From NCBI GenBank assembly GCA_009829735.1, contig CM020620.1:1674001-1738000 (forward strand): a stretch of DNA of 64,000 nucleotides, read 5' to 3'. The notes beneath the pieces were generated by a model. The model saw nothing but the letters and a program-made list of their open reading frames with translations. It did not search any database and was not told the DNA's origin. Position 1 is the first letter of the stretch; every line of letters begins with the position of its first letter. This document shows, in pieces, positions 1-64,000 of the stretch. Both the position numbers and the translations under genes were made by a program. Origin of the DNA: Pyropia yezoensis (taxonomy: Eukaryota > Rhodophyta > Bangiophyceae > Bangiales > Bangiaceae).

Positions 1-1598
1 CTGGGGGCAGAACACCGACACGGGGCGGTGCAGCCGCCGCAGTCATCTGGCCAGCTGGCTGTTAGCAGCCCAGCTCACGCCCAGTGAGGGGACGTTTGGG
101 TCAGAGCGGGTGCATCTTATTCGTTGAAAAGCCCTGGAGCATGCACAAAGAGAGCCGAATAGTACGCTGGACAGAGACACAAACGGGCACCTGGGTCGAG
201 ACTGGCAGAGAAGAATAACGACCGCCATACACCATCTCTTGGGGTGGGGGGACCCAGAGGTCCACAAGAAGCCCATCTGAACTGGACGTGCGCAAATCTG
301 CGGAGCTTTGCTCCTGTATTTTCTCAGAATGGTCATACAAGTGCATGCGTTTTATACTCAAAATCGCACAGTTTGGACCACATTCGTCGACTATTCATCG
401 CCCAATCACATAGAACCGTACCACATTCGTCGACCATTCATCACCTAACCACAAGGCGTCGCTGGAGAGCAAGCGGCTGAGCGCTACATATTCAAGCTTC
501 AACCGGGCGACCCGACAGTTGACCAATCAGCGCCCCTACAGTATTGGCGTCACGCTGAGAGCGATTGTGAGCCACGAATTGCCCTTCATGCTGGCCACAT
601 CGTATATCTAGAGCTTCGCTAAACATCGTATAGAGCTTCGCTAGATAATGAAGCTTGTGCGTGAAGACGCGTTGGCATCGGTGCACAAGTACTTACCTTG
701 CATGTGCGGACCCTGTGCACATGTAGGAGACAATGCAAACTGAAATGTAAATCATGTTTCGTCTGATCTACGAAATCCAACTGTGAACGAGGGCAATAAT
801 ACAAGCTCGACGACGGCAGATCTGGGCTACCGAGAGCGGCTGCCCTGCAGGGCCAGCTGGGGTCGTGGATCCTTGCGGTCCCGTTACGCCTCGGGCGGCG
901 GACCCGCCCGCCGTTGCACTCTGTCCGCACCCACAGGTGGCCACCCGTGGGGCACCCCGCCGCCGCACGCTCACCCGTCGCGGCGTTGCGGGCGTCGCGC
1001 ATTGACGCGGACTGCCGGCCGCGGGGGCTGGGGCGGGGTCCGGGGGGCTCCTCCCCCGTCGCGAGTTGCAGCGGCTGACGAACTTGGCCTGACGGGGAAC
1101 GCTGGGTCCCACCGCGCGATGCGCCGCGGGCGGCCTGCGTCGGCTGCACCGCCGGGGGTCTGCCGCGGTACAGCCGACGCGGAGCGCGGAGGCGGCCGCC
1201 GCCGAGACTGGCCGCCACCGGCGCACCGGGACAGCGCGGCTGCAGCAGGGGCCGAGGTTGCCGCAGCCCGCCGGTGAGGAGCCGAGGAGTCCACGTTCCA
1301 CCGCCTCTCCCCGCCGCCAATGTGCTCGGCCCAGACGCAGGAGTATCTGCACGGCTCCCAGATAGAAAATGACGGCTTGGCATCGTCCAGCCCTTCAGTG
1401 CCCGTGACGACGTTCCCCACAGGTGCTGCCCCCATTCCGCGGTCGTCGTCAACTGGGACTCTCTCGGTCCGCCCCTGCCCACTTGTCCAAGACACCAGCT
1501 GTTCATCTCGGCACGCCCTGCACCTCCTCCCCCCCGCCCCCCCTCACTCTCTCTCTGTGTTTTTTCTTTGTCATTGCTCCCTCGCCGTGACCTCTACC
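1..1598. other. 5' flank without a supported gene
   Basis: I see no convincing gene here. The first 750 bases have moderate GC and contain short direct repeats (377-399 with 420-442, and a partial repeat near 599-645). From about 840 the sequence becomes very GC-rich with open frames on both strands and no recognisable domain. The 100 bases before 1599 are C/T-rich, as expected just upstream of a start codon in this genome. Confidence 0.5.
377..442. repeat. 23-bp direct repeat pair
   Basis: Positions 377-399 and 420-442 are the same 23-mer with one C/T difference, starting ACCACATTCGTCGA. The two copies are 43 bases apart. The function is unknown. They could be paired regulatory sites or a footprint of an old duplication. 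Confidence 0.7.
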
Positions 1599-2247
1599 AT
1601 GGCCACCGTCGCCGGTCCGCTGGCCTCGTGGACGCCCGTCACCCCCGACAGGGGCGTCACCAAGCGCACCATCCGGCCCCCGACAGGTCCGCCCCCCCCC
1701 CCCGACAGCCCCCTGTCGCCCGTAACCATCCACTACACCATCCGCGCCACCCCCACCATCGGGACACCCGCCCCCGTGACCCCCCGCCCCCCGTCCTCCT
1801 TCTCTTCCTCTTCCGCCTCCTCCCCCTCCTCCGCCGCCAGTCCCGCCTCGGCGGCGGTGCCATACGGGGAGGTGCTCGAGGACAGCCGCGCCTGCCGCCG
1901 CCGCCGCGGGTGGCCGCTGACGGTCACCCCCGGCGCGGCGGCGGTGCTGCCCGGCCTCGAGGCCCTGGCGGGGAGCCTCGGCCGGGGGGAGGTGGCGCTC
2001 GGCCTCATCGCCCCCTCCTGGGCCCACGGTGCCACCGCCGCGTCGCGGCGACGGCGGCCGGCCCTTGCCGCCCACCCTGCTGGTGACGGTGGAGCGGGTG
2101 GAGGAGGGGCCGACGCCAACGCCGGGGGGAGGGGACCGCAGCGGGTGGGAGGCGGGCCCACCGACGCCCACCGTCCGCGTGGGCGGTCGGGCCACCCGTG
2201 GGTGGGCCCCCGCCGACGGCCGTGGTGCCAGTCAGGGGCCGGTAGCA

Positions 2248-2315
<68 letters not shown>

Positions 2316-2592
2316 CACGGATGGCAGAGCTGCGGCCAAGCCGTCGTGGCCCCTGCGGGTGGCGCTCGACGGGGTACTTGGCGGCGGGTGCGACGACAAC
2401 GTCGACGGGGCGGCAAGCGTGTCGGACGTGACGTCAGAGGGCGCGTCCGAGCGGGTGGACCCGTCTGACGATGACGCGGACCTGGCGAGCCCGCTAAAGG
2501 AGTTGCAGCGGGCCTCGTTCCCGCAGACGCCATCCCTGGGCGCCCACCGGGGGCCTCTGCGTTTGCCCGCTGCGGGGGGGAGCCCCGTGTGA
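1599..2592 (+). CDS. FKBP-type peptidyl-prolyl isomerase-like protein (frameshifted)
   Basis: The ATG at 1599 sits in a good context (ACCATGG) after a pyrimidine-rich leader. The first about 145 codons give a GVTKR...G-P motif, VTIHYTI, VLEDSR, PLTV...VLPGLEALAGSLGRGE and ALGLIAPSWAHG. These follow the order of an FKBP domain (GV.K..L.PG.G, V.VHY.G, FDSSR, V.G.EE.L..M..GE, PE.AYG). The last FKBP strand, LLVTVERVE, lies in another frame (2080-2110), so a one-base shift or small intron is needed near 2030-2045. The downstream frame then runs through a poly-Ala tract and an acidic Ser-rich tail to the TGA ending at 2592. The active-site aromatic residues look poorly conserved, so catalytic activity is uncertain. 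The family assignment is inference from motif order. Confidence 0.45.
2246..2314 (+). repeat. (GGC)n trinucleotide tract
   Basis: About 69 bases of nearly pure GGC/GCG repeat lie inside the FKBP-like gene. In the frame used for the C-terminal part it encodes about 22 alanines. In the other frame it would be poly-Gly. It is a likely site of length polymorphism and assembly error. Confidence 0.9.
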
Positions 2593-2924
2593 AGCGACTG
2601 CAAGCTGGAAAGCATTCACCGGGTGGGCGGGGGGTAGAGGCAGAAAGGAAGAAACAGGCAAGCTCGTTTTCGTTCTCGCTTGCGCGTCTGCCCGCGACAG
2701 TCGACTGAAGTTGGGAGGGTGTCGCCCTGGCCGTCACGACGGCGCTGCTGGGGGTGTGCCCCTCGGTGGCGGCGGCCGCCGCGGCCGTGGCGCGCCTAAA
2801 CACGTCCGCCACCCCCACTGACGGCGGGGGCGGCGGGGACGCCAAGACGCGCCTCCCTCTCCCACCGACGGCAGCGGCGGCGGCGACGGGGGCCTACCGC
2901 CCGACGACGGTGGGGGCGGCGGGG

Positions 2925-3947
2925 GCGCGCCCTACCCGGGGGGCCGCCTCAGCTCTGGCCTGCAGGCCAGTGCTTGTCCCCCGACGAGTGGCGGGGCGCC
3001 ACCCTTCTCGGAGTTCCGCGACTACCGCTCCTGCGTCCGCCATGCCCACGCCGCCGCTGGCGGGACCACCATCCTGTCTATGGCCAACGTGGCCGACCAC
3101 CCGGTGGACGGCGGACAACCCCCATGGGGCTGCGTTCCATTGCCAAGACTTACACCCTCCCCCGTGCCGTTCAAGGGGGGTGTCAACCGGTGAGTGCCCC
3201 CCACGGGGGGCGATGGGCGTGGCCGTCAAAGGGGTGTTTCTGTACGGGCGGGAGGACGGGGGACGACGGGATTGCCGTGTCGGGTGCGCGGCGGCGTCCT
3301 GGTCGGTTGTGCGAGTACGGTCCGTGGGGGGGTGGGAGGGCAACCAACGACAATGGTACGGTTGCGTGTGGGCGCCGCCGTTGGCGTGGGATGGCGGGGG
3401 GAGAAGAGGGCGGGTGTGGGAGGGATGCCGGGCGCGTGGCTGCGCGCCCGAGGCAGCACCCCCCCTTCATCGGCTCGCTGCTGGTTGTCTGCCTCACAGG
3501 CGGGCGCTCCCTCTCTTTTGCCGACGCGCCCGGCCCGCTCGTGCTCATGATTCCTACCTTGATGATTGCGCTCCCGCCCCCGCCCCACCCGCCACCCCCT
3601 CTCCGCGTCCCCTCCGCCGCAGGCCACGCGCAGCCGTCGGGCATTGGGCACTACCACCACCCCGACATTGGCTGCGCGGGCAGCGCCTCGACTGCCGACA
3701 CACTTGTGGGGTGGGCGTTTAACGGCTTCCCCCATCTACATAAGGCCAGCTGGTCCGCACCAACGCGGAGGTCGATGCGGTACTGGACGACGGCAACGCG
3801 GTCGACTCGGACGACCCCACCGGTGGCTACCGCCACCACACCCCCACCCGCGAGCGGGTGGACGAGACGCCGGCGGTCAACGCGGGGGCCAATAGTACGG
3901 ATAACTCGGCCTCTCCAGGACTGCTACCGGGGGGTCACCGGAGCTGA
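2925..3947 (+). CDS. YHYH-domain protein, at least three exons
   Basis: The YHYH family is a widespread, probably secreted family of unknown function. The first visible exon ends VPFKGGVN at 3189 and is followed by a consensus donor GTGAGT at 3190. The matching acceptor is CACAG at 3499. The next exon keeps frame and ends HDSYLDD. A short second intron of GC-AG type (about 3568-3622) then gives a cysteine followed by HAQPSGIGHYHH and LVGWAFNGF, the family's signature region. The final block, GQLVRTNAEVDAVLDDGNA...GGYRHH, matches the LVTNADLDE..G....GYHYH end of the family but lies in another frame after a CCCCC run near 3729. A base error or a further small intron is therefore likely. The 5' end is unresolved. 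A hydrophobic Ala/Val-rich stretch at 2719-2790 could be a signal peptide. Confidence 0.55.
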
Positions 3948-4751
3948 CGGGGGAGACAGTGGCCCCGACGGCGGCGCACGCCATGGCCACGCACGCCACG
4001 GCCGCGCAAGCGACGGACGCGTTCGACGAGGCCGCACCAGCGACGTCCGCACCCGCCACGGCGGTGCCCGCGCCACTGAGGCGCTTCGCCGACGCTCGGC
4101 CAGAGGTATGACTTCGTATCCCGCCTTGACCACATCACGGGAGAAGTAACCTGAACAGTTCCTCGGGGACCCGGTTGAACAGTTGAGAGCCCAAATATGG
4201 ATATGCCTACCACACGTAATCGTTCGAAATGAATCGTACGCACATTCCACTCCAAAAGCAGTTAATACAGGTGCAGTGCTTTCCAGTACCTCGTGGGACC
4301 CACCCCTTGTCACGCAGCTCCTGACCAGGTCTAATTGACCAAAAGCTTCCTGGGCCTGTTCCACACGCCGTCTTGCTGGCTGGGCCTCCCCGTCTGGCGA
4401 GCGCAGGCGTGCGTCACGCCGCCACTGCTTTCCCACGGACAGCCACAAGCGCTCCAGTGGTCGCGCCTCGGTCGGCCCCTTCTCCGAGCCGCCGAGGTCT
4501 CCTCGGTGACCTGGAGTGCGGCGCCTTGTTTGGCGCAGACCCTGCACTTCGTCTTGGCGGTGGTGCTGCTGCGTCTCCGCCCTTGGCCGTCCCTCTCCCA
4601 ACCGACGTCCTGGCTCTCGCCTTCCGCCCCCCCCTTCCCCTCCCTTCCCTCCGCCCCAACATTTTCAATTTCCACCTGTTGTACCGGGGCCGTTTCACCC
4701 CACTACCTCCGGGGCGGACCACCCTAAACGACGGGGAACCTACTCGCCACT
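3948..4751. other. intergenic, probable promoter of the RanBPM-like gene
   Basis: This is about 800 bases between the YHYH gene and the ATG at 4752. Open frames exist on both strands but show no domain and conflict with each other. The last 150 bases are C/T-rich, like the leaders of other genes in this window. Confidence 0.5.
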
Positions 4752-7019
4752 ATGCATGCGCAGGCTGACGGTGGGGAGGCCAAGCCGGCCGACACTGCCG
4801 GGAACGGGGTCGCCAACGGTGACGCCGCCGCCAACGGCGGCGGCGGCGGTGGCAGCGGTGGCGGCAGTGCCAGCCGAGGCTCCCCCCCCCCGGCGCCGCG
4901 ACTGTGTGTCCGCGGCGTATGCGGCGCCGGGGATGCGTCCATGGCCGCCGTCGCGGCGGGCGCGCCCACCCGCTGGTCCGAATCTGACAAGTGTGAGTCC
5001 ATGTCTATCTCCACCGACGGGCTGGTCGCCACGTACAATGGGATCGGCCAGGCAGACAAGGACGCGTCGGCGGTGCGCGCGGACGCACCGGTTCCAACGG
5101 CGGGCGTCGCCTTTTTCTACTACGAGATGTTCATCGAGTCGGCGGGCACGTCGGGCTTTATCGGCATTGGCCTGTCGGCTCGGGATGTGCTGCTGACGCG
5201 GCTGCCCGGATGGGAGAGCCGCTCTTGGGCCTACCACGCCGATGACGGTCACGCGTTTGCGGGCTCGGGCGTGGGCGACCACTATGGGCCTACCTACACG
5301 ACGGGTGACACGATTGGCTGTCTGTGGGACCTTACTGACGGGACCGTGACGTTTACGAAGAATGGCAAGAGCCTGGGTGAGGCGTTTAAAAATGTAACGG
5401 GGGAGCTGTACCCCACCGTTGGCATGCGAACAAAGGGGGAGGTGGCGGTGGCCAACTTTGGGGCGTCGGAGCCGGCGTGGCTGGCCCGTACGGCCCGGTC
5501 GGCGGCGGAGAACTCGGGCGACGACGAGTTGAAGTCGCTGCCCTTTGACCGCACCACACCCGGCTCCCGCCGCTACATCTTTGACATTGAGGGCTACGTG
5601 GCGCGCAAGCGGTCTGAGAAGCTGGCCGCCGCCGCCGCCACGGAGCTGCCCAAACCCCTTGAGGCGGTATCGGGGGTGGTCCTTCAGTACCTGGTCCACG
5701 CAGGGGCTCCTCGGGCGGCGGCCGCGTTTGCGGCCGCCACCGACCGGCGGGCGCTGCTGGACTCGGAGATGGCCGCCCGCGCCGAGCGGGAAAAAGCCTA
5801 CGCCGCCGTCTGTGAAGGGCGCATTGACGACGCGATGGCGACCGTGGCGGCGCGCCATCCGACGCTGCTGCCGGGCTCCCCACGTCTCACGGTGCGGCTG
5901 CTGTGCGCGAAGTTTGTCGAGCTCGTTCGGCAGGGGCGGCTGGAGGAGGCGCTTGCCTTTGCGCACATCAGCCTGGCGCCCTACCGTGACGGGGGGGCAC
6001 CACTGGGGGGAGGGTTTTTGGATCTAGGTGGCAAGCCCGGCACCCTGTCGGCGGCGGCGGCTGCCGCGGCGGCGGCAGCGTCGACGGCGGCGTCGACAGC
6101 GGCTGCCGCGTCACCCAACACGGCCGCCTTTGAGCCGCTCGCCCGCGCCCGCAGTGGCGCCAACGGTGGTAGCAGCGATGGGGGCGCCCATATTGGCTTA
6201 GCCGACATGCTCCTTGCCCCCGGTGGCCTCAGCTCGGCTGGTGTGCCTCCCCCGTTGGCGGTGCAGCCCGCCACCTCGGCGGCGGGCACCACGGATGCAG
6301 GTGCGGGCGGCGCGAGGGCGGCCCGCCCGCCAGCCTCCCGTGATGCCGCCGCCGCCACCGCCGCGGCCGGCACTGGCCGCCGCTCGACCGCCGTAGCGGT
6401 GTATGTTCCCCCCGCGGTGGCGCCGCTGGAGGTGGCATTGCCCGCCCCCTTTTACCCAGTCCCCCTGGGCGACGCCCCCATTGGTATGGTCCTCGGCGGC
6501 GCGGGCGCCGCCGTCGCGCAGGCCCACGCGCGGGAGGCGTCGGCCAAGGCCGCCGCGGCGGCCGCGACGGCCAGTGCAGCGGCGGCAGAGGCCGCCGCCG
6601 CCTCTGCACGCGCGGATGCGGTCGCTTCCGCCGCGGGCGCATGCGCCGACCTCGAAGCTGCCCTCTCCCTCCTTGCGTACGACGACCCCGCGGGGAGCCC
6701 CGCGGCGGCGGTGCTCTGCGACGCCCACCGGGCGGCGGTAGCGGCGGAGCTTCGCGACGCCCTCCTCGCCGCGCAGGCCCGCTCCTCCGCGTCGGCGCTA
6801 GAGCGGCTGGTCGCCCACGCGGCGGTGATGCTCAAGGTGCAGGCGTCGTCGGCGGTGGGCACGCTGTCGCTGGTCTCCGCCGACGACTTCATGCCTTCCG
6901 TTGGGGGTGGGTGTGGGAGGGGGGGAGGGGGGGGAGGAGGAGCCCCAGGGAGGGGGCGGTCACGAAAGAGCTCTGGTAAGGCGCCCGCGGCATGGCCCGC
7001 GGGTGCGGCGGACTTGTAA
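4752..7019 (+). CDS. RanBPM/RanBP9-like SPRY-LisH-CTLH-CRA protein
   Basis: This 755-aa protein is a likely scaffold subunit of the CTLH/GID E3 ubiquitin ligase (Gid1/RanBP9 class), acting in cytosol and nucleus. The domain order is as follows. A Gly-rich N-terminus is followed by a SPRY domain at about residues 85-240 (FFYYEMFIES, GFIGIGLS, WAYHADDGHAF, GDTIGCLWD, VTFTKNGKSLG, LYPTVGM). Next come a LisH-like helix pair at about 300-330 (LQYLVHAGAPRAAAAF), a CTLH segment at about 345-415 (IDDAMATVAARHPTLL...FVELVRQGRLEEALAF), and a CRA-like C-terminal segment at about 640-700 (LEAALSLLAYDDP, ALERLVAHAAVML). A 200-residue Ala/Gly-rich insert separates CTLH from CRA and is longer than in animal homologues. 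The ATG at 4752 is the first in frame; Met at 4940 (CCATGG) is an alternative. The frame is uninterrupted to the TAA and has no visible intron. Confidence 0.85.
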   Translation: MHAQADGGEAKPADTAGNGVANGDAAANGGGGGGSGGGSASRGSPPPAPRLCVRGVCGAGDASMAAVAAGAPTRWSESDKCESMSISTDGLVATYNGIGQADKDASAVRADAPVPTAGVAFFYYEMFIESAGTSGFIGIGLSARDVLLTRLPGWESRSWAYHADDGHAFAGSGVGDHYGPTYTTGDTIGCLWDLTDGTVTFTKNGKSLGEAFKNVTGELYPTVGMRTKGEVAVANFGASEPAWLARTARSAAENSGDDELKSLPFDRTTPGSRRYIFDIEGYVARKRSEKLAAAAATELPKPLEAVSGVVLQYLVHAGAPRAAAAFAAATDRRALLDSEMAARAEREKAYAAVCEGRIDDAMATVAARHPTLLPGSPRLTVRLLCAKFVELVRQGRLEEALAFAHISLAPYRDGGAPLGGGFLDLGGKPGTLSAAAAAAAAAASTAASTAAAASPNTAAFEPLARARSGANGGSSDGGAHIGLADMLLAPGGLSSAGVPPPLAVQPATSAAGTTDAGAGGARAARPPASRDAAAATAAAGTGRRSTAVAVYVPPAVAPLEVALPAPFYPVPLGDAPIGMVLGGAGAAVAQAHAREASAKAAAAAATASAAAAEAAAASARADAVASAAGACADLEAALSLLAYDDPAGSPAAAVLCDAHRAAVAAELRDALLAAQARSSASALERLVAHAAVMLKVQASSAVGTLSLVSADDFMPSVGGGCGRGGGGGGGAPGRGRSRKSSGKAPAAWPAGAADL

Positions 7020-9771
7020 CCCTCCCCCCCCGGTGCGGTGTGCTGCGCAAGCTGTACCGAGCGGGGTTGGGGGGGGGGTGGGGCTCGAACAGATTGAATG
7101 GGAGGAGCTGATGGAGGCGGTGGTGGAGACGGCGGTGGACAGGGAGGGGACGGTGGATGTTGGAGATGGAGCGGAGGCGGCCCGCGCGCCGCCGCTGCTG
7201 GCCAGCTACCGGCACGGCGGCGGGCCTGGCGGCGGGCAGGTCCCGCCCGCCCGTGGGCCGTGGGCATCCGTCAGCGCGTCGGCGCCGGTCCCGGCCATCG
7301 GCGCTGCATGTGTAAAGTCATAGCACTCGAGTCGTATCGCTCCGCCTCTCTTCCCCCGCCCTCGCCACGGTGGCTGCCTTGTGGCCGCCGCGGGGACGCC
7401 GTCGTTCACCCGCATGGCAGTGCTCGCTCGTCTGCGGCGGCCGTCCCGCTCCTGCTGCTCCTGGAGGCACGCTTTGGTCACGGCTCTGCCGCCGTGTGGC
7501 GCCTCCCGCCGCAGCGCCGAGCAGAAGAAATTGTACAGAGGAAAAAAAAAAGGGGGAGGGGAACCGCTGGCAAGGTGGTGGCGGCCCCGCCGCAGCGTTA
7601 CCCCCCCCTACCCCCCGCCCCGCGTCCCATGCCTATCCGCCTCCATGCCTACCAGCCCAACCTACCAAAGAGGAAGGGGGGCGCAGGCGCCGGCGCCCTC
7701 CTCCCCAACCCCCCTGCGCACCAAGCCCATGGCACTCGTCCCCCGCTCCCGCGACGCCGATGTACGGTCCCCCGCCGCTCACGGCGCCCCACCCCCCCCC
7801 CCCGCCGGCCGGTGGGCAATGCGGCGGAGGAGCTTGACGACGCGCCCCCCCCCCGCGCTCCGCCGCTTGGTGCCCTCCCCCCCGCCGCCGTCGCCGTCGC
7901 CGGCCGCCCAGTCGGCGGGGCTCATTGGCGACAGCTGGCCGAGGCTCTCCTTGGTCGGCGCCCCCCCGCCCGGGCCGGCCACACCCCCCCTTCCCCCCCC
8001 CCACCGCCGCCGCCGCCGCCACCGCCACCGCCACCGCCACCATCCCCAGCAGTCCCACCAGGTGGGGGTATCCTCCCGCCACCGCCGCCCCCACCGCCGC
8101 CCCCCCGCCCCCCCCAACCGACCGGTGGACCATCACCGGCCGCTCCCCCGCCCCCGCGCCAAACGACTCCCCGCCATGGCTGTACCGCACCGGCCGCTTG
8201 CCACTAGTGCGGCTTCCTCCGCCGTCGCCGCCGCCGCCCGTGCCCCCCCCCCCCGGGCCGCCCCCCCCCCCGGCACCACCCCCCCTCCCGGCGGTTGGGT
8301 AAAGGCGGCGAGCGAGTCTGGGGCGGCAATGCTGCTCGCGCGGAGGATGGCGCCAATGGAGACGGCCGAGCAAGCCGACGAGCGGTCGTCAGACGAGGCG
8401 GCGCCAAAGTGGAGGGGAAAGTCCCCAGGGCGGGGGAGGGCGTCGTCTAATGGGAGGGCGGGCGGGGGGGTGTCCTCCCCGACGGGGCGGTCGGGGGTAG
8501 ACATGGTTGGGCGTGGGGTGGGGGGGGAGAGAGTGGCGGGGGAGGGGAGGGGGAAGGTCAGGCTTGCAGGGGTGCAGAAGACAGCGAGTGGAGGGGTGGA
8601 ACGCGTGGGAGTAGTGTTGTACGGGGCTACGCTTACCAACGGGGAGGGAGGGAGGGCGGGGGAGGAGGAGGAGGAGGAAGGACGAAGGAGGGAGGACGAA
8701 GGATGAAGGGGGGCAAGGGGAAGGGCCGGTCGTCAGAGAAAGGGGAGACCGCGTCGGGAGGAGCAGGGCGGAAACCGACACCCCCCGCGCGGACGTTGCC
8801 GCTGCCGCCGCCACCCCCCCGCCACCCCCGCCGCCGCCACCCCCGTCCCAGCGGGCTTGACCCCCCACCGCCGCCCCGTCGGCGCGGGCAGCCACACCGA
8901 CCGACGGCGTGCCGGCAGGGCGGCCTGGCCGCCGCGGGGGGAGAGTGCCAGCCACTCGCCACGCCACACGCCGGCAGACAGAGAGGCGGGCGGGTGGGGG
9001 GGGGGAGGGGGGGGGCGACGTACGCCGTGCGCCCTGCGGGCGGCCGCCTATGGAAACCCTCCCCTCCCCCGCGTCCGGCCCACACCGGCCGTCGCGGGGA
9101 CGCGCAGAGGGTGGAGCGCCGCCCGACGGGTGTGGGGGGGAGGCGGGAGTCCCCATGAGGAGGCGGCAGGGGGGGGGGCGGGGGGGGGGGTGCGCCAGCG
9201 GCCCCCCCCCGCCACCGCCGCCGCGTCCGCGGCGTTTTCGCCCCACACCCCACTCCCACTCCCACTCCCCCCCCACCCTGGCCGTCGACGGCGGGCGCCA
9301 GCGCCTGGCATGACGGCGCCTCCCTGACCCCCCCCCCCCATCCGTCCATCCCCACGACAGGCTGTCGCGGTGGCCAGCCACCCGGCAGTGGCGGCAGCGC
9401 GGCTGCGCGGGGCAAGGGGGGGCGGGCGCGCCGCAGCCGCGTGGCGGCGGGGGTTGTGGCGTGGGCGAGCCGCGACGGCGGCGGCCAGCCACCAGAAGAG
9501 GGAGAGGGGGGGAGCGCCCAAAAAAGGGGACCGCGGTGGTGGACGGTAGGGCGGGGTCGGGGGCGGGGGGCCCTCTGCGCCGCGCCGTGCCGCCCCGCCA
9601 GTTGGTACAGTACATACTGTATGTATGTACGCCCAGGTCCGCAGGCAGCCCGCCTGTCGCCGCGACGGGCCACTCCCCCGGCGCCGCGACGGGCCACCCC
9701 CCGACGCGGGGGCAGCCTGGCGGTGCTGCCGTTGACGGCGGCGGCGGCGGCGGCGGCGGCGGCAATGGCAA

Positions 9772-9806
<35 letters not shown>

Positions 9807-10861
9807 ACGGTGGCGGCGGCGGTGACGGCGGCGGTGACGGTAGTGGCGGGCCGGGGCTGCTCCCCCACCCGCCGTCTACCAGCACAGCCGCTGGTGCTCC
9901 TAATGAGCACCCGCGGCGGGCACCCGCCGCCGCTTTCCCCCCCCCCCCGCCGCAACCAGTGTCCGCAGCGGCAAGGGCGGGGGGTGGGGGGGGGGAGCGG
10001 CGCAGCGGCGGCGGCGGTGGCGGCGGCGGCAGGTGACGCCGGGGGAAACCCCCCCGCCAACAGCCTTGGCGGCGGGGGGGGATCCGATCCGCTGCCGCAT
10101 CATGAGGGAGCCCCGCGGGGGCCCTACCTACAGTACCTATTTAAGGGATGTCGTCCCGGTGCTGTGAGCGGGGGAGCCCCCCCCGGCCGGGGGGGGGGGC
10201 AGTCCTGATCGGGTGGGAGGGGGAGAGGGGGGGGCGCGGGGGGGATAGCAGGCAGGCTTGGGAGGGTGTGTGCCGGGACGGGGCGGGGGGGGAGGAGGGG
10301 GGGCGAGCAGGGGTACCTAACGGGGGCGGGGTGGGGGGGGGAGGTGAGGTCAAGGCCGCGGCGAGCGGGTGACTGGGAGGGGAGCGACGCTACCCCGGCA
10401 TGGCGGCGGCTGTATGTATGTACATACATACCCCCCCTCTCCCTCACCCGCCGCCCAACCGCCGCGCCCCTGCCCGGCTCATGTAGGTACCCGCGGTAGG
10501 GGGGGCGGTGGGGGGGGGGGAGGACTGGGCGGGAGATGAAAAAGAGGGGGACGGGAGGAGGGGCGTGGCGGTGGCCGGTGCGGGCACCCGCACCCCCGCG
10601 GAGCGCTGCTGCGGGTGTGGCCCGCCGACTGGGGCGGGCAAGGCGCGCGGGGGAGAGGGGACAGCGGGTGCTGCAGGGGCACGGCGGGAGGGGAAGGAAA
10701 GGGGGGAGAGGGGAGCGGGTGGCGAAAGACAAAGGCGTAGAGCAACGGCGTGCGGTCCATGCCCATGCCCGAGTGCGCGCGCGCGCGCGGCGCGGAAGGG
10801 GGGGCACAGTCGTCCGTTTTGGTAAATGGTTGCGGCATCAGCGGCGGCGGCGGCGGCGCCT
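7020..10861. other. long low-complexity GC-rich intergenic region
   Basis: These 3.8 kb are dominated by G and C homopolymers and by GGC/GCC and GAGG repeats. Long open frames occur in several frames on both strands, encoding only Pro, Gly, Arg and Ala. I do not accept any of them as a gene. The only AT-containing islands are palindromes at 9610-9630 and 10412-10431. A Ser/Ala-rich minus-strand stretch at about 8210-8450 looks slightly more protein-like but has no recognisable domain. Confidence 0.6.
10412..10431. repeat. 20-bp perfect palindrome
   Basis: GTATGTATGT followed by its exact reverse complement. A related imperfect palindrome (GTACATAC...GTATGTAC) lies at 9610-9630. Both are isolated AT-rich islands inside nearly pure G/C sequence. 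Possible roles are a transcription factor site, a hairpin or a nucleosome-free element; none can be chosen from sequence. Confidence 0.7.
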
Positions 10862-13233
10862 CTACCCCCCCGCGGTGGGGTCTCCCCCCCCCCGCGCACG
10901 AGGCGCCCCCCACCGGGCAGAGAGCACGGTCGGGGGCCCAAGGCGCCCCCCCCCCCCTGCGCCGTCGGCGGCGGCCGCCGGCCCCCCTGCCGCGCCCCCC
11001 CCCTCTTGGCGCACCCACTCGAGCGCCTCGGGGTCGCCGCCGCCCATGCCGCGGCTCATGCCCGTGTCGACACACCACACCCGCCCGTCGTAGCGGGGCG
11101 TAATGCCGTGAGGCTGCGGGGTGTGGCCAACCACCAGGGTGGTGGCGGAGAGGGCGTCGAGGAGGGCGTCGAGGCGGCGGCCAGACCGCCGCGTCGGCGG
11201 GGCGGTGGCCCACGAGCGCTCCCACACCACGGGGAAGAGGCTGCCCGCGGCGGGCCCGTCGGGGGCGGCCGCGCCGGCCAGCACCGCCGCCGCCGCCGCG
11301 TTGAGCCGCGATAGCGCGTCGTCCACGGCGGCGCGGCGGGCAGACCGGGAGAGGCCCGCCCAGGCGGGGGACACGACCTTGCGGTCCAGGTGGGCGTGCA
11401 CAAACGCAATGCCCCCAACGACCACCACCGCGCGGAGGCGGTGGGCGAGCTCCACCATCAGCGGGGAGCCCGCCCAAACGGCCGCCTGCCGGCGGGCCAG
11501 GCGGGAGGACGCCATCGCCGCCGCGTCGGCGGCGGCCTCGACCAGCACCTCGGCGTGGGGGTCGTTGGCCGCCGCCGCCGCCACCGCCGCGGCCGACGCT
11601 TCCACCGACTGGATGGCCATGGCCGCCACCATCCGCGCCGCGTCCGTGTCCACCTCCTCCCACAGGTCGGCGGCGGACCAGGGCGCCCAGCCGGGGGGGG
11701 GGGGACGCAGGGGGCCCTCAAAATTGAGGCCCGCGTACGACATGCCCGCCGCCTCGGCCAGTTGCGGCTGCCAGCCCGCCGCGTCGTGGACGGCACCCGC
11801 GCTGGCCATCATCTCGTGGTTTCCCTGTACAGCAGGAACACAAAAGGCAACAAGAAGCGAGGGAAAGGGAGGAAGACGGGCAACGAGCACGCAAGCAACA
11901 AGGCAGCCAGCCAAGAGCAAGAGAAAGCCCAGAAGGGCCAGAGCACAGACGTGGGGGCGGCGTGTCAGCGGGGAGAGTCCTCAGTCCCACCAGGCGGCCG
12001 CGTTGCCCAATGTCCTCTCAGGATGCGGCCCCACATCCTCCGGCGACCCTCACGACTGTCCCCCACCCTCCATCCGCCACCCTCCACCCTCCGCCGCCGC
12101 CCACTGTCCAGCCCCTACGTCCGTGACATCTTCAAAACAGCACGTCCACCCACGCCAAAAACAAGCACAGAAAGAGCACGCCAAGCCTGCCCGCGCACCA
12201 TCAAAAGGTGGACGGCCCCTCCCGCGGCGGGGGCCTCGTCTTGCAGCCGAAACAACATGGACAGCGCCTCGCGCTCCTCGGACCAGCGGTCCAGCACGTC
12301 GCCCACCTGCACCAGCACCGTGTCGCCCCCCGCCCAGCCGCCATCATCTGCAAGAAGGCCCGCCGCGTCGAGGGCGCGCCGCAGCGCCACCGCGTCGCCG
12401 TGGACGTCGCCAATGGCCACCAGCCGCCGCGGGGGGGCGGGGAAGTGCCACGTGGAAGGGCTGGCGGCCGCCCCTCGGGCGGGGGCTGCCGCGGCGGACG
12501 CGCCCGACGCGGCGGCGGCCGCCGGTTGGGCGGGCGCTGCCGCGGACACACCAGGGGCGGCGACGGCCCCTTGGGCGGCGGGTGCGACCGCGGACGCTTC
12601 CAACGGAGGGGCGGCCCCGCGGGCCGGCGCCGCCGCCACTGCCCCATCCGACGTTGCAGACGCTGCCGCCGCTGCCGACACGGCCTCTTTGGCGGCCGCT
12701 GCAGCGGTCGCGGCGGCCGCCGCTGCCGCGTCGGCCGCCGCCGCCGCCGCGTTGGCCGCCGCCGCCGCGTTGGCCGCCGCCGCAGCGGCGTCGACAGACG
12801 CCGACGGTGTTGCCACCCCCCCCGTTGCCGCGTCGGCGGCCGTGGCCGCAGCATCAGCGGCCGCCGCCGCGTTGGCGGCCGCCGCAACGTCAGCCGAGGC
12901 AGCAGCGTCGGCCGCCGCGGCCGCCGCGTCGGCAGACGCTGACGGCGTCAGCACCGCCACCACCCCTGCTGCGCTGTGGAGGGCGCGCTTGCGGCGGCCA
13001 CACGCTGCCAACCACGGCGGGGGGGGGGGCGCCCACGCACGCCCCCCCCAGTGGGACGACCGCAACGCCGCCGCCCGGCAGCGGCGGCTGTGGCGGGCCC
13101 CGCCGTTGGGGGCGGCGGTGGTGGCAGCGGCGGCGGGTGCCGCCGCAACTGTCGGCCGCCCTCCGCAAGCAGAGAGGGCGGCATCCGACACGGGTCCTGG
13201 CGCCGTGCCAACGGCGGCGCCAACAAAGGCCAT
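10862..13233 (-). CDS. Shewanella-like protein phosphatase (SLP1-type), one intron
   Basis: This is a metallophosphoesterase of the PPP superfamily, SLP class, predicted to be a Ser/Thr or Tyr protein phosphatase, possibly plastid-targeted. Exon 1 is 13233-12199 and exon 2 is 11824-10862. The 374-bp intron has GTGCGC at the donor and TACAG at the acceptor. Joining them restores the metal-binding motif as HLLM|GNHEMM. Other motifs in order are AIGDVHGD, GDVLDRW, FVHAHLD (the usual HGG is altered) and VVGHTPQPHG. The predicted protein is about 665 aa. I chose the Met at 13233 (GCCATGG context); a frame-compatible Met at 13326 also exists. The N-terminal about 65 residues are Ala/Ser/Arg-rich and poor in acid residues, like a transit peptide. 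About 200 residues of Ala/Asp-rich repeat follow before the catalytic domain. The tail is Gly/Pro-rich. Confidence 0.8.
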
Positions 13234-14554
13234 GGCCGCCGCGGTGGAAGGGGCGGGCAACAGCCGCGCGGGAGGCGCAGCGCCGATGACAGACTGGTGA
13301 CCTCGACGGGTAAACGGGACCACCACCCCCCCCCCATCTTGTCATGTGCGCACACACCCTCCAGATGCGCGCGTCAGCCGTGGGAGAGCGTGAGATTACG
13401 TAAGTACCTTACTTGTCGAAGGCTTTCCCCGACAAGCCTTACCGCCGCAGGAAATGAATTGACAGCCACATATGACAACGGTGTCCTATCACCTGACGGT
13501 GGTATTTTGTTTTTCCAAGCGTCTTGTTCGCACTGGTGATTGTTCGTCCACATATGAACGAAATCACGACCAGAGGGATCCAACGTGTGTGCACCCCGCA
13601 GGCGCTTCTCTCCAACGCCCCAGACGGAGGGGTCTTGACGACTCCCTCCGGTCCATCAGCATACAGTCAGACGAGGTGGGTGCGCCGCCGCTCAGCTGTG
13701 GTCGCTCACGGAGCAGACGAGGGGATAACGTGGAGGAACAGGGCTTGCTATGCCCAGCTCCTTTCTTCGGGGCGCGAAATGCATCATGGTCAAAGAGAAG
13801 AGCACGCCGTGCGTTTCTTACTGAAGGTATATGCACGATGTAGGGGGCACCGCTGAGCAATCAGATCAGATGGGAAGTAGGAGACACATGAGCTACGGCG
13901 ATCATCGCCAGTACATTGATGCTCGCCTCCGTTCTACTCGTTTGGAGAGCTCCCTGCAAGCGCCTTACTGCGTCCCATACAATGTTCGCGATCGAGACCG
14001 AGCGGAGTCTGCGGGTTGGCAGCCGCACGACAGTGTTGGCCATGAGCACCACCAAGTAAAGACTGGAACAACACTCTGAATGGGTACTGGGTTTTCAACG
14101 TGCGCAGGAGCAAGCACATGTACTGTGCATACGTTACGTGTGGGGCGTTGTCGCGCCCACCACAAGCGTCCAGTCAACGCGCGGTGAGGTTCTCAACACG
14201 ACGATGCCATGGCAGCTCTCTCGGGCAAAGTCGCCTGTCAAAATCCTCGTACTGTACATACACACAAGGTAAGCAGACCGGCGGGCAGCTGCAGGTGGTT
14301 ATGCACGCAGACACAAGGACCAGCGAATGGGGTGCGGTAAAGGACAAAGAAAAAAAGAGAAGGAAGCGGGGGAGCAGAACGAACAAGGAAAGCTCATGCT
14401 GACAGCGGGGATAGGGTCTGCCCTGGCGCGCCGTCCCCCCCCCGCGACCTCCCCTCGCCGGCGGCTGATAACCCCCCGCCCCCCCCCCCCCTTTCCCTCT
14501 CGCTCCCTTCACACCCCTGTTCCCTAAACCCACCGCCCCACGACAGAAGAGTGA
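13234..14554. other. intergenic between phosphatase 5' end and MAPK 3' end
   Basis: About 1.3 kb with near-balanced base composition, unlike its GC-rich surroundings. I see no supported gene. It should contain the phosphatase promoter (minus strand) and the MAPK 3' UTR. From 14420 the sequence returns to C-runs. Confidence 0.5.
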
Positions 14555-17500
14555 TCATCCCCTGGCCATATCATCACACGCCCCCCCCCCGCCGCCGTCG
14601 GCGCGCTCCGACGATGGCCCCGGGGCGGGCCACACGGGTGGCGGTACGACCATCAGGGGGGAGGTGAGCGCCATATCCTCCGCTCCACCGCTGCCGCCGC
14701 CGCCGCCCATGCCGCCACCGCCATTCCCGCAGCCGACGGCATTGCTGCCGCCGCCGAGGCCACGGCCGCCGCTGCCGCCGACGCCGCCGACGTCGCCGCC
14801 ACCGTCGCCGCCACCGTCGCCGTCGTCCATATAGGACGGAATTGGGGAGAGCGAGTCGATGGGGGCACCGGCGCCGTCCATCCCTGGCGCCCCCCCGCCA
14901 CCGTCATTCACCGTCCCGTGAGCGAGCACGCCGGCGTTTGAGGGTGGAGCGCCCGCGGCGGCGGCGCTGGGATTGGTGGGGGTGGTGGCGGCGGCGGTGG
15001 CAGCAGTAGCCGTGGCGGTGGCGGTGGGGGCCCCCGCCGCCGCCGCCTCCGCCACCGCCTTGGCTGCCGCGGCCTGCCCCCGCGCCCGCGCCGCCCGGTT
15101 GTGGTTGTCGAGCAGCGGGTCGACAGCGCCGCCAACCATGCCGTGCATCGTCTGGGTGGGGAGAGAGGTCCACCCGGGCGGCGGCTCCGCGCCGCTCTGC
15201 ACCGCCAGCATGGTCGCGCGGAAGCGCGCCGCCTCAGATGGGACGGCGTACTCCAGGGACGGCTCGGCCGGCGGCGCGGCGGCGGCGGCGGCGGCGCCCC
15301 CTCCCGCCGCCGATGGTGCCTCCGGCGCCGCCTCCTCTTCATCGACCGTTTGGGGTAAGGAGCGGAGGATGACGTGCGCCTGTGCCGGGTGGTAGACGGC
15401 CATCTCCTTGAGGAAGAGCCACCGCATCTGCTCCGCGTCGAGCTTGTAGCGCTCAAACTCGAATTCCGCCCGCTGCAGCGGCGAGCCGGGTGGCATATAC
15501 GCCACCCGCCCGACATCTTCAGCACGGTACTCGGCAAACCAGGGGTCGCCGAGCAGCTCTGCCGCCGATGCGCGGGCGCGGGGGTCAAACGCCAGCAGCC
15601 GCCGGATGATGCGCACCGCGTTGGGGTCTGCCGACGGGAGCGCCGCGGCGAGCGCGTTGGGTCCCCCGCCTGCAGAGGCGGGGAGGGAAAGGAGGTACCG
15701 CTTGGCCGCCGTGTCCCGAACGGTCTCCATTGCCGACCGAGCGGGAGTTCCGAGCAGCGCCACCTGCCGCGACAGCATGTCGCGGTTGTTGAGGCCAGGG
15801 AAAAGGGGCACGCCGCCGCTGACCACCTCGGCAAAGATGCAGCCGGCCGACCACAGGTCAATGGCAGTAGAGTAGCTGGTGTACGCCGACAGGAGAAGCT
15901 CTGGCGCGCGGTACCAGCGGGTGGCCACGTAGTCGGTCCAAAAGACCGTCTCGGTCGGGTCCCGTCCGTCAGAGCCGGGTGTCGTCGCAAACGCAGCGCG
16001 GGCGAGGCCAAAGTCGCAAATCCGCACCTCGCACGCGTCATTAATGAGAATGTTGGCGGGCTTGAGGTCCCGGTGCAGCACGTTGGAGGCGTGGAGGAAG
16101 GCAAGCCCTGCTAGCAGCTGGTACATGATGAACCGCTGGTGGTCGGGCGACAGCGTCACCTGCAGGGGCGACCGCAGGACACACTGCAGGTCGGTGGGCA
16201 TCAGCTCAAACACAACGCACACGTCGCGGAACCTTTCTGTATCCGACGGCAGCAGCACGTCGAGGATGGAGATGACATTCTCGTGGGAGCGAAGGAGGCG
16301 GAGGAACTTGAGCTCCCGCAGGATGCGCGTCGCCTCACCGATCGAGTCAAACACTGTTGCGATGCGCTTGATGGCCACTTCCCGGTTGGTTTGTTGGTCT
16401 GTCGCCGACACCACTACCCCGTACGCACCCTGTGAAGGATGATCACAATCGGAGTGTGCCCCGAGGGGAGCAACGCGGAGGGGAGGAAGGGGGGCGGACG
16501 GGGGAGGTAGGGGGGGCGGAGGGAGTGTGGCAGATGGCGGGGAGGGGGGAAGGGGGTGGGCAGAAGCGAAGCAGGGAGACAAGTGTGGGGCAGGAAAAGG
16601 GGGAGCAAGTTCCTCCCAAAGGACACCAGATGTCGCAAGTCCCTCCCAAAGGGCACCAGATGACGCCACAAAACGACAGCCAAAAAAAATGGTCAGTCGG
16701 GGGTCCTCTCCGTCCGTGGGCGCCGCTGGCGCCCCCGCCGGCGCCGTCGGCCAGACGACGCGTCACGCCAACACCGACGTGGCCGCCGCTACTGCCATCA
16801 CCATCGTCCGTAGGGACGGGCGCTCGCAGCGCCCGACCACGGGTGCACCCACCCTACCACGTAAACGAGCGGACAGCAGCACATGGAGGGGAGCGGCGGG
16901 GCATGGCGGGGTAGGGGGGAGCGACGACGCACGGCGAGGTAGCAGCGGCGCACCGCGGGGGGGAGGGGGGCAACGGCCGCCGGGTGCCGCACCGACGACG
17001 CCCGCCACAGGCCTGCGAGGTGGCACGGGCCGGCAGGCGAAGGCGGTAACCACCCCACCGACCCCCCCAAGTAAAGGGTGCCGGCCAGACCCGCCCGGCC
17101 ACGACGGCACCCCCGTGCCCGTCGCCGGGACGTGACCAATGCCATCCTCCCCCCCCCCCCCCAGTGGGTGGGTGGACGATGCCCCCCCTAGCCCCCCAGC
17201 TCCCCACCCGTTCCGCGCTCAGGAGAGCTACCCCTCCCTCTCGCTTGCCCTTCATCGCACCCGCGCCCCACGCCCCTACGCAGCCCCCTGCCCCCTCCCT
17301 AACAGCCCCTGTCTTGTCTCTCTCACCCCCCCCCCCCCCCCCCCCCATCCAGCCAGGGTCCCAACATTCCCCCTGTCCCCCCCCCACCCCCCTAGTGCTC
17401 TCAGCCTTTCCCAACCCCCCATAAACCGCACCTGTCCGATAATCTGGTTCACCCTGTACCGCTGCTGCGCGAGCGGCGGCAGCGCAAACTCCTGCCGCGC

Positions 17501-17770
17501 CCGCCGCCGTGCCGCCGACGCGGCGGCGCGCGCCCGCTCGGTCGGGCCCGCCACCGCCGCTGCCGCCTGTGCCTCCGCCGCCGCCGTCGCCGCCGCCTGT
17601 GCCGCCGTCACCGCCACCGCCGCTGCACCGCCTCCGCCGCCACCGCCGCCGCCACCGCCACCATCGTCGGCGAGGGCGGCAGGGATGGTCGGGTCGAGCG
17701 GCCGCCCCGTGGCGACAATGCCAACCGCCCCCCCACCGGGTGGGGGCAGGGGGAGGGCGTCTTCCTCCAT
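14555..17770 (-). CDS. MAP kinase with TDY activation loop, one intron
   Basis: This is a Ser/Thr kinase of the ERK/MAPK class. Exon 1 is 17770-17432 (113 codons) and exon 2 is 16429-14555 (625 codons with the stop), giving about 737 aa. The 1002-bp phase-0 intron (GTGCGG...CACAG) splits the glycine loop exactly as IIGQ|GAYGVV. Kinase motifs follow in order: VAIKRI (ATP lysine), ILRELKFLRLL, VLHRDLKPANIL, ICDFGLARA, the activation loop WTDYVATRWYRAPE (TxY with x = D), DLWSAGCIFAE and LLAFDPRARASA. TDY MAPKs are typical of plants and algae (the long C-terminal group). The C-terminal 250 residues are Ala/Gly-rich with no known domain. Exon 1 starts at MEEDALPL and carries a Gly run and an Ala-rich helix before the kinase. 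Upstream in-frame codons exist but look like low-complexity leader. Confidence 0.87.
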
Positions 17771-19636
17771 GACAGGGCCACAAAAGACGGTGGAGTAGGG
17801 AGGGATGAAGGTAAGGGGGGGGGGGGGAAGAGCGGGTTGGATTGGACGGGGACGGGGCGGCGACGGCGGCGGCGGCCGTCCGGGCGAGGACCAACGCCGC
17901 CGGCGGCGGCCTGGAGGGGGGCGGCGGCGCGGTGGCGGCGACAACGGGCGCAGCGGCGGGTGGCGGAAGATGGGTGGGGGGATGAGACGGGACGGCGACA
18001 GCGCGGCGGTCGAGGCGGGAGACCACCCACGGCCACACGGGGCGGAGAGGCCGAGATCGTGGCCCATTTACCATGCACGACCAACGAACTTTTTTTGAAT
18101 ATTGGATCTTGATATCTGCCTAGATACCCCATATATGGTACGTTGCAGAAAAAAGATACAAGGAGCGCTCTTTTCTCATTTCTTTGAGAACCTTCGGGCC
18201 ACAGGCCTGAGCCAATCAGGTGCCTTGACGGTATGTCCCGGTGTAATGGGCCCCGCATGAGCGCTGGTGGGTCCCTTTCGGGAAACCCTGCCAGCGTGCT
18301 CATCAAGTTCAAGTGGGACAGCGGGAGGGGGGTACACGCGGTGGGGTAGGCCACGGCACGGGGGGTCGGGCCGGTGCCGCGGGCAGCGTCGACGATGGCG
18401 ACGACGACGGTGACGACGACGACGACGATGGCGACGACGGCGGCGGCAGCAGCAGCGACGGCGGCGGCGGCGGCGGCGGCGGCTGCGGCGGCGACATCGG
18501 CGGCGGCGGCGACGTCGGCGGCGGTGGCCACGTCGGCGGCGGTGGCCACGTCGGCGAGTTCGGGGGGGGAGGGGGGGGGCGGCGGTGGCGGCGGCGGCGA
18601 CGGCGATTGCGGCGGCGGCAGTGGCGGCGGCGACGACGAGTTTTTTGGGGTGGAGGGGGGGGATGGCGGCGGCGACGTCAGCGACGGTGGCGGAATGAAC
18701 GGCAGCAGCGACGACGGCATGTTGGGGGGGGGGGGGGGGGGGCGCTCGGCGACGTCAGCGGCGGCGGCGGCATCGACGGCAGCAGCGACGACGGCGTGTT
18801 GGGGGGGGGGGAAGGGGGGGCGGCGGCGGCGATGACGGCGGCGGCAGGGAAGACGATGACGCTGGTGGCGTCGGCGGCTGTGGCAGCCGGCCCGGCGGCC
18901 GAGGCGGAGGTGGTGGCCAATGTGCCTGTGCCGGTGCCCGCGGTGGGGGCGACCGCGCGCGCCCCGGTGCCCATGTTGGCAGCCGCCGTGGCCGACGAGG
19001 CGGCCATCGTGATCGTGGCTGCAGCGGCGATGATGGCTACGATTTTGGGGGGAGAGAGGGGCAGAGGTGGAAGGCCTTTTATTCTGGGGGGGTAGGGGGG
19101 GGCGACTGGTGGCGGCGGCGGGGATGGTTTTTGATCCAGGTAGGGTGCCCGCGATAGCGACACGCGCTGTTCAATGGCGGCTGCGTTGATAGTTGGAGGG
19201 AGAGAGCGGGGGTATGGGGAGAGCTCTAGGCGGCCTGGAGGCACGGCAGCTGGGGTAAAGTAACTGTTGTACATGGAACGGGGTGGGCGACGGCGTCGAT
19301 GGTGGCGGTGGTACTGGCGCCGCTGGCGCTGATTTTGTTGTTGTAGGGGGGGCAGGCCTGCCCCGGCCGAGCTAAAAGTGGCTGCGAGGCGGACGCAGAG
19401 GCTCTCCCGGGAAAGCGGGAGCTGTTTGGCTTGGCTGACACTTGGCTTGGTGCGGGTGGGAAGAGGGGATGTGAGGTAAAGCTGGAGCAGGGCGTTGCTG
19501 GAGCTCTTTTTTAGGGGTCTCGGGAGAGACACAGTCTGCTTTATGCAAAAAAAAGCAGCAAGGGCCTTCGTGCTGCCCGCCTCTCCTCTAAGACGACGCA
19601 TCATTACCCCCCTGCTACAGATGCGCGGGGACCGGT
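17771..19636. other. intergenic with trinucleotide repeats and an AT-rich island
   Basis: 17771-18080 is GC-rich MAPK 5' flank. 18085-18330 is an AT-richer stretch with T and A runs and a small hairpin (GGGTCCC-TTTC-GGGAAACCC, near 18270). 18370-18850 is built of GAC/GGC trinucleotide repeats, so its long open frames are composition artefacts. 18850-19636 has a long minus-strand open frame (to about 18680) with Ser/Thr-rich, mixed residues at 19350-19600. I cannot name it. It ends against the inserted LTR of element B' and could be a truncated host exon. Confidence 0.45.
18370..18620 (+). repeat. imperfect GAC/GGC trinucleotide array
   Basis: About 250 bases of GACGACGGCGGC-type triplets, partly ordered into longer units with GACGTCGGCGGCGGTGGC-like period near 18500-18560. 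Encoded residues depend only on frame (Asp/Gly, Thr/Ala or Arg). Confidence 0.8.
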
Positions 19637-20214
19637 CGTAGCATCTCTGGCCCTGACTTGGCGCCGACCCAGGATGGCGACCAGGGGGCACCATGTGCCA
19701 GGACACGCCCGCCGTGTAGGGATGGTTGGCGGCCGTGGCCCGTGCCCGGCACTGGGATGCGGTGGACTACGCTACCCACACGTGAGAGAGGTACTTCTGA
19801 TGGGTTTTTGCATACTTGTGAGGGACTTTATTTTGTGAGAATTTGAGTGTGCGATTAGTGAGGGAGACTAGAACTAGTAGTGATAGTGGCCCCCGACCTG
19901 ACGAGGTTAGACTTGGGTCGGGGCCACTCGGGGGTAGGGGGGGGGGGGGCTACCTGGCCAACGTGCCGAGGCTCCCCCAGATGCACGTTAAGAGGGACAG
20001 CGAGGCGCCCTTGGCCCGCGCCCTCAGGGAAAAAGACAACTGCGCGTTTGCTTTCCTCTTCCCCGTGTGCACTACCGTGCGTATCTGTTTGCTCTGCCAG
20101 CAGGCACGTGAGGCAACAGGCGTACCACTCTCGTAGTTCCCGTTTCTGTGTTACCTGTCCCTTTCCCCCGAGAGATATTGACAAGTGTCTGAGAGGATCG
20201 AGTTTTATACCACA
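19637..20214 (+). repeat. 5' LTR of element B'
   Basis: This 578-bp sequence matches, in inverted orientation, the 571-bp LTRs at 27805-28375 and 39109-39679. It ends ACCACA. Its first base is C where B has T, so the TG terminus has mutated. The next bases, TATTTGGTGGAGCAGC, form the primer-site region shared with B. Confidence 0.9.
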
Positions 20215-20510
20215 TATTTGGTGGAGCAGCAGGGGACTGGAGTGTTTGAGAAGAGACATTGGGGAGCAGCGGTTGGGTTCTTCCTGTTCTGTCCTCATCT
20301 GTGGTTTGGGAATTATTTGCACCCGTTCACGGGAATCCCGTTCCTGGCTCCCCAACCCCTCTCTTGTGGTCTGGCGATCTTTGGACATGCAGGCAACTGG
20401 ACTGTGGCTGTCAAGAGACCAACATGCCTACCCTCCTTGGCACGACGGTGCCCGAAGGGGTAGACCCCGCGTCCCTTGACGCATCTCTGGTCACTGCGGG
20501 GGACGGTGTC

Positions 20511-20979
20511 TGTGGCAAAAACCTCTCGCACACGCGACGCCCAAGTTGGGGCGGCGTACAAGGGCTGCCTCCCATGTCGGGGGAACCGGAAGAAGTGCAA
20601 GTCGCACACACTCTATCCCTGTTGTGGGGCAATCCCCCCACTGACAAACAAGAGGATGGTGTGTGGTCCAACAGTTTCTTGGTCGGGACGGGGAAGCAGG
20701 GCCAAGCCCCGCTGTCCCTCCCCTTATCCCCCCAGGGTCCCCTCAGAATCTCGCCACTCAGAATCGCCCACCCCAGCACCTGCCCACTGGGCCACACGAA
20801 AATTCAAGACGATAAATGCAGAAAACCCTCAAATCCAAGTTGGATTTACTACTAAGCTAACTATCCCAAACTTAGGGAATATGGACCCAAATGCAGGGGG
20901 AGGAACGGGTCAGGCTAGTGGCCTGCCGCCCCTTGCATGGCACGTGTTGCCCCCCTACATGGGGGTCAATACTGCCACA
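20511..20979 (-). repeat. 3' LTR of element A
   Basis: 469 bp, TG...CA termini. On the minus strand it is preceded by the purine tract AGAGGAGAGGGGAG (20993-20980), the plus-strand priming site. Confidence 0.93.
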
Positions 20980-21317
20980 CTCCCCTCTCCTCTGTTCCGA
21001 CCGACCCGGTCGGCCCTGTGAGGGGGTGCGTAAACGCACGTCTCGGCGTTGGGGGCGCGACTTGCTGTCCCCCCTCGAGTACGTAACGTGGACGTGGAGG
21101 CGGTCACGTTGACCGCCCCTCTCCTCAAGCTCGCCTACTCGGCAGCTTGCTCTCCCCGGTTCTCACTTCACCACCACGAACACATCCCCTTCACCTTCCC
21201 CTTGGCCGCCCCACACTGGGGAGGCCACCCATCCACCCACGATCCGAGCCTCCCTCAACTCGAGGCGGGTCTCGTGCCGTTGCAACAAGGGCGTCTCTCC
21301 CTAACGTGGGGAGAGCC

Positions 21318-23261
21318 ATGGCGACCCCGGGGGTGGAGACCGACTCTCTGGATGAACGTATGGAGGACACCTCCTACGGTGCAGCGCCCGCCGGGACTTC
21401 CGGCGGGGGCTCCGCGATCGCTCCGGGGGATGGGACTCCCGCGTCACCCGGCTTTGGGTTGACGGCGGGATCTCCCCCGAAGGCGGGCCAAGTCGTCCCA
21501 CGTGAGGCCTTGGGGCGGTGGTTCTACCCCGCTTGGCCTCTGTATGAGGAGGGGTTGACTGTTCTTCGCTGTGGCCGACTTGGCACAGCGATGGGTCGGG
21601 TATGGGACCGCCTACGGGAGAAGTATCCCCGTAGGGTCGGGTTCCCTGCCGGCTTCAGGACGGACCAGTTTGCCTTCCTGGACGACGAGGAGGTCGAAGA
21701 CGTACAGCGGGCCAAGGCCATGGTGGACCGCGGGGGAACTATCCCGGGTCCCGGCGACTTGCCGACCTTTACTTGGGACGCGGTGGCAACTCGCCCCCCG
21801 TACCTTCACGAGGCCGATCCGCACACTCATCACTTTGATGTGCGGATGGAGAAGGACTTCCGGCGAGGTCCCTACTTGGTGACCTCGGCTCAACTTGAGT
21901 TTCCGCAGCAGTCCGCCGCCAGTAAGGAGCAGTACTACCCGAAGAAGCCCGAGTGGTGGCCTCAAGCTGAGGTCCCCGACGGGTTCCCTGCGTTGCTACC
22001 ACGGTTGCTCGACCACGTCGGCTCCGTCATGTTGACGGCTAGCCCAGATCACCTGGTGTGGGCCATGTTGGCCACACAGTGGCTCCTCGAGGTCATGTCG
22101 ACCTGGGTGTCTTGTGTTCAGCGGCGGGGGATGCTCTGGCATCTTCCCCTTCGGCTTATCCAAGGTTTGGAACAGCTCACCCCTCAGCTAGTTGCTGAGG
22201 GGTGCTCATCAGGACAACTCACTCTACTTGAGGAGATGCTCCGCCTCCACAAGTTCATCGAGTGGGAGAGCATCGAGCACAAGTTGCGCCGTCCCACCCG
22301 CGGGCCCAAGGACGATGGCGCACTTCGCCAGCTCGTATGGATCGCTCGTGAGCTTCACGACGGCCGTGTGGTACTACGAGAGGGGTTGGGCATCGGGGAC
22401 TACCCGTATGCCCCGGGGGTGGATCGCCACACTGCGCCACCCCCGGACAAGGCCATAGTGATGGCCGTGCCCTCCCACGATGACCATATGACTCAACCCA
22501 CTGCGGGGGCCCCGAGTAGGCGTCGCAGTTACACTCGGGCACCGCCACCTCGGCGTGCCCCTCCGCTTCCTCCTGTCCCCTACCAGCCGCGCGGGGACAT
22601 CCCGATAAGCGTGGCCGTTGAGTCGTCCACCCCGGTGTCCCCCAACTTGGGGGCCACTCTTCTGACGGTTTACCCCAAGTTGGTGTTACAGGCAACGCCT
22701 TTGACCTCAGAGATGATGATCACCTCGTTGGTGCGCACCATTTCCTGGTTTGCCGCGTCGACCGCAACCCTTCAAGTTCCCGAGACTCCTCAACTTGAGG
22801 AGCGCGTTCGTACCGCGGTGGCGACCGCGAGTTGTGAGTCAGTGGTGGAGTTTATGACGGCCGAGTTGGCTCGCATCGGGGCTATTGTGCCCCAGCCAGC
22901 CCCACTTGGGCGTGGCAAACGTCGGGCGAGCCGGGCATACTCGCCTCCTCGCCGTCGTCGCCGACGCTCGCGGCGCTCTCCCTCCGTGTCGGAAGACGAG
23001 TTGTTTTACTCCGTCTCGGAGTCCTCTACTCCGTCAGAGTCGGAGTCGGTCCGGCATCTGCGTCGCCAACTTGCGCGCAAGACTAAGCAGAAGAGTAGCC
23101 GCGGTCGTCGCCACTTGCGCGACCGTGACGGGCGCGACGGTTCCGACTTGGAGCCGCCGGCCCCGCCGACTGGTGGGGAGCGTTATCGACGTGGGTCTCG
23201 CAGCTCGCCTCCACGTGAGGGCGAGGGCCGTGGGGTTGGCGAGTCCTGCATGCATGCCTAG
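21318..23261 (+). CDS. Antisense ORF of element A, 647 aa, unknown family
   Basis: This ORF runs opposite to gag-pol, between pol (stop at 23373) and the 3' LTR, tail to tail with pol 111 bases apart. I chose the ATG at 21318 (GCCATGG); the frame stays open upstream to about 21147. The product has an acidic N-terminus with DERMEDT, a globular part at about residues 70-400 with PPYL, YLVTSAQLEF and YYPK, a Pro/Arg-rich linker, and a basic Ser/Arg C-terminus (RRRRRRSRRSPSVSEDEL) suggesting nucleic-acid binding or a nuclear signal. I see no signal peptide, membrane segment, zinc knuckle or catalytic motif. The same-spaced motifs occur in B's antisense ORF, and the N- and C-terminal motifs in the relic at 62.3-62.7 kb. 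The ORF is intact although the sense pol has three stops. Confidence 0.75.
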   Translation: MATPGVETDSLDERMEDTSYGAAPAGTSGGGSAIAPGDGTPASPGFGLTAGSPPKAGQVVPREALGRWFYPAWPLYEEGLTVLRCGRLGTAMGRVWDRLREKYPRRVGFPAGFRTDQFAFLDDEEVEDVQRAKAMVDRGGTIPGPGDLPTFTWDAVATRPPYLHEADPHTHHFDVRMEKDFRRGPYLVTSAQLEFPQQSAASKEQYYPKKPEWWPQAEVPDGFPALLPRLLDHVGSVMLTASPDHLVWAMLATQWLLEVMSTWVSCVQRRGMLWHLPLRLIQGLEQLTPQLVAEGCSSGQLTLLEEMLRLHKFIEWESIEHKLRRPTRGPKDDGALRQLVWIARELHDGRVVLREGLGIGDYPYAPGVDRHTAPPPDKAIVMAVPSHDDHMTQPTAGAPSRRRSYTRAPPPRRAPPLPPVPYQPRGDIPISVAVESSTPVSPNLGATLLTVYPKLVLQATPLTSEMMITSLVRTISWFAASTATLQVPETPQLEERVRTAVATASCESVVEFMTAELARIGAIVPQPAPLGRGKRRASRAYSPPRRRRRRSRRSPSVSEDELFYSVSESSTPSESESVRHLRRQLARKTKQKSSRGRRHLRDRDGRDGSDLEPPAPPTGGERYRRGSRSSPPREGEGRGVGESCMHA

Positions 23262-23372
23262 TTGGCAGCTGCCTTTGTTGTGGGAGTGTGAAGGGTAAGG
23301 CTGTAGTTAAAAGCCACTCTGCGTACCACTTCGACTTGAAGCACTCTCTTGGCACTGTTGCTCGGCCCTCCC

Positions 23373-26300
23373 TCACGTTGAGGGGGGGCTGTTAGGGTCT
23401 ATATCATTCCGGGCACAGTATGCCCGGACCCTCTCAGCGGGAAGGTCCTCCACATATTCCCACGTATCATCCTTGGCCTTATAGCCGAACCAACGCACCC
23501 TCAACATGAGGCGGTTAGTGTCCTCATCCCAGCCGTGGTCGATGAACTTATCGAACACGTACTCCTGCGGGCCATGTTTGGCCGCAGGCAGCGAGGGCAG
23601 GCGCCATGCTTCCAGCGCCCGCGCCCAAGCTGGGTCGCTTGCAGGCGGTGGTGCAACTTTGACCACGTCCTGTCCGTCTACTGTGCGGACCCCATCGTCA
23701 CTTTCGATGGTGAAGCGCCGCCCATCAGTACGAAGGACCTGGTACGGCCCCTTCGTCTGGAATACCAACTTACCCCCAGTTGGGGTGTGTGAGTGAACCA
23801 GTACCCAGTCACCCTGCTCGGGGACATGCTTAGCATTGCGCACCTTTTTGTCAGAGGTACGCTTGTAGCGCTTTTGCGCTTTGTCCATCTCAGCCCTGAC
23901 TTTAGGGATGAGTTTTTCAAGCCTAGCAGCGAACTCCGCCTTACTCTCAGTAGGAGTAGGCGTACTGCCACCATCCTCCCCAGTTGGGGGCGACCGCAGC
24001 ACGGCAATAGACCGCACGCGACGGGGAGTCACAAAAGCGAGGGGTACTTCCCCGGTAGATGAGTGAACCTGCGAATTGTAGGCAGTCGTTAGAATAGAAA
24101 TGTACTGGTCCCACGTTTTCACGTGCTCACTCACATAGTGGCGCAGCTGCCGAACAATAGTTTTGTTGAAGCGCTCCACCTGCCCATTAGTTTATGGGTG
24201 GTAGGGGGTGGCATAGTTTGCCTGAACCCCCAACATATCCAACACTCCCTGAAACAGTACAGACGCAAATTGCGGTCCATTGTCCGATAGTGTACTATCC
24301 GGGATGCCATACGCGGCAACCCAGTGATCTAGGAAGGCTGACACGACCGACATGGCTGTGATCTCTGCCAGTGGGATCGCTCGCGTAAGTTTCGTGAAGC
24401 GGTCACAGATGACCAGGAGGTACTGGTTGCCCTCCTCGGTCACTGGCAGTGGCCCAAGGATGTCCATTGCCAACGCGGCAAAGGGCTCCTTGGCCGGGAA
24501 CAGTAGCATAGCCGTAGTAGGCCGCCGTTCCATCAGACGGTTCTGGGCACAACTTGTGCAGGCAGCCACCCAACTATAGATGTCCACCACCATGGACGGC
24601 CAGTAGTACCTGGTCCTCAGGGTCTGGTACAGTTTGCTAGACCCCAGGTGTCCACCTGTGGGAGCGTTATGCTCCCTCTCAAGGATACTGTCCTTGAGAG
24701 ATGCGGGGACCACAAGTTGTTCGATCCCCTGGAATACCCCCCTCCTCAAGAGGAGGCCATCGTCCCCGATAAAGAACCGCGTCTCCGCCACCGTATCCAG
24801 TGTATCCCTCTGCGACTTGCAGAAGGGGTCCTCGGCCTGGGCCTTCACCACCTCGTCCAGGGACAGGGGCAAGTACTTCTTGTTCCCTGGCGCCTCGGGG
24901 TCCAACACCTGACCCGAGCGCGTGACTACCCCCACGATGGGGATGTCCTCATCGACTGAGTTAGTGTCCAGCCTCTCGGTAGGTACCCGAGATAGGCCGT
25001 CGGCAAGGGCATGTTGCCTGCCAGGTCAGTACTCAATATCAAAGTTGAAGGGTGCCAGTCGCACCCTCCACCGGTTGAGACGAGTGTTCGTGCAATCCGT
25101 CTTGAAGATGAACTGCAACGCGCGGTGGTCACAGCGGATGAGGAACTTCTCACCCTCTAGGTAGTGACGAAGTGACGTCATCGCCCACACCGCTGCGAGT
25201 CCTTCCAACTCGGTGACTCCGTAGTTCTTCTCGGCCGAGTTCAGCCCGTTGCTGAAGTATCCCACCGGCAAGTACTCCTTGTCCGGCTGCTGCTGATGCA
25301 ACACACAACCAAGTTGGTCGTAGCTAGCGTCCACATCCAGGATGGAGTGGCCTCCCAACCTGGGAATAGCCAAGATAGGGGGCTTCAGCAGAAGATCCCG
25401 AAGAGTCTCAAAGGATTCCTGCTCCACCCGACTTGGGGGAGGCAGGTTCTTCGGTAGCAGTGAGCTAACTAGCTCATTCAATGGCTTCGCCACCTTGGCG
25501 GAGCCCTTGGTGAAACGTCGGTACACGTTCTACATCCCGAGGAAGCTCCTCATCTGGGTCTGGGTCCGGGTGTACTGAGCCTTACGAATGGCCCTCAAGT
25601 TCTTCTCATTGACACTGAGGCGCCCCGGTCGGACAACATCTCCCAAGTATTCCACCTCTTGAGTGAAGAGGTGGCACTTACTCGCCTTCAGTGACACTCC
25701 GGCGTCAGCAAGTAGCTTGAACACCTGGCCAAGATGGCCAATGTGTTCCCCCGGACTTCGGGAGAACACAATGATATCGTCTAGGTATACGAGACAGATC
25801 TGCCACCGTACTCCGGCCAGAATCATCTCCATAGCGCGTTGGAAAGTTGCCGGCGCGTTGCACAGTCCAAACGGTAGTCGCTTGCACTGGTAGGTACCAC
25901 AGTGACAGGTAAAGGTACTTTTATGCCTGTCCTCCGGGGCAATGGGAATTTGCCAGTACCCCGCGTTAGAGTCCAGGGTAGAGAACACGTTGGCCTCCCC
26001 CAGAGAGTCCAGACAGTCATCCATCCTAGGTAGGGGATAACTGTCCTTCACCGTGCTCTCGTTGAGCTTACGGTAGTCGATCCAGAACCGGGGGGTCCCA
26101 TCAACTTTGGGGACAATAACCACCGGGCTCGCCCACTCGGCGTTGCTGGCCTCGATCACATCGAGGGCCTCCATGCGAGCGACTTGCTCCTTAACGAGGG
26201 CCCTTGAACGGGGCCCTCCCCTATACGGTTGTTGGCGTATAGGGGGTGCACCGGGTTTCAACTCGATCCGGTGTTGGGTGGCTCTCATGAGTCCCAATTG

Positions 26301-27356
26301 ACCATCCCACAACTTGTGATATTGGTCCAAGAGGCGTTCGACTTGAACCCTCAACCTGGGTGGAACACCCTCCATGTTCACATGGGGCCGAGGAGAGGCG
26401 GCCGACTTGGCTTGGTGCTTCTCCTTTCCGGACTTCGGGTCGCTACTCGCGCCCCCATTGAGGGTGACCGCTACTACCGGTACCTCATGTTGGTCGATAT
26501 AGCCGAACTTGGCTCCCGACTTGAAGTACTGGGGCGACGAGCTCAGGTTCATCACCTGTATCCTCCACGGGACTCCGGCTTTGGAGTCCATCGTGCCAAG
26601 GGCAACATGCACTTGGTGCTTGCGAGCAAGACGGGGGTGAGGGTGCACCAACCCGTTCCCCGTATAATCAGTTACAACGTCAACGTGCGCCACCGAGTTG
26701 GGGGGCAACGTGACTTTACGGCCTAAACGCAGGGTAGCAGTGAACCCTTCTCTCACCGAGCAAACAGGCTTCGACTGTGAGATTGTCACAGGAGCCAGAG
26801 ACTTTCCCTTACCAAGGATGGGGATAGTCTCCCCATTCATCAACTTGACCCAGTACTCAGGGCCACAAATCAAAGGCACTTGTGTAACAACATAAGGGGT
26901 ACCCAGAAGCAGGGGTACCGATATATTCTCAACTACACCATAGGTCACGTCGACCTCATGGGTCCCCAACCTAGTTGGTAGGGTCACGGCACCAACGATG
27001 GGAAGTACCCCACCATTGATGCCGATCAGATGGTCAGCTTTAGACTTCCAGCGTTGGAGCTTCATCTCCTTTGGCAATAGCGACTTGCGTATCAAGGAGG
27101 CTCCTGACCCGGTATCAAGTACGATACGGGCACAACAGGCACGGCCGGGGGCTAGTTGCACCCGTCCAGACACCTGGAAGTTCTCACCCGTCAGCACCGC
27201 GATGACTCGACGTGGGTTTACGTCCTTGGGGAGTCCTACCCGAGGTGGGCGGACTCCCTTAGGTCGCCGTAGTATCCGGCAGGGTTTGTTCGTCCTCTTG
27301 ACCCACTTGGCCGAGGCTGCCGTTGTGAGCTTCGGACGGCCAGCTCCAACGGTCAT
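23373..27356 (-). pseudogene. pol of element A (protease-RT-RNase H-integrase-chromodomain)
   Basis: One continuous frame of 1328 codons starts at the ATG at 27356. In order: retropepsin IVLDTGSGAS; RT with VIVPKVDGTPRFWIDYRKLN, FGLCNAPATFQRAM and the catalytic LVYLDDIIVFS; RNase H (ILDVDASYDQLG, IRCDHRAL); integrase zinc finger (EREHNAPTGGHLG...CTSCAQNR) and DDE core (MDILGPLP, STLSDNGPQFAS); and a C-terminal chromodomain (LRVRWFGYKAKDDTWE). Three nonsense codons lie in frame: TAG 25532-25530 (Cys in B), TGA 25028-25026, and TAA 24194-24192 (where B has Gln). There are no frameshifts. The decay is by point mutation only. Confidence 0.92.
27353..27356 (-). promoter_or_regulatory. ATGA gag-stop/pol-start overlap in element A
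   Basis: The minus strand reads GAATGACC. TGA ends gag and ATG begins pol one base earlier. This arrangement suits termination-reinitiation for pol synthesis rather than ribosomal frameshifting. It differs from family B. Confidence 0.7.
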
Positions 27357-27804
27357 TCGTTCCCCGCCGACTTGGCGTCTGAATCTGAGGGCGAGGGGGA
27401 AGACGACGAGTCCGAGGACGACGTGTCTACCTCCTCCGCCGAGGGTGTGGCGACCGCCACTACCGGTCGAGGTCCACCCTCGCGGCGTGAACGTTTTTCG
27501 TTCGTAGCCGACTTCTTGCTCGCATTCCTAACAAGTTGTTGGATGCGTTTACTCAACTTGGGGCAATCATATGCCCAGTGTCCATCGGAGTTGCAGTTCC
27601 AACACCGATTGTCAGTTCCCGGAGGGGTCTTCCCGACTGGGGAAGACGAAGAGGTACCCTGGGAAGTTCCCACGGCAGCTACTACCCTCTCCTTTCGGAT
27701 TCGGCGTGCCTCTCTCAGCTCTCGGGCCTGGCGCGCCTCCTCACGTTCCTTGGCCAACTCGGCCTGACGCGCCTGGCGTTGTTCCTCCCGCAACTTGCGG
27801 TAGG

Positions 27805-28375
27805 TGTGGTATAAAACTCGATCCTCTCAGACACGTGTCAATATCCCTCGGGGGAAAGGGACAGGTAACATTGAAAGGGGAACTACGAGAATGGTATGCC
27901 TGTTGCCTCACGTGCCTGCTCGCAGAGCAAACAGATACGCACGGTAGTGCACACGGGGAAGAGGAAAGCAAACGCGCAGTTGTCTTTTTCCTGAGGGCGC
28001 GGGACAAGGGCGCCTCGCTGTCCCTCTTAACGTGCATCTGGGGGAGCCTCGGCACGTTGGCCAGGTAGCCCCCCCATACCCCCGAGTGGCCCCGACCCGA
28101 GTCTAACCTCGTCAGGTCGGGGGCCACTATCACTACTAATTCTATTCCCACTCACTAATCTCACACTCAAATTCTCTCAAATCAAGTCCCTCACAAGTAT
28201 GCAAAAACCCATCAGAAATCCCTCTCTCACGTGTGGATAGCGTAGTCCACCGCATCCCAGTGCCGGGCACGGGCCACGGCCGCCAACCATCACCGCACGG
28301 CGGGCGTGTTCTGGCACCTGGTGCCCTCTGGTTGTAGTCCCGGGTCGGCGCCAAGTCGGGGCCAGGGATGCTACA
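27805..28375 (-). repeat. 3' LTR of element B
   Basis: 571 bp. The plus strand starts TGTGGTATAAAACTCG and ends GATGCTACA. The purine tract GGGAGGGAG lies just inside (28376-28391 region, minus strand). Plus-strand TATAAAA at 27810-27816 faces the antisense ORF. Confidence 0.94.
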
Positions 28376-28559
28376 TAGCTCCCTCCCTAGTCCGGCACGT
28401 CCTCGGGCCGAACCAGGTGCCACCGTGCACAGCCTCGAGCACGTCCACACCGGTGCCGAGGTCGAGCGTCTTCACCCCGGTTACGACCACCTGCTCCGAT
28501 TCTCTGCTCCCCTTCTCTCCTTCACCTTGGCCCTCTCGTTCCCCCGGAGTCTGGACGTC

Positions 28560-30677
28560 ATGTCCAGTTCCGAGATCCAAGCTGGGCCCGTGGTTCCGGC
28601 GGCGAGTGTTGCGGAGGAGAACTCGGGTAGTCGCGCTCCTCTCCTGCCTCCGGTTCCTCGGGTGTCGATGTCGGCGCCGGTCGCCACGGCGGGGACGGAT
28701 CGGGTTCCCCCGGCTTCTGTGATGCACCCGGTCGAGATCCCCCCGGTGGGTCTCCCGGAGATGCTTCTTGGGCAGGACCCTCTGGCGGCCCGGCGTTACT
28801 CCACGGTGGTCGGCTTCGCCGGCGCGGCCCAGTGCCAGCAGGATTGCTTGGACCTCTGGCGCAAGGAACTCCAGCGCGGGGTCTTGACAGAGATGGATAA
28901 GGCTCGTCTTCACACGGCGGACCAGATGCGCCTGGCACAAGACCGCTCCCAGAGCTTCTCGGGTTCCTCTTGGGTTGCTCGTCTGGAGGATCTCCCCTTC
29001 GCGCTGGTGCTGGATCTGCCCTTGACCGAGCGTCGCGTGTCCGCGTCCGTTCTCCGGTGGCCGGAGGAGGAAGGGTACGTCCACCGGGCGCTCAAGGTCT
29101 GGGACGAGGCGCTCAAGGGGTCGGGGAGCCTGAACTGCGACCCCCGTCCGAGCATGGTCGCTCTGGAGCCGCCTTTCCTGACCCGGAAGTACTCCAAGTT
29201 GTCACCGGCACGGGAGCAAGGCTAGCGACGCGGCCGTCAGCGTGACTTCCTCGTGAGCTGCAACCATCAGGAGTTCTGGAAGCTGGATAAGGCTCACCGG
29301 GCGGCGTACTACCCCAAGGTCATCTCGCAGCAGCAGGAAGTCGAGATCCCGGTCGGGTTTGCTCCTTCCAGCATCTCCTTCACCTGGTACTTCTTGGACG
29401 CCTTGACTCAGGCGTCGATCAAGGGCTTCTTCTACTCGATCCCGTACATGATGTACACGTCCGAGATGACAGTCTTGGCGGCCTACCACTGGCTTCACGA
29501 GGTCTTGGTGTCCAACCGGCTTTGGTTTCTCCCTGACCTCCTGATGGTCTGGATTGTCGACAAGTTGACCGTCGACTTCCTGTGCAGCCAGGACGAAGAG
29601 TACAAGGGGCTCTTCCAGGCGATGATTGACTTCCGGCGTCTGGTGCCGGTGCATGACCGGAACTTCTTGAACGCGATTGCCGACCAGAACCGCCCGCGTC
29701 GGGATGGCTTCAGTTGGGCGCAGGTGGTCTACCAGTCTTCTCCGGCCAAGGTGCAGCTGGCGACGCCGCTTCCGGCGTGGCCGCAGCTAGGTAGCTTTCC
29801 CGCCCCGGCCGCCCTTGATCTTCTGCCAGTTGGGCCGCCGGTGCAGGAGTCGGGATGGGCCGCGGCGGTCGGTCAGGCGTCTGCGGCGGCTCCGCTTCCT
29901 CCTGTTGCACCTGTCGCCCCGGTGGCCTCGCCTGAACCGTCGCCGGCGCGTTCACGCCCTGTTCCGGCTGTGCCGGTACTTCAAGCTCCTCCGGCACCGC
30001 GCCTGTCTGCGGCGAGTCTGGGGGTGACCGTGCGGTCGCCTACCACTCCGGCCGCTCCGCCTCGGACGCCTTCTTCCAACGCCGGCGGCGCCGTGCCTCC
30101 GCTGGAGTTGGGTACTCCGGTTTCGGGGGCCGTTGTGGACCGTCCGGTGGTGTCATCCTCGGGGCGGTTCGAGATTCCGGCGCCGACTCTGCGCCTTACC
30201 CGCTTCCGGGTGCCTGACTGGTACCTGAACCAAGGTGGCCCGACATGCGACCAGTACGACGTCGGTATGATTGAAGACCAGCTGGGTCGTCTTCCGGTGC
30301 AGGTTGAGGGCGTCGGGTCTTCCCTGGTGCTGGGCACTTACGCCAGCGTCTTGAAGAACGTGGTTGACCGGGTGTTTGCTTGCGCGGACAGCGGCCAGAT
30401 GTCGAACAGCCCGGTGGTTGGCGAACTTCTGGCGACCTTGACGCGGCATGGCTTGGCCCAGCAGTGGTCAGAAACCTTCACTGGCTTCCAGGGGCGCCGA
30501 TGGGCATATCTGGATGAGCGGGAGCCCCCGGCAACTACCGGTACTACTCCGATGGCGTCATACCGGGATGCACCGCGTCCACCGCCCTACGTCATCCCGT
30601 CTTCCTCCGGTTCCCGTCGTGCCGCGGAGGCAGCGCTGGAGGACACTCCCGCGGCTCAGCGTCCGCGCCGGGAGTAG
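28560..30677 (+). CDS. Antisense ORF of element B, about 705 codons with one in-frame TAG
   Basis: It lies between pol (stop 30823) and the 3' LTR on the opposite strand, tail to tail with pol, 145 bases apart. The frame is open from the ATG at 28560 (an upstream in-frame ATG at 28368 lies inside the LTR) to the TAG ending at 30677, except for one TAG at 29223-29225. The stop falls inside a conserved spacer: PPFL, then 22 codons including the TAG, then FLV-x5-EF-x10-YYPK. This is the same spacing as in element A, so the TAG replaced a sense codon without changing length. The central part is aromatic (FTWYFLDALTQ, WLHEVLVSNRLWFLPDLLM). The C-terminus is Pro/Ala-rich and ends basic. I see no known domain, no signal peptide and no clear membrane segment. 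Confidence 0.72.
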
Positions 30678-30822
30678 TAGTTGGAGGCAAGGAGGGTGAG
30701 GGTCTTGGGAGAAGCGAGGAGGGAAGAGGCGGAGAGAAGGGTTGCCCGAGCGGGTGCTTGTTTTCCTTGATTGTTCCATGCTTGTATTGCATGTTCTCCT
30801 TGATATACCCGTTCCCTTCTTC

Positions 30823-33800
30823 TCAATCCTCTTGCTCCGCATCCGTTGCGGATGAACTCGGCTCGTCCCGAGGGTCTTGGTTGGCCCCATCCTCTTGGTC
30901 CTCCTCCGAGTCCGACTCCAGAATCTCGCCGGCTCTGGCCACTGGAGTGCCCTCTATCCCGTTCCGTCGCGTGTAGGCACAGACATCCGCGATGGGTAGC
31001 CGGTTTGAGGGTTCCCAGGTATCATCTGCCGGGTTAAAACCGAACCAGCGTACTCGCAGGTACAGGCGTCCGTCTCTCCAGGCATGGTCCACGAACTTGA
31101 CGTAGACATATTCCCGACCTTCTTCTTGGGATAGCCAGGGTACTGCGGCCCGCTTGCGCCGGGTCAAGTCCCGTTGGCTTTGCGGTGGAGCTCGGGTGAC
31201 ATGGTCGCTGCTCACCCGGTACGGGGAGCCATCCACGTCTAGAAGAAAGGTCCAACCGTCCGTATTCAGGATCTCATAAGGTCCATCCGTCTTCGAGTCC
31301 AGCTTCCCCCGGGTCTTGCTATGGTTGTCCACAAAAACCCAGTCGCCACCACCCAGTTCCTTGTTCTTTTCCCGAACGCCCTTGTCATAGCCCCGCTTGT
31401 ATCGCTCCTGGGTCTTCGAGATTGACTCCTTGACTCTTGGGAGCAGGAGCTTCAGTTGTCCCAGGAACTCATCCTTTGCCTTGGGACCTGACTTCAATGC
31501 AGGCTGGAGACCGTCTGGTATTCTTTCCAGGGAGAAGTTGGTCAGCCGCCTTGGGGTAACAAAGTCGAGTGGAGCGACCCCCGTTGTCCGGTGAACTCGG
31601 GAGTTGTAGGCTAGAGTGACGACAGCCAGGAGCTCGTCCCAGTCTTCTTGGTGCTCCTCCACGTAGTGCCGTAGCATGTCTACTAGGGTCCGGTTGAATC
31701 GTTCCACCTGGCCGTTCGTTTGAGGGTGGTACGTCGTAGTGTACAAGTTCTTGATGCCCATCAGGTCACAGACTCCTTGGAAGAACAGGGATGCAAACTG
31801 GGGACCGTTGTCGGTTAAGACGGAGTCTGGAGGGCCGTAGGCAGCTATCCAGTACTCGCAGAAGGCTGACGTGACATCCAGAGCCGTGATGGTCCTCAGC
31901 GGGATTGCTCGAGTGAACTTGGAGAACCGGTCACAAATGATGAGCAGGTATATGTTGCCACTGGATGTTTCAGGTAGGGGCCCCAGGATGTCCATGCTTA
32001 AGCTTGCAAAGGGCTCCGCCGCAGGGAATAGGCGTAGCTTAGAAGTCTTCTTCCTCTGGGACAACCGGTTCCTTGCACAAGAAACACAAGCCTCCAGGTA
32101 CTTATGGACGTCACTGGCCATGGTTTCCCAGTAATAGTGTCGTCTCATGAAAGCATACATCCGATTGATACCAGGATGTCCGGCCTGGGGAGACGAGTGC
32201 TCCAGGCGTAGGATGTCAGCTCGTAGGCCCCGGGGTACGTAGACTTGAGTGGCCCCATCGAAGGGTGACACCCGTACTAGGAGTCCGTCCGTAGACTCGG
32301 AGAAACGACTGTTCCGGTTCAGGTCCATTTGGTGGCGAAGCTCCAAGCATTGAGGATCCGTCAGTTGTGCCTCCAGCATCCGGTGAATAGTCACCGGTTG
32401 ATGAGCTTCAGGTGTCTCATACAGGGGAGCATGCCAGCCACGTCCGACATTCGGAGGATGAAGCAAGGTATTTCCTCCGGGATAGGACCGGTATCGGCTG
32501 CAGGAGTCTCCAGCCGGGACATGGGGTCGGCGCAGTGGTGCTCCCTCCCTGCTCTGGTGCACACCTTGTACTTGAACTCCGAAAGGCGTAGGCGCCACCG
32601 GGCGACCCTTCCTTGACTGCTGTCCATACATAGCAGCCACCTTAGGCTGCGTGGTCCGTCCGGATGAGGAACTCTTGTCCTTCATGATATGGCCGTAACA
32701 GGAAGCAAGCCCAGACGACTGCCAAGCACTCGCGCTCCGTCGTGGAATAGTTCTTCTCGGCTGGAGTCAAGACGCGACTGTAGTAGCCTATCGGGAGGAA
32801 GTGCCCATCAGGTTGCTGCTGGAGTAGTGAGCACCCCACCTGGACGCCACAGGCATCAGTCTCCAGAACAAACTGGCCCTCCCGCTTGGGTAACGCCAGT
32901 ACTGGGTGGTGGTCAGGCGCTTCTTGAGCTCTTCGAAGGCCGCGGTCTGCTTCTCGTCGAACACCGGGAGTTGTGCGGGAAGCTTCTTGCTGGTAAGCTT
33001 GGTCAGTGGCCGGGCAATCAGAGCATAGTCCCGTACGAACCGGCGATAGACGTTGCACATACCCAGGAAGCTTTGGAGTTCCGTCTGGGTTTTGGGTTGC
33101 CGTGCATTCCGGAGGGCCTTGATGTTCTTCTCATTGACTCGGAGCTNNNNNNNNNNNNNNNNNNNNNNNNNNNNNNNNNNNNNNNNNNNNNNNNNNNNNN
33201 NNNNNNNNNNNNNNNNNNNNNNNNNNNNNNNNNNNNNNNNNNNNNNNNNNNNNNNNNNNNNNNNNNNNNNNNNNNNNNNNNNNNNNNNNNNNNNNNNNNN
33301 NNNNNNNNNNNNNNNNNNNNNNNNNNNNNNNNNNNNNNNNNNNNNNNNNNNNNNNNNNNNNNNNNNNNNNNNNNNNNNNNNNNNNNNNNNNNNNNNNNNN
33401 NNNNNNNNNNNNNNNNNNNNNNNNNNNNNNNNNNNNNNNNNNNNNNNNNNNNNNNNNNNNNNNNNNNNNNNNNNNNNNNNNNNNNNNNNNNNNNNNNNNN
33501 NNNNNNNNNNNNNNNNNNNNNNNNNNNNNNNNNNNNNNNNNNNNNNNNNNNNNNNNNNNNNNNNNNNNNNNNNNNNNNNNNNNNNNNNNNNNNNNNNNNN
33601 NNNNNNNNNNNNNNNNNNNNNNNNNNNNNNNNNNNNNNNNNNNNNNTTGACTCCTTGACTCTGGAGCAGGAGCTTCAGTTGTCCCAGGAACTCATCCTTT
33701 GCCTTGGGACCTGACTTCAATGCAGGCTGGAGACCGTCTGGTATTCTTTCCAGGGAGAGTTGGTCAGCCGCCTTGGGGTAACAAAGTCGAGTGGAGCGAC

Positions 33801-36800
33801 CCCCGTTGTCCGGTGAACTCGGGAGTTGTAGGCTAGAGTGACGACAGCCAGGAGCTCGTCCCAGTCTTCTGGTGCTCCTCCACGTAGTGCCGTAGCATGT
33901 CTACTAGGGTCCGGTTGAATCGTTCCACCTGGCCGTTCGTTTGAGGGTGGTACGTCGTAGTGTACAAGTTCCTTGATGCCCATCAGGTCACAGACTCCTT
34001 GGAAGAACAGGGATGCAAACTGGGGACCGTTGTCGGTTAAGACGGAGTCTGGAGGGCCGTAGGCAGCTATCCAGTACTCGCAGAAGGCTGACGTGACATC
34101 CAGAGCCGTGATGGTCCTCAGCGGGATTGCTCGAGTGAACTTGGAGAACCGGTCACAAATGATGAGCAGGTATATGTTGCCACTGGATGTTTCAGGTAGG
34201 GGCCCAGGATGTCCATGCTTAAGCTTGCAAAGGGGCTCCGCCGCAGGGAATAGGCGTAGCTTAGAAGTCTTCTTCCTCTGGGACAACCGGTTCCTTGCAC
34301 AAGAAACACAAGCCTCCAGGTACTTATGGACGTCACTGGCCATGGTTTCCCAGTAATAGTGTCGTCTCATGAAAGCATACATCCGATTGATACCAGGATG
34401 TCCGGCCTGGGGAGACGAGTGCTCCAGGCGTAGGATGTCAGCTCGTAGGCCCCGGGGTACGTAGACTTGAGTGGCCCCATCGAAGGGTGACACCCGTACT
34501 AGGAGTCCGTCCGTAGACTCGGAGAAACGACTGTTCCGGTTCAGGTCCATTTGGTGGCGAAGCTCCAAGCATTGAGGATCCGTCAGTTGTGCCTCCAGCA
34601 TCCGGTGAATAGTCACCGGTTGATGAGCTTCAGGTGTCTCATACAGGGGAGCATGCCAGCCACGTCCGACATTCGGGAGGATGAAGCAAGGTATTTCCTC
34701 CGGGATAGGACCGGTATCGGCTGCAGGAGTCTCCAGCCGGGACATGGGGTCGGCGCAGTGGTGCTCCCTCCCTGCTCTGGTGCACACCTTGTACTTGAAC
34801 TCCGAAAGGCGTAGGCGCCACCGGGCGACCCTTCCTTGACTGCTGTCCATACATAGCAGCCACCTTAGGCTGGCGTGGTCCGTCCGGATGAGGAACTCTT
34901 GTCCTTCATGATATGGCCGTAACAGGAAGCAAGCCCAGACGACTGCCAAGCACTCGCGCTCCGTCGTGGAATAGTTCTTCTCGGCTGGAGTCAAGACGCG
35001 ACTGTAGTAGCCTATCGGGAGGAAGTGCCCATCAGGTTGCTGCTGGAGTAGTGAGCACCCCACCTGGACGCCACAGGCATCAGTCTCCAGAACAAACTGG
35101 CCCTCCCGCTTGGGTAACGCCAGTACTGGAGTGGTGGTCAGGCGCTTCTTGAGCTCTTCGAAGGCCGCGGTCTGCTTCTCGTCGAACACCGGGAGTTGTG
35201 CGGGAAGCTTCTTGCTGGTAAGCTTGGTCAGTGGCCGGGCAATCAGAGCATAGTCCCGTACGAACCGGCGATAGACGTTGCACATACCCAGGAAGCTCTG
35301 GAGTTCCGTCTGGGTTTTGGGTTGCCGTGCATTCCGGAGGGCCTTGATGTTCTTCTCATTGACTCGGAGCTCCCCCGGACTCAGCACGTGCCCCAGATAC
35401 TCCACCTCAGTCTCAAACAGGTGGCACTTCTCGGCCTTGAGGGTAACTCCAGCCTTGGACAGGAGGGCCAGGACCTCCCGAAGGTGCTCCAGGTGTTCCG
35501 CTGGGGTCTTGGAGAAAACGATAATGTCGTCCAGGTGGACCAAACATGTTCTCCACCTTAGCCCGGACAGGATGATGTCGATGGCTCTTTGGAAGGTGGC
35601 CGGGGCATTGGTGAGACCAAAAGGAAGACGCTTGCACCGGAGTAGTCCCAGGTGGCACGTGAAGGTGGTCTTGTCCTTGTCCTCGTCAGCCAGAGGGATC
35701 TGCCAGTAGCCGGCATTACAATCCAGCGTCGAGAAGAGGGTGGCATCACCAAGAAAGTCGAGGCAATCATCCATCCGGGGTATCGGGTTTACGTCCTTGA
35801 CTGTCATCTCGTTCAGGCGCCGGTAGTCAACGCAGAAACGGAAGTGACCGCCGGTTTTCGGGACGACTACCACCGGGAAAGCCCACTCGCCATCAGACGG
35901 CTCGATAACATCCATCTTGAGCATCTTGTTAACCTGCTTCTCAATCTCATCCCGGCGATGAGGTCCAGCCCGATATAGTTGCATGTGCACTGGCTTAGCT
36001 TCCGGCTTGAGTTGAGTCCGGTGTAGAGTGGCGTCCATCTTGCCCAGCTCTCCCGACCACAGGTGCCGATATTCCTGGAGAAGCTTCTCCAGTGCCTTCT
36101 TCAAGTCGGGAGGGACATTTTCTTGCTTGACCTTCGGCATCCCGGGTGGTGCTTGTTCGGGTTTCGGAGTAGCGCTGCCAGCCTGCTCTTGTTTCGGAGG
36201 TACGTCTAAGGCCGTCAAGTTGGATGCCAGTTCTTGTTGCAGGTTCAGGAGGTCTTCCTTGCTCATAGCACGGGCGGATCCCCGGTAAGGCTCTGCTGTA
36301 CCAACTCGGGTGCCCTTGGCGAGGGTTATTGGCTTCCGGCTCACGTTGACGATGAGCACCGGGAACGGGGTGTGCCTTTCTACCTTCTTGTGATGTCCGT
36401 GGGCCAAGTATAACCGGTGTTTCGCCAGAAATTCCTTACGTCCGTAGATCAGGCATTGACCTGCAATCCGGGTCGTTACTTGAACCTTGGTCTCCGAGCG
36501 AGGAGGTAGGAGCACCGGTTTGAGGAGAGTCAAGGTAGAGGGTGGGATGCGTTCCCTCTTGCTCTTGGCTACACGAACCTTGGCGTCCAGATGCTCCAAT
36601 ACCGGTGACACAAACCCATGGTTGAACTGGACCTTCCCTTCTCCGGGTAGGATGCTCTTGACATGCTGCTTCTGGAAGTCCCAGCCTAGGATAAGGGGGA
36701 CTGATAGGGTCTTGACTACTAGAAAGGGAAAAAGCATTGGTTCATTGTTGACATAGATGGCGACAGGAAGACGGCCAAGCGGTCGTAGGGTTTGACCCGA

Positions 36801-37145
36801 AGCGTCGACGATATGGGTCCGGGTAGGCGCTCTCCAGGCATGTCGACGCCAGCCCGGAGGTAACAGGTTCTCAGTGATGACGCTTGGTCCGGCTCCCGTG
36901 TCAACCACCGGCGTAACAGCTTGGGGGAGGCTATCCCCCACACGCATACGAGCATTAATCTTGAGGTTTTCTTTACGCAGGACGAGCAATGTCCCCTTGA
37001 ACAAACAGGGTGTCCAGGCGGCTATCGGTTGAGCAGGTAACCGCCGTCCTTTCTCCCGGCACGCAAGGGGAGAACAGGTAGAAGTACCCTGCCGTTGGAG
37101 GTTCGGGAAGACACTTGGGGAGAGCGCCTGCCCTACTCGTTTCCC
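30823..37145 (-). CDS. pol of element B (protease-RT-RNase H-integrase-chromodomain)
   Basis: Pol is entered from gag by -1 slippage at 37145-37139. In order: retropepsin VVDTGAGPSVI and LILGWDF; RT (VVVPKTGGHFRFCVDYRRLN, FGLTNAPATFQRAI, LVHLDDIIVFS, with His in place of the usual Tyr of YxDD); RNase H (LETDACGVQVG, IRTDHASL); integrase HHCC (LEHSSPQAGHPG...CVSCARNR) and DDE (MDILGPLP, SVLTDNGPQFAS); chromodomain (LRVRWFGFNPADDTWE). It ends with an acidic tail at 30823. The assembled sequence contains the region from RT end to integrase twice, around the N gap, with single-base indels near both contig ends. The intact frame is visible from 37004 to about 34250 on the right contig and from about 32450 to 30823 on the left. 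Confidence 0.9.
31421..35371 (-). repeat. false duplication of element B pol flanking the gap
   Basis: 31421-33146 (1726 bp) and 33647-35371 (1725 bp) are the same RT-to-integrase segment. They differ almost only by single-base indels (for example GCTGCG/GCTGGCG, CTTCTTGG/CTTCTGG, GGCCCC/GGCCC), which cluster toward the gap on both sides. The left contig ends and the right contig begins inside this overlap. Confidence 0.88.
33147..33646. other. assembly gap (500 N)
   Basis: Exactly 500 undetermined bases, a conventional placeholder for a gap of unknown size. The flanks overlap in sequence, so the true gap is negative. Confidence 0.99.
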
Positions 37146-38897
37146 GGGTCCGAGGAGTCCTTAGAGGTTTCGGTCTCCAGGTCAAAGTCCGTAGGAGCTT
37201 CCCTTGCCAGAGCCTCCGTGATGCTCTGTAAGGTTGCCACTCGGATTGCGTGTACCTGTGCCTGGTCCATCTTGGAGGGTGCTCGCCGGTCAGCCCAGTT
37301 GACCGCCTTTGCAAACACCAGTCCTTGACGCTTGGGTTTCTCCTGGAGATCCTTGGGAATGGTCGGGCACTGGTAGGACATGTGATCCTCCTTCTGGCAC
37401 AGCCAACAAGACCGGAACCGCTGGTTCTTGACTTGCTTGGGGGCGACCAGGGATGGTTGCTCCTTAGAAATGAAGACGCCTCACTTGTCCCCTGACCCCA
37501 CGGGTGAGGCCTCGCCAACTCCGAGTACCGGTACAGGGCTATCACCTCCCTTATACTTGTCGGGTCCGGAACGAACTCGCGACAACGGCTTGGGAGTTGA
37601 TACCATGGGAGCTTGGAGGGCCCTGGCTTGCCGGTACTTGCCCTGGGTGTAGGCCATCAACTGCTGGAAGGTATGTTTTTGATGTTCCTGGTTGTAGTTC
37701 TCCGCATCCACTTGAAGATACTCAGGAAGCCCTTCCGAGAAGATCATCTTGAGCCTGTCCTCAGGGTAAACGTTCGTTGCCACAAGCATCGCTCATCTCC
37801 CGGACACGACGGGCGAACGCCTCTGGAGTCTCTTGTCTTTCCATGGTTGCCCGGTTCAGCCTGCCGACTGCTTTACGCAGAGAGTCCGCGTCAGCGTAGT
37901 TGGACAGGAGCCAGTTGACCGCCTCCGGATAACTCGCGACGGTACGTCCGACAATGTGTCCGGCAGAGTCTGGTAGAACCTGTGCAAATCGCTGTTCCGC
38001 TTCTCCGGTCATGAAGTTAACCAGGAGGTAGAGAGCCTTGCCCTCGGACACATCGTTGTCATTGCATGCCTCGACAAACCGGCGCAGGAAGGCAAAGATA
38101 AGCGCCGGTCTCTTCCCGGAAAACTTAGGATGTCCCCCGAAGCTCGGCTGCATTCGCCGGTTCAGGGACGCCATCTTCTTGGCCATCTTCCGGGTGTAAC
38201 CTTGGTCTTGGTTCTCCAGCCGGTAGTTACCCCAATACGTGACCTTGTTCAGGGTGGCATCCCCCACTTGGTGGGCAGGGAAGTCAAACTGGACTAGCCT
38301 GCGCCGGGTGGGACCGGGAGATGCATCCCAATCATATCCCTCCTCAGAGCTGGAGGAACTGGTCTCGCTGGTGCTAGAGCGACGGCGACGACGCCGACGC
38401 CTACGGCTGCTCCGGTTACCGGTCTTGGAGCTCCCCGCCCCATAGGATGCAAGGGGAGGAAAAGCTTGGCCGGTCCCAGGAGTCGAAGTCTCAGGAAGAC
38501 CCGTAGAACCAGTCGCAGCGGTGCCTCTGGCACTGCTAGTGCCCACAGGAAGAGGTGTATACACCCAGCTGCCATGTGTGGGTCCAGGAGTAAACACACC
38601 AGGGGCTATCCCAGGAGGTTGAGGAGTAGAACCGACAGGAGGGAGACGTTTGCTGCGAGCGGACTCAAACGCCGTTGACCCCGGGGTGGCTCCCACAGGA
38701 GGAACAGCCGGAGGAAGTGGAGCAGGTGGTACTTGGCCGCCTGTGGACTCCAGTCCGCTACCGGATGTCACGCCCAGGTCTGCTTCACCCGTAGGGAGAA
38801 CGCCGGGTTGGGCACCGTCCCCCGCGGTGACCAGGGATGCGACAAGGGACGCGGGGTCTACCCCTTCGGGCACCGTCGTGCCAGGGAGGGTAGCCAT
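37133..38897 (-). pseudogene. gag of element B (frameshift and one stop)
   Basis: The ATG at 38897 starts MATLPGTTVPEG. A Pro/Thr/Gly-rich N-terminus, an Arg-run (RRRRRRRRSS) and a capsid domain (FAFLRRFVEACNDNDVS, MTGEAEQRFAQVL, RRVREMSDACGN) follow. Relative to B', four extra bases near 37790 shift the frame. A TGA at 37483-37481 stands where B' has a Ser codon. The CCHC knuckle (CWLCQKEDHMSYQC) follows at about 37420-37370. The gag stop TAG is 37135-37133. The lesions may be real or assembly errors, since the LTRs indicate a very young element. Confidence 0.85.
37139..37145 (-). promoter_or_regulatory. -1 ribosomal frameshift heptamer in element B
   Basis: The minus strand reads CCG GGA AAC GAG TAG in the gag frame. 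G-GGA-AAC is a canonical X-XXY-YYZ slippery site placed two codons before the gag stop. The pol frame is open from about 37160 (after TAA 37163-37161) through the protease, so -1 slippage joins gag to pol. The same heptamer is kept in B' at 43433-43439. Confidence 0.75.
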
Positions 38898-39108
38898 GTT
38901 GGTCTCTTGACAGCCACAGTCCAGTCACCTGCGTGTCCAAAGATGGCAAGACCACAAGAAAGGGGTTGGAGAGCCAGGAATGGGATTCCCGTGAACGGGT
39001 GCAAATAATTCCCAAACCACAGAAAAAGACAGAACAGGAGCAACCCAACCGCTGCTCCCAAATGTCTCTTCTCAAACACTCCAATGACCCCCGCTGCTCC
39101 ACCAAATA

Positions 39109-39679
39109 TGTGGTATAAAACTCGATCCTCTCAGACACGTGTCAATATCCCTCGGGGGAAAGGGACAGGTAACATAGAAAGGGGAACTACGAGAATGGTA
39201 TGCCTGTTGCCTCACGTGCCTGCTCGCAGAGCAAACAGATACGCACGGTAGTGCACACGGGGAAGAGGAAAGCAAACGCGCAGTTGTCTTTTTCCTGAGG
39301 GCGCGGGACAAGGGCGCCTCGCTGTCCCTCTTAACGTGCATCTGGGGGAGCCTCGGCACGTTGGCCAGGTAGCCCCCCCATACCCCCGAGTGGCCCCGAC
39401 CCGAGTCTAACCTCGTCAGGTCGGGGGCCACTATCACTACTAATTCTATTCCCACTCACTAATCTCACACTCAAATTCTCTCAAATCAAGTCCCTCACAA
39501 GTATGCAAAAACCCACCAGAAATCCCTCTCTCACGTGTGGATAGCGTAGTCCACCGCATCCCAGTGCCGGGCACGGGCCACGGCCGCCAACCATCACCAC
39601 ACGGCGGGCGTGTTCTGGCACCTGGTGCCCTCTGGTTGTAGTCCCGGGTCGGCGCCAAGTCGGGGCCAGGGATGCTACA
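39109..39679 (-). repeat. 5' LTR of element B
   Basis: 571 bp, almost identical to 27805-28375. Visible substitutions are one near the ACATNGAAAGG site, one in CCCAYCAGAAAT and one in CACCRCACGG. Confidence 0.94.
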
Positions 39680-41280
39680 GTGGGCCTCTCCTCTGCGGTA
39701 GGCGAACCTAGCCAACTCGGCCAGGGTCGCCCGGGCAGTGTTTTTCTCCCGGATCTCCATCCGGACTGACCAATGGAGTCCCTCCACAAACCGACTCTTC
39801 ACCACAGCTTGTGGATGAAGAAGCCCACAAAGATTGTTGAGCTTACGAACTCGCTCCGCAAAGGACAACTCGTCCTCAGCCTCTTCCTGGTGAGCTTGGG
39901 TAAACTCCTCAACTGGAGAAGCCAACGCTGCTTCATCCACCATGGCTCTCAACAACCAGTTGATGAGCTCCAAATAAGACGTCACCTCACCAGCGCCTCC
40001 ACTCGAGGAACTGGGCATGACGGACATAAGTTCTGTCCGCAGGTCGCCCTTCGTAAACTCCTGTAGCATATAGAAAGCCATGCCTTCACTTATGGCATTG
40101 TCGTCACAGGCTTTTGTGAAACGACGTAGAAACTCAAAGACACGGAGGGGGGGAGTTCCATCCCACTCCGCTTTGTGCCCAAAAGAGTGAAGTGCATTCT
40201 TCTTGGCACGGCCCATGGCTCGGGCCTGGTCAGGACCATACGCCACCGACGTGTTGTGGAGGGCGTACGTCTCGCAGTCAAAGATTCTCTGGTAGACCGG
40301 GTTGGCTACCTGGATCTTGGGCGGCACCTCACGTTGAGGGAAAAGCCGCTCTGGCACTGGGGAAAGTTGACCCGCAGTGCCAGTCGTCTGTCGCGGCGAG
40401 CTTAGTGTAGCCGCCGGCGTTTCCGAGGGGAACTCCCCCGTGAAGGGCGTACGCCCAACCGAAAATGGTGTGGCTCCCTCGTTGGGAGTCACAGGGGTCC
40501 CCCCCTGTTCGGGGCGACCCGAGATAGGCGTGAGGAGGGATTCCCCCGGCGCCTGCGTGCTCGAAAGCCCCGATCCGGTCTGGACATTAAGGCCATCTGG
40601 CAAACTCGCCACAATCTGATTCAGAATAGTATTCGTCATCGTGACCACCAGGTCCGGCAAAGTGTGCCGCAACACATTGGTCGCCTCCCGACGGACAGCT
40701 TCCGCGAGGAGTGGATTGTCGACTCCAGTTGAGTCTCGGTCCGCCTCCGGGAGTCCACCTGAGGGGTAACCACGTTCCTCAGGGATCTCAACCGGGGGCA
40801 TGGGCGCGAGCCCATCGCCGACCAACGGAGGTCCGCCGTCCTCCGACAGCCTAAATGGCGACGGCTCCAAGCCAAAGTTGGCTCCAACCCGAGTGGAACC
40901 CGCGGGGACAGTCCTCTCACCTTGGGACGTTCCCGTCGAGCGTACCACACGGTGGCCAGACTTCGGCCCACCCACATCAGAAGTGTCACCCGAGTGAACT
41001 CCCGACTGAGTCGGGGTGGCCTGTTGCCCGCCCGCACTTCCAGTCCTGCTGGCTTGAGGGACTTCTAGTCCCTCTGCGACCCCAGGTAAACCCACCTGTG
41101 TCTCACCAGTATTCGAAGGCACTGAAGTACGTGCGTCACCCGTGTACTCCCCGGACGACGGGGGGTCCGAACTAGCCATGTTGGCTAACGATCCGTATGA
41201 CACGGTCCAAGTCCACCGTTCCTCTGAGACAGAGGGCCCCCTGCACCCGGGTGCACCCGGAGGTAAAGTTTACCTCTGTT

Positions 41281-41298
41281 CCCTGCTGCTCCACCAAA
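41281..41298 (-). other. primer-binding site of element A
   Basis: Directly inside the 5' LTR the minus strand reads TTTGGTGGAGCAGCAGGG. TGG pairs with the CCA end of a tRNA. The implied tRNA 3' end is GCTGCTCCACCA, with discriminator A and an acceptor strand CTGCTCC. The same motif follows the 5' LTRs of B (from 39104 downward) and B' (20218 onward), although their LTRs are unrelated to A's. Confidence 0.6.
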
Positions 41299-41767
41299 TG
41301 TGGCAAAAACCGCTCGCACACGTGACACCCAAGTTGGGGCGGCGTACAAGGGCTGCCTCCCATGTCGGGGGAACCGGAAGAAGTGCAAGTCGCACACACT
41401 CTGTCCCTGTTGTGGGGCAAACCCCTCACTGACAAACAAGAGGATGGTGTGTGGTCCAACAGTTTCTTGGTCGGGACGGGGACGCAGGGCCAAGCCCCGC
41501 TGTCCCTCCCCTTATCCCCCCAGGGTCCCCCCAGAATCTCGCCACTCAGAATCGCCCACCCCAGCACCTGCCCACCGGGCCACACGAAAATTCAAGACGA
41601 TAAATGCAGAAAACCCTCAAATCCAAGTTGGATTTACTACTAAGCTAACTATCCCAAACTTAGGGAATATGGACCCAAATGCAGGGGGAGGAACGGGTCA
41701 GGCTAGTGGCCTGCCGCCCCTTGCATGGCACGTGTTGCCCCCCTACCTGCGGGTCAATACTGCCACA
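41299..41767 (-). repeat. 5' LTR of element A
   Basis: 469 bp, the same length as its partner at 20511-20979. On the minus strand it is followed by TTTGGTGGAGCAGCAGGG (from 41298 downward), the likely tRNA primer site. Confidence 0.93.
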
Positions 41768-43432
41768 GTGTGCAGCCCGGCGCTGTCCTTACGGGCGAAG
41801 CAGACCTGGGCGTGGCACCCGGTAGCGGGCTGGAGTCTACAGGCGGCCAAGTACCTTCTGCTCCCATTCCTCCGGCTGCCCCTCCTGTGGGAGCCACTCC
41901 GGGGTCAACGGCGTTCGAGTCCGCTCGAAGCAGACGACTCCCTCCTGTCGATTCTACTCCTGAACTTCCCGGGCTACCCCCTGGTGTGTTTACTCCTGGA
42001 GCTACACAGGGCAGCTGGGTGTATACACCTCTTCCTGTGGGTGCTAGCAGTGCCGGAGGCACTGCTGTGACTGGTTCTACGGGTCCCCCTGAGACTTCGA
42101 CTGCTGGGACCGGCGAAGCTTTTCTTCCCCTGGCGTCCTATGGGGCGAGGAGCTCCAAGACCGGTAACAGGAGCAGCAGGAGGCGGCGGCGTCGTCGTCG
42201 TCACTCGAGCACCAGCGAGACCAGATCCTTCAGCTCTGAGGAGGAACACGACGGGGACGCGACCCCTGGTCCCACCCGGCGCACGGTAGTCGAGTCTGAC
42301 TGTCCTGCCATCAAGTGGGGGACGCCACCCTGAACAAGGTCACGTATTGGGGCAAATATCGGCTGGAGAACCAAGACCAAGGTTACACCCGGAAGATAGA
42401 TAAGAAAGTGGCATCCCTGAACCGGCGTATGCAGCCGAGTTTCGGGGGACATTCTAAGTTTTCTGGGAAGAAGCCGGCGCTTATCTTTGCCTTTCTGCGC
42501 CGGTTTGTCAAGGCATGCAACGACAACGATTCGTCCGAGCGCAAGGCACTCTACCTTCTAGTCAGCTTCATGACCGGAAAAGCGGAACAGCGGTTCGCAA
42601 AAGTTCTTCCAGACTCAGCTGGAGACATCGTCGGGCGTACCGTTGGGAACTATCCGGAAGCAGTCAACTGGCTCCTTTCCAACTACGCTGACGCGCACTC
42701 CCTGCGCAAGGCGGTTACAAAGTTGAACCGAGCCACCATGGATCGACAAGAGACTCCAGAGGCCTTCGCCCGCCGTGTCCGGGAGATGAGCGAGGCTTGT
42801 GGCAACTTTTACCCTGAGGACAGGCTCAAGATGATCTTCTCGAAAGGGCATCCTGAATATCTTCAAGTGGACGCTGAGAACTATAACCAGGAACACCAAG
42901 AGCATATCTTCCAGCAGCTAATGGCCTACAATCAGAGCAAGTACCGGCAATCCAAGGCCTTCCAGGCTCCCATGGTGTGGACTTTCAAGCCCTTTTCGCG
43001 AGTTCATCCCGGACCTGACAAGTATAAGGGATGCGATAACCATGTGCCTGTGCTGGCAGTTCGCGAGACCTCACCCGTGGTGTCAGGCGACAAGTCGGGC
43101 GGCCTCATCTCCAAGGAGCAGCCTTCCTTGGTCGCCCCTAAGCAAGTAAAGAACCAGCGTTTCCTGTCTTGTTGGCTGTGCCAGAAGGAGGACCATATGT
43201 CCTACCAGTGCCCGACCATCCCCAAGGATCTCCAGGAAAAGCTCAGGCATCAAGAACTAGTCTTCGCTAAGGCCGCCAACTGAGCTGATCGGCAAGCGCC
43301 TTCCAAGACGGACAAGACACAGGTACACGCGAACCGGGTGGCAACCTTGCAGATCATTACCGAGGCTCTGGCAGAAGAGGCTCCTGCAGACTTTGAACTG
43401 GAGACCGAAACCTCTCAGGAAGCCTCGGACTC

Positions 43433-44307
43433 GGGAAACGAGTAGGGCGGGCCCTCTCCCCAAGTGTCTTCCCGAATATCCGACGGCAGGGTACCAATAC
43501 CTGTTCTCCCGTTGCGTGCCGGAAGAAAGGACGGCGGTTACCTGCTCAACTGTTAGCCGCCTGGACACCCTGGTTGTTCAAGGGGACCTTTCTCGTCTTG
43601 CGTACGGACAGCCGCAAGATTAATGCTCGTATGCGTGTGGGGGATCGCCTCCCTCAAGCCATTACTCCGGTGGTGGACACCGGAGCCGGACCAAGCGTCA
43701 TCACTGAGAACCTGTTACCTCCGGGCTGGCGTCGACAAGCCTGGAGAGTCCCTACCGAGACCCGGATTGTAGACGCTTCGGGTCAGACCTTACGACCGCT
43801 TGGCCGCCTTCCTGTAGCCATCTTCGTCAACAATGAAGCAATGCTATTTCCCTTTCTAGAAGTCAAGACCCTCTCAGTCCCCCTCATCCTAGGCTGGGAC
43901 TTCCAGAAGCAGCATGTCAAGAGTATTCTGGCAGGAGAAGGAATGGTGCAGTTCAACCATGGGTTTGTGTCGCCGGTGCTGGAGCATCTGGACGCTAAAG
44001 TTCGTGTAATCAAGAGCAAGAAGAATGGTGTCCCACCCTCTACCTTGACACTCTTCAAACCAGTGCTTCTTCCTCCTCGTTTGGAGACCAAGGTTCAAGT
44101 GACTACCCGGACGACGGGTCTATGCCTGATCTGCGGACGCAAAGAGTTTCTGGCAAGTCGCCGGCTATACTTGGCCCATGGGCATCATTAGAAGGTGGAA
44201 AGGAACGCCCTATTCTCCGATCTCATCGTCAACGTGAGCAGGAAACCCATATCTCTAGCCAAGGGTACTCGAGTTGGAACGGCCGAACCTTACCGAGGGT
44301 CTGCCGG
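43433..44307 (+). pseudogene. pol fragment of element B' (aspartic protease only)
   Basis: The -1 slippery heptamer GGGAAAC at 43433-43439 precedes the gag stop, as in element B. The pol frame carries the retropepsin site PVVDTGAGPSVI and LILGWDF. A TAG at 44189-44191 interrupts it. Homology resumes briefly in a neighbouring frame (IVNVSRKPISLAKGTRVGTAEPYRG) and stops at about 44307. Beyond that the sequence is unrelated and GC-rich. Confidence 0.82.
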
Positions 44308-45000
44308 ACGCTCCTGCCACCGCCGGCCGCGCCCGCTGCGGCCAGCCGCACCCGTCGTGGCAGACAGGCGCCATTCCCACCCGTCCCTGCCCGCGGCGGC
44401 CGGCCGCACCCGCACATTGCCGGATGTGCACGCAATGGCTGGCCGCGAGTGCCACAGCAGTCCGCCCTTGCCTCCGCCGGCTGAGCCCGCGGCGGCCGGC
44501 CGCGCCCACCGCGGCTGTCTGCACCCTTCCCGACGGGCTATGCCCGCACTGACAGCGCCACCCACTCGGCCGCCACAGGTTTCCGGGGGGACTAAGAACG
44601 TCGTTGTCGGCAACGCTATCGTCACGCACGCGACGACATCCACCGACCGCCGCACGATGCCGCTGCCTTAACAAGCGAAGCTGAGGTGCACGGGTGAGAT
44701 AAGATGGGAGCAGGGGTGCATATTGAGAGAAGCAAAAAGAGAAACCCGGCAGCGTGGCGCCACGATGGAAAGGTGGCAGGAAAAACGCACACGCGCGACC
44801 GACTTTCGAACAGACCGAGTGAGTTCCCCATCCCTCTGGACCCTCGCAGACTACCCGCCCCCCCGCCCACCCCACCGCACTCCCGACCGCAACTCCTGTT
44901 GTGGCAGTACAGCGACTGCCACGTATAACGGACCCAGCGATCGGTGCTGTAAGGATTTGGGGTGAAAAGCCCATATCTGGCCCAAGATGTCAAGGATTCA

Positions 45001-45075
45001 ACCCGTGGCGCAGTGGTCCACAACGCCTGGTTAACATATGTTCCATGGCGTGGGTTCGATTCCGGACATCCAACA
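45001..45075 (+). tRNA. tRNA-like sequence with A and B boxes (relic or SINE head)
   Basis: The A box TGGCGCAGTGG is at 45006-45016 and the B box GGTTCGATTCC at 45053-45063, at tRNA spacing. The D stem can form, but the T stem and acceptor stem pair poorly. The anticodon-arm region (TGGTTAACATATGTTCCA) is a near-palindrome rather than a standard stem-loop. It is more likely a decayed tRNA, or a tRNA-derived SINE promoter, than a functional gene. The A box resembles elongator tRNA-Met. Confidence 0.3.
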
Positions 45076-45374
45076 TCGATTTTTCCGGCGATTGCAAGGT
45101 GACTTCTGCTACACCTGTGACCACGACAGTGCACAGAGAAAGCCAACCAACCTGCCCATGAAACTGCTTGAAGGCTTTGCTCCCACGAAGGAGGTGAAGG
45201 GTGCCTCGAACGTACGCACTGCCACCCGTCCCAAACGCGGGCTCCTTGTCGGCCGTCTAGCGTCAAAACGAAAAGGGGGCGACCCAACCGGCGGCGTCTC
45301 TGCCAGTGGCTGTCATGGCCGCCACCAACGCGCGGCGGAGGCCGACAAGCACCGAAATGTGCGTATACCCTTGA

Positions 45375-45829
45375 TATTGCAGTTCTCCCAATTTTGTCCC
45401 ATGTGGACAAGAGCAAGAGCGAACTGTGTTTGACCAATGATATGACTCAGATGCTGCCTCTCTGGCCAATGACTGCTCTCCATGAGGGTCCGTTGTTGTA
45501 CGAACAGTGTGATCGGGGGTTCTCTCGGGATTTCTGACCACTTCGAGGGCAGAACAAGCACCGGCTGAGCGCTTCGGACTGTTCTTGACAGAGATGACCT
45601 GAGATAAAGGGCCAACCGGCGAGATCCGATGAAGAAACAAGATTGTTTTGACCAACCAGCGTTCGTTGCGAGAGCAGTTGTGGCCATAGCCAATCATCAG
45701 GTTCTTCCGACAGACGTGTTGCAGCACGCCATTGGACAGCCCTCTGCTGCGAGCATGCGATTGGCCCTTGCTCTTGTACACTTGCTCTTGCTCTTGTCCA
45801 CAGGGGACAAAATTCGGATAACTGCAATA
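45375..45829. mobile_element. foldback/MITE-like element with 46-bp inverted repeats
   Basis: 45375-45420 and 45784-45829 are inverted copies sharing TATTGCAGTT, AATTTTGTCCC and TGTGGACAAGAGCAAGAGC with a few mismatches, 363 bases apart. The interior has no supported gene. No clear target duplication is seen, so the ends of the element are approximate. Confidence 0.5.
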
Positions 45830-46981
45830 CATACTTTCGCACTTGCCTCACAGCCGAATACACTTGACGGAACCACTGGCCACTGTCAGCTAGATACTCT
45901 GACCCAGCTGGTGCGGTCTCATACAGTACACTTGGCCAAATCCGGTACCCTTGCACAGCCCTGAACACTAGTGTGTAAACTTTTTTGTACCAGATCTGTA
46001 CATTCCGGATTTGTGTACAGCGTGTAGTTTTGACAACGTGCTGTAATGGTGAGGGGAACATGTGTGGCGCATGACGATAGAAACCTCATCTTTTTGAAGC
46101 CGCCCCGAGCCGAGATAGCGGGCTTTGAATAATGTGATCCCTAAAGTCTCCCGGAGGCGCTGTCAGCATCCCTGGTGAGGAATGACAGAAGTGACCCGAC
46201 GGGAGCCCAGCACCGGCGCTGGCAGCGCGGACGCCACGCCGTAGGTGGCGTGGCCATGGACGCACCACGACAAGCGTCCGCTTCTGCGGGCAGCTCGTGG
46301 CAGCAGGCTGAGCGGCGCTGTCTTCCCCATCGGGGTCTGCCCCAGCAGGTACGTTGGCCGTGCCCACCACGCACAGGGTGCACCAGGCGTCAGCCACGAG
46401 TCGACCTGCATGCCTCCCGTGCCGTGACTTCCACGAGGGCGCCGTCTTGGTACGTTGTGCTCTCACCTTGCGTGGGTGTGGCGACCCCGGCCTTCCCCTC
46501 CCTATCGTGGCCCTCGTGCCGTACCGCCCGCCCCAGTCCCTTCACGTCCGCCTTCTGGTACCCGTTCTTCTCACAAGCCTCATACGCATCATGCCTCAGT
46601 CTTTCTTTTTGGCATGCCTGAATTCCCTGCGCAGTACGTAGTCATCACCGCCCAGCGCGAACCAGTCGTGTCTCCGCGGCCATTCAGCGCAGTCGCACCA
46701 GGGGGCACTTCTGCACACCAGCTTTCTTCGTGCAGCCTCGAGAGAATGGACTGATGGCGCACTGGCCGCAGGGGTCTACCTGTGCAACGCACGTGGGCTT
46801 GAGCTTCAGCGACGCACGCGTCTTTGAAGTGTACGGGCTGGCAGAGCGCGCCCGCTGGTGCAGGTCACGCTGACCAGCAGTGTGGAGCCGCCAGCTGACC
46901 CGCAGTACCTCGGACTACACCTGAGGGCCTGGGCGGCAGCGGGGCGTGGGAGAGACGCAAGCCGCGGCCGGATAGCACACC

Positions 46982-49128
46982 ATGGAGGCTCTGCAGGACT
47001 GGATGAAGCAGAACCGCTTTGCCGAATTCACTGGGGCTTTTGTGGACAAGCTCGGAGTCGAGTGCGTCGATGACCTGCAGCTGGTGACGTCAGAGGACTT
47101 GCCTACTGTTGGGCTGAAGCCAGTGCAGGCCAGACGGTTCATGAGCATTCAAGCCGCGCGTACCAGCAAACTGAACGACACTGTGCCGCCACCGTTATCC
47201 CCTCGTGCTCATGCCTCTTCTGGCCATACGCACTTGACCTCGCGGTCAACCGACTCTTCTTGGCATCCAAGCGATGAGGCTTCCCCTGGTGTCGGTCCAC
47301 CTCTCGAGAGGGTTGGGCGCCGTGGAGGGAGCTTGGACGGAGCACCTCTCCCGCACGATCTCCGACAGGCGCCTTCTGACGAGCGGCAACTCGTGGCCAT
47401 CGGCACGCCCAGCCGAGGTGAGACCGACGTTGATGGGGCGGACTCCGATGAACATGTACGGGAAAGCTGCTCGCCGCCCTCGAAGCGGCGCAAGGTCAAC
47501 CGATTGTCGGAGCCGCAGCGCAGTGGCACTGTCTTGAGCGAAATGATGGGCACAAGGCGTGTCCGCTTACCAGTGGCGCGTGACAACGGCAAGCACAAGG
47601 GTCCGAGCGAGGCGGCCTCTCACCGGGGCACTGGCCATGCTCCCAAGGCCGACGGCAATGAGTGCCCCTGCGCTGCTTTTTTTTTTTCTCTGGCTCCACA
47701 GCTCTCGGTGGCCAAGCGGACGGCTCGGGAGGCGCAGCGGGTGGAATCTTTCAGCGGTACACGCGTCCAACGGTACCAGACAGAGTACAACTACGCTCGG
47801 CTTGGTCGGGTGGCGATAAGTGTTCTGTTTGATGGGCGCGGAACTGGTTGGTGCTCGAGGCGTGCGCACGGCAACACCTACGGGTGTCCAATGCGTGGTT
47901 GGCGCGCTGCCACAACCGCGCGATCGAGGCAGCGCACATCCCAACGGTGCGTATGACCAAGAGCGCAATTGCTAGCAGCACCAACGTGGACTCCCTCGTG
48001 ATGCGAATCCGGCGGCCTGACGACTGCCTGCTGTCTACCGCCCAGTTCTTCAAGGCTAGTGCCCTCAACACGGTCTTTGACGTGGCTGCGACCGTAAGTC
48101 ACGGTCTCTGCGGGGCGCCGTCCAACAGAACGAAGTTCGCGGAGCGCAAGCTGTTCGTCGACTTCGTGCGTGCCAACCGCTCACCAACTGGTCGCACACC
48201 GGACAAGAATGGACGCTTTCACGGTGCTGTCTTCTATCTGGACTCGAAGTGGTCGGTGCTGCGCAAGGCCAAGCCCGATGACACCCGTCTGTCTTTTTCT
48301 GTATCACTCAACGCCGCGCTGGAAGCTGCGGGGAGGCCCGCTGTGCACGCCGACATCCCTTTGCGCTGGCTGCCTTCCTTCTTTGGTTCCACTACCCGTG
48401 TCAACGGGCAGTACGCCCCATCCGACCAGCACACCATTCTCCACCGGCACAAGACGGACGCGTGCACAACCCGTGAGTTCTTTCACTCTGACCTCCGTTC
48501 AGCCAAGTAGTCTCTGAAGCGCCACAACTAGCAGAGCGACCAAGCGTCGATGCAGCGCCAGAACGGCATCCGCGAGGGTAAGACGGACATCTTGCATCTG
48601 GAGGAGGCCCTGCAGGAGCACAAGGACGAGGCAAGCGTGGCACTACGCTTCCATAAGCAGGCTCTATCGAACGCTGCTGCTAAGTACGAGGCTCTGGTGA
48701 ACATGTTTAACGTTGTCATGTCCACGACGCCTCAGGATGTCGAAGGGACTGACCTGCAGCAGCATGACATGGACAACCTCGTTAGCCTGGCTTCCAAGGA
48801 CTGGTTCGAGGTCTCATCAGACTACCAGGAAGACAAGTCCGTTCCGTCCTGGAACCAGTCGCCGCAACCCGGTCCCACCTACTTTATGTCGGGTGAGACG
48901 CACTACATCCACATATTCTGCTTGGAGAGCTGCGGCCAAGCGACGGGTACGTCGCGCTTTTCGCGCAACATTGTGTACTCGCGCAGCGAGCGCGTGGGCG
49001 GTGCCAAGTCCTCCGACGATACGTTGTCGACATTGAGCGATATGCTCCTCGGAGGGGCGCGCATTGGCGTGGACGACCCTCCCGTGTACCGGTCTGGTTT
49101 CGGCTCCGACGGCCGCTTGGCGTCGTAG
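46982..49128 (+). pseudogene. SAM-domain protein with N-terminal half of a DUF7869-type transposase-like protein
   Basis: The ATG at 46982 (CACCATGG) opens a SAM domain in the first 60 residues (LQDWMKQNRFAEFTGAFVD...VDDLQLVTSEDLPTVGL). An acidic, basic and Ser-rich linker follows to about 47690. A strong acceptor-like site (T-run then CCACAG, ending 47700) then precedes a second frame. That frame has stops at about 47833 (TGA), 48508-48510 (TAG) and 48535-48537 (TAG), but otherwise stays in register to 49128. It encodes ERKLFVDFVRANRSPTGRT, FYLDSKWSVLR, EEALQEHKDEASVALRFHKQAL and PGPTYFMSGETHYIHIFCLE. This order matches the region that precedes the core of DUF7869 proteins (helper helix, then P..YF...). 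The core itself is absent here and appears on the other strand. Probably decayed. Confidence 0.5.
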
Positions 49129-49389
49129 GTAATGAGAGATTGTGCTTGTGTGGCGAAGTACGATTCATGCGCGTGGTGTGCACCATGTCTTTTCCTACGA
49201 CGAGTGCTTGTGTGGCGCTCATGCATCCAGCAAAAGTCTACCACCGTCACGCCACCGTCCCTCCAGACCGCGCCGTGCCAGCCTCGACCTCGCCCTGATG
49301 AGTTCCAGCGAGCTTCTCAGCACCAGCTGAGCGCCGCAACAACAGCGGACGTCATCTACTTTATGAATGAAGGGAGACGAAGCACAACA

Positions 49390-51656
49390 TCAGAGAGATA
49401 TGCCGGGGCGCGCCTTGGCGAGCAACTTCGCGTGCCGTTTCAAAGTCTGCACGTCCCATACCAGCCCCTCCTCAGGGTCGGGCATCTTGTCCACAAGAGT
49501 TCTCCACCCAGGCAGCTTCTTGGGGAGGACCCCGTTAAAGGGCGGCGAGAGAAGCGCTGACAACAGCGGCTTTGCGTGAGCAGCTGCGGACCACCGCACT
49601 TTCCCGGCCTTAGGCGCCGGCTCCTCTGTGACCGGCGTCGCGCCCAGAGCTGCAACGTTGCCACTGGTGTGAGTTGAGGGCCGCGCAGCTGACGGTACGT
49701 TCGGCCTACTCAGCGTTGTCTGCGTCAGTGTGCCCGTGCACCCGGCTTCAGGGATTGAGAAGCGATCAGGTACAAACTCGGGCGGAACGTACTTGGCATA
49801 CTGGTCCGCGATGTCTTTTGCCTTCGAGCCGTCGGCCTCCTTCCGCATCTGTGGATGGGCGGCGTACTGATGAACAGACGCCAGCGCCGCGTTGACCGCC
49901 TCCAGCGATGGGCAGCGCATCCACCCTGACTGCTCCCGCCAAAAAGAATCACTAACGTTTCGCCTGGTAAACAGCCGCACTCGACGAAACGACGTCACGG
50001 ACTCGGGCAACAGTGTAGTAGACCGACCCGAGCTGTCCGTGTGAAGAGGAACAACGCGCTCACGACGCCACGGTACTGCCTACGACGTAACGTCGGAAAG
50101 ACGACCGTGCGCAGCCGCCGCTGCGCAGCCTTCTCGCATTCGCGCATTAGGTCGGCGTCATGGAAAAGGCTTCCGCCATCCGGAAACGGGTCGAAGTCCG
50201 CTGGAGGTGCAACAAGATCGAGGCGAACGTTACCATCGTCCGCCAACACCACAAAACACCGGTAGGACATGATGCGCACAATCGGAGCAAATAGCTCCTG
50301 CGTCCCCATCTTCCACGTCTGCAGCATGGTTTCGTCGTACGCACAAGCCGTGGCGTACTTGGAGATGTGGTCGACCAGCTGTCCGTGGTTGAACGTGTCG
50401 CGGGAATGGTAGCGCCCTGCAATCTGCCGTGCGACATGGTCCGGCCCAAACTTCGTGTGTCCCACCACCATGTAGACAACCATGGCACAGTCCAGCAGGC
50501 CTGTCGCCAGCATCAGCCCTATGCCTCCGTACAAGAACTGAGACTTGTTGGTGCCTGGACAAAAGTCCATGTGCAGCCGCACCTTGCGCACAAAGGGGAG
50601 CGGGACCACTTGGCGAAGATGTGCTACGGTGCCATCTTGCGCCGTATCATCAGCGGGTCCATCACCGCTGCCAGCCGTGCCACCACTATGGCGAAGAGCA
50701 GCAATGCCCGCGGGACCACCTCCTGCGCTCTCGCTGGACGCGTCAGCACGGTCAGGTACAGCGGAAGTGCGGCTGAAGCCGCCTTCACCAGTTCCACCGA
50801 CGGATCGGTTCCCACCGTCGACAGCCCCAGAAGATCTCGGAGGCGAGAGGGTTACAGCGGGGCCCCCGTTGACCACAGCGTCCCCAAGCGGACCCAGACC
50901 CGCGGCGACGACCAGAGGGGGAGCACCAGCAACACCAACAACGGCGCCAGGTAGACCACTGCCACCACCCGCGACGCGAGAAGGATGGGGAGGGGGGTGG
51001 CCAGTGCGCCCGCCAGGAGAACCCCCACCGAGCGGACCAACACCCGCGGCGGCGACCTTGGGAAGAACGCAGGCACCACCAGCGCTGCCGCCAGGCCCAC
51101 CGCCACCACCAACCGCGACGGGAGAAGGACGGGGCGGGGGGTGGCCAGCGCGCCCGCCGGGAGCACCCCCACCAAGCGGACCCACACCCGCGGCAACGAC
51201 CTTGGGGAGAACGCCGGCACCACCAGCGCTGCCGCCAGGCCCACCGCCACCACCAACCGCGACGGGAGAAGGACGGGGCGGGGGGGGGGCACCGCGCCCC
51301 CCGGGAGCACCCCCACCGAGCGGACCCACACCCGCGGGGACGACGAGAAGGGGAGCACCAGCACCACCGACGTCGCCGCCAGGCCGGCCGCCACCGCTGT
51401 CCTCGAGTGGAGAGCGCCTGGGAGCGACGGGGGCAGCGGCACCGCCGTGGACGTCAGGCATGTCCATGGCGTGTCGCCCCCACCGCGCGTTACGGCTGGA
51501 GGGGACGGGCGGTGAGCAATGGGAGGGTGGGGAAGAGGAGAGCGCACGTACATGAGGGCATGAGGGTGGGCCCCGGGCGGTCGCAGTTGCCGCGCGCGCC
51601 AAAACGCGGCGCGCTGGACGCACGTCTCGGTTCCCAGTAGTTCTACCAAAGGTCAT
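49390..51656 (-). pseudogene. DUF7869-like transposase core with Gly/Pro repeat N-terminus
   Basis: The frame 51656-49995 begins with about 330 residues of Gly/Pro/Ala-rich tandem repeat (48-aa units). It then enters VRKVRLHMDFCPGTNKSQF, GLMLATGLLDCAMVVYMVVG, GHTKFGPDHVARQIAGRY and HISKYATACAY. The D...C.G.NK..F and GHTKF.PD motifs are the hallmark of the DUF7869 family, often found in transposase-like genes of algae, oomycetes and animals. The C-terminal part continues in another frame (50010-49390; ADQYAKYVPPEFVPDRF), so a frameshift or intron lies near 50000. The N-terminal half expected before the core is on the opposite strand at 47.9-49.1 kb. It converges on this gene with about 260 bases between. 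Confidence 0.5.
50930..51360 (-). repeat. 144-bp tandem repeat coding Gly/Pro-rich 48-aa units
   Basis: At least two near-identical units start at 51072 and 51216 (period 144). Diverged units extend left to about 50930 and right to about 51360. Each encodes VGPLGGG.PGGR.G.PPPRPSPVAVGGGGG-type sequence on the minus strand. Confidence 0.75.
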
Positions 51657-51892
51657 ATTTGGATAAGTAGCCCTCCAAAAACGTCTATGGCTTCTGCACT
51701 TTTCTTCGGGTCTCGAAAGTAAGCTGAAGTGTAAGATTCTGCTTACACTGGAGAATGTAAGTCAGATTTCATGCACTTAGGAAAAAAACAACTGCAAACG
51801 ACAGATCTCGATGCGGCGCAGCTGCTGATGCCAGAAACTCGAAGTGCAAAAAGCCAAATAGAATGAGGTTTCTATCGTCATGAGCCACATGT

Positions 51893-54800
51893 GGCCTTGC
51901 ATGGTGCATGTTACAAGATGCATGAGCTACTTTTTGGGGGATGCACAATATCAGCCACCTCCCTTGCCCGCTTCACTGGCCCCCCCCCTCCCCTGTCTCG
52001 TCTCCTCGCCTCCCTACTTCCCCCCCATCTCTCCTAGGTTTGCCTTCCATGGGCTCTTTTCGCCTCTCACCTTTGTGCACGGCGCCCTTCGCCCAGCTCG
52101 CGCGCACGCGGCTGGGCCGTCGGCGTCCATGGGTCTGCCCGCCGCATTGCACGAGGCGGACCGTGGCCTTAGCGAGGCAACCCCTGGTGGTAAGGTGAAT
52201 TGGGGGGGGGGGGGGGGAAGTGGGGAGGACCGTTCGGCCGCCCCCTCCGCCGCCTTCGCCGCCGCCGCCATTGCCACCACTGCCGCCACCACACCGCCCC
52301 GCGTCTCTCTGGGGAGGGGATCTTTGTGTAGAGGCGCCCGCGTACGCCCGCCGCAGCCTTGTCGCTTACGCTCCCTCCATGCCACACGCCTCTATTGCCC
52401 CTCCGTGTCTTACGCCTCTTGCGCGCTGCTCGCCCGCCGTCCCTGTCCTTCACCCCTCCCCTCCCACCACCCATCATTTCTTCACTTCGCAGGCCACATC
52501 TTCATCTACCTCGGCTACCTCGGCGCGTACCCGCTATCATGCGTGCCGCCCCCCCCTCCTGTATCACCGGTGCCGTCTGCGTGCTGCCGTCGCCGTTTTC
52601 TTGTGGGAGTGGGCCGCCAGCGGCAACCACTGCAGCAGCGGGGACAGCGGCGACACTCGATGAGGTGGCCGCGTCTGGGGGGAGCTGACTGGTCTGTGTG
52701 GCCCAGGGGGTGAGGGATGAGCGGCTGGGGGGTGAGGGATGAGCGGCTGGGGGGTGGTGGTGGTGTCGAGCGGGGCGAGGGGGGGGAGATGGGAGGGCCC
52801 GCAGCGCCACGCTGATGGCATGCGGATGAGGGTGCCGAGGGGAGAGTTGCACGCCATGGGGGGGACCGTGCGTGTTTGCTCATGCCGAGGACAGGCTCTG
52901 ACTCTCTTGTTTTGCTGGTTCTGGCTGTCTGTTGCTCTTCTTTCTGCCGTGCTTTCGTCCTTCCTTTTGCTGTGATGTGTCAGTTGTGGCAGCGCTTGCC
53001 GCCGCTGTGGATTTGGCGCACCATACCTACCTCATCATGCACGCTCGCGCAATTTGGTAAGGACGCCTCGAGACCTGCGGGTGTGGCGTAATGTAGGGGG
53101 TGTGACGGCGGGTATGTGGGAGCTGAGGGGCATCGACGTTGTGTTTGTTCTGTGACAATGGGGTGGCACTGACCTACTGTGTCGTCGGTCACTCTTTTGT
53201 TGCGCGCATGTGTGCGTTTCCCGTCTTGGTCTGGCTCCTGTTGCCACTTTGTAGTGCTCGTGTAGTTCTTTGTCCAGTAGCATCATGGGCGCTGGGCGGT
53301 CAGGGAGGGCGGGGGGACGTGCAGAGAACAAATAAAGCCTCGCAGGAATAACTATAAGCAAACGCTTGCGACGAAAGACCAGAGGTACACTTGCATGCAG
53401 GTGCCTGCATTATGTTTGTCGCACGATGTCGCTCATGCATATTTCCTATCTACTATCCAGTCACGACATAAGCTCAGCAAAAAAAAAATGCGTGCGACTG
53501 AAGATTATAAAATTGCGTATCTTGTAATCGGCGGACTCGTCGGATAAACTATTGGGGTGCTGTGGTCGTGGAGTGTGGGGTCCCCACGGCCGCAGCGCAG
53601 ACGGTGTGTGGGTGGTGGCGGGTCGGTCGCACCGGCGCGGTCGATGGCACCGGCGCGGTCGACGGCGGCGACGACCGCGGCGACTGCGACGACCTGGACG
53701 ACCTCGACCACTTCAACGGCGGCAACGTGCATGCGCGGGGGTCGGTACAGCAGGACAGGGGGCGGAAGCGGATTTCAAGAGGGTTGCCTGTGGCAGGCGG
53801 TGTGTAGGTGGGAAGGGAGTACCGCGGAGGTGGTGTTGTTGGCGGCAGTGGCGATGGCCGCGGCGGGGGTATTGCTCCGCCTGTACTGTGCCACGCAGAC
53901 GCCCCCCGTGGACGCCCTCTCAGTGGAGGGCGGCGGCCACTCTGAAAGGTGGCGGCCGCGGCCGGGAGGGCCAAGGGGGTGACGTGGCCGGTGGCTTCAA
54001 CCGACGCTGCCACCGGTGCGGTGCCAAGGGCGGTAGCCAGGGGCGGCGGCCGGGGAGGGGGCATTGGCGGGCGTAGCTGTGCGGGTGGTGCGGGTGGCGG
54101 CCGCGGTGACTGTCGCGGCAAAGGCGGCGTAGCAGACGCTGCGGCCAGTGGAGGGCGGTGTAGCAGCCCGGGTGGGGATCGTAGAAGTGGGCGCTGCGCC
54201 GGCGCCGTCGCCAACGCCACCTGTAGCTGTGGCGGCGGCCGTGCCGACGGCCGTAGCGGCCACGGCGGCAGCCGACGGTGCGGCTGTGGCAACAGTGGCC
54301 GCGGTGGACGCGGTCGAGGTGCCGTTGGCCCCGCGGCGCCGGCCCCGGTGTCAACGGCCACGGGGGCGCGGTGTGGTCCACCTGCGCATAGAGCGCTGCC
54401 GCCGCCGCGGCTGCCGCTGCCCTCCCCCCCCGTCCACGCCCCTCTACCACCGCCAGCGGAGCGGCAGAGACGGCGGGTGTGCCTCAGCGCCCAGAAGGTT
54501 TTCGCCCCGTGTGTGTGGCGGGAGCTGCTGGTCGCCCTCGCCGCCGATGCGGAAGGGGTGGACCTGTCGTTCCTCCTTTCCACGGCTGTATCGGCGGTGG
54601 GGGCGGCTCGAGGGGGTTGGACGGCGGCGGAAGGGGGCGTGGGACGGTGGTGGCTGTTGCAGCAATTATGACGATGGAATTGCAGGACTAGAATGGCGAC
54701 GGTTGAGGAGTGATCGTCACTTAAGCGCGGCGGCGGCGGCGATGAGGGGTTAGGGGCGTGACTGCGGCTCCGGTAGCGGCGGTCTTGCAAGGATGTTGGC

Positions 54801-55590
54801 GGGTTGGTGTCGGCAGTTGCGGGGGACGGAGGGGCAGCCTAGTTGCGGCGGCGGGTGGACCGGGGTTGGCAGCATGGTGGCGACAGCTGTGACGGTGGGG
54901 GAGCGGTTTTCGGGCGGGGCGGGTGGTGGTCCTGGCGGTCGTGACGGTGGTGAAGGCGGTGGATGACCGTGCGTTGTCGGCGGCGGGAGCCACGATACTG
55001 TGGCAGGGCTTGCGGATTTTGGAGGAGTTGAGCCGTGAGCGGCACCGGCGCGCGTGTTGATGAGGTGGTCAAGGGGTAGAGAGGTATGCGGGGGGTAGGA
55101 TGTGCCCACGCAGAGAGGAGGGAAAATTGTCGAGGGGAGACCGCGGTAGCTCATATCGGTGGGGGTGCAGGGTGTGGGGGTAATGGAAAGTGGCGTGATT
55201 GAGAGTGGGGACTGCGCGGTGGCGGTGATAGGATATATGTTTATAGTGGACGATGCGGCGGCAGTGGAGGTGCCAGTGCGTCGATGTGGCTGCTGTTGTG
55301 CTAACGCCGGAGCGTCCTCTCGGCGACTGGTCCCGTCGCTGTTTTCGATTTCGACGTTAATGGCCAGGGTGGCCAGAGACCGGTGGCAGAGACCTTGAGC
55401 TGACGTGGTGAAGGGCGATCGAGGCGGCGACCAGCATGATGGCCAAGTCAACTCAAAAAGTGAGTCTATGAAAAGGAAAGTAAGAGGCTAGGGAGTTTTC
55501 GAGAACGCGCTTTTAGTCGGTATTCCGTTTTTTGATATTAGGCTATTCCGCGTATTCTGACCACCCCTGGTCGTCACGGTGGATGGCCTC
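51893..55590. other. intergenic region, no supported gene
   Basis: 51940-52680 is C/T-rich with several overlapping low-complexity frames. 52700-53520 has moderate composition. 53560-54680 is built of GGC/GAC/GCC triplets, so its open frames on both strands (for example minus 54790-53549) are not trusted. 54700-55500 is G-rich with short frames only. 55440-55560 is AT-richer and may contain the promoter of the downstream NTPase gene. Confidence 0.5.
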
Positions 55591-58500
55591 ATGGATGGGC
55601 CTTCGCTGGCGTCGACCGGTCGCGGGGCAGGGTCCGGGCGTGGGGCTCAAGCTATGCTTTCTTGGCAGCGGCAGCAGCGATGCAGCGGCGGCAGCGACAA
55701 CGTCATCTGCGGCGGCAGCGTGGCGACCCGATTCCCGCCCCGCATGGCGTTTGGCCCAGCATTTCTCCATCCCCTGCGCGCAGTACGTCTTGCACGTCTG
55801 GTGTCGGCGCGCGATTTTCGCGACATCCATTGTGCGCGTCCTGCCACGATGCACGCATTGGGCGGTGTGCACGTTGCGCGTCTCTGCACATTGCCGGGGT
55901 CTGCGCCACGTCCGCAGCGTCTTCCTGGCGCCGCTGCGTCATTGAGGATGTCGCGACATTGCCTTCACACTGGTTGTATCTGCAAGGCGCAGCTCGCTCG
56001 GATGCGGCTGCCGCTGCCGTCGCCTGGTGCGTCATCCTATCTTGTGTCAACGCCTTCACAGCTGTGGCTTCCGATGGGACGAGGCAGATGCGGTTCACCG
56101 GGAGCTGTCCGCCCAGAGCGCACTGTAGTTTGTAAGCTGAAATTGAGCGAACGTGCACCTCCGCTGGACCCCCCGTTTGGCTGGGCCTTCAACTCTAACG
56201 TCTTCCACACCAGTCTGTGCGGGGCTGCACGGCGGGCCATGGATGGGCCGGCTTGGACAGCGAGCAAGGTTAAGCCCCTCAACAAGCGCGAGTGCCGTCT
56301 GTGCAAGTCGTCGGGCGAGCAATGTCGCCACGCCAATGAGTCGACTGCGATGGCGCTGAGGCGCAACCCCCTTGTGTCACTGCCCGCCCCTGCAGTGCGT
56401 TTTGGTGTAACTTCCGACGCTATCGAGGACCTTCCGATAATGAGAATGGCGCGCTTTCGCGGCTGGGCTCGCGACTACAGCACGCTGCCCGACCCTGACA
56501 TGTTGGAGTCTCATCCTCGGCGGCTGCACCCCGACAAGTGCGTCTCAGTGGATGCCAAGGTCACCTCCATCTTCAAGTGCATTGCAGGCGCGTTTGTGTC
56601 TGGCTTGGGCAAGAACCCGGGAAAAGCCGGCGTGCGTCAGCCGGCCTACTACATTCGGGCGTCTCCCGGCATTGGCAAAACCTTCCTGCTTTTTTCGGTA
56701 TGGCGCTGGTGGCTTCAACGTCGGTCCGATGCTTTGCACGCAGCGGCTCAGCGGCTTGACCGATCAAGCGCAGACACCTTGGCACCCTCGTTGGAGCTGT
56801 ACTCTGTTTCGTTCAACGGAAAGACGGCAGTCTGCGACGACGAGACTACGTGGGCAGCGGAGTCTGGCGCCGTCAGCTCGCTGTTTGGCAACTTGCGGCT
56901 GTGCTACGCGGAGCTGATTGACCCGTCCATCCCTTGGGTTGACTTTGTGGAGGCCGTCTACGAAGATGTACTTGACGGGAAGCAACGGGTGTATGGCGTT
57001 GGCGTGGCCGTCCGGAAAATCCTGCGCTTCCGCCGCGGTCGCTCTACGGCGGTGCCCCTCCTGCTGGTCGACGAGTTGTCAAAGTCGAGTGAGCTGTTTG
57101 AGAAGCCCCTATTGCAGTACGACAAGAAGAAGTTTGGCTCTTGGCCAGCTCTTATTCGCTCACAGTTCTGCCAGCGGATGCAGGTAGCTGGCGGGGCGGT
57201 GCTGTTTGCGTCCGTGGACAAGACGTTGATGACTGCCGAGACCAAGTCTTCTGGGCGGAGTATGGAGCAAGCGTGTCGAGTCGGCTACTTCCCCGCCATG
57301 GACTACTTGCCTGCTGTACAGTATGGGCTTGCCCCTTTGACCAAGGATCCGGAAGGGCACTTCGCCATCGGGAAGATGCTGCAGCACTCCGATGTCGATG
57401 GGGCGTACACTGTGCGTCCAGGACTCGAGCGGGCCATCACGCTCCTGTTGGGTGGACACAGCCGCTTTGTCAACCTCTTCATCGACAACATGCACGGTCC
57501 CACTGACAACGACGGCTCATGCACGGTCCCACTGACAACGACGGCTCAGATCCTTCCCCGGACCAGCTCATGACGATGAACAAGATGAAGAGCATCCTGT
57601 CCGAGAACGGAGGCGTCATGGGCGACATTGAGGCTGAGAAGGCCATTGACGTTGCCGTTGTGAGCGCTGGGATAACAAGCGGCGTGCAGCCACTGGTGTC
57701 CAGCTTCCCAGGTGGTATGGCGGGAGCCTGGGAGGTACTCGCTCACGTGCTTCTTGGTCGCGAGGTTGAGTCGTCGGCTCGGGTTTTGGAGCACACATTG
57801 GGTAGCACCGTTGATGATACCTGGGACGACGTTGCGGCGTCTGGCATCATCAGCCTCGAGGATCGCTACCCCGCGATGCTACCATGGACGCTTCTTGGTC
57901 TACGGACCCTTCTGGCGGGCTTTTCTGACCCGTTTTTTGCCTCCCTGCTCACCCTGCTCAAGTTTGACGGTGACCGACCAACGGGGACCTGGCTTGAGTC
58001 CTTCTTTGTCAACTGGGAGGTGATGATCTCGCACGCTAGGTCTCGCTTTCCTGCTTTGTACTCACGCACGACCCTGCAGTCCCTGCTGTGCTCCAGATCC
58101 CCGGACGCGTACGTCGGCAGCAGCCATTTGATCAACAATGTGATGGTCGATGGTGCCCAGGAGCGCTCTTTTGGTGTCCACCCCCGTGTTTTGAAGGATC
58201 TGCTGGCGACGGCGTTAAGGTCCCCGGGTATACTCTTCAAGTCGATGTACCGGCTCTACACGGAAAACGCGCAGCCCGGGGTTGCGACTGATGCGGCGGC
58301 CTTTTACCGCGTGGTGCAGGACAGCAAGGTGCCTGGCTCCAACAAGACGCTAAAGGAGGGCTCGGCGGTGCTGGTCCTGTATCAGATCAAGGACACCGGG
58401 GCGGACTCGAAGGTCCCAGCTCAAACTGAGGATGTGCGCAAGAGCCTCAAGAACCTTACGGCGGCCATCGGGGAGGAGAACTGGAAGCAGTGGAAGAACC

Positions 58501-58736
58501 GCATCGTCTTCGTGCTGATCGACCGACGATCCGGCAAGCTGCTCTCCTCCACGGTGGACTCGTCGGTGTCCTTTCGAAGCTCCGACATGGGGAAACAATG
58601 CGTGTTGCTTACCGGCGCAGATCTCCCTGGGCTTTTTGGCGCTCCCTTGCACGACACGCTCTGCGCGTCGGAGTTCCTGAAGAGCGAGGCAGTGAGCAAC
58701 CTTTCTCTGTTCACCGATGAAGTGGCTGAGAAGTGA
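55591..58736 (+). pseudogene. Crinkler/RHS-type P-loop NTPase with nuclease-like C-terminus, frameshifted
   Basis: The protein resembles the Crinkler-RHS (CR) class, in which a P-loop NTPase is fused to a restriction-endonuclease-fold domain. Such proteins act as secreted effectors or in conflict between selfish elements. Visible: a Cys/His cluster (CRLCKSSGEQCRH, about 56293-56331); Walker A SPGIGKT (about 56663-56683); Walker B LLLVDELSK (about 57058-57084); and, in the last third, LYQIKD (about 58377-58394) followed by FVLIDRRSGKL, which suits the Q/E-x-K motif of a REase fold. The reading frame runs from 55591 (first in-frame ATG; the true start may be later, e.g. 56239 or 56350) to 57573, and the rest (57519-58736) is in another frame. 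The break is a 29-bp tandem duplication; with one copy the two frames are continuous (about 1040 codons). No signal peptide or LFLAK-type Crinkler N-terminus is seen. Confidence 0.6.
57489..57546 (+). repeat. 29-bp perfect tandem duplication inside the NTPase gene
   Basis: 57489-57517 and 57518-57546 are identical (CATGCACGGTCCC...GACGGCT). Because 29 is not a multiple of three, the extra copy alone causes the frameshift. Confidence 0.95.
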
Positions 58737-61440
58737 AGAACCAGAGGATTTGACGGTGGCGGCTCTCTCTTCGTCGACGCGAAGGTGGCGTACTTTTATT
58801 CATCGGCGTGATGTTGGTGCATGCCCGTCGACGCTGGTCCAGACCACTCCCACCCCCTCGTCCAGCGGGGCACCTCTCTGACAGAGGCAGCGGTCACTGT
58901 GATTCACTTTGCACCGGCGGCAGGCAGGTGGCAGAGGCTGACAAATCTCCGGGCGACCGCGCCGCCCACCGCACTCGCCGCCAGCAGCACTTCCACCCAC
59001 CACCCCTGTGTGGCCCCTGTCTATAGCCATGAACAGACGCGTCCACCTTGAGGTGTCCACCCGCGCCGCCTGGCCCGCTTTCACCCGCACCGCGGACACT
59101 GTTGGCCCGGTGGGTGTGGCATGGTGATTGCCGGGGGCTGGCTTGTCGAGAGTGGCCGGGTGCTGGCTCGTCGAGGGGGAACAGGAGCTTGGCCGTCGCA
59201 GGTGGGCAGGTGACGCCGGCAACACGCTCGTCAGGCTCGCGTTAGAGGGTGTGCTTCTCTGCCAGATGGCAACAGGGAGGCATCGCTTCTTTTCTTTGTG
59301 TCTGTATTGAGGCCGCTGCTTGGCCAGGGGGCGCAGCGCCAGGGAGACTCCCTTTCTTTTTACTCCTTCTTCCTGGGACTGTAGCCCTTCTCCCAGTCGT
59401 TGCTGCTGCCGTCCCGCCGCCATCTGCGCTGGCGCGCGCTGGCGCCCGCCCGCCCCACCGCACCAACCGCTACCGCGGTGCCCCCCGCCCGACCACCGTG
59501 AGCCCGAACTGGCCGCCCAACGACCCCCCACCACCTTTCCCGGCGACCGCCACCCCCCTCGCTCCTCACGCACCGACGCGTACGCCTCGTCCACCTCCCC
59601 CTCGGCCATCCGCCGCCGCTCAATCGCCCGCATCGCCGCGCGCACTCGCTCCGTTGCGGCCGACGCGGCCGACGCGCCGCCATCGCCATCGACGCCACCG
59701 TCCTAGCTGTGAAAGGCGGTGGACGCGTAGCCGCCGAGGCTGCCGCCGTCGCCGCCGCCGCTGTCGCCGCCGCGGCCGCCGCCGCCACTTCCGGCAGCCG
59801 CCGGCCAGGGGGAGGCGCCGCCGCCGCGCCGCAAGCACCCTTTTGGGTGAGGGCGCCGCTGCGGGTGGAGGTGGTGCCCGGCCGCCGCAGCTGCGGCGAA
59901 CCACCGCCACCGACGCTTGACAGGTACGCCATCGACCAGAGGCAGGCCACAACCGAGTGGCGAGCAACGACCGGCCAGTGGGCAACGACTGGCCGGCTCG
60001 CAACGACTGGCCTGCGGGGGACGACCCGTCGGCGGCCGGCGTTTGCGACGCCGGCGACGATGACAGCGCCGCGGGCGGGGAGGCGGCGGGAGGCAGCGAC
60101 GCCCTCCGCGTTGTTCGTTCCCCCGCTGCCAATAAGGGGGGACTAGCCGGTACCCGCGGTTGCGGAGCGACCTCTCATCTCTCCCGTGTGTATTCCCCTT
60201 CGCGCCGCGCCGCCCTCCCCCGCCCCGCCATGTATTCTCCTGTTTTTCTGTCCCTTGAAGCACCGACCGCCTTGAGTACCCGCGGACACCCTCCCCACCC
60301 CATTCCACCCACCCACACCGCACCCCGCCCCTAAGGCCCCCGGCCGCGACCCACCCCACCCCACCGAGCCGAGATGACGGCGGCCTGGACACTGGAAACT
60401 TGAGGAGTCAAGGCAGGGTTGACGTGACAGGGGGGGGGGGGGGGCGAGGCGCAGGGGGGGGCGGTCGGGGTTTAAATTTAGTTTTCAAACTGTTGTAACT
60501 TCTTGCTATATTTATCAAATAAAAGCGACTTCGATAAATACGTGAATACTCACATCCTACACAACATCGTTTTTACAAAGACTCCGCTGGGTTTCGCTCT
60601 TGTCGGTGAGTCAGGCTCGGTCGCAGAAGCACTTCACAGTTCGCGCGCAGCGCATCCCCGGGGCTCACAGCTGCGAAAGGATACGGGCGTGCTCCCACGG
60701 ACAAGAAGTAGTTAACTATCCAGAATAGACAAGTAAATTGTGTGACAAACTAGTTGGTGACTTGGAAACTGGGCAGTTAGTCGCGCTGACTGACCAACAA
60801 CGACCACTGCCCTCTTTCGCGGCCAAGGCGCACACATCACTGCCGCCACCTCCACCACTACCCTCACCACCTGCAGCTTCCCAACTCTAACGGGGTGTAG
60901 ACAGTCGTCCCTGGTGACGGCCCCGCCCGCGCGGTAGGCGTGGACATGGAGGGGGCGCCCGCAACACGCCAAGGTGGAGCAGTTGGCCCCGCCGCGCGCG
61001 CGACGATGAAGAGCGGGACGCAGGCGTGGGGGTCACCCGCAGCAGCGAATGTCCATTTTACGGTCATTGGTGTCTGACGGGTGGGTTCAATATGTACTCT
61101 GGGAGTGTTCTTGGTGCCCCACAAGGAGGCGAGGGACATTCATTCACAGATGCTGCTGCCGACGTCGAGCGGCAACGACACTCTAAATGAGGACTCAATA
61201 GGATCTAACTGGATAGTATTGAAAGAACTCAAATGACTCGAACTATGCTCGAAGGCACTCTCCGCAGTGCAGCGCGGCGGGCCCCAAGGAGTCGACATAC
61301 GCGACGAAGCTGCGTATGCTCAGGTGCCGAAATGCACCGCGGGGCACCGCCGCAAGCCACCAGCCAACACAATCGTCGAATCCCACGGCGCATCATCTGC
61401 GAAGAGCTGTTGCGAACGGGCCTCCGGCTGTTGCGGGCTC
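58737..61440. other. intergenic region with one possible minus-strand exon
   Basis: 58740-59350 has mixed composition and no clear gene. On the minus strand 59700-59540 encodes a helix-rich segment (ERVRAAMRAIERRRMAEGEVDEAYASVREERGG) after an acceptor-like CACAGCTAG. It could be an exon, but nothing identifies it. 59750-60420 is GC-rich low complexity with a long G run at 60431-60442. 60470-61250 is AT-rich with no supported gene. Confidence 0.4.
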
Positions 61441-61918
61441 TGTGGCAAAATCCACTACACAACCGGCACCTAAGTCGGGGCGTCATGCAAGGGCTGCCTC
61501 CCTATGACAGAGGGACCGGAAGACGTGCAAGTCGCACTAACGCGACAACTGTTGTGGATCAAACCGTCCTCAGCGTAACTATAAGGTGGTGTGTGGGCCA
61601 ACAGTTCTATGGTCGGGACGCAGAAGCGAGGCCCAGCCCCGCTGTCCCTACCCTCTTCCCTCCAGGGACCCCTCAGAATCTCGCCAATCAGAGTCTCCCA
61701 CCCCAGCACCTGCCCACCGGGTCACACGAAAATTCAAGACGATAAAATGCAGAAAACCCTCAAACTAAAGTTGGATTTACTATTAAGCAAGGTACACCTG
61801 ACTCAGGGAAACTCAGACTGAAATGCAAAGGGGGAAGCGGGTAGGACCACCTGTCTCTCGTCCCCGTATAGCGGGCCCAGCCCATTACGTGGAGCCAGTA
61901 TTGCCACACTCCCCTCTC
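61441..61918 (-). repeat. degenerate A-family LTR
   Basis: Aligns end to end with 20511-20979 at clearly lower identity. It has a small net length increase and retains the TG...CA ends. Confidence 0.85.
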
Positions 61919-62262
61919 CTCAGTTCCGACCGACCCGGTCGGCCTCGAGAGCGGGTATAAGGACGCGGCTTGCGTTCGCTGTCGACTCAACTTACTGTCG
62001 ACAGGTACTCCACGTTGACGTCGAGGCAATCACGTCGACCGCCCCCCTTCTCAAGCTTCTCCCATTTGGCAGCTTTCTATCACCTTCGCGAACCTTACCC
62101 AACCTTCTCCAACTTCCACACCATTTCTCACCCTTCACGTCTTCCCTTGACTACCCCACGCTGGGGAAGCCACCCGAGTACCGTCGGTCAGGGTCCTCCT
62201 CAACTCGAGGCGGAACACGAGCGGCTCAATCTCCCTTGACTCCCCCCGAATTGGAGAGGACG

Positions 62263-62690
62263 ATGTCTGCTGCGGGTTTGGAGTCAGACCCCTCGGACGA
62301 GCGCATGGAAGATACACCTCGCGTTGAAGCGCCTGCCAGAACTTCCGGTAGGAGCTCCGCGGCTGCCCCGGAGGATGGGATGCCTGCGCCGCACGACGTT
62401 GGGGCGGCGGCGGGCTCTTCCCCGGAGGTCGGCCACGTGACCTCACGGGAGGCCCGAAACCTGTGGCTCTACCCCAACTGGCCAATGTACGTCGACTGCT
62501 TCACGGTTATTCATCGCTACGCTTGAGTTGGGAATGCGATGAGGCACATCCACAACGGCATCAAGACGAAGTTCCCCCGACGGGTAATTTCTCTGTTCGG
62601 CTTCAAGACTTTTCGTCGTTGTCGCCACCTGCGTCGCTCACCCTCGGTTTCGGACGACGAGTTGTCGAACTCCACATTTGGTAGCCATAG
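62263..62690 (+). pseudogene. Remnant of the A-type antisense ORF
   Basis: From the ATG at 62263, 88 codons to 62526 match the N-terminus of the 21318-23261 product (SDERMEDT, a TSG-R/G-SS/A-A block, then W.YP.WP.Y). After a stop and a large internal deletion, RRSPSVSDDELSNS near 62640-62680 matches the C-terminal RRSPSVSEDELFYS. Only the ends survive. Confidence 0.75.
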
Positions 62691-62700
62691 CGAACTCCCA

Positions 62701-63364
62701 ACTTGACAGTTATGGGTTAGAAGTAGCCCCCCTAGATTAGGGTCGCAATACGGGTATCCGTATTGCGACATATCCCCCCCTTAGATTCGGCCCGTCCTCG
62801 GATCGAAATGCATTCGGATTTCCGAATGCAATACAACGCGCGACCGTTGACCAGTCGGGCGGGGCTTTGTGCCCGTTCACCGCAGCCATCCCCTCTGGGG
62901 GCTAGTGGGGGGGCTTGCCTCCCCCATGTGGCTGGCGGTCAATCCGTTTTCTGGACCGTTAATTTTTCCGATGCGGGATGGGTTGCACGCCCATTCCCAA
63001 AAGGTGGTGCAAGCGGATCCGCGACCAGGCGTCTGATGGTTGGCGCACCCCTCTCGAGCCCTGATGGGGCGGTTGCTTGACACCCGCTTAAGGCGGGGAC
63101 GGGCGGAAGGGGCGTACTTCTTCTGATTCACCCCATGTGTGGGGGAGGTATATGCTCAGGTCCGTGGGTGAAGCGCACTCGTTTCCGTGTGTGACGCGGG
63201 GGTGGCCCTGCTGCTACCCGCCATCGGGTAATCTCAAGCGCCTGTTTGGAGTACAAAAGCGTGGGTGCCTGCGCTTCTCCGGGTCGTCCCGGGGTGTCCG
63301 CTGCGCGTTGTGCTGCCGCCGCGGGCCAATTGCCAGGGGAACCGCTGCTGCCTCGGTCTGCAAC
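62701..63364. other. leader region with two perfect hairpins
   Basis: Two stem-loops lie at 62742-62769 (12-bp stem, 4-base loop) and 62809-62830 (9-bp stem, 4-base loop). Each is preceded by TAGATT(A/C)GG. The remaining 500 bases are G-rich, without a supported gene, and may be the 5' region of the ORF starting at 63365. Confidence 0.5.
62742..62830. repeat. pair of perfect inverted repeats
   Basis: Stem 1 is GTCGCAATACGG with loop GTAT and its exact complement. Stem 2 is TGCATTCGG with loop ATTT and its exact complement. They are 39 bases apart. A terminator, a recombination site or the end of a mobile element are all possible. Confidence 0.8.
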
Positions 63365-63853
63365 ATGGCTGATCCCGAGGCATCTCGGGACGTGAAAGAC
63401 CTTCTGGTTGAGGAGGACATGGAGAGCGATGAGGCTGTCCCGTCTCTTACGGCTGGGCCGTCTTACCTGGCCAGTTCGTCTGACGAGGGTGAGGCGGACG
63501 GGAATTCGTCCCGCGCGGCTACGTCTTGTGTCCTGACGGGTCGTATGTCGGGTGGGCTGATGTCCGTGTGCAGCGGCACGACGGCGCCGTCAGGGGGACG
63601 TCAACCTCGGGTGGTGGAGCCGCTTCCTCCTCCCCTGGCTGCCAGGCTGGGAGCGGGCGCCGGTGCCCGCGTAGGGCTCCCTCAAGGTGGCCCAGCTGGG
63701 GGCAATGGTGTTGAGGCGTCCGGCGTCGGCGGTGGCAACTCCCCGTCCGTGATGGCAGTTCAATGTGGTCCGGGTCCCCGCTCGCCGGCGGCCAGGCGAC
63801 TGTCGTGGCGGACGTTCCCGTTAGCTCCGGGGCTACACGGCGGGGGCCAGTAG
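63365..63853 (+). CDS. unidentified protein with acidic N-terminus
   Basis: The ATG at 63365 (AACATGG) begins MADPEASRDVKDLLVEEDMESDEAVPS, followed by a Ser/Asp/Glu-rich stretch and then Gly/Pro/Ala-rich sequence to the TAG ending at 63853. No domain is recognised. An acidic leader of this kind occurs in gag-like first ORFs of mobile elements, and the hairpins upstream would fit, but this is speculative. Other frames stay open toward the window end, so the C-terminus may differ if there is an intron or base error. Confidence 0.35.
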   Translation: MADPEASRDVKDLLVEEDMESDEAVPSLTAGPSYLASSSDEGEADGNSSRAATSCVLTGRMSGGLMSVCSGTTAPSGGRQPRVVEPLPPPLAARLGAGAGARVGLPQGGPAGGNGVEASGVGGGNSPSVMAVQCGPGPRSPAARRLSWRTFPLAPGLHGGGQ

Positions 63854-64000
63854 CCAGTTCTCCGCCGCGGAGGTGTTTCCGGCGGCCCAAGTGTTACCCG
63901 TGGTGCCGCGTGCGGCGGGAGGTCAAGACGCGCCGTCCCCCATGGCGGTAGACGGGGGGAGTTACTCCGGGCGGGGGCCCGCCCTTCTTCTTCCTCCTCG

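Follow-up and report, generated by a model that had tools for sequence, protein, structure and literature searches.

Nested Ty3/gypsy elements and their antisense frames

The window analysed here, a stretch of 64,000 nucleotides of Pyropia yezoensis contig CM020620.1, contains a nest of Ty3/gypsy elements (Table 1). Element A (20511–41767, minus strand) lies inside a B-family element, B′, which runs on the plus strand from 19638 and resumes at 41773, and element B (27805–39679, minus strand) sits inside the gag of element A. A third A-type copy, internally deleted and decayed, is located at about 61439–62700. The two copies of the duplication within pol B (31422–33146 and 33647–35371) flank 500 N and are probably an assembly fault. 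No poly(A) signals were found in a scan of the LTRs and gene ends, and no tandem repeats were present in 20400–31000.

Table 1. Features of the nested elements and their antisense genes in the window
Feature	Position	Strand	Remarks
B′ start: B-type LTR, leader, gag start	19638..20510	+	continues at 41773-44305 (+)
Element A 3′ LTR	20511..20979	-	97.7% identical to 41299-41767
Antisense ORF A	21318..23261	+	complete at 647 aa; converges on pol A; C-terminal tail basic and rich in Ser
pol A	23373..27356	-	protease-like, RT, RNase H, integrase, chromodomain-like end; spread over several frames
gag A end with CCHC zinc knuckle	27353..27793	-	
Element B 3′ LTR	27805..28375	-	99.5% identical to 39109-39679
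Antisense frame B	28560..30677	+	window copy has an in-frame stop; converges on pol B
pol B	30823..37004	-	near-exact duplication inside
gag-position ORF, element B	37761..38897	-	shares 34% identity with A gag across 167 aa
Primer-site-like sequence, element B	39094-39105	-	
Element B 5′ LTR	39109..39679	-	pairs with 27805-28375
gag A remainder	39684-41203	-	parted from gag end by B insertion
Primer-site-like TTGGTGGAGCAG, element A	41286-41297	-	adjoins 5′ LTR
Element A 5′ LTR	41299..41767	-	pairs with 20511-20979
Third, A-type antisense gene remnant	62185..62700	+	internal deletion and stop

Each of A and B has a long frame that runs counter to pol in the interval separating pol from the 3′ LTR, and the tail-to-tail arrangement described in the first-pass annotation was borne out, the stop of pol A being 111 nt from ORF A. 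That annotation had also assigned an antisense ORF of 650–700 codons to each element; this holds for A, which is intact (647 codons), but not for B, the window copy of which is interrupted by one in-frame stop at 29223–29225 that cuts it into 285 codons (counted from 28368) and 474 codons. ORF A begins with an ATG at 21318, in a reading frame already open from 21147. ORF A was considered as the gag of a plus-strand element, with the B′ LTR just to its left, but this assignment was rejected because B′ resumes at 41773 with its own gag, the LTR of A lies in between, and no similarity to gag was seen. Long frames do arise in GC-rich sequence (the longest stop-free runs in Markov simulations of these regions averaged 226–280 codons), which is in keeping with chance or hitch-hiking frames that are open merely through the youth of the copies. 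None of 1000 simulations of the ORF A region produced a stop-free run as long as ORF A itself (maximum, 597 codons), and the longer part of frame B was, by length alone, not above the simulated maximum.

Homology and distribution of the antisense gene

Judged by their alignments, the antisense frames A and B are homologous and belong to one gene family. The comparison of the two proteins with hhalign gave a score of 38.3 (E = 4e-4, with a probability of only 35%) against a top score of 24.8 in 100 column shuffles, and their local alignment scored 76 against 58 in 1000 shuffles. The motif PP[YF]L-x22-[YF]LV-x5-EF-x10-YYPK, reported at first pass as shared with exact spacing, indeed occurs with that spacing in both frames, the stop in frame B falling within the x22 stretch; it is not strict, however, as the relative P0006 deviates from it at several positions. 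The LTRs of A and B showed no significant similarity, in agreement with the earlier view that they are unrelated. Homology between families with unrelated LTRs argues against chance frames, and the earlier proposal that the gene either predates the split of the families or is under selection is supported by its presence in both diverged families and with dN/dS values well below 1. Frame B has further relatives (P0002–P0007), of which P0002 is stop-free. P0003 is open, with about 66% to its best match among the fetched genome loci, which suggests from sequence comparison that the antisense gene is present in another species; such open relatives in other data are also difficult to reconcile with chance.

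Many copies of each family carry the gene, unlike a one-off transduced gene. Absence or neutral decay of the ORF in most intact copies, which the first-pass annotation had named as evidence against it, was not what we found: 41 of 63 scored genome copies of family A were stop-free, as were 17 of 30 fetched B-type loci over the aligned part (13 of 30 had a stop). Scoring of the genome took in 124 B-type candidates. Convergent pol on the other strand was present at all eight A loci and at 29 of 30 B-type loci, and all five copies sampled through pol had homology to the antisense gene. In another Gypsy lineage, two loci (L081 and L082) showed no antisense homolog beyond low-complexity matches; L081 has an unrelated-looking antisense frame of 991 codons with short stretches 76–77% identical to the pol of B in the window, which, to judge from its sequence, probably reflects a neighbouring inverted element. 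The sampling of this lineage also took in four 4.5-kb stretches (L070–L073), which were uninformative.

The first-pass annotation had recognized no known domain in these proteins, and none emerged from Pfam or the PDB. Pfam searches with pieces of A and B gave no match at E values up to 0.1, and those with 15 family members at E values up to 10 detected neither TRP28 (PF04195) nor a zinc knuckle, the sole match being weak and to another family. No relative of the antisense protein was found among solved structures in the PDB or in scans of viral and GTDB contigs, in which the single match to pol (L001) was an unrelated archaeal MAG contig, and searches of plasmids, PHROGs, and Rfam returned nothing useful for the antisense gene. 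The structure models of the A and B products were of low confidence and all-helical (pLDDT 30 and 32) and were unusable.

Selection on the antisense protein

Purifying selection acts on the antisense protein and is of roughly the strength seen for pol. In family A, dN/dS was 0.204 (28 pairs of eight copies), and 0.274 for the pol end of those copies; the B-type value was 0.273 (317 pairs) versus 0.200 for integrase, with a dS correlation of 0.90. Between frame B of the window and 30 loci, dN/dS ranged from 0.12 to 0.32, with third positions changing most, and low ratios persisted out to a dS of about 0.6. The comparison across other copies proposed at first pass thus yielded values well below 1 in both families. 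Out-of-frame ratios were 0.93–5.46 (four frames in each of four comparisons). Antisense frame −1 was equally low (0.12–0.29) because it has its third positions in common with the coding frame, and it carries 22 (A) and 17 (B) stops. The antisense frame therefore evolves as a protein, with low ratios in frame and ratios mostly of about 1 to 5 out of frame, as expected of a real accessory gene and not of a chance frame.

Some comparisons speak for chance, with almost neutral divergence in some recent pairs. Three of the five copies sampled through pol (L076–L078) differed nearly neutrally from B of the window (dN 0.046/dS 0.068, 0.019/0.024, and 0.012/0.007, respectively), B-type pairs at dS 0.1–0.2 had a dN/dS of 0.57 (35 pairs), and the comparison of ORF A with decayed copy C showed no codon signal beyond that of the non-coding leader. 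Among eight comparisons of protein-only homologs with neutral simulations, P0003 was clear (0 of 400 simulations were as conservative) and P0005 weak (P = 0.015), and the other six were not significant. Against these stand the homology between the families, the open relatives, and the low dN/dS out to a dS of about 0.6, so that chance or hitch-hiking is very improbable, and the locus almost certainly carries a real, selected antisense gene.

The antisense RNA could itself be functional, through double-stranded RNA, silencing, or transcriptional interference, with the protein being incidental. The convergent arrangement is compatible with such a role, which the accessible text of PMC7264820 discusses as possible in plants. 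Nevertheless, selection acts on codons: divergence in A was lowest at zero-fold sites (0.016) and higher in the LTR (0.035), the leader (0.045), and at four-fold sites (0.067), and dN/dS values are 0.20–0.27. A result that tells against selection on the protein comes from 12 B-type loci, where the interval separating the two stops diverged by 0.133, below four-fold sites (0.253) and only a little above zero-fold sites (0.102). Because RNA function alone would leave no codon periodicity, we consider an RNA-level role improbable.

Relationship to known antisense genes and possible role

Both pol genes end in a clear chromodomain motif, although the bit scores for the Chromo domain (A, 23.1 bits, E = 6.8e-5; B, 20.9 bits, E = 3.5e-4) are under the Pfam cut-off of 25.1 bits. 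The first-pass suggestion of an undescribed system is not supported, because ORFs that are antisense to gag-pol and placed between pol and the 3′ LTR are on record for the plant elements Grande, RIRE2, Retand, and PvRetro13 and for the fungal element Boty (consulted parts of PMC7264820 and PMC11963269). The kind is thus already known, but searches of Pfam and the PDB yielded no relative of the protein of these red-algal elements. According to the portions available of PMC11963269, Retand resembles A and B in the position of its ORF within a Ty3/gypsy element, and such an ORF occurs in most recently active elements; however, its ORFs encode a TRP28 domain (PF04195) and occur in flowering plants, and Retand is a non-chromovirus lineage, whereas no TRP28 match was obtained for the 15 nori family members searched, and their pol has a chromodomain-like end. 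The antisense ORFs of Grande (GENE23), RIRE2, and PvRetro13 match A and B in position and orientation, and their proteins have no known relatives; these are flowering-plant elements, and the likeness drawn here is one of description (excerpts of PMC7264820). A likeness of description also links A and B to brtn of Boty, a non-plant Ty3/gypsy element of the fungus Botrytis cinerea in which brtn is an additional antisense gene (excerpts of PMC7264820 and PMC8365987). The Chlamyvir clade, which A and B resemble in their chromodomain-like pol ends, comprises chromodomain-bearing algal Ty3/gypsy elements but was described from green algae, and its accounts mention no antisense ORF, the word "antisense" occurring zero times in the main text of PMC3350952 and PMC6317226, as far as these were available.

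The antisense product might instead serve the retrotransposon particle in a structural or RNA-binding capacity, as a second gag-like or nucleocapsid-like protein and not as a regulator. The basic, serine-rich tail of A (12 Lys+Arg in residues 501–550 and 12 in 551–600), the low-confidence all-helical models, and selection equal in strength to that on pol are all compatible with this. We nevertheless regard it as unlikely, given that the antisense protein resembled neither the A nor the B gag (best blastp E = 0.10; profile comparisons, E = 0.28 and 0.54), that the Pfam search of family members detected no zinc knuckle, and that separate antisense expression would be an awkward supply route for a particle component.

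The frames of A and B probably represent one accessory gene family of chromodomain-type Ty3/gypsy elements that is read against gag-pol, starting next to the 3′ LTR, and for this family we infer the following steps. The mRNA for the antisense protein would be transcribed from a promoter located within the 3′ LTR or immediately inward of it. The product would be mostly helical, with a conserved N-terminal part, a proline-rich linker, and a second conserved block at the C-terminus, to which the basic, serine-rich tail would be added in A. The protein would most likely be nuclear, acting on the DNA, RNA, or chromatin of its own element, and would control sense expression or the copy cycle. Such a regulatory role is possible, and we put it forward with reserve, by analogy. 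HBZ of HTLV-1 and similar retroviral proteins are likewise products of antisense genes that an LTR element expresses from its 3′ end; they differ from A and B in size and host, and the likeness is by analogy only. In the accessible passages of PMC7264820, the HTLV 3′ LTR has an antisense promoter, regulation is proposed for the proteins of plant antisense ORFs such as Grande GENE23, and GENE23 is reported to be transcribed and nuclear.

We tentatively suggest that the red-algal lineage gained a two-block antisense regulator of undescribed fold before the two families split, independently of plants and fungi, and that it has been selected as strongly as pol; if so, antisense regulators of LTR elements would have arisen one more time. 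In the consulted parts of PMC7264820 and PMC11963269, antisense ORFs of LTR retrotransposons are catalogued, their roles are called unknown, and measured selection is not mentioned. The present data, from two diverged families in which many copies are open, show that the product is maintained as a protein. Pyropia yezoensis is a farmed seaweed with a genome consisting of 48% repeats (PMC7423979, in part), and protein-level maintenance in such an organism makes the role of these proteins directly testable. If the protein does regulate its element, the antisense proteins of retroviruses would have a parallel in a lineage far removed from them.

Nested elements and their antisense frames

Self-comparison of the window resolved a nest of three Ty3/gypsy elements, in which element A interrupts B', a plus-strand element of the B family, and the minus-strand element B is inserted in the gag of A. 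The five-base repeats flanking the inserted elements agree at four of five positions in each case, and the 3' LTR of B' was not found within the window. TTGGTGGAGCAG lies just inside the 5' LTR of A, B, and B' (three matches in the window vs 0.04 expected) and is likely the primer-binding site of all three. The A and B pols are 42–51% identical in their main segments, and the gags are 34% identical over 167 aa. Comparison of the LTRs gave no significant similarity, in agreement with the first-pass annotation, which had called them unrelated. A chromodomain-like segment, slightly under the Pfam cut-off, forms the end of each pol; the accessible part of a 2012 survey reports none in retrotransposons of the red algae examined, including Porphyra yezoensis (PMC3350952). 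The pol of B carries a near-exact 1.7-kb duplication around 500 N, which is probably an error of the assembly; at this position many related copies elsewhere in the genome have a 1371-codon open frame. In element B, the ORF at the gag position has an Arg-rich and then a Ser-rich tract, in a style resembling the tail of antisense protein A.

Features of the window
Feature	Position	Strand	Remarks
SPRY plus CTLH protein ORF	4752-7016	+	
Protein kinase ORF	14558-16669	-	
B' start	about 19638-20510	+	broken at 20510 by element A, resumes at 41773
Element A LTRs	20511-20979 and 41299-41767	-	97.7% identical to each other
Antisense ORF A	21318-23261	+	647 aa, intact; between 3' LTR and pol end
Chromodomain-like pol end, A	23376-24179	-	
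Element B LTRs	27805-28375 and 39109-39679	-	99.5% identical to each other
Antisense frame B	28560-30677	+	one in-frame stop at 29223-29225; between 3' LTR and pol end
Chromodomain-like pol end, B	30826-32685	-	
Pol duplication, B	31422-33146 and 33647-35371		around N at 33147-33646
Gag-position ORF, B	37764-38897	-	
B' continuation	41773-44305	+	likeness to B ends at 44305
ORF with weak DUF7869 match under cut-off	49998-51656	-	
A-type LTR and antisense-gene remnant	61439-62700		LTR 78% identical; about 430 codons lost

The two antisense ORFs of 650–700 codons described in the first-pass annotation were recovered intact only in A, the frame in B being cut by a stop. Both adjoin pol tail to tail, as had been stated, at 111 nt (A) and 145 nt (B) from its stop, and begin 338 nt (A) and 184 nt (B) from the LTR end. 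ORF A is longer than the longest stop-free run (597 codons) in 1000 Markov simulations of its region; the longer part of frame B was unremarkable by length alone in such simulations. The motif PP[YF]L-x22-[YF]LV-x5-EF-x10-YYPK was confirmed in both products, with the exact spacing first reported, and is looser in P0006, a B-type protein relative.

Selection and arrangement across the genome

Copies were sought in the 107.5-Mb assembly that contains the window (11 contigs, three large ones of 43.59, 34.33, and 29.39 Mb); the available portion of the Pyropia yezoensis genome report gives scaffolds of 43.6, 34.3, and 29.4 Mb, 65% GC, and 48% repeats (PMC7423979). Among 63 scored copies of the family A gene (92–100% identity), 41 were stop-free over the matched codons and 22 had one or two stops, a count that favours intact copies because the best candidates were scored first. 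In eight copies (28 pairs), dN/dS was 0.204 for the antisense gene and 0.274 for their pol end; within the antisense gene it was lowest at aa 121–215 (0.10), which contain the motif, and highest at aa 451–530 (0.36) and 531–647 (0.29), basic tail included. Divergence rose from zero-fold sites (0.016) through the LTR (0.035) and leader (0.045) to four-fold sites (0.067).

In family B, the window copy compared with each of 30 fetched loci gave a dN/dS of 0.12–0.32, with third positions most changed. Out-of-frame ratios were 0.93–5.46 in four alignments (one A, three B), except in antisense frame -1 (0.12–0.29), which is low because it shares third positions with the true frame but is interrupted by 22 stops in A and 17 in B. 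Over 317 pairs of B-type loci, dN/dS was 0.273 for the antisense gene and 0.200 for integrase; a dS correlation of 0.90 between the two shows that they travel together. The most constrained residues of the B-type relative P0002 were 77–150, 151–260, and 441–530 (0.18–0.22); the Pro-rich linker (321–440; 0.40) and the end (531–583; 0.44) were looser. Open copies with dN/dS below 1, which the first-pass annotation had proposed looking for, were therefore found.

Other results count against selection. Of the five copies that were sampled through pol, three (L076–L078) differ near-neutrally from the window B copy, as expected of dead recent copies, yet lend selection no support. The antisense gene is seen in all five; four are uninterrupted where aligned and the fifth contains four stops, but the alignment spans the full length in only one. 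B-type pairs at dS 0.1–0.2 gave a dN/dS of 0.57, compared with 0.11–0.15 at dS 0.02–0.1, and 13 of 30 B-type loci are interrupted by one or more stops where aligned. The segment separating the two convergent stops (30678-30822 and equivalents) diverged by 0.133 in 12 B-type loci, below four-fold sites (0.253) and not much above zero-fold sites (0.102). Taking this segment, which may or may not be neutral, as the reference would give a ratio near 0.8; the segment may carry common signals for 3' processing.

Pol lies on the strand opposite to the antisense gene in 8/8 A loci and 29/30 B-type loci, the sole exception being L016, where no pol was seen. The distance between them, both stop codons included, is 150–155 nt in 25 of these 29 (otherwise 133 in L011, 210 in L013, -5 in L017, and -16 in L022). 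A second Gypsy lineage, with integrase 28–34% identical to that of B and 30 loci in one cluster, yielded no homolog in two copies read downstream of pol, four other stretches being uninformative. The gene may therefore be confined to the A/B lineage, although two copies are too small a sample to show this.

Homology and relation to known antisense ORFs

Identity between the aligned cores of A and B is 22–23%, with a local score of 76 (maximum 58 among 1000 shuffles) and a profile–profile score of 38.3 (E 4e-4, probability only 35%; maximum 24.8 in 100 column shuffles). The antisense frames are a real accessory gene older than the separation of the two families; the earlier proposal that it predates the split or is under selection is upheld by this homology and the low dN/dS. 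Searches of about 5.8 billion proteins, with some 8000 candidates scored in each, yielded among those scored one A-type relative (P0001, 94%) and six B-type relatives (P0002–P0007), two of them coming from a eukaryote protein set. As first reported, no known domain was recognized: Pfam (one weak unrelated match, E 0.4) and PHROG gave no family match, and PDB gave no relative (three matches in one search, best E 0.06). Structure models of the A and B products were unusable (pLDDT 30 and 32), and suggest only helices.

Placed beside the 3' LTR, the gene would require a putative promoter in or next to that LTR, reading inward on the opposite strand. Its product could tentatively be a nuclear regulator of the element, by analogy with retroviral antisense genes and with Grande GENE23, whose product is reported to be nuclear in the accessible part of a 2020 review (PMC7264820); the main rival reading is a particle-associated RNA-binding protein.

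The first-pass suggestion of an undescribed kind of system is not supported, since ORFs placed antisense in the interval from pol to the 3' LTR are already established. The available text of that review covers Grande, RIRE2, Retand, PvRetro13, and fungal Boty, and that of a 2025 survey describes such ORFs in flowering plants, where Retand elements with recent activity carry them and 97% of clusters have the TRP28 domain (PMC11963269). The A/B gene resembles them in position and persistence but differs from Retand in having no TRP28 match in the Pfam scan, and is carried by an apparently chromodomain-type lineage. By title and abstract start, searches of the open-licence literature listed no report of elements in algae that carry an antisense ORF or another extra ORF. 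The A/B gene is therefore a variant within the established antisense-ORF kind, and its function is open to direct testing.
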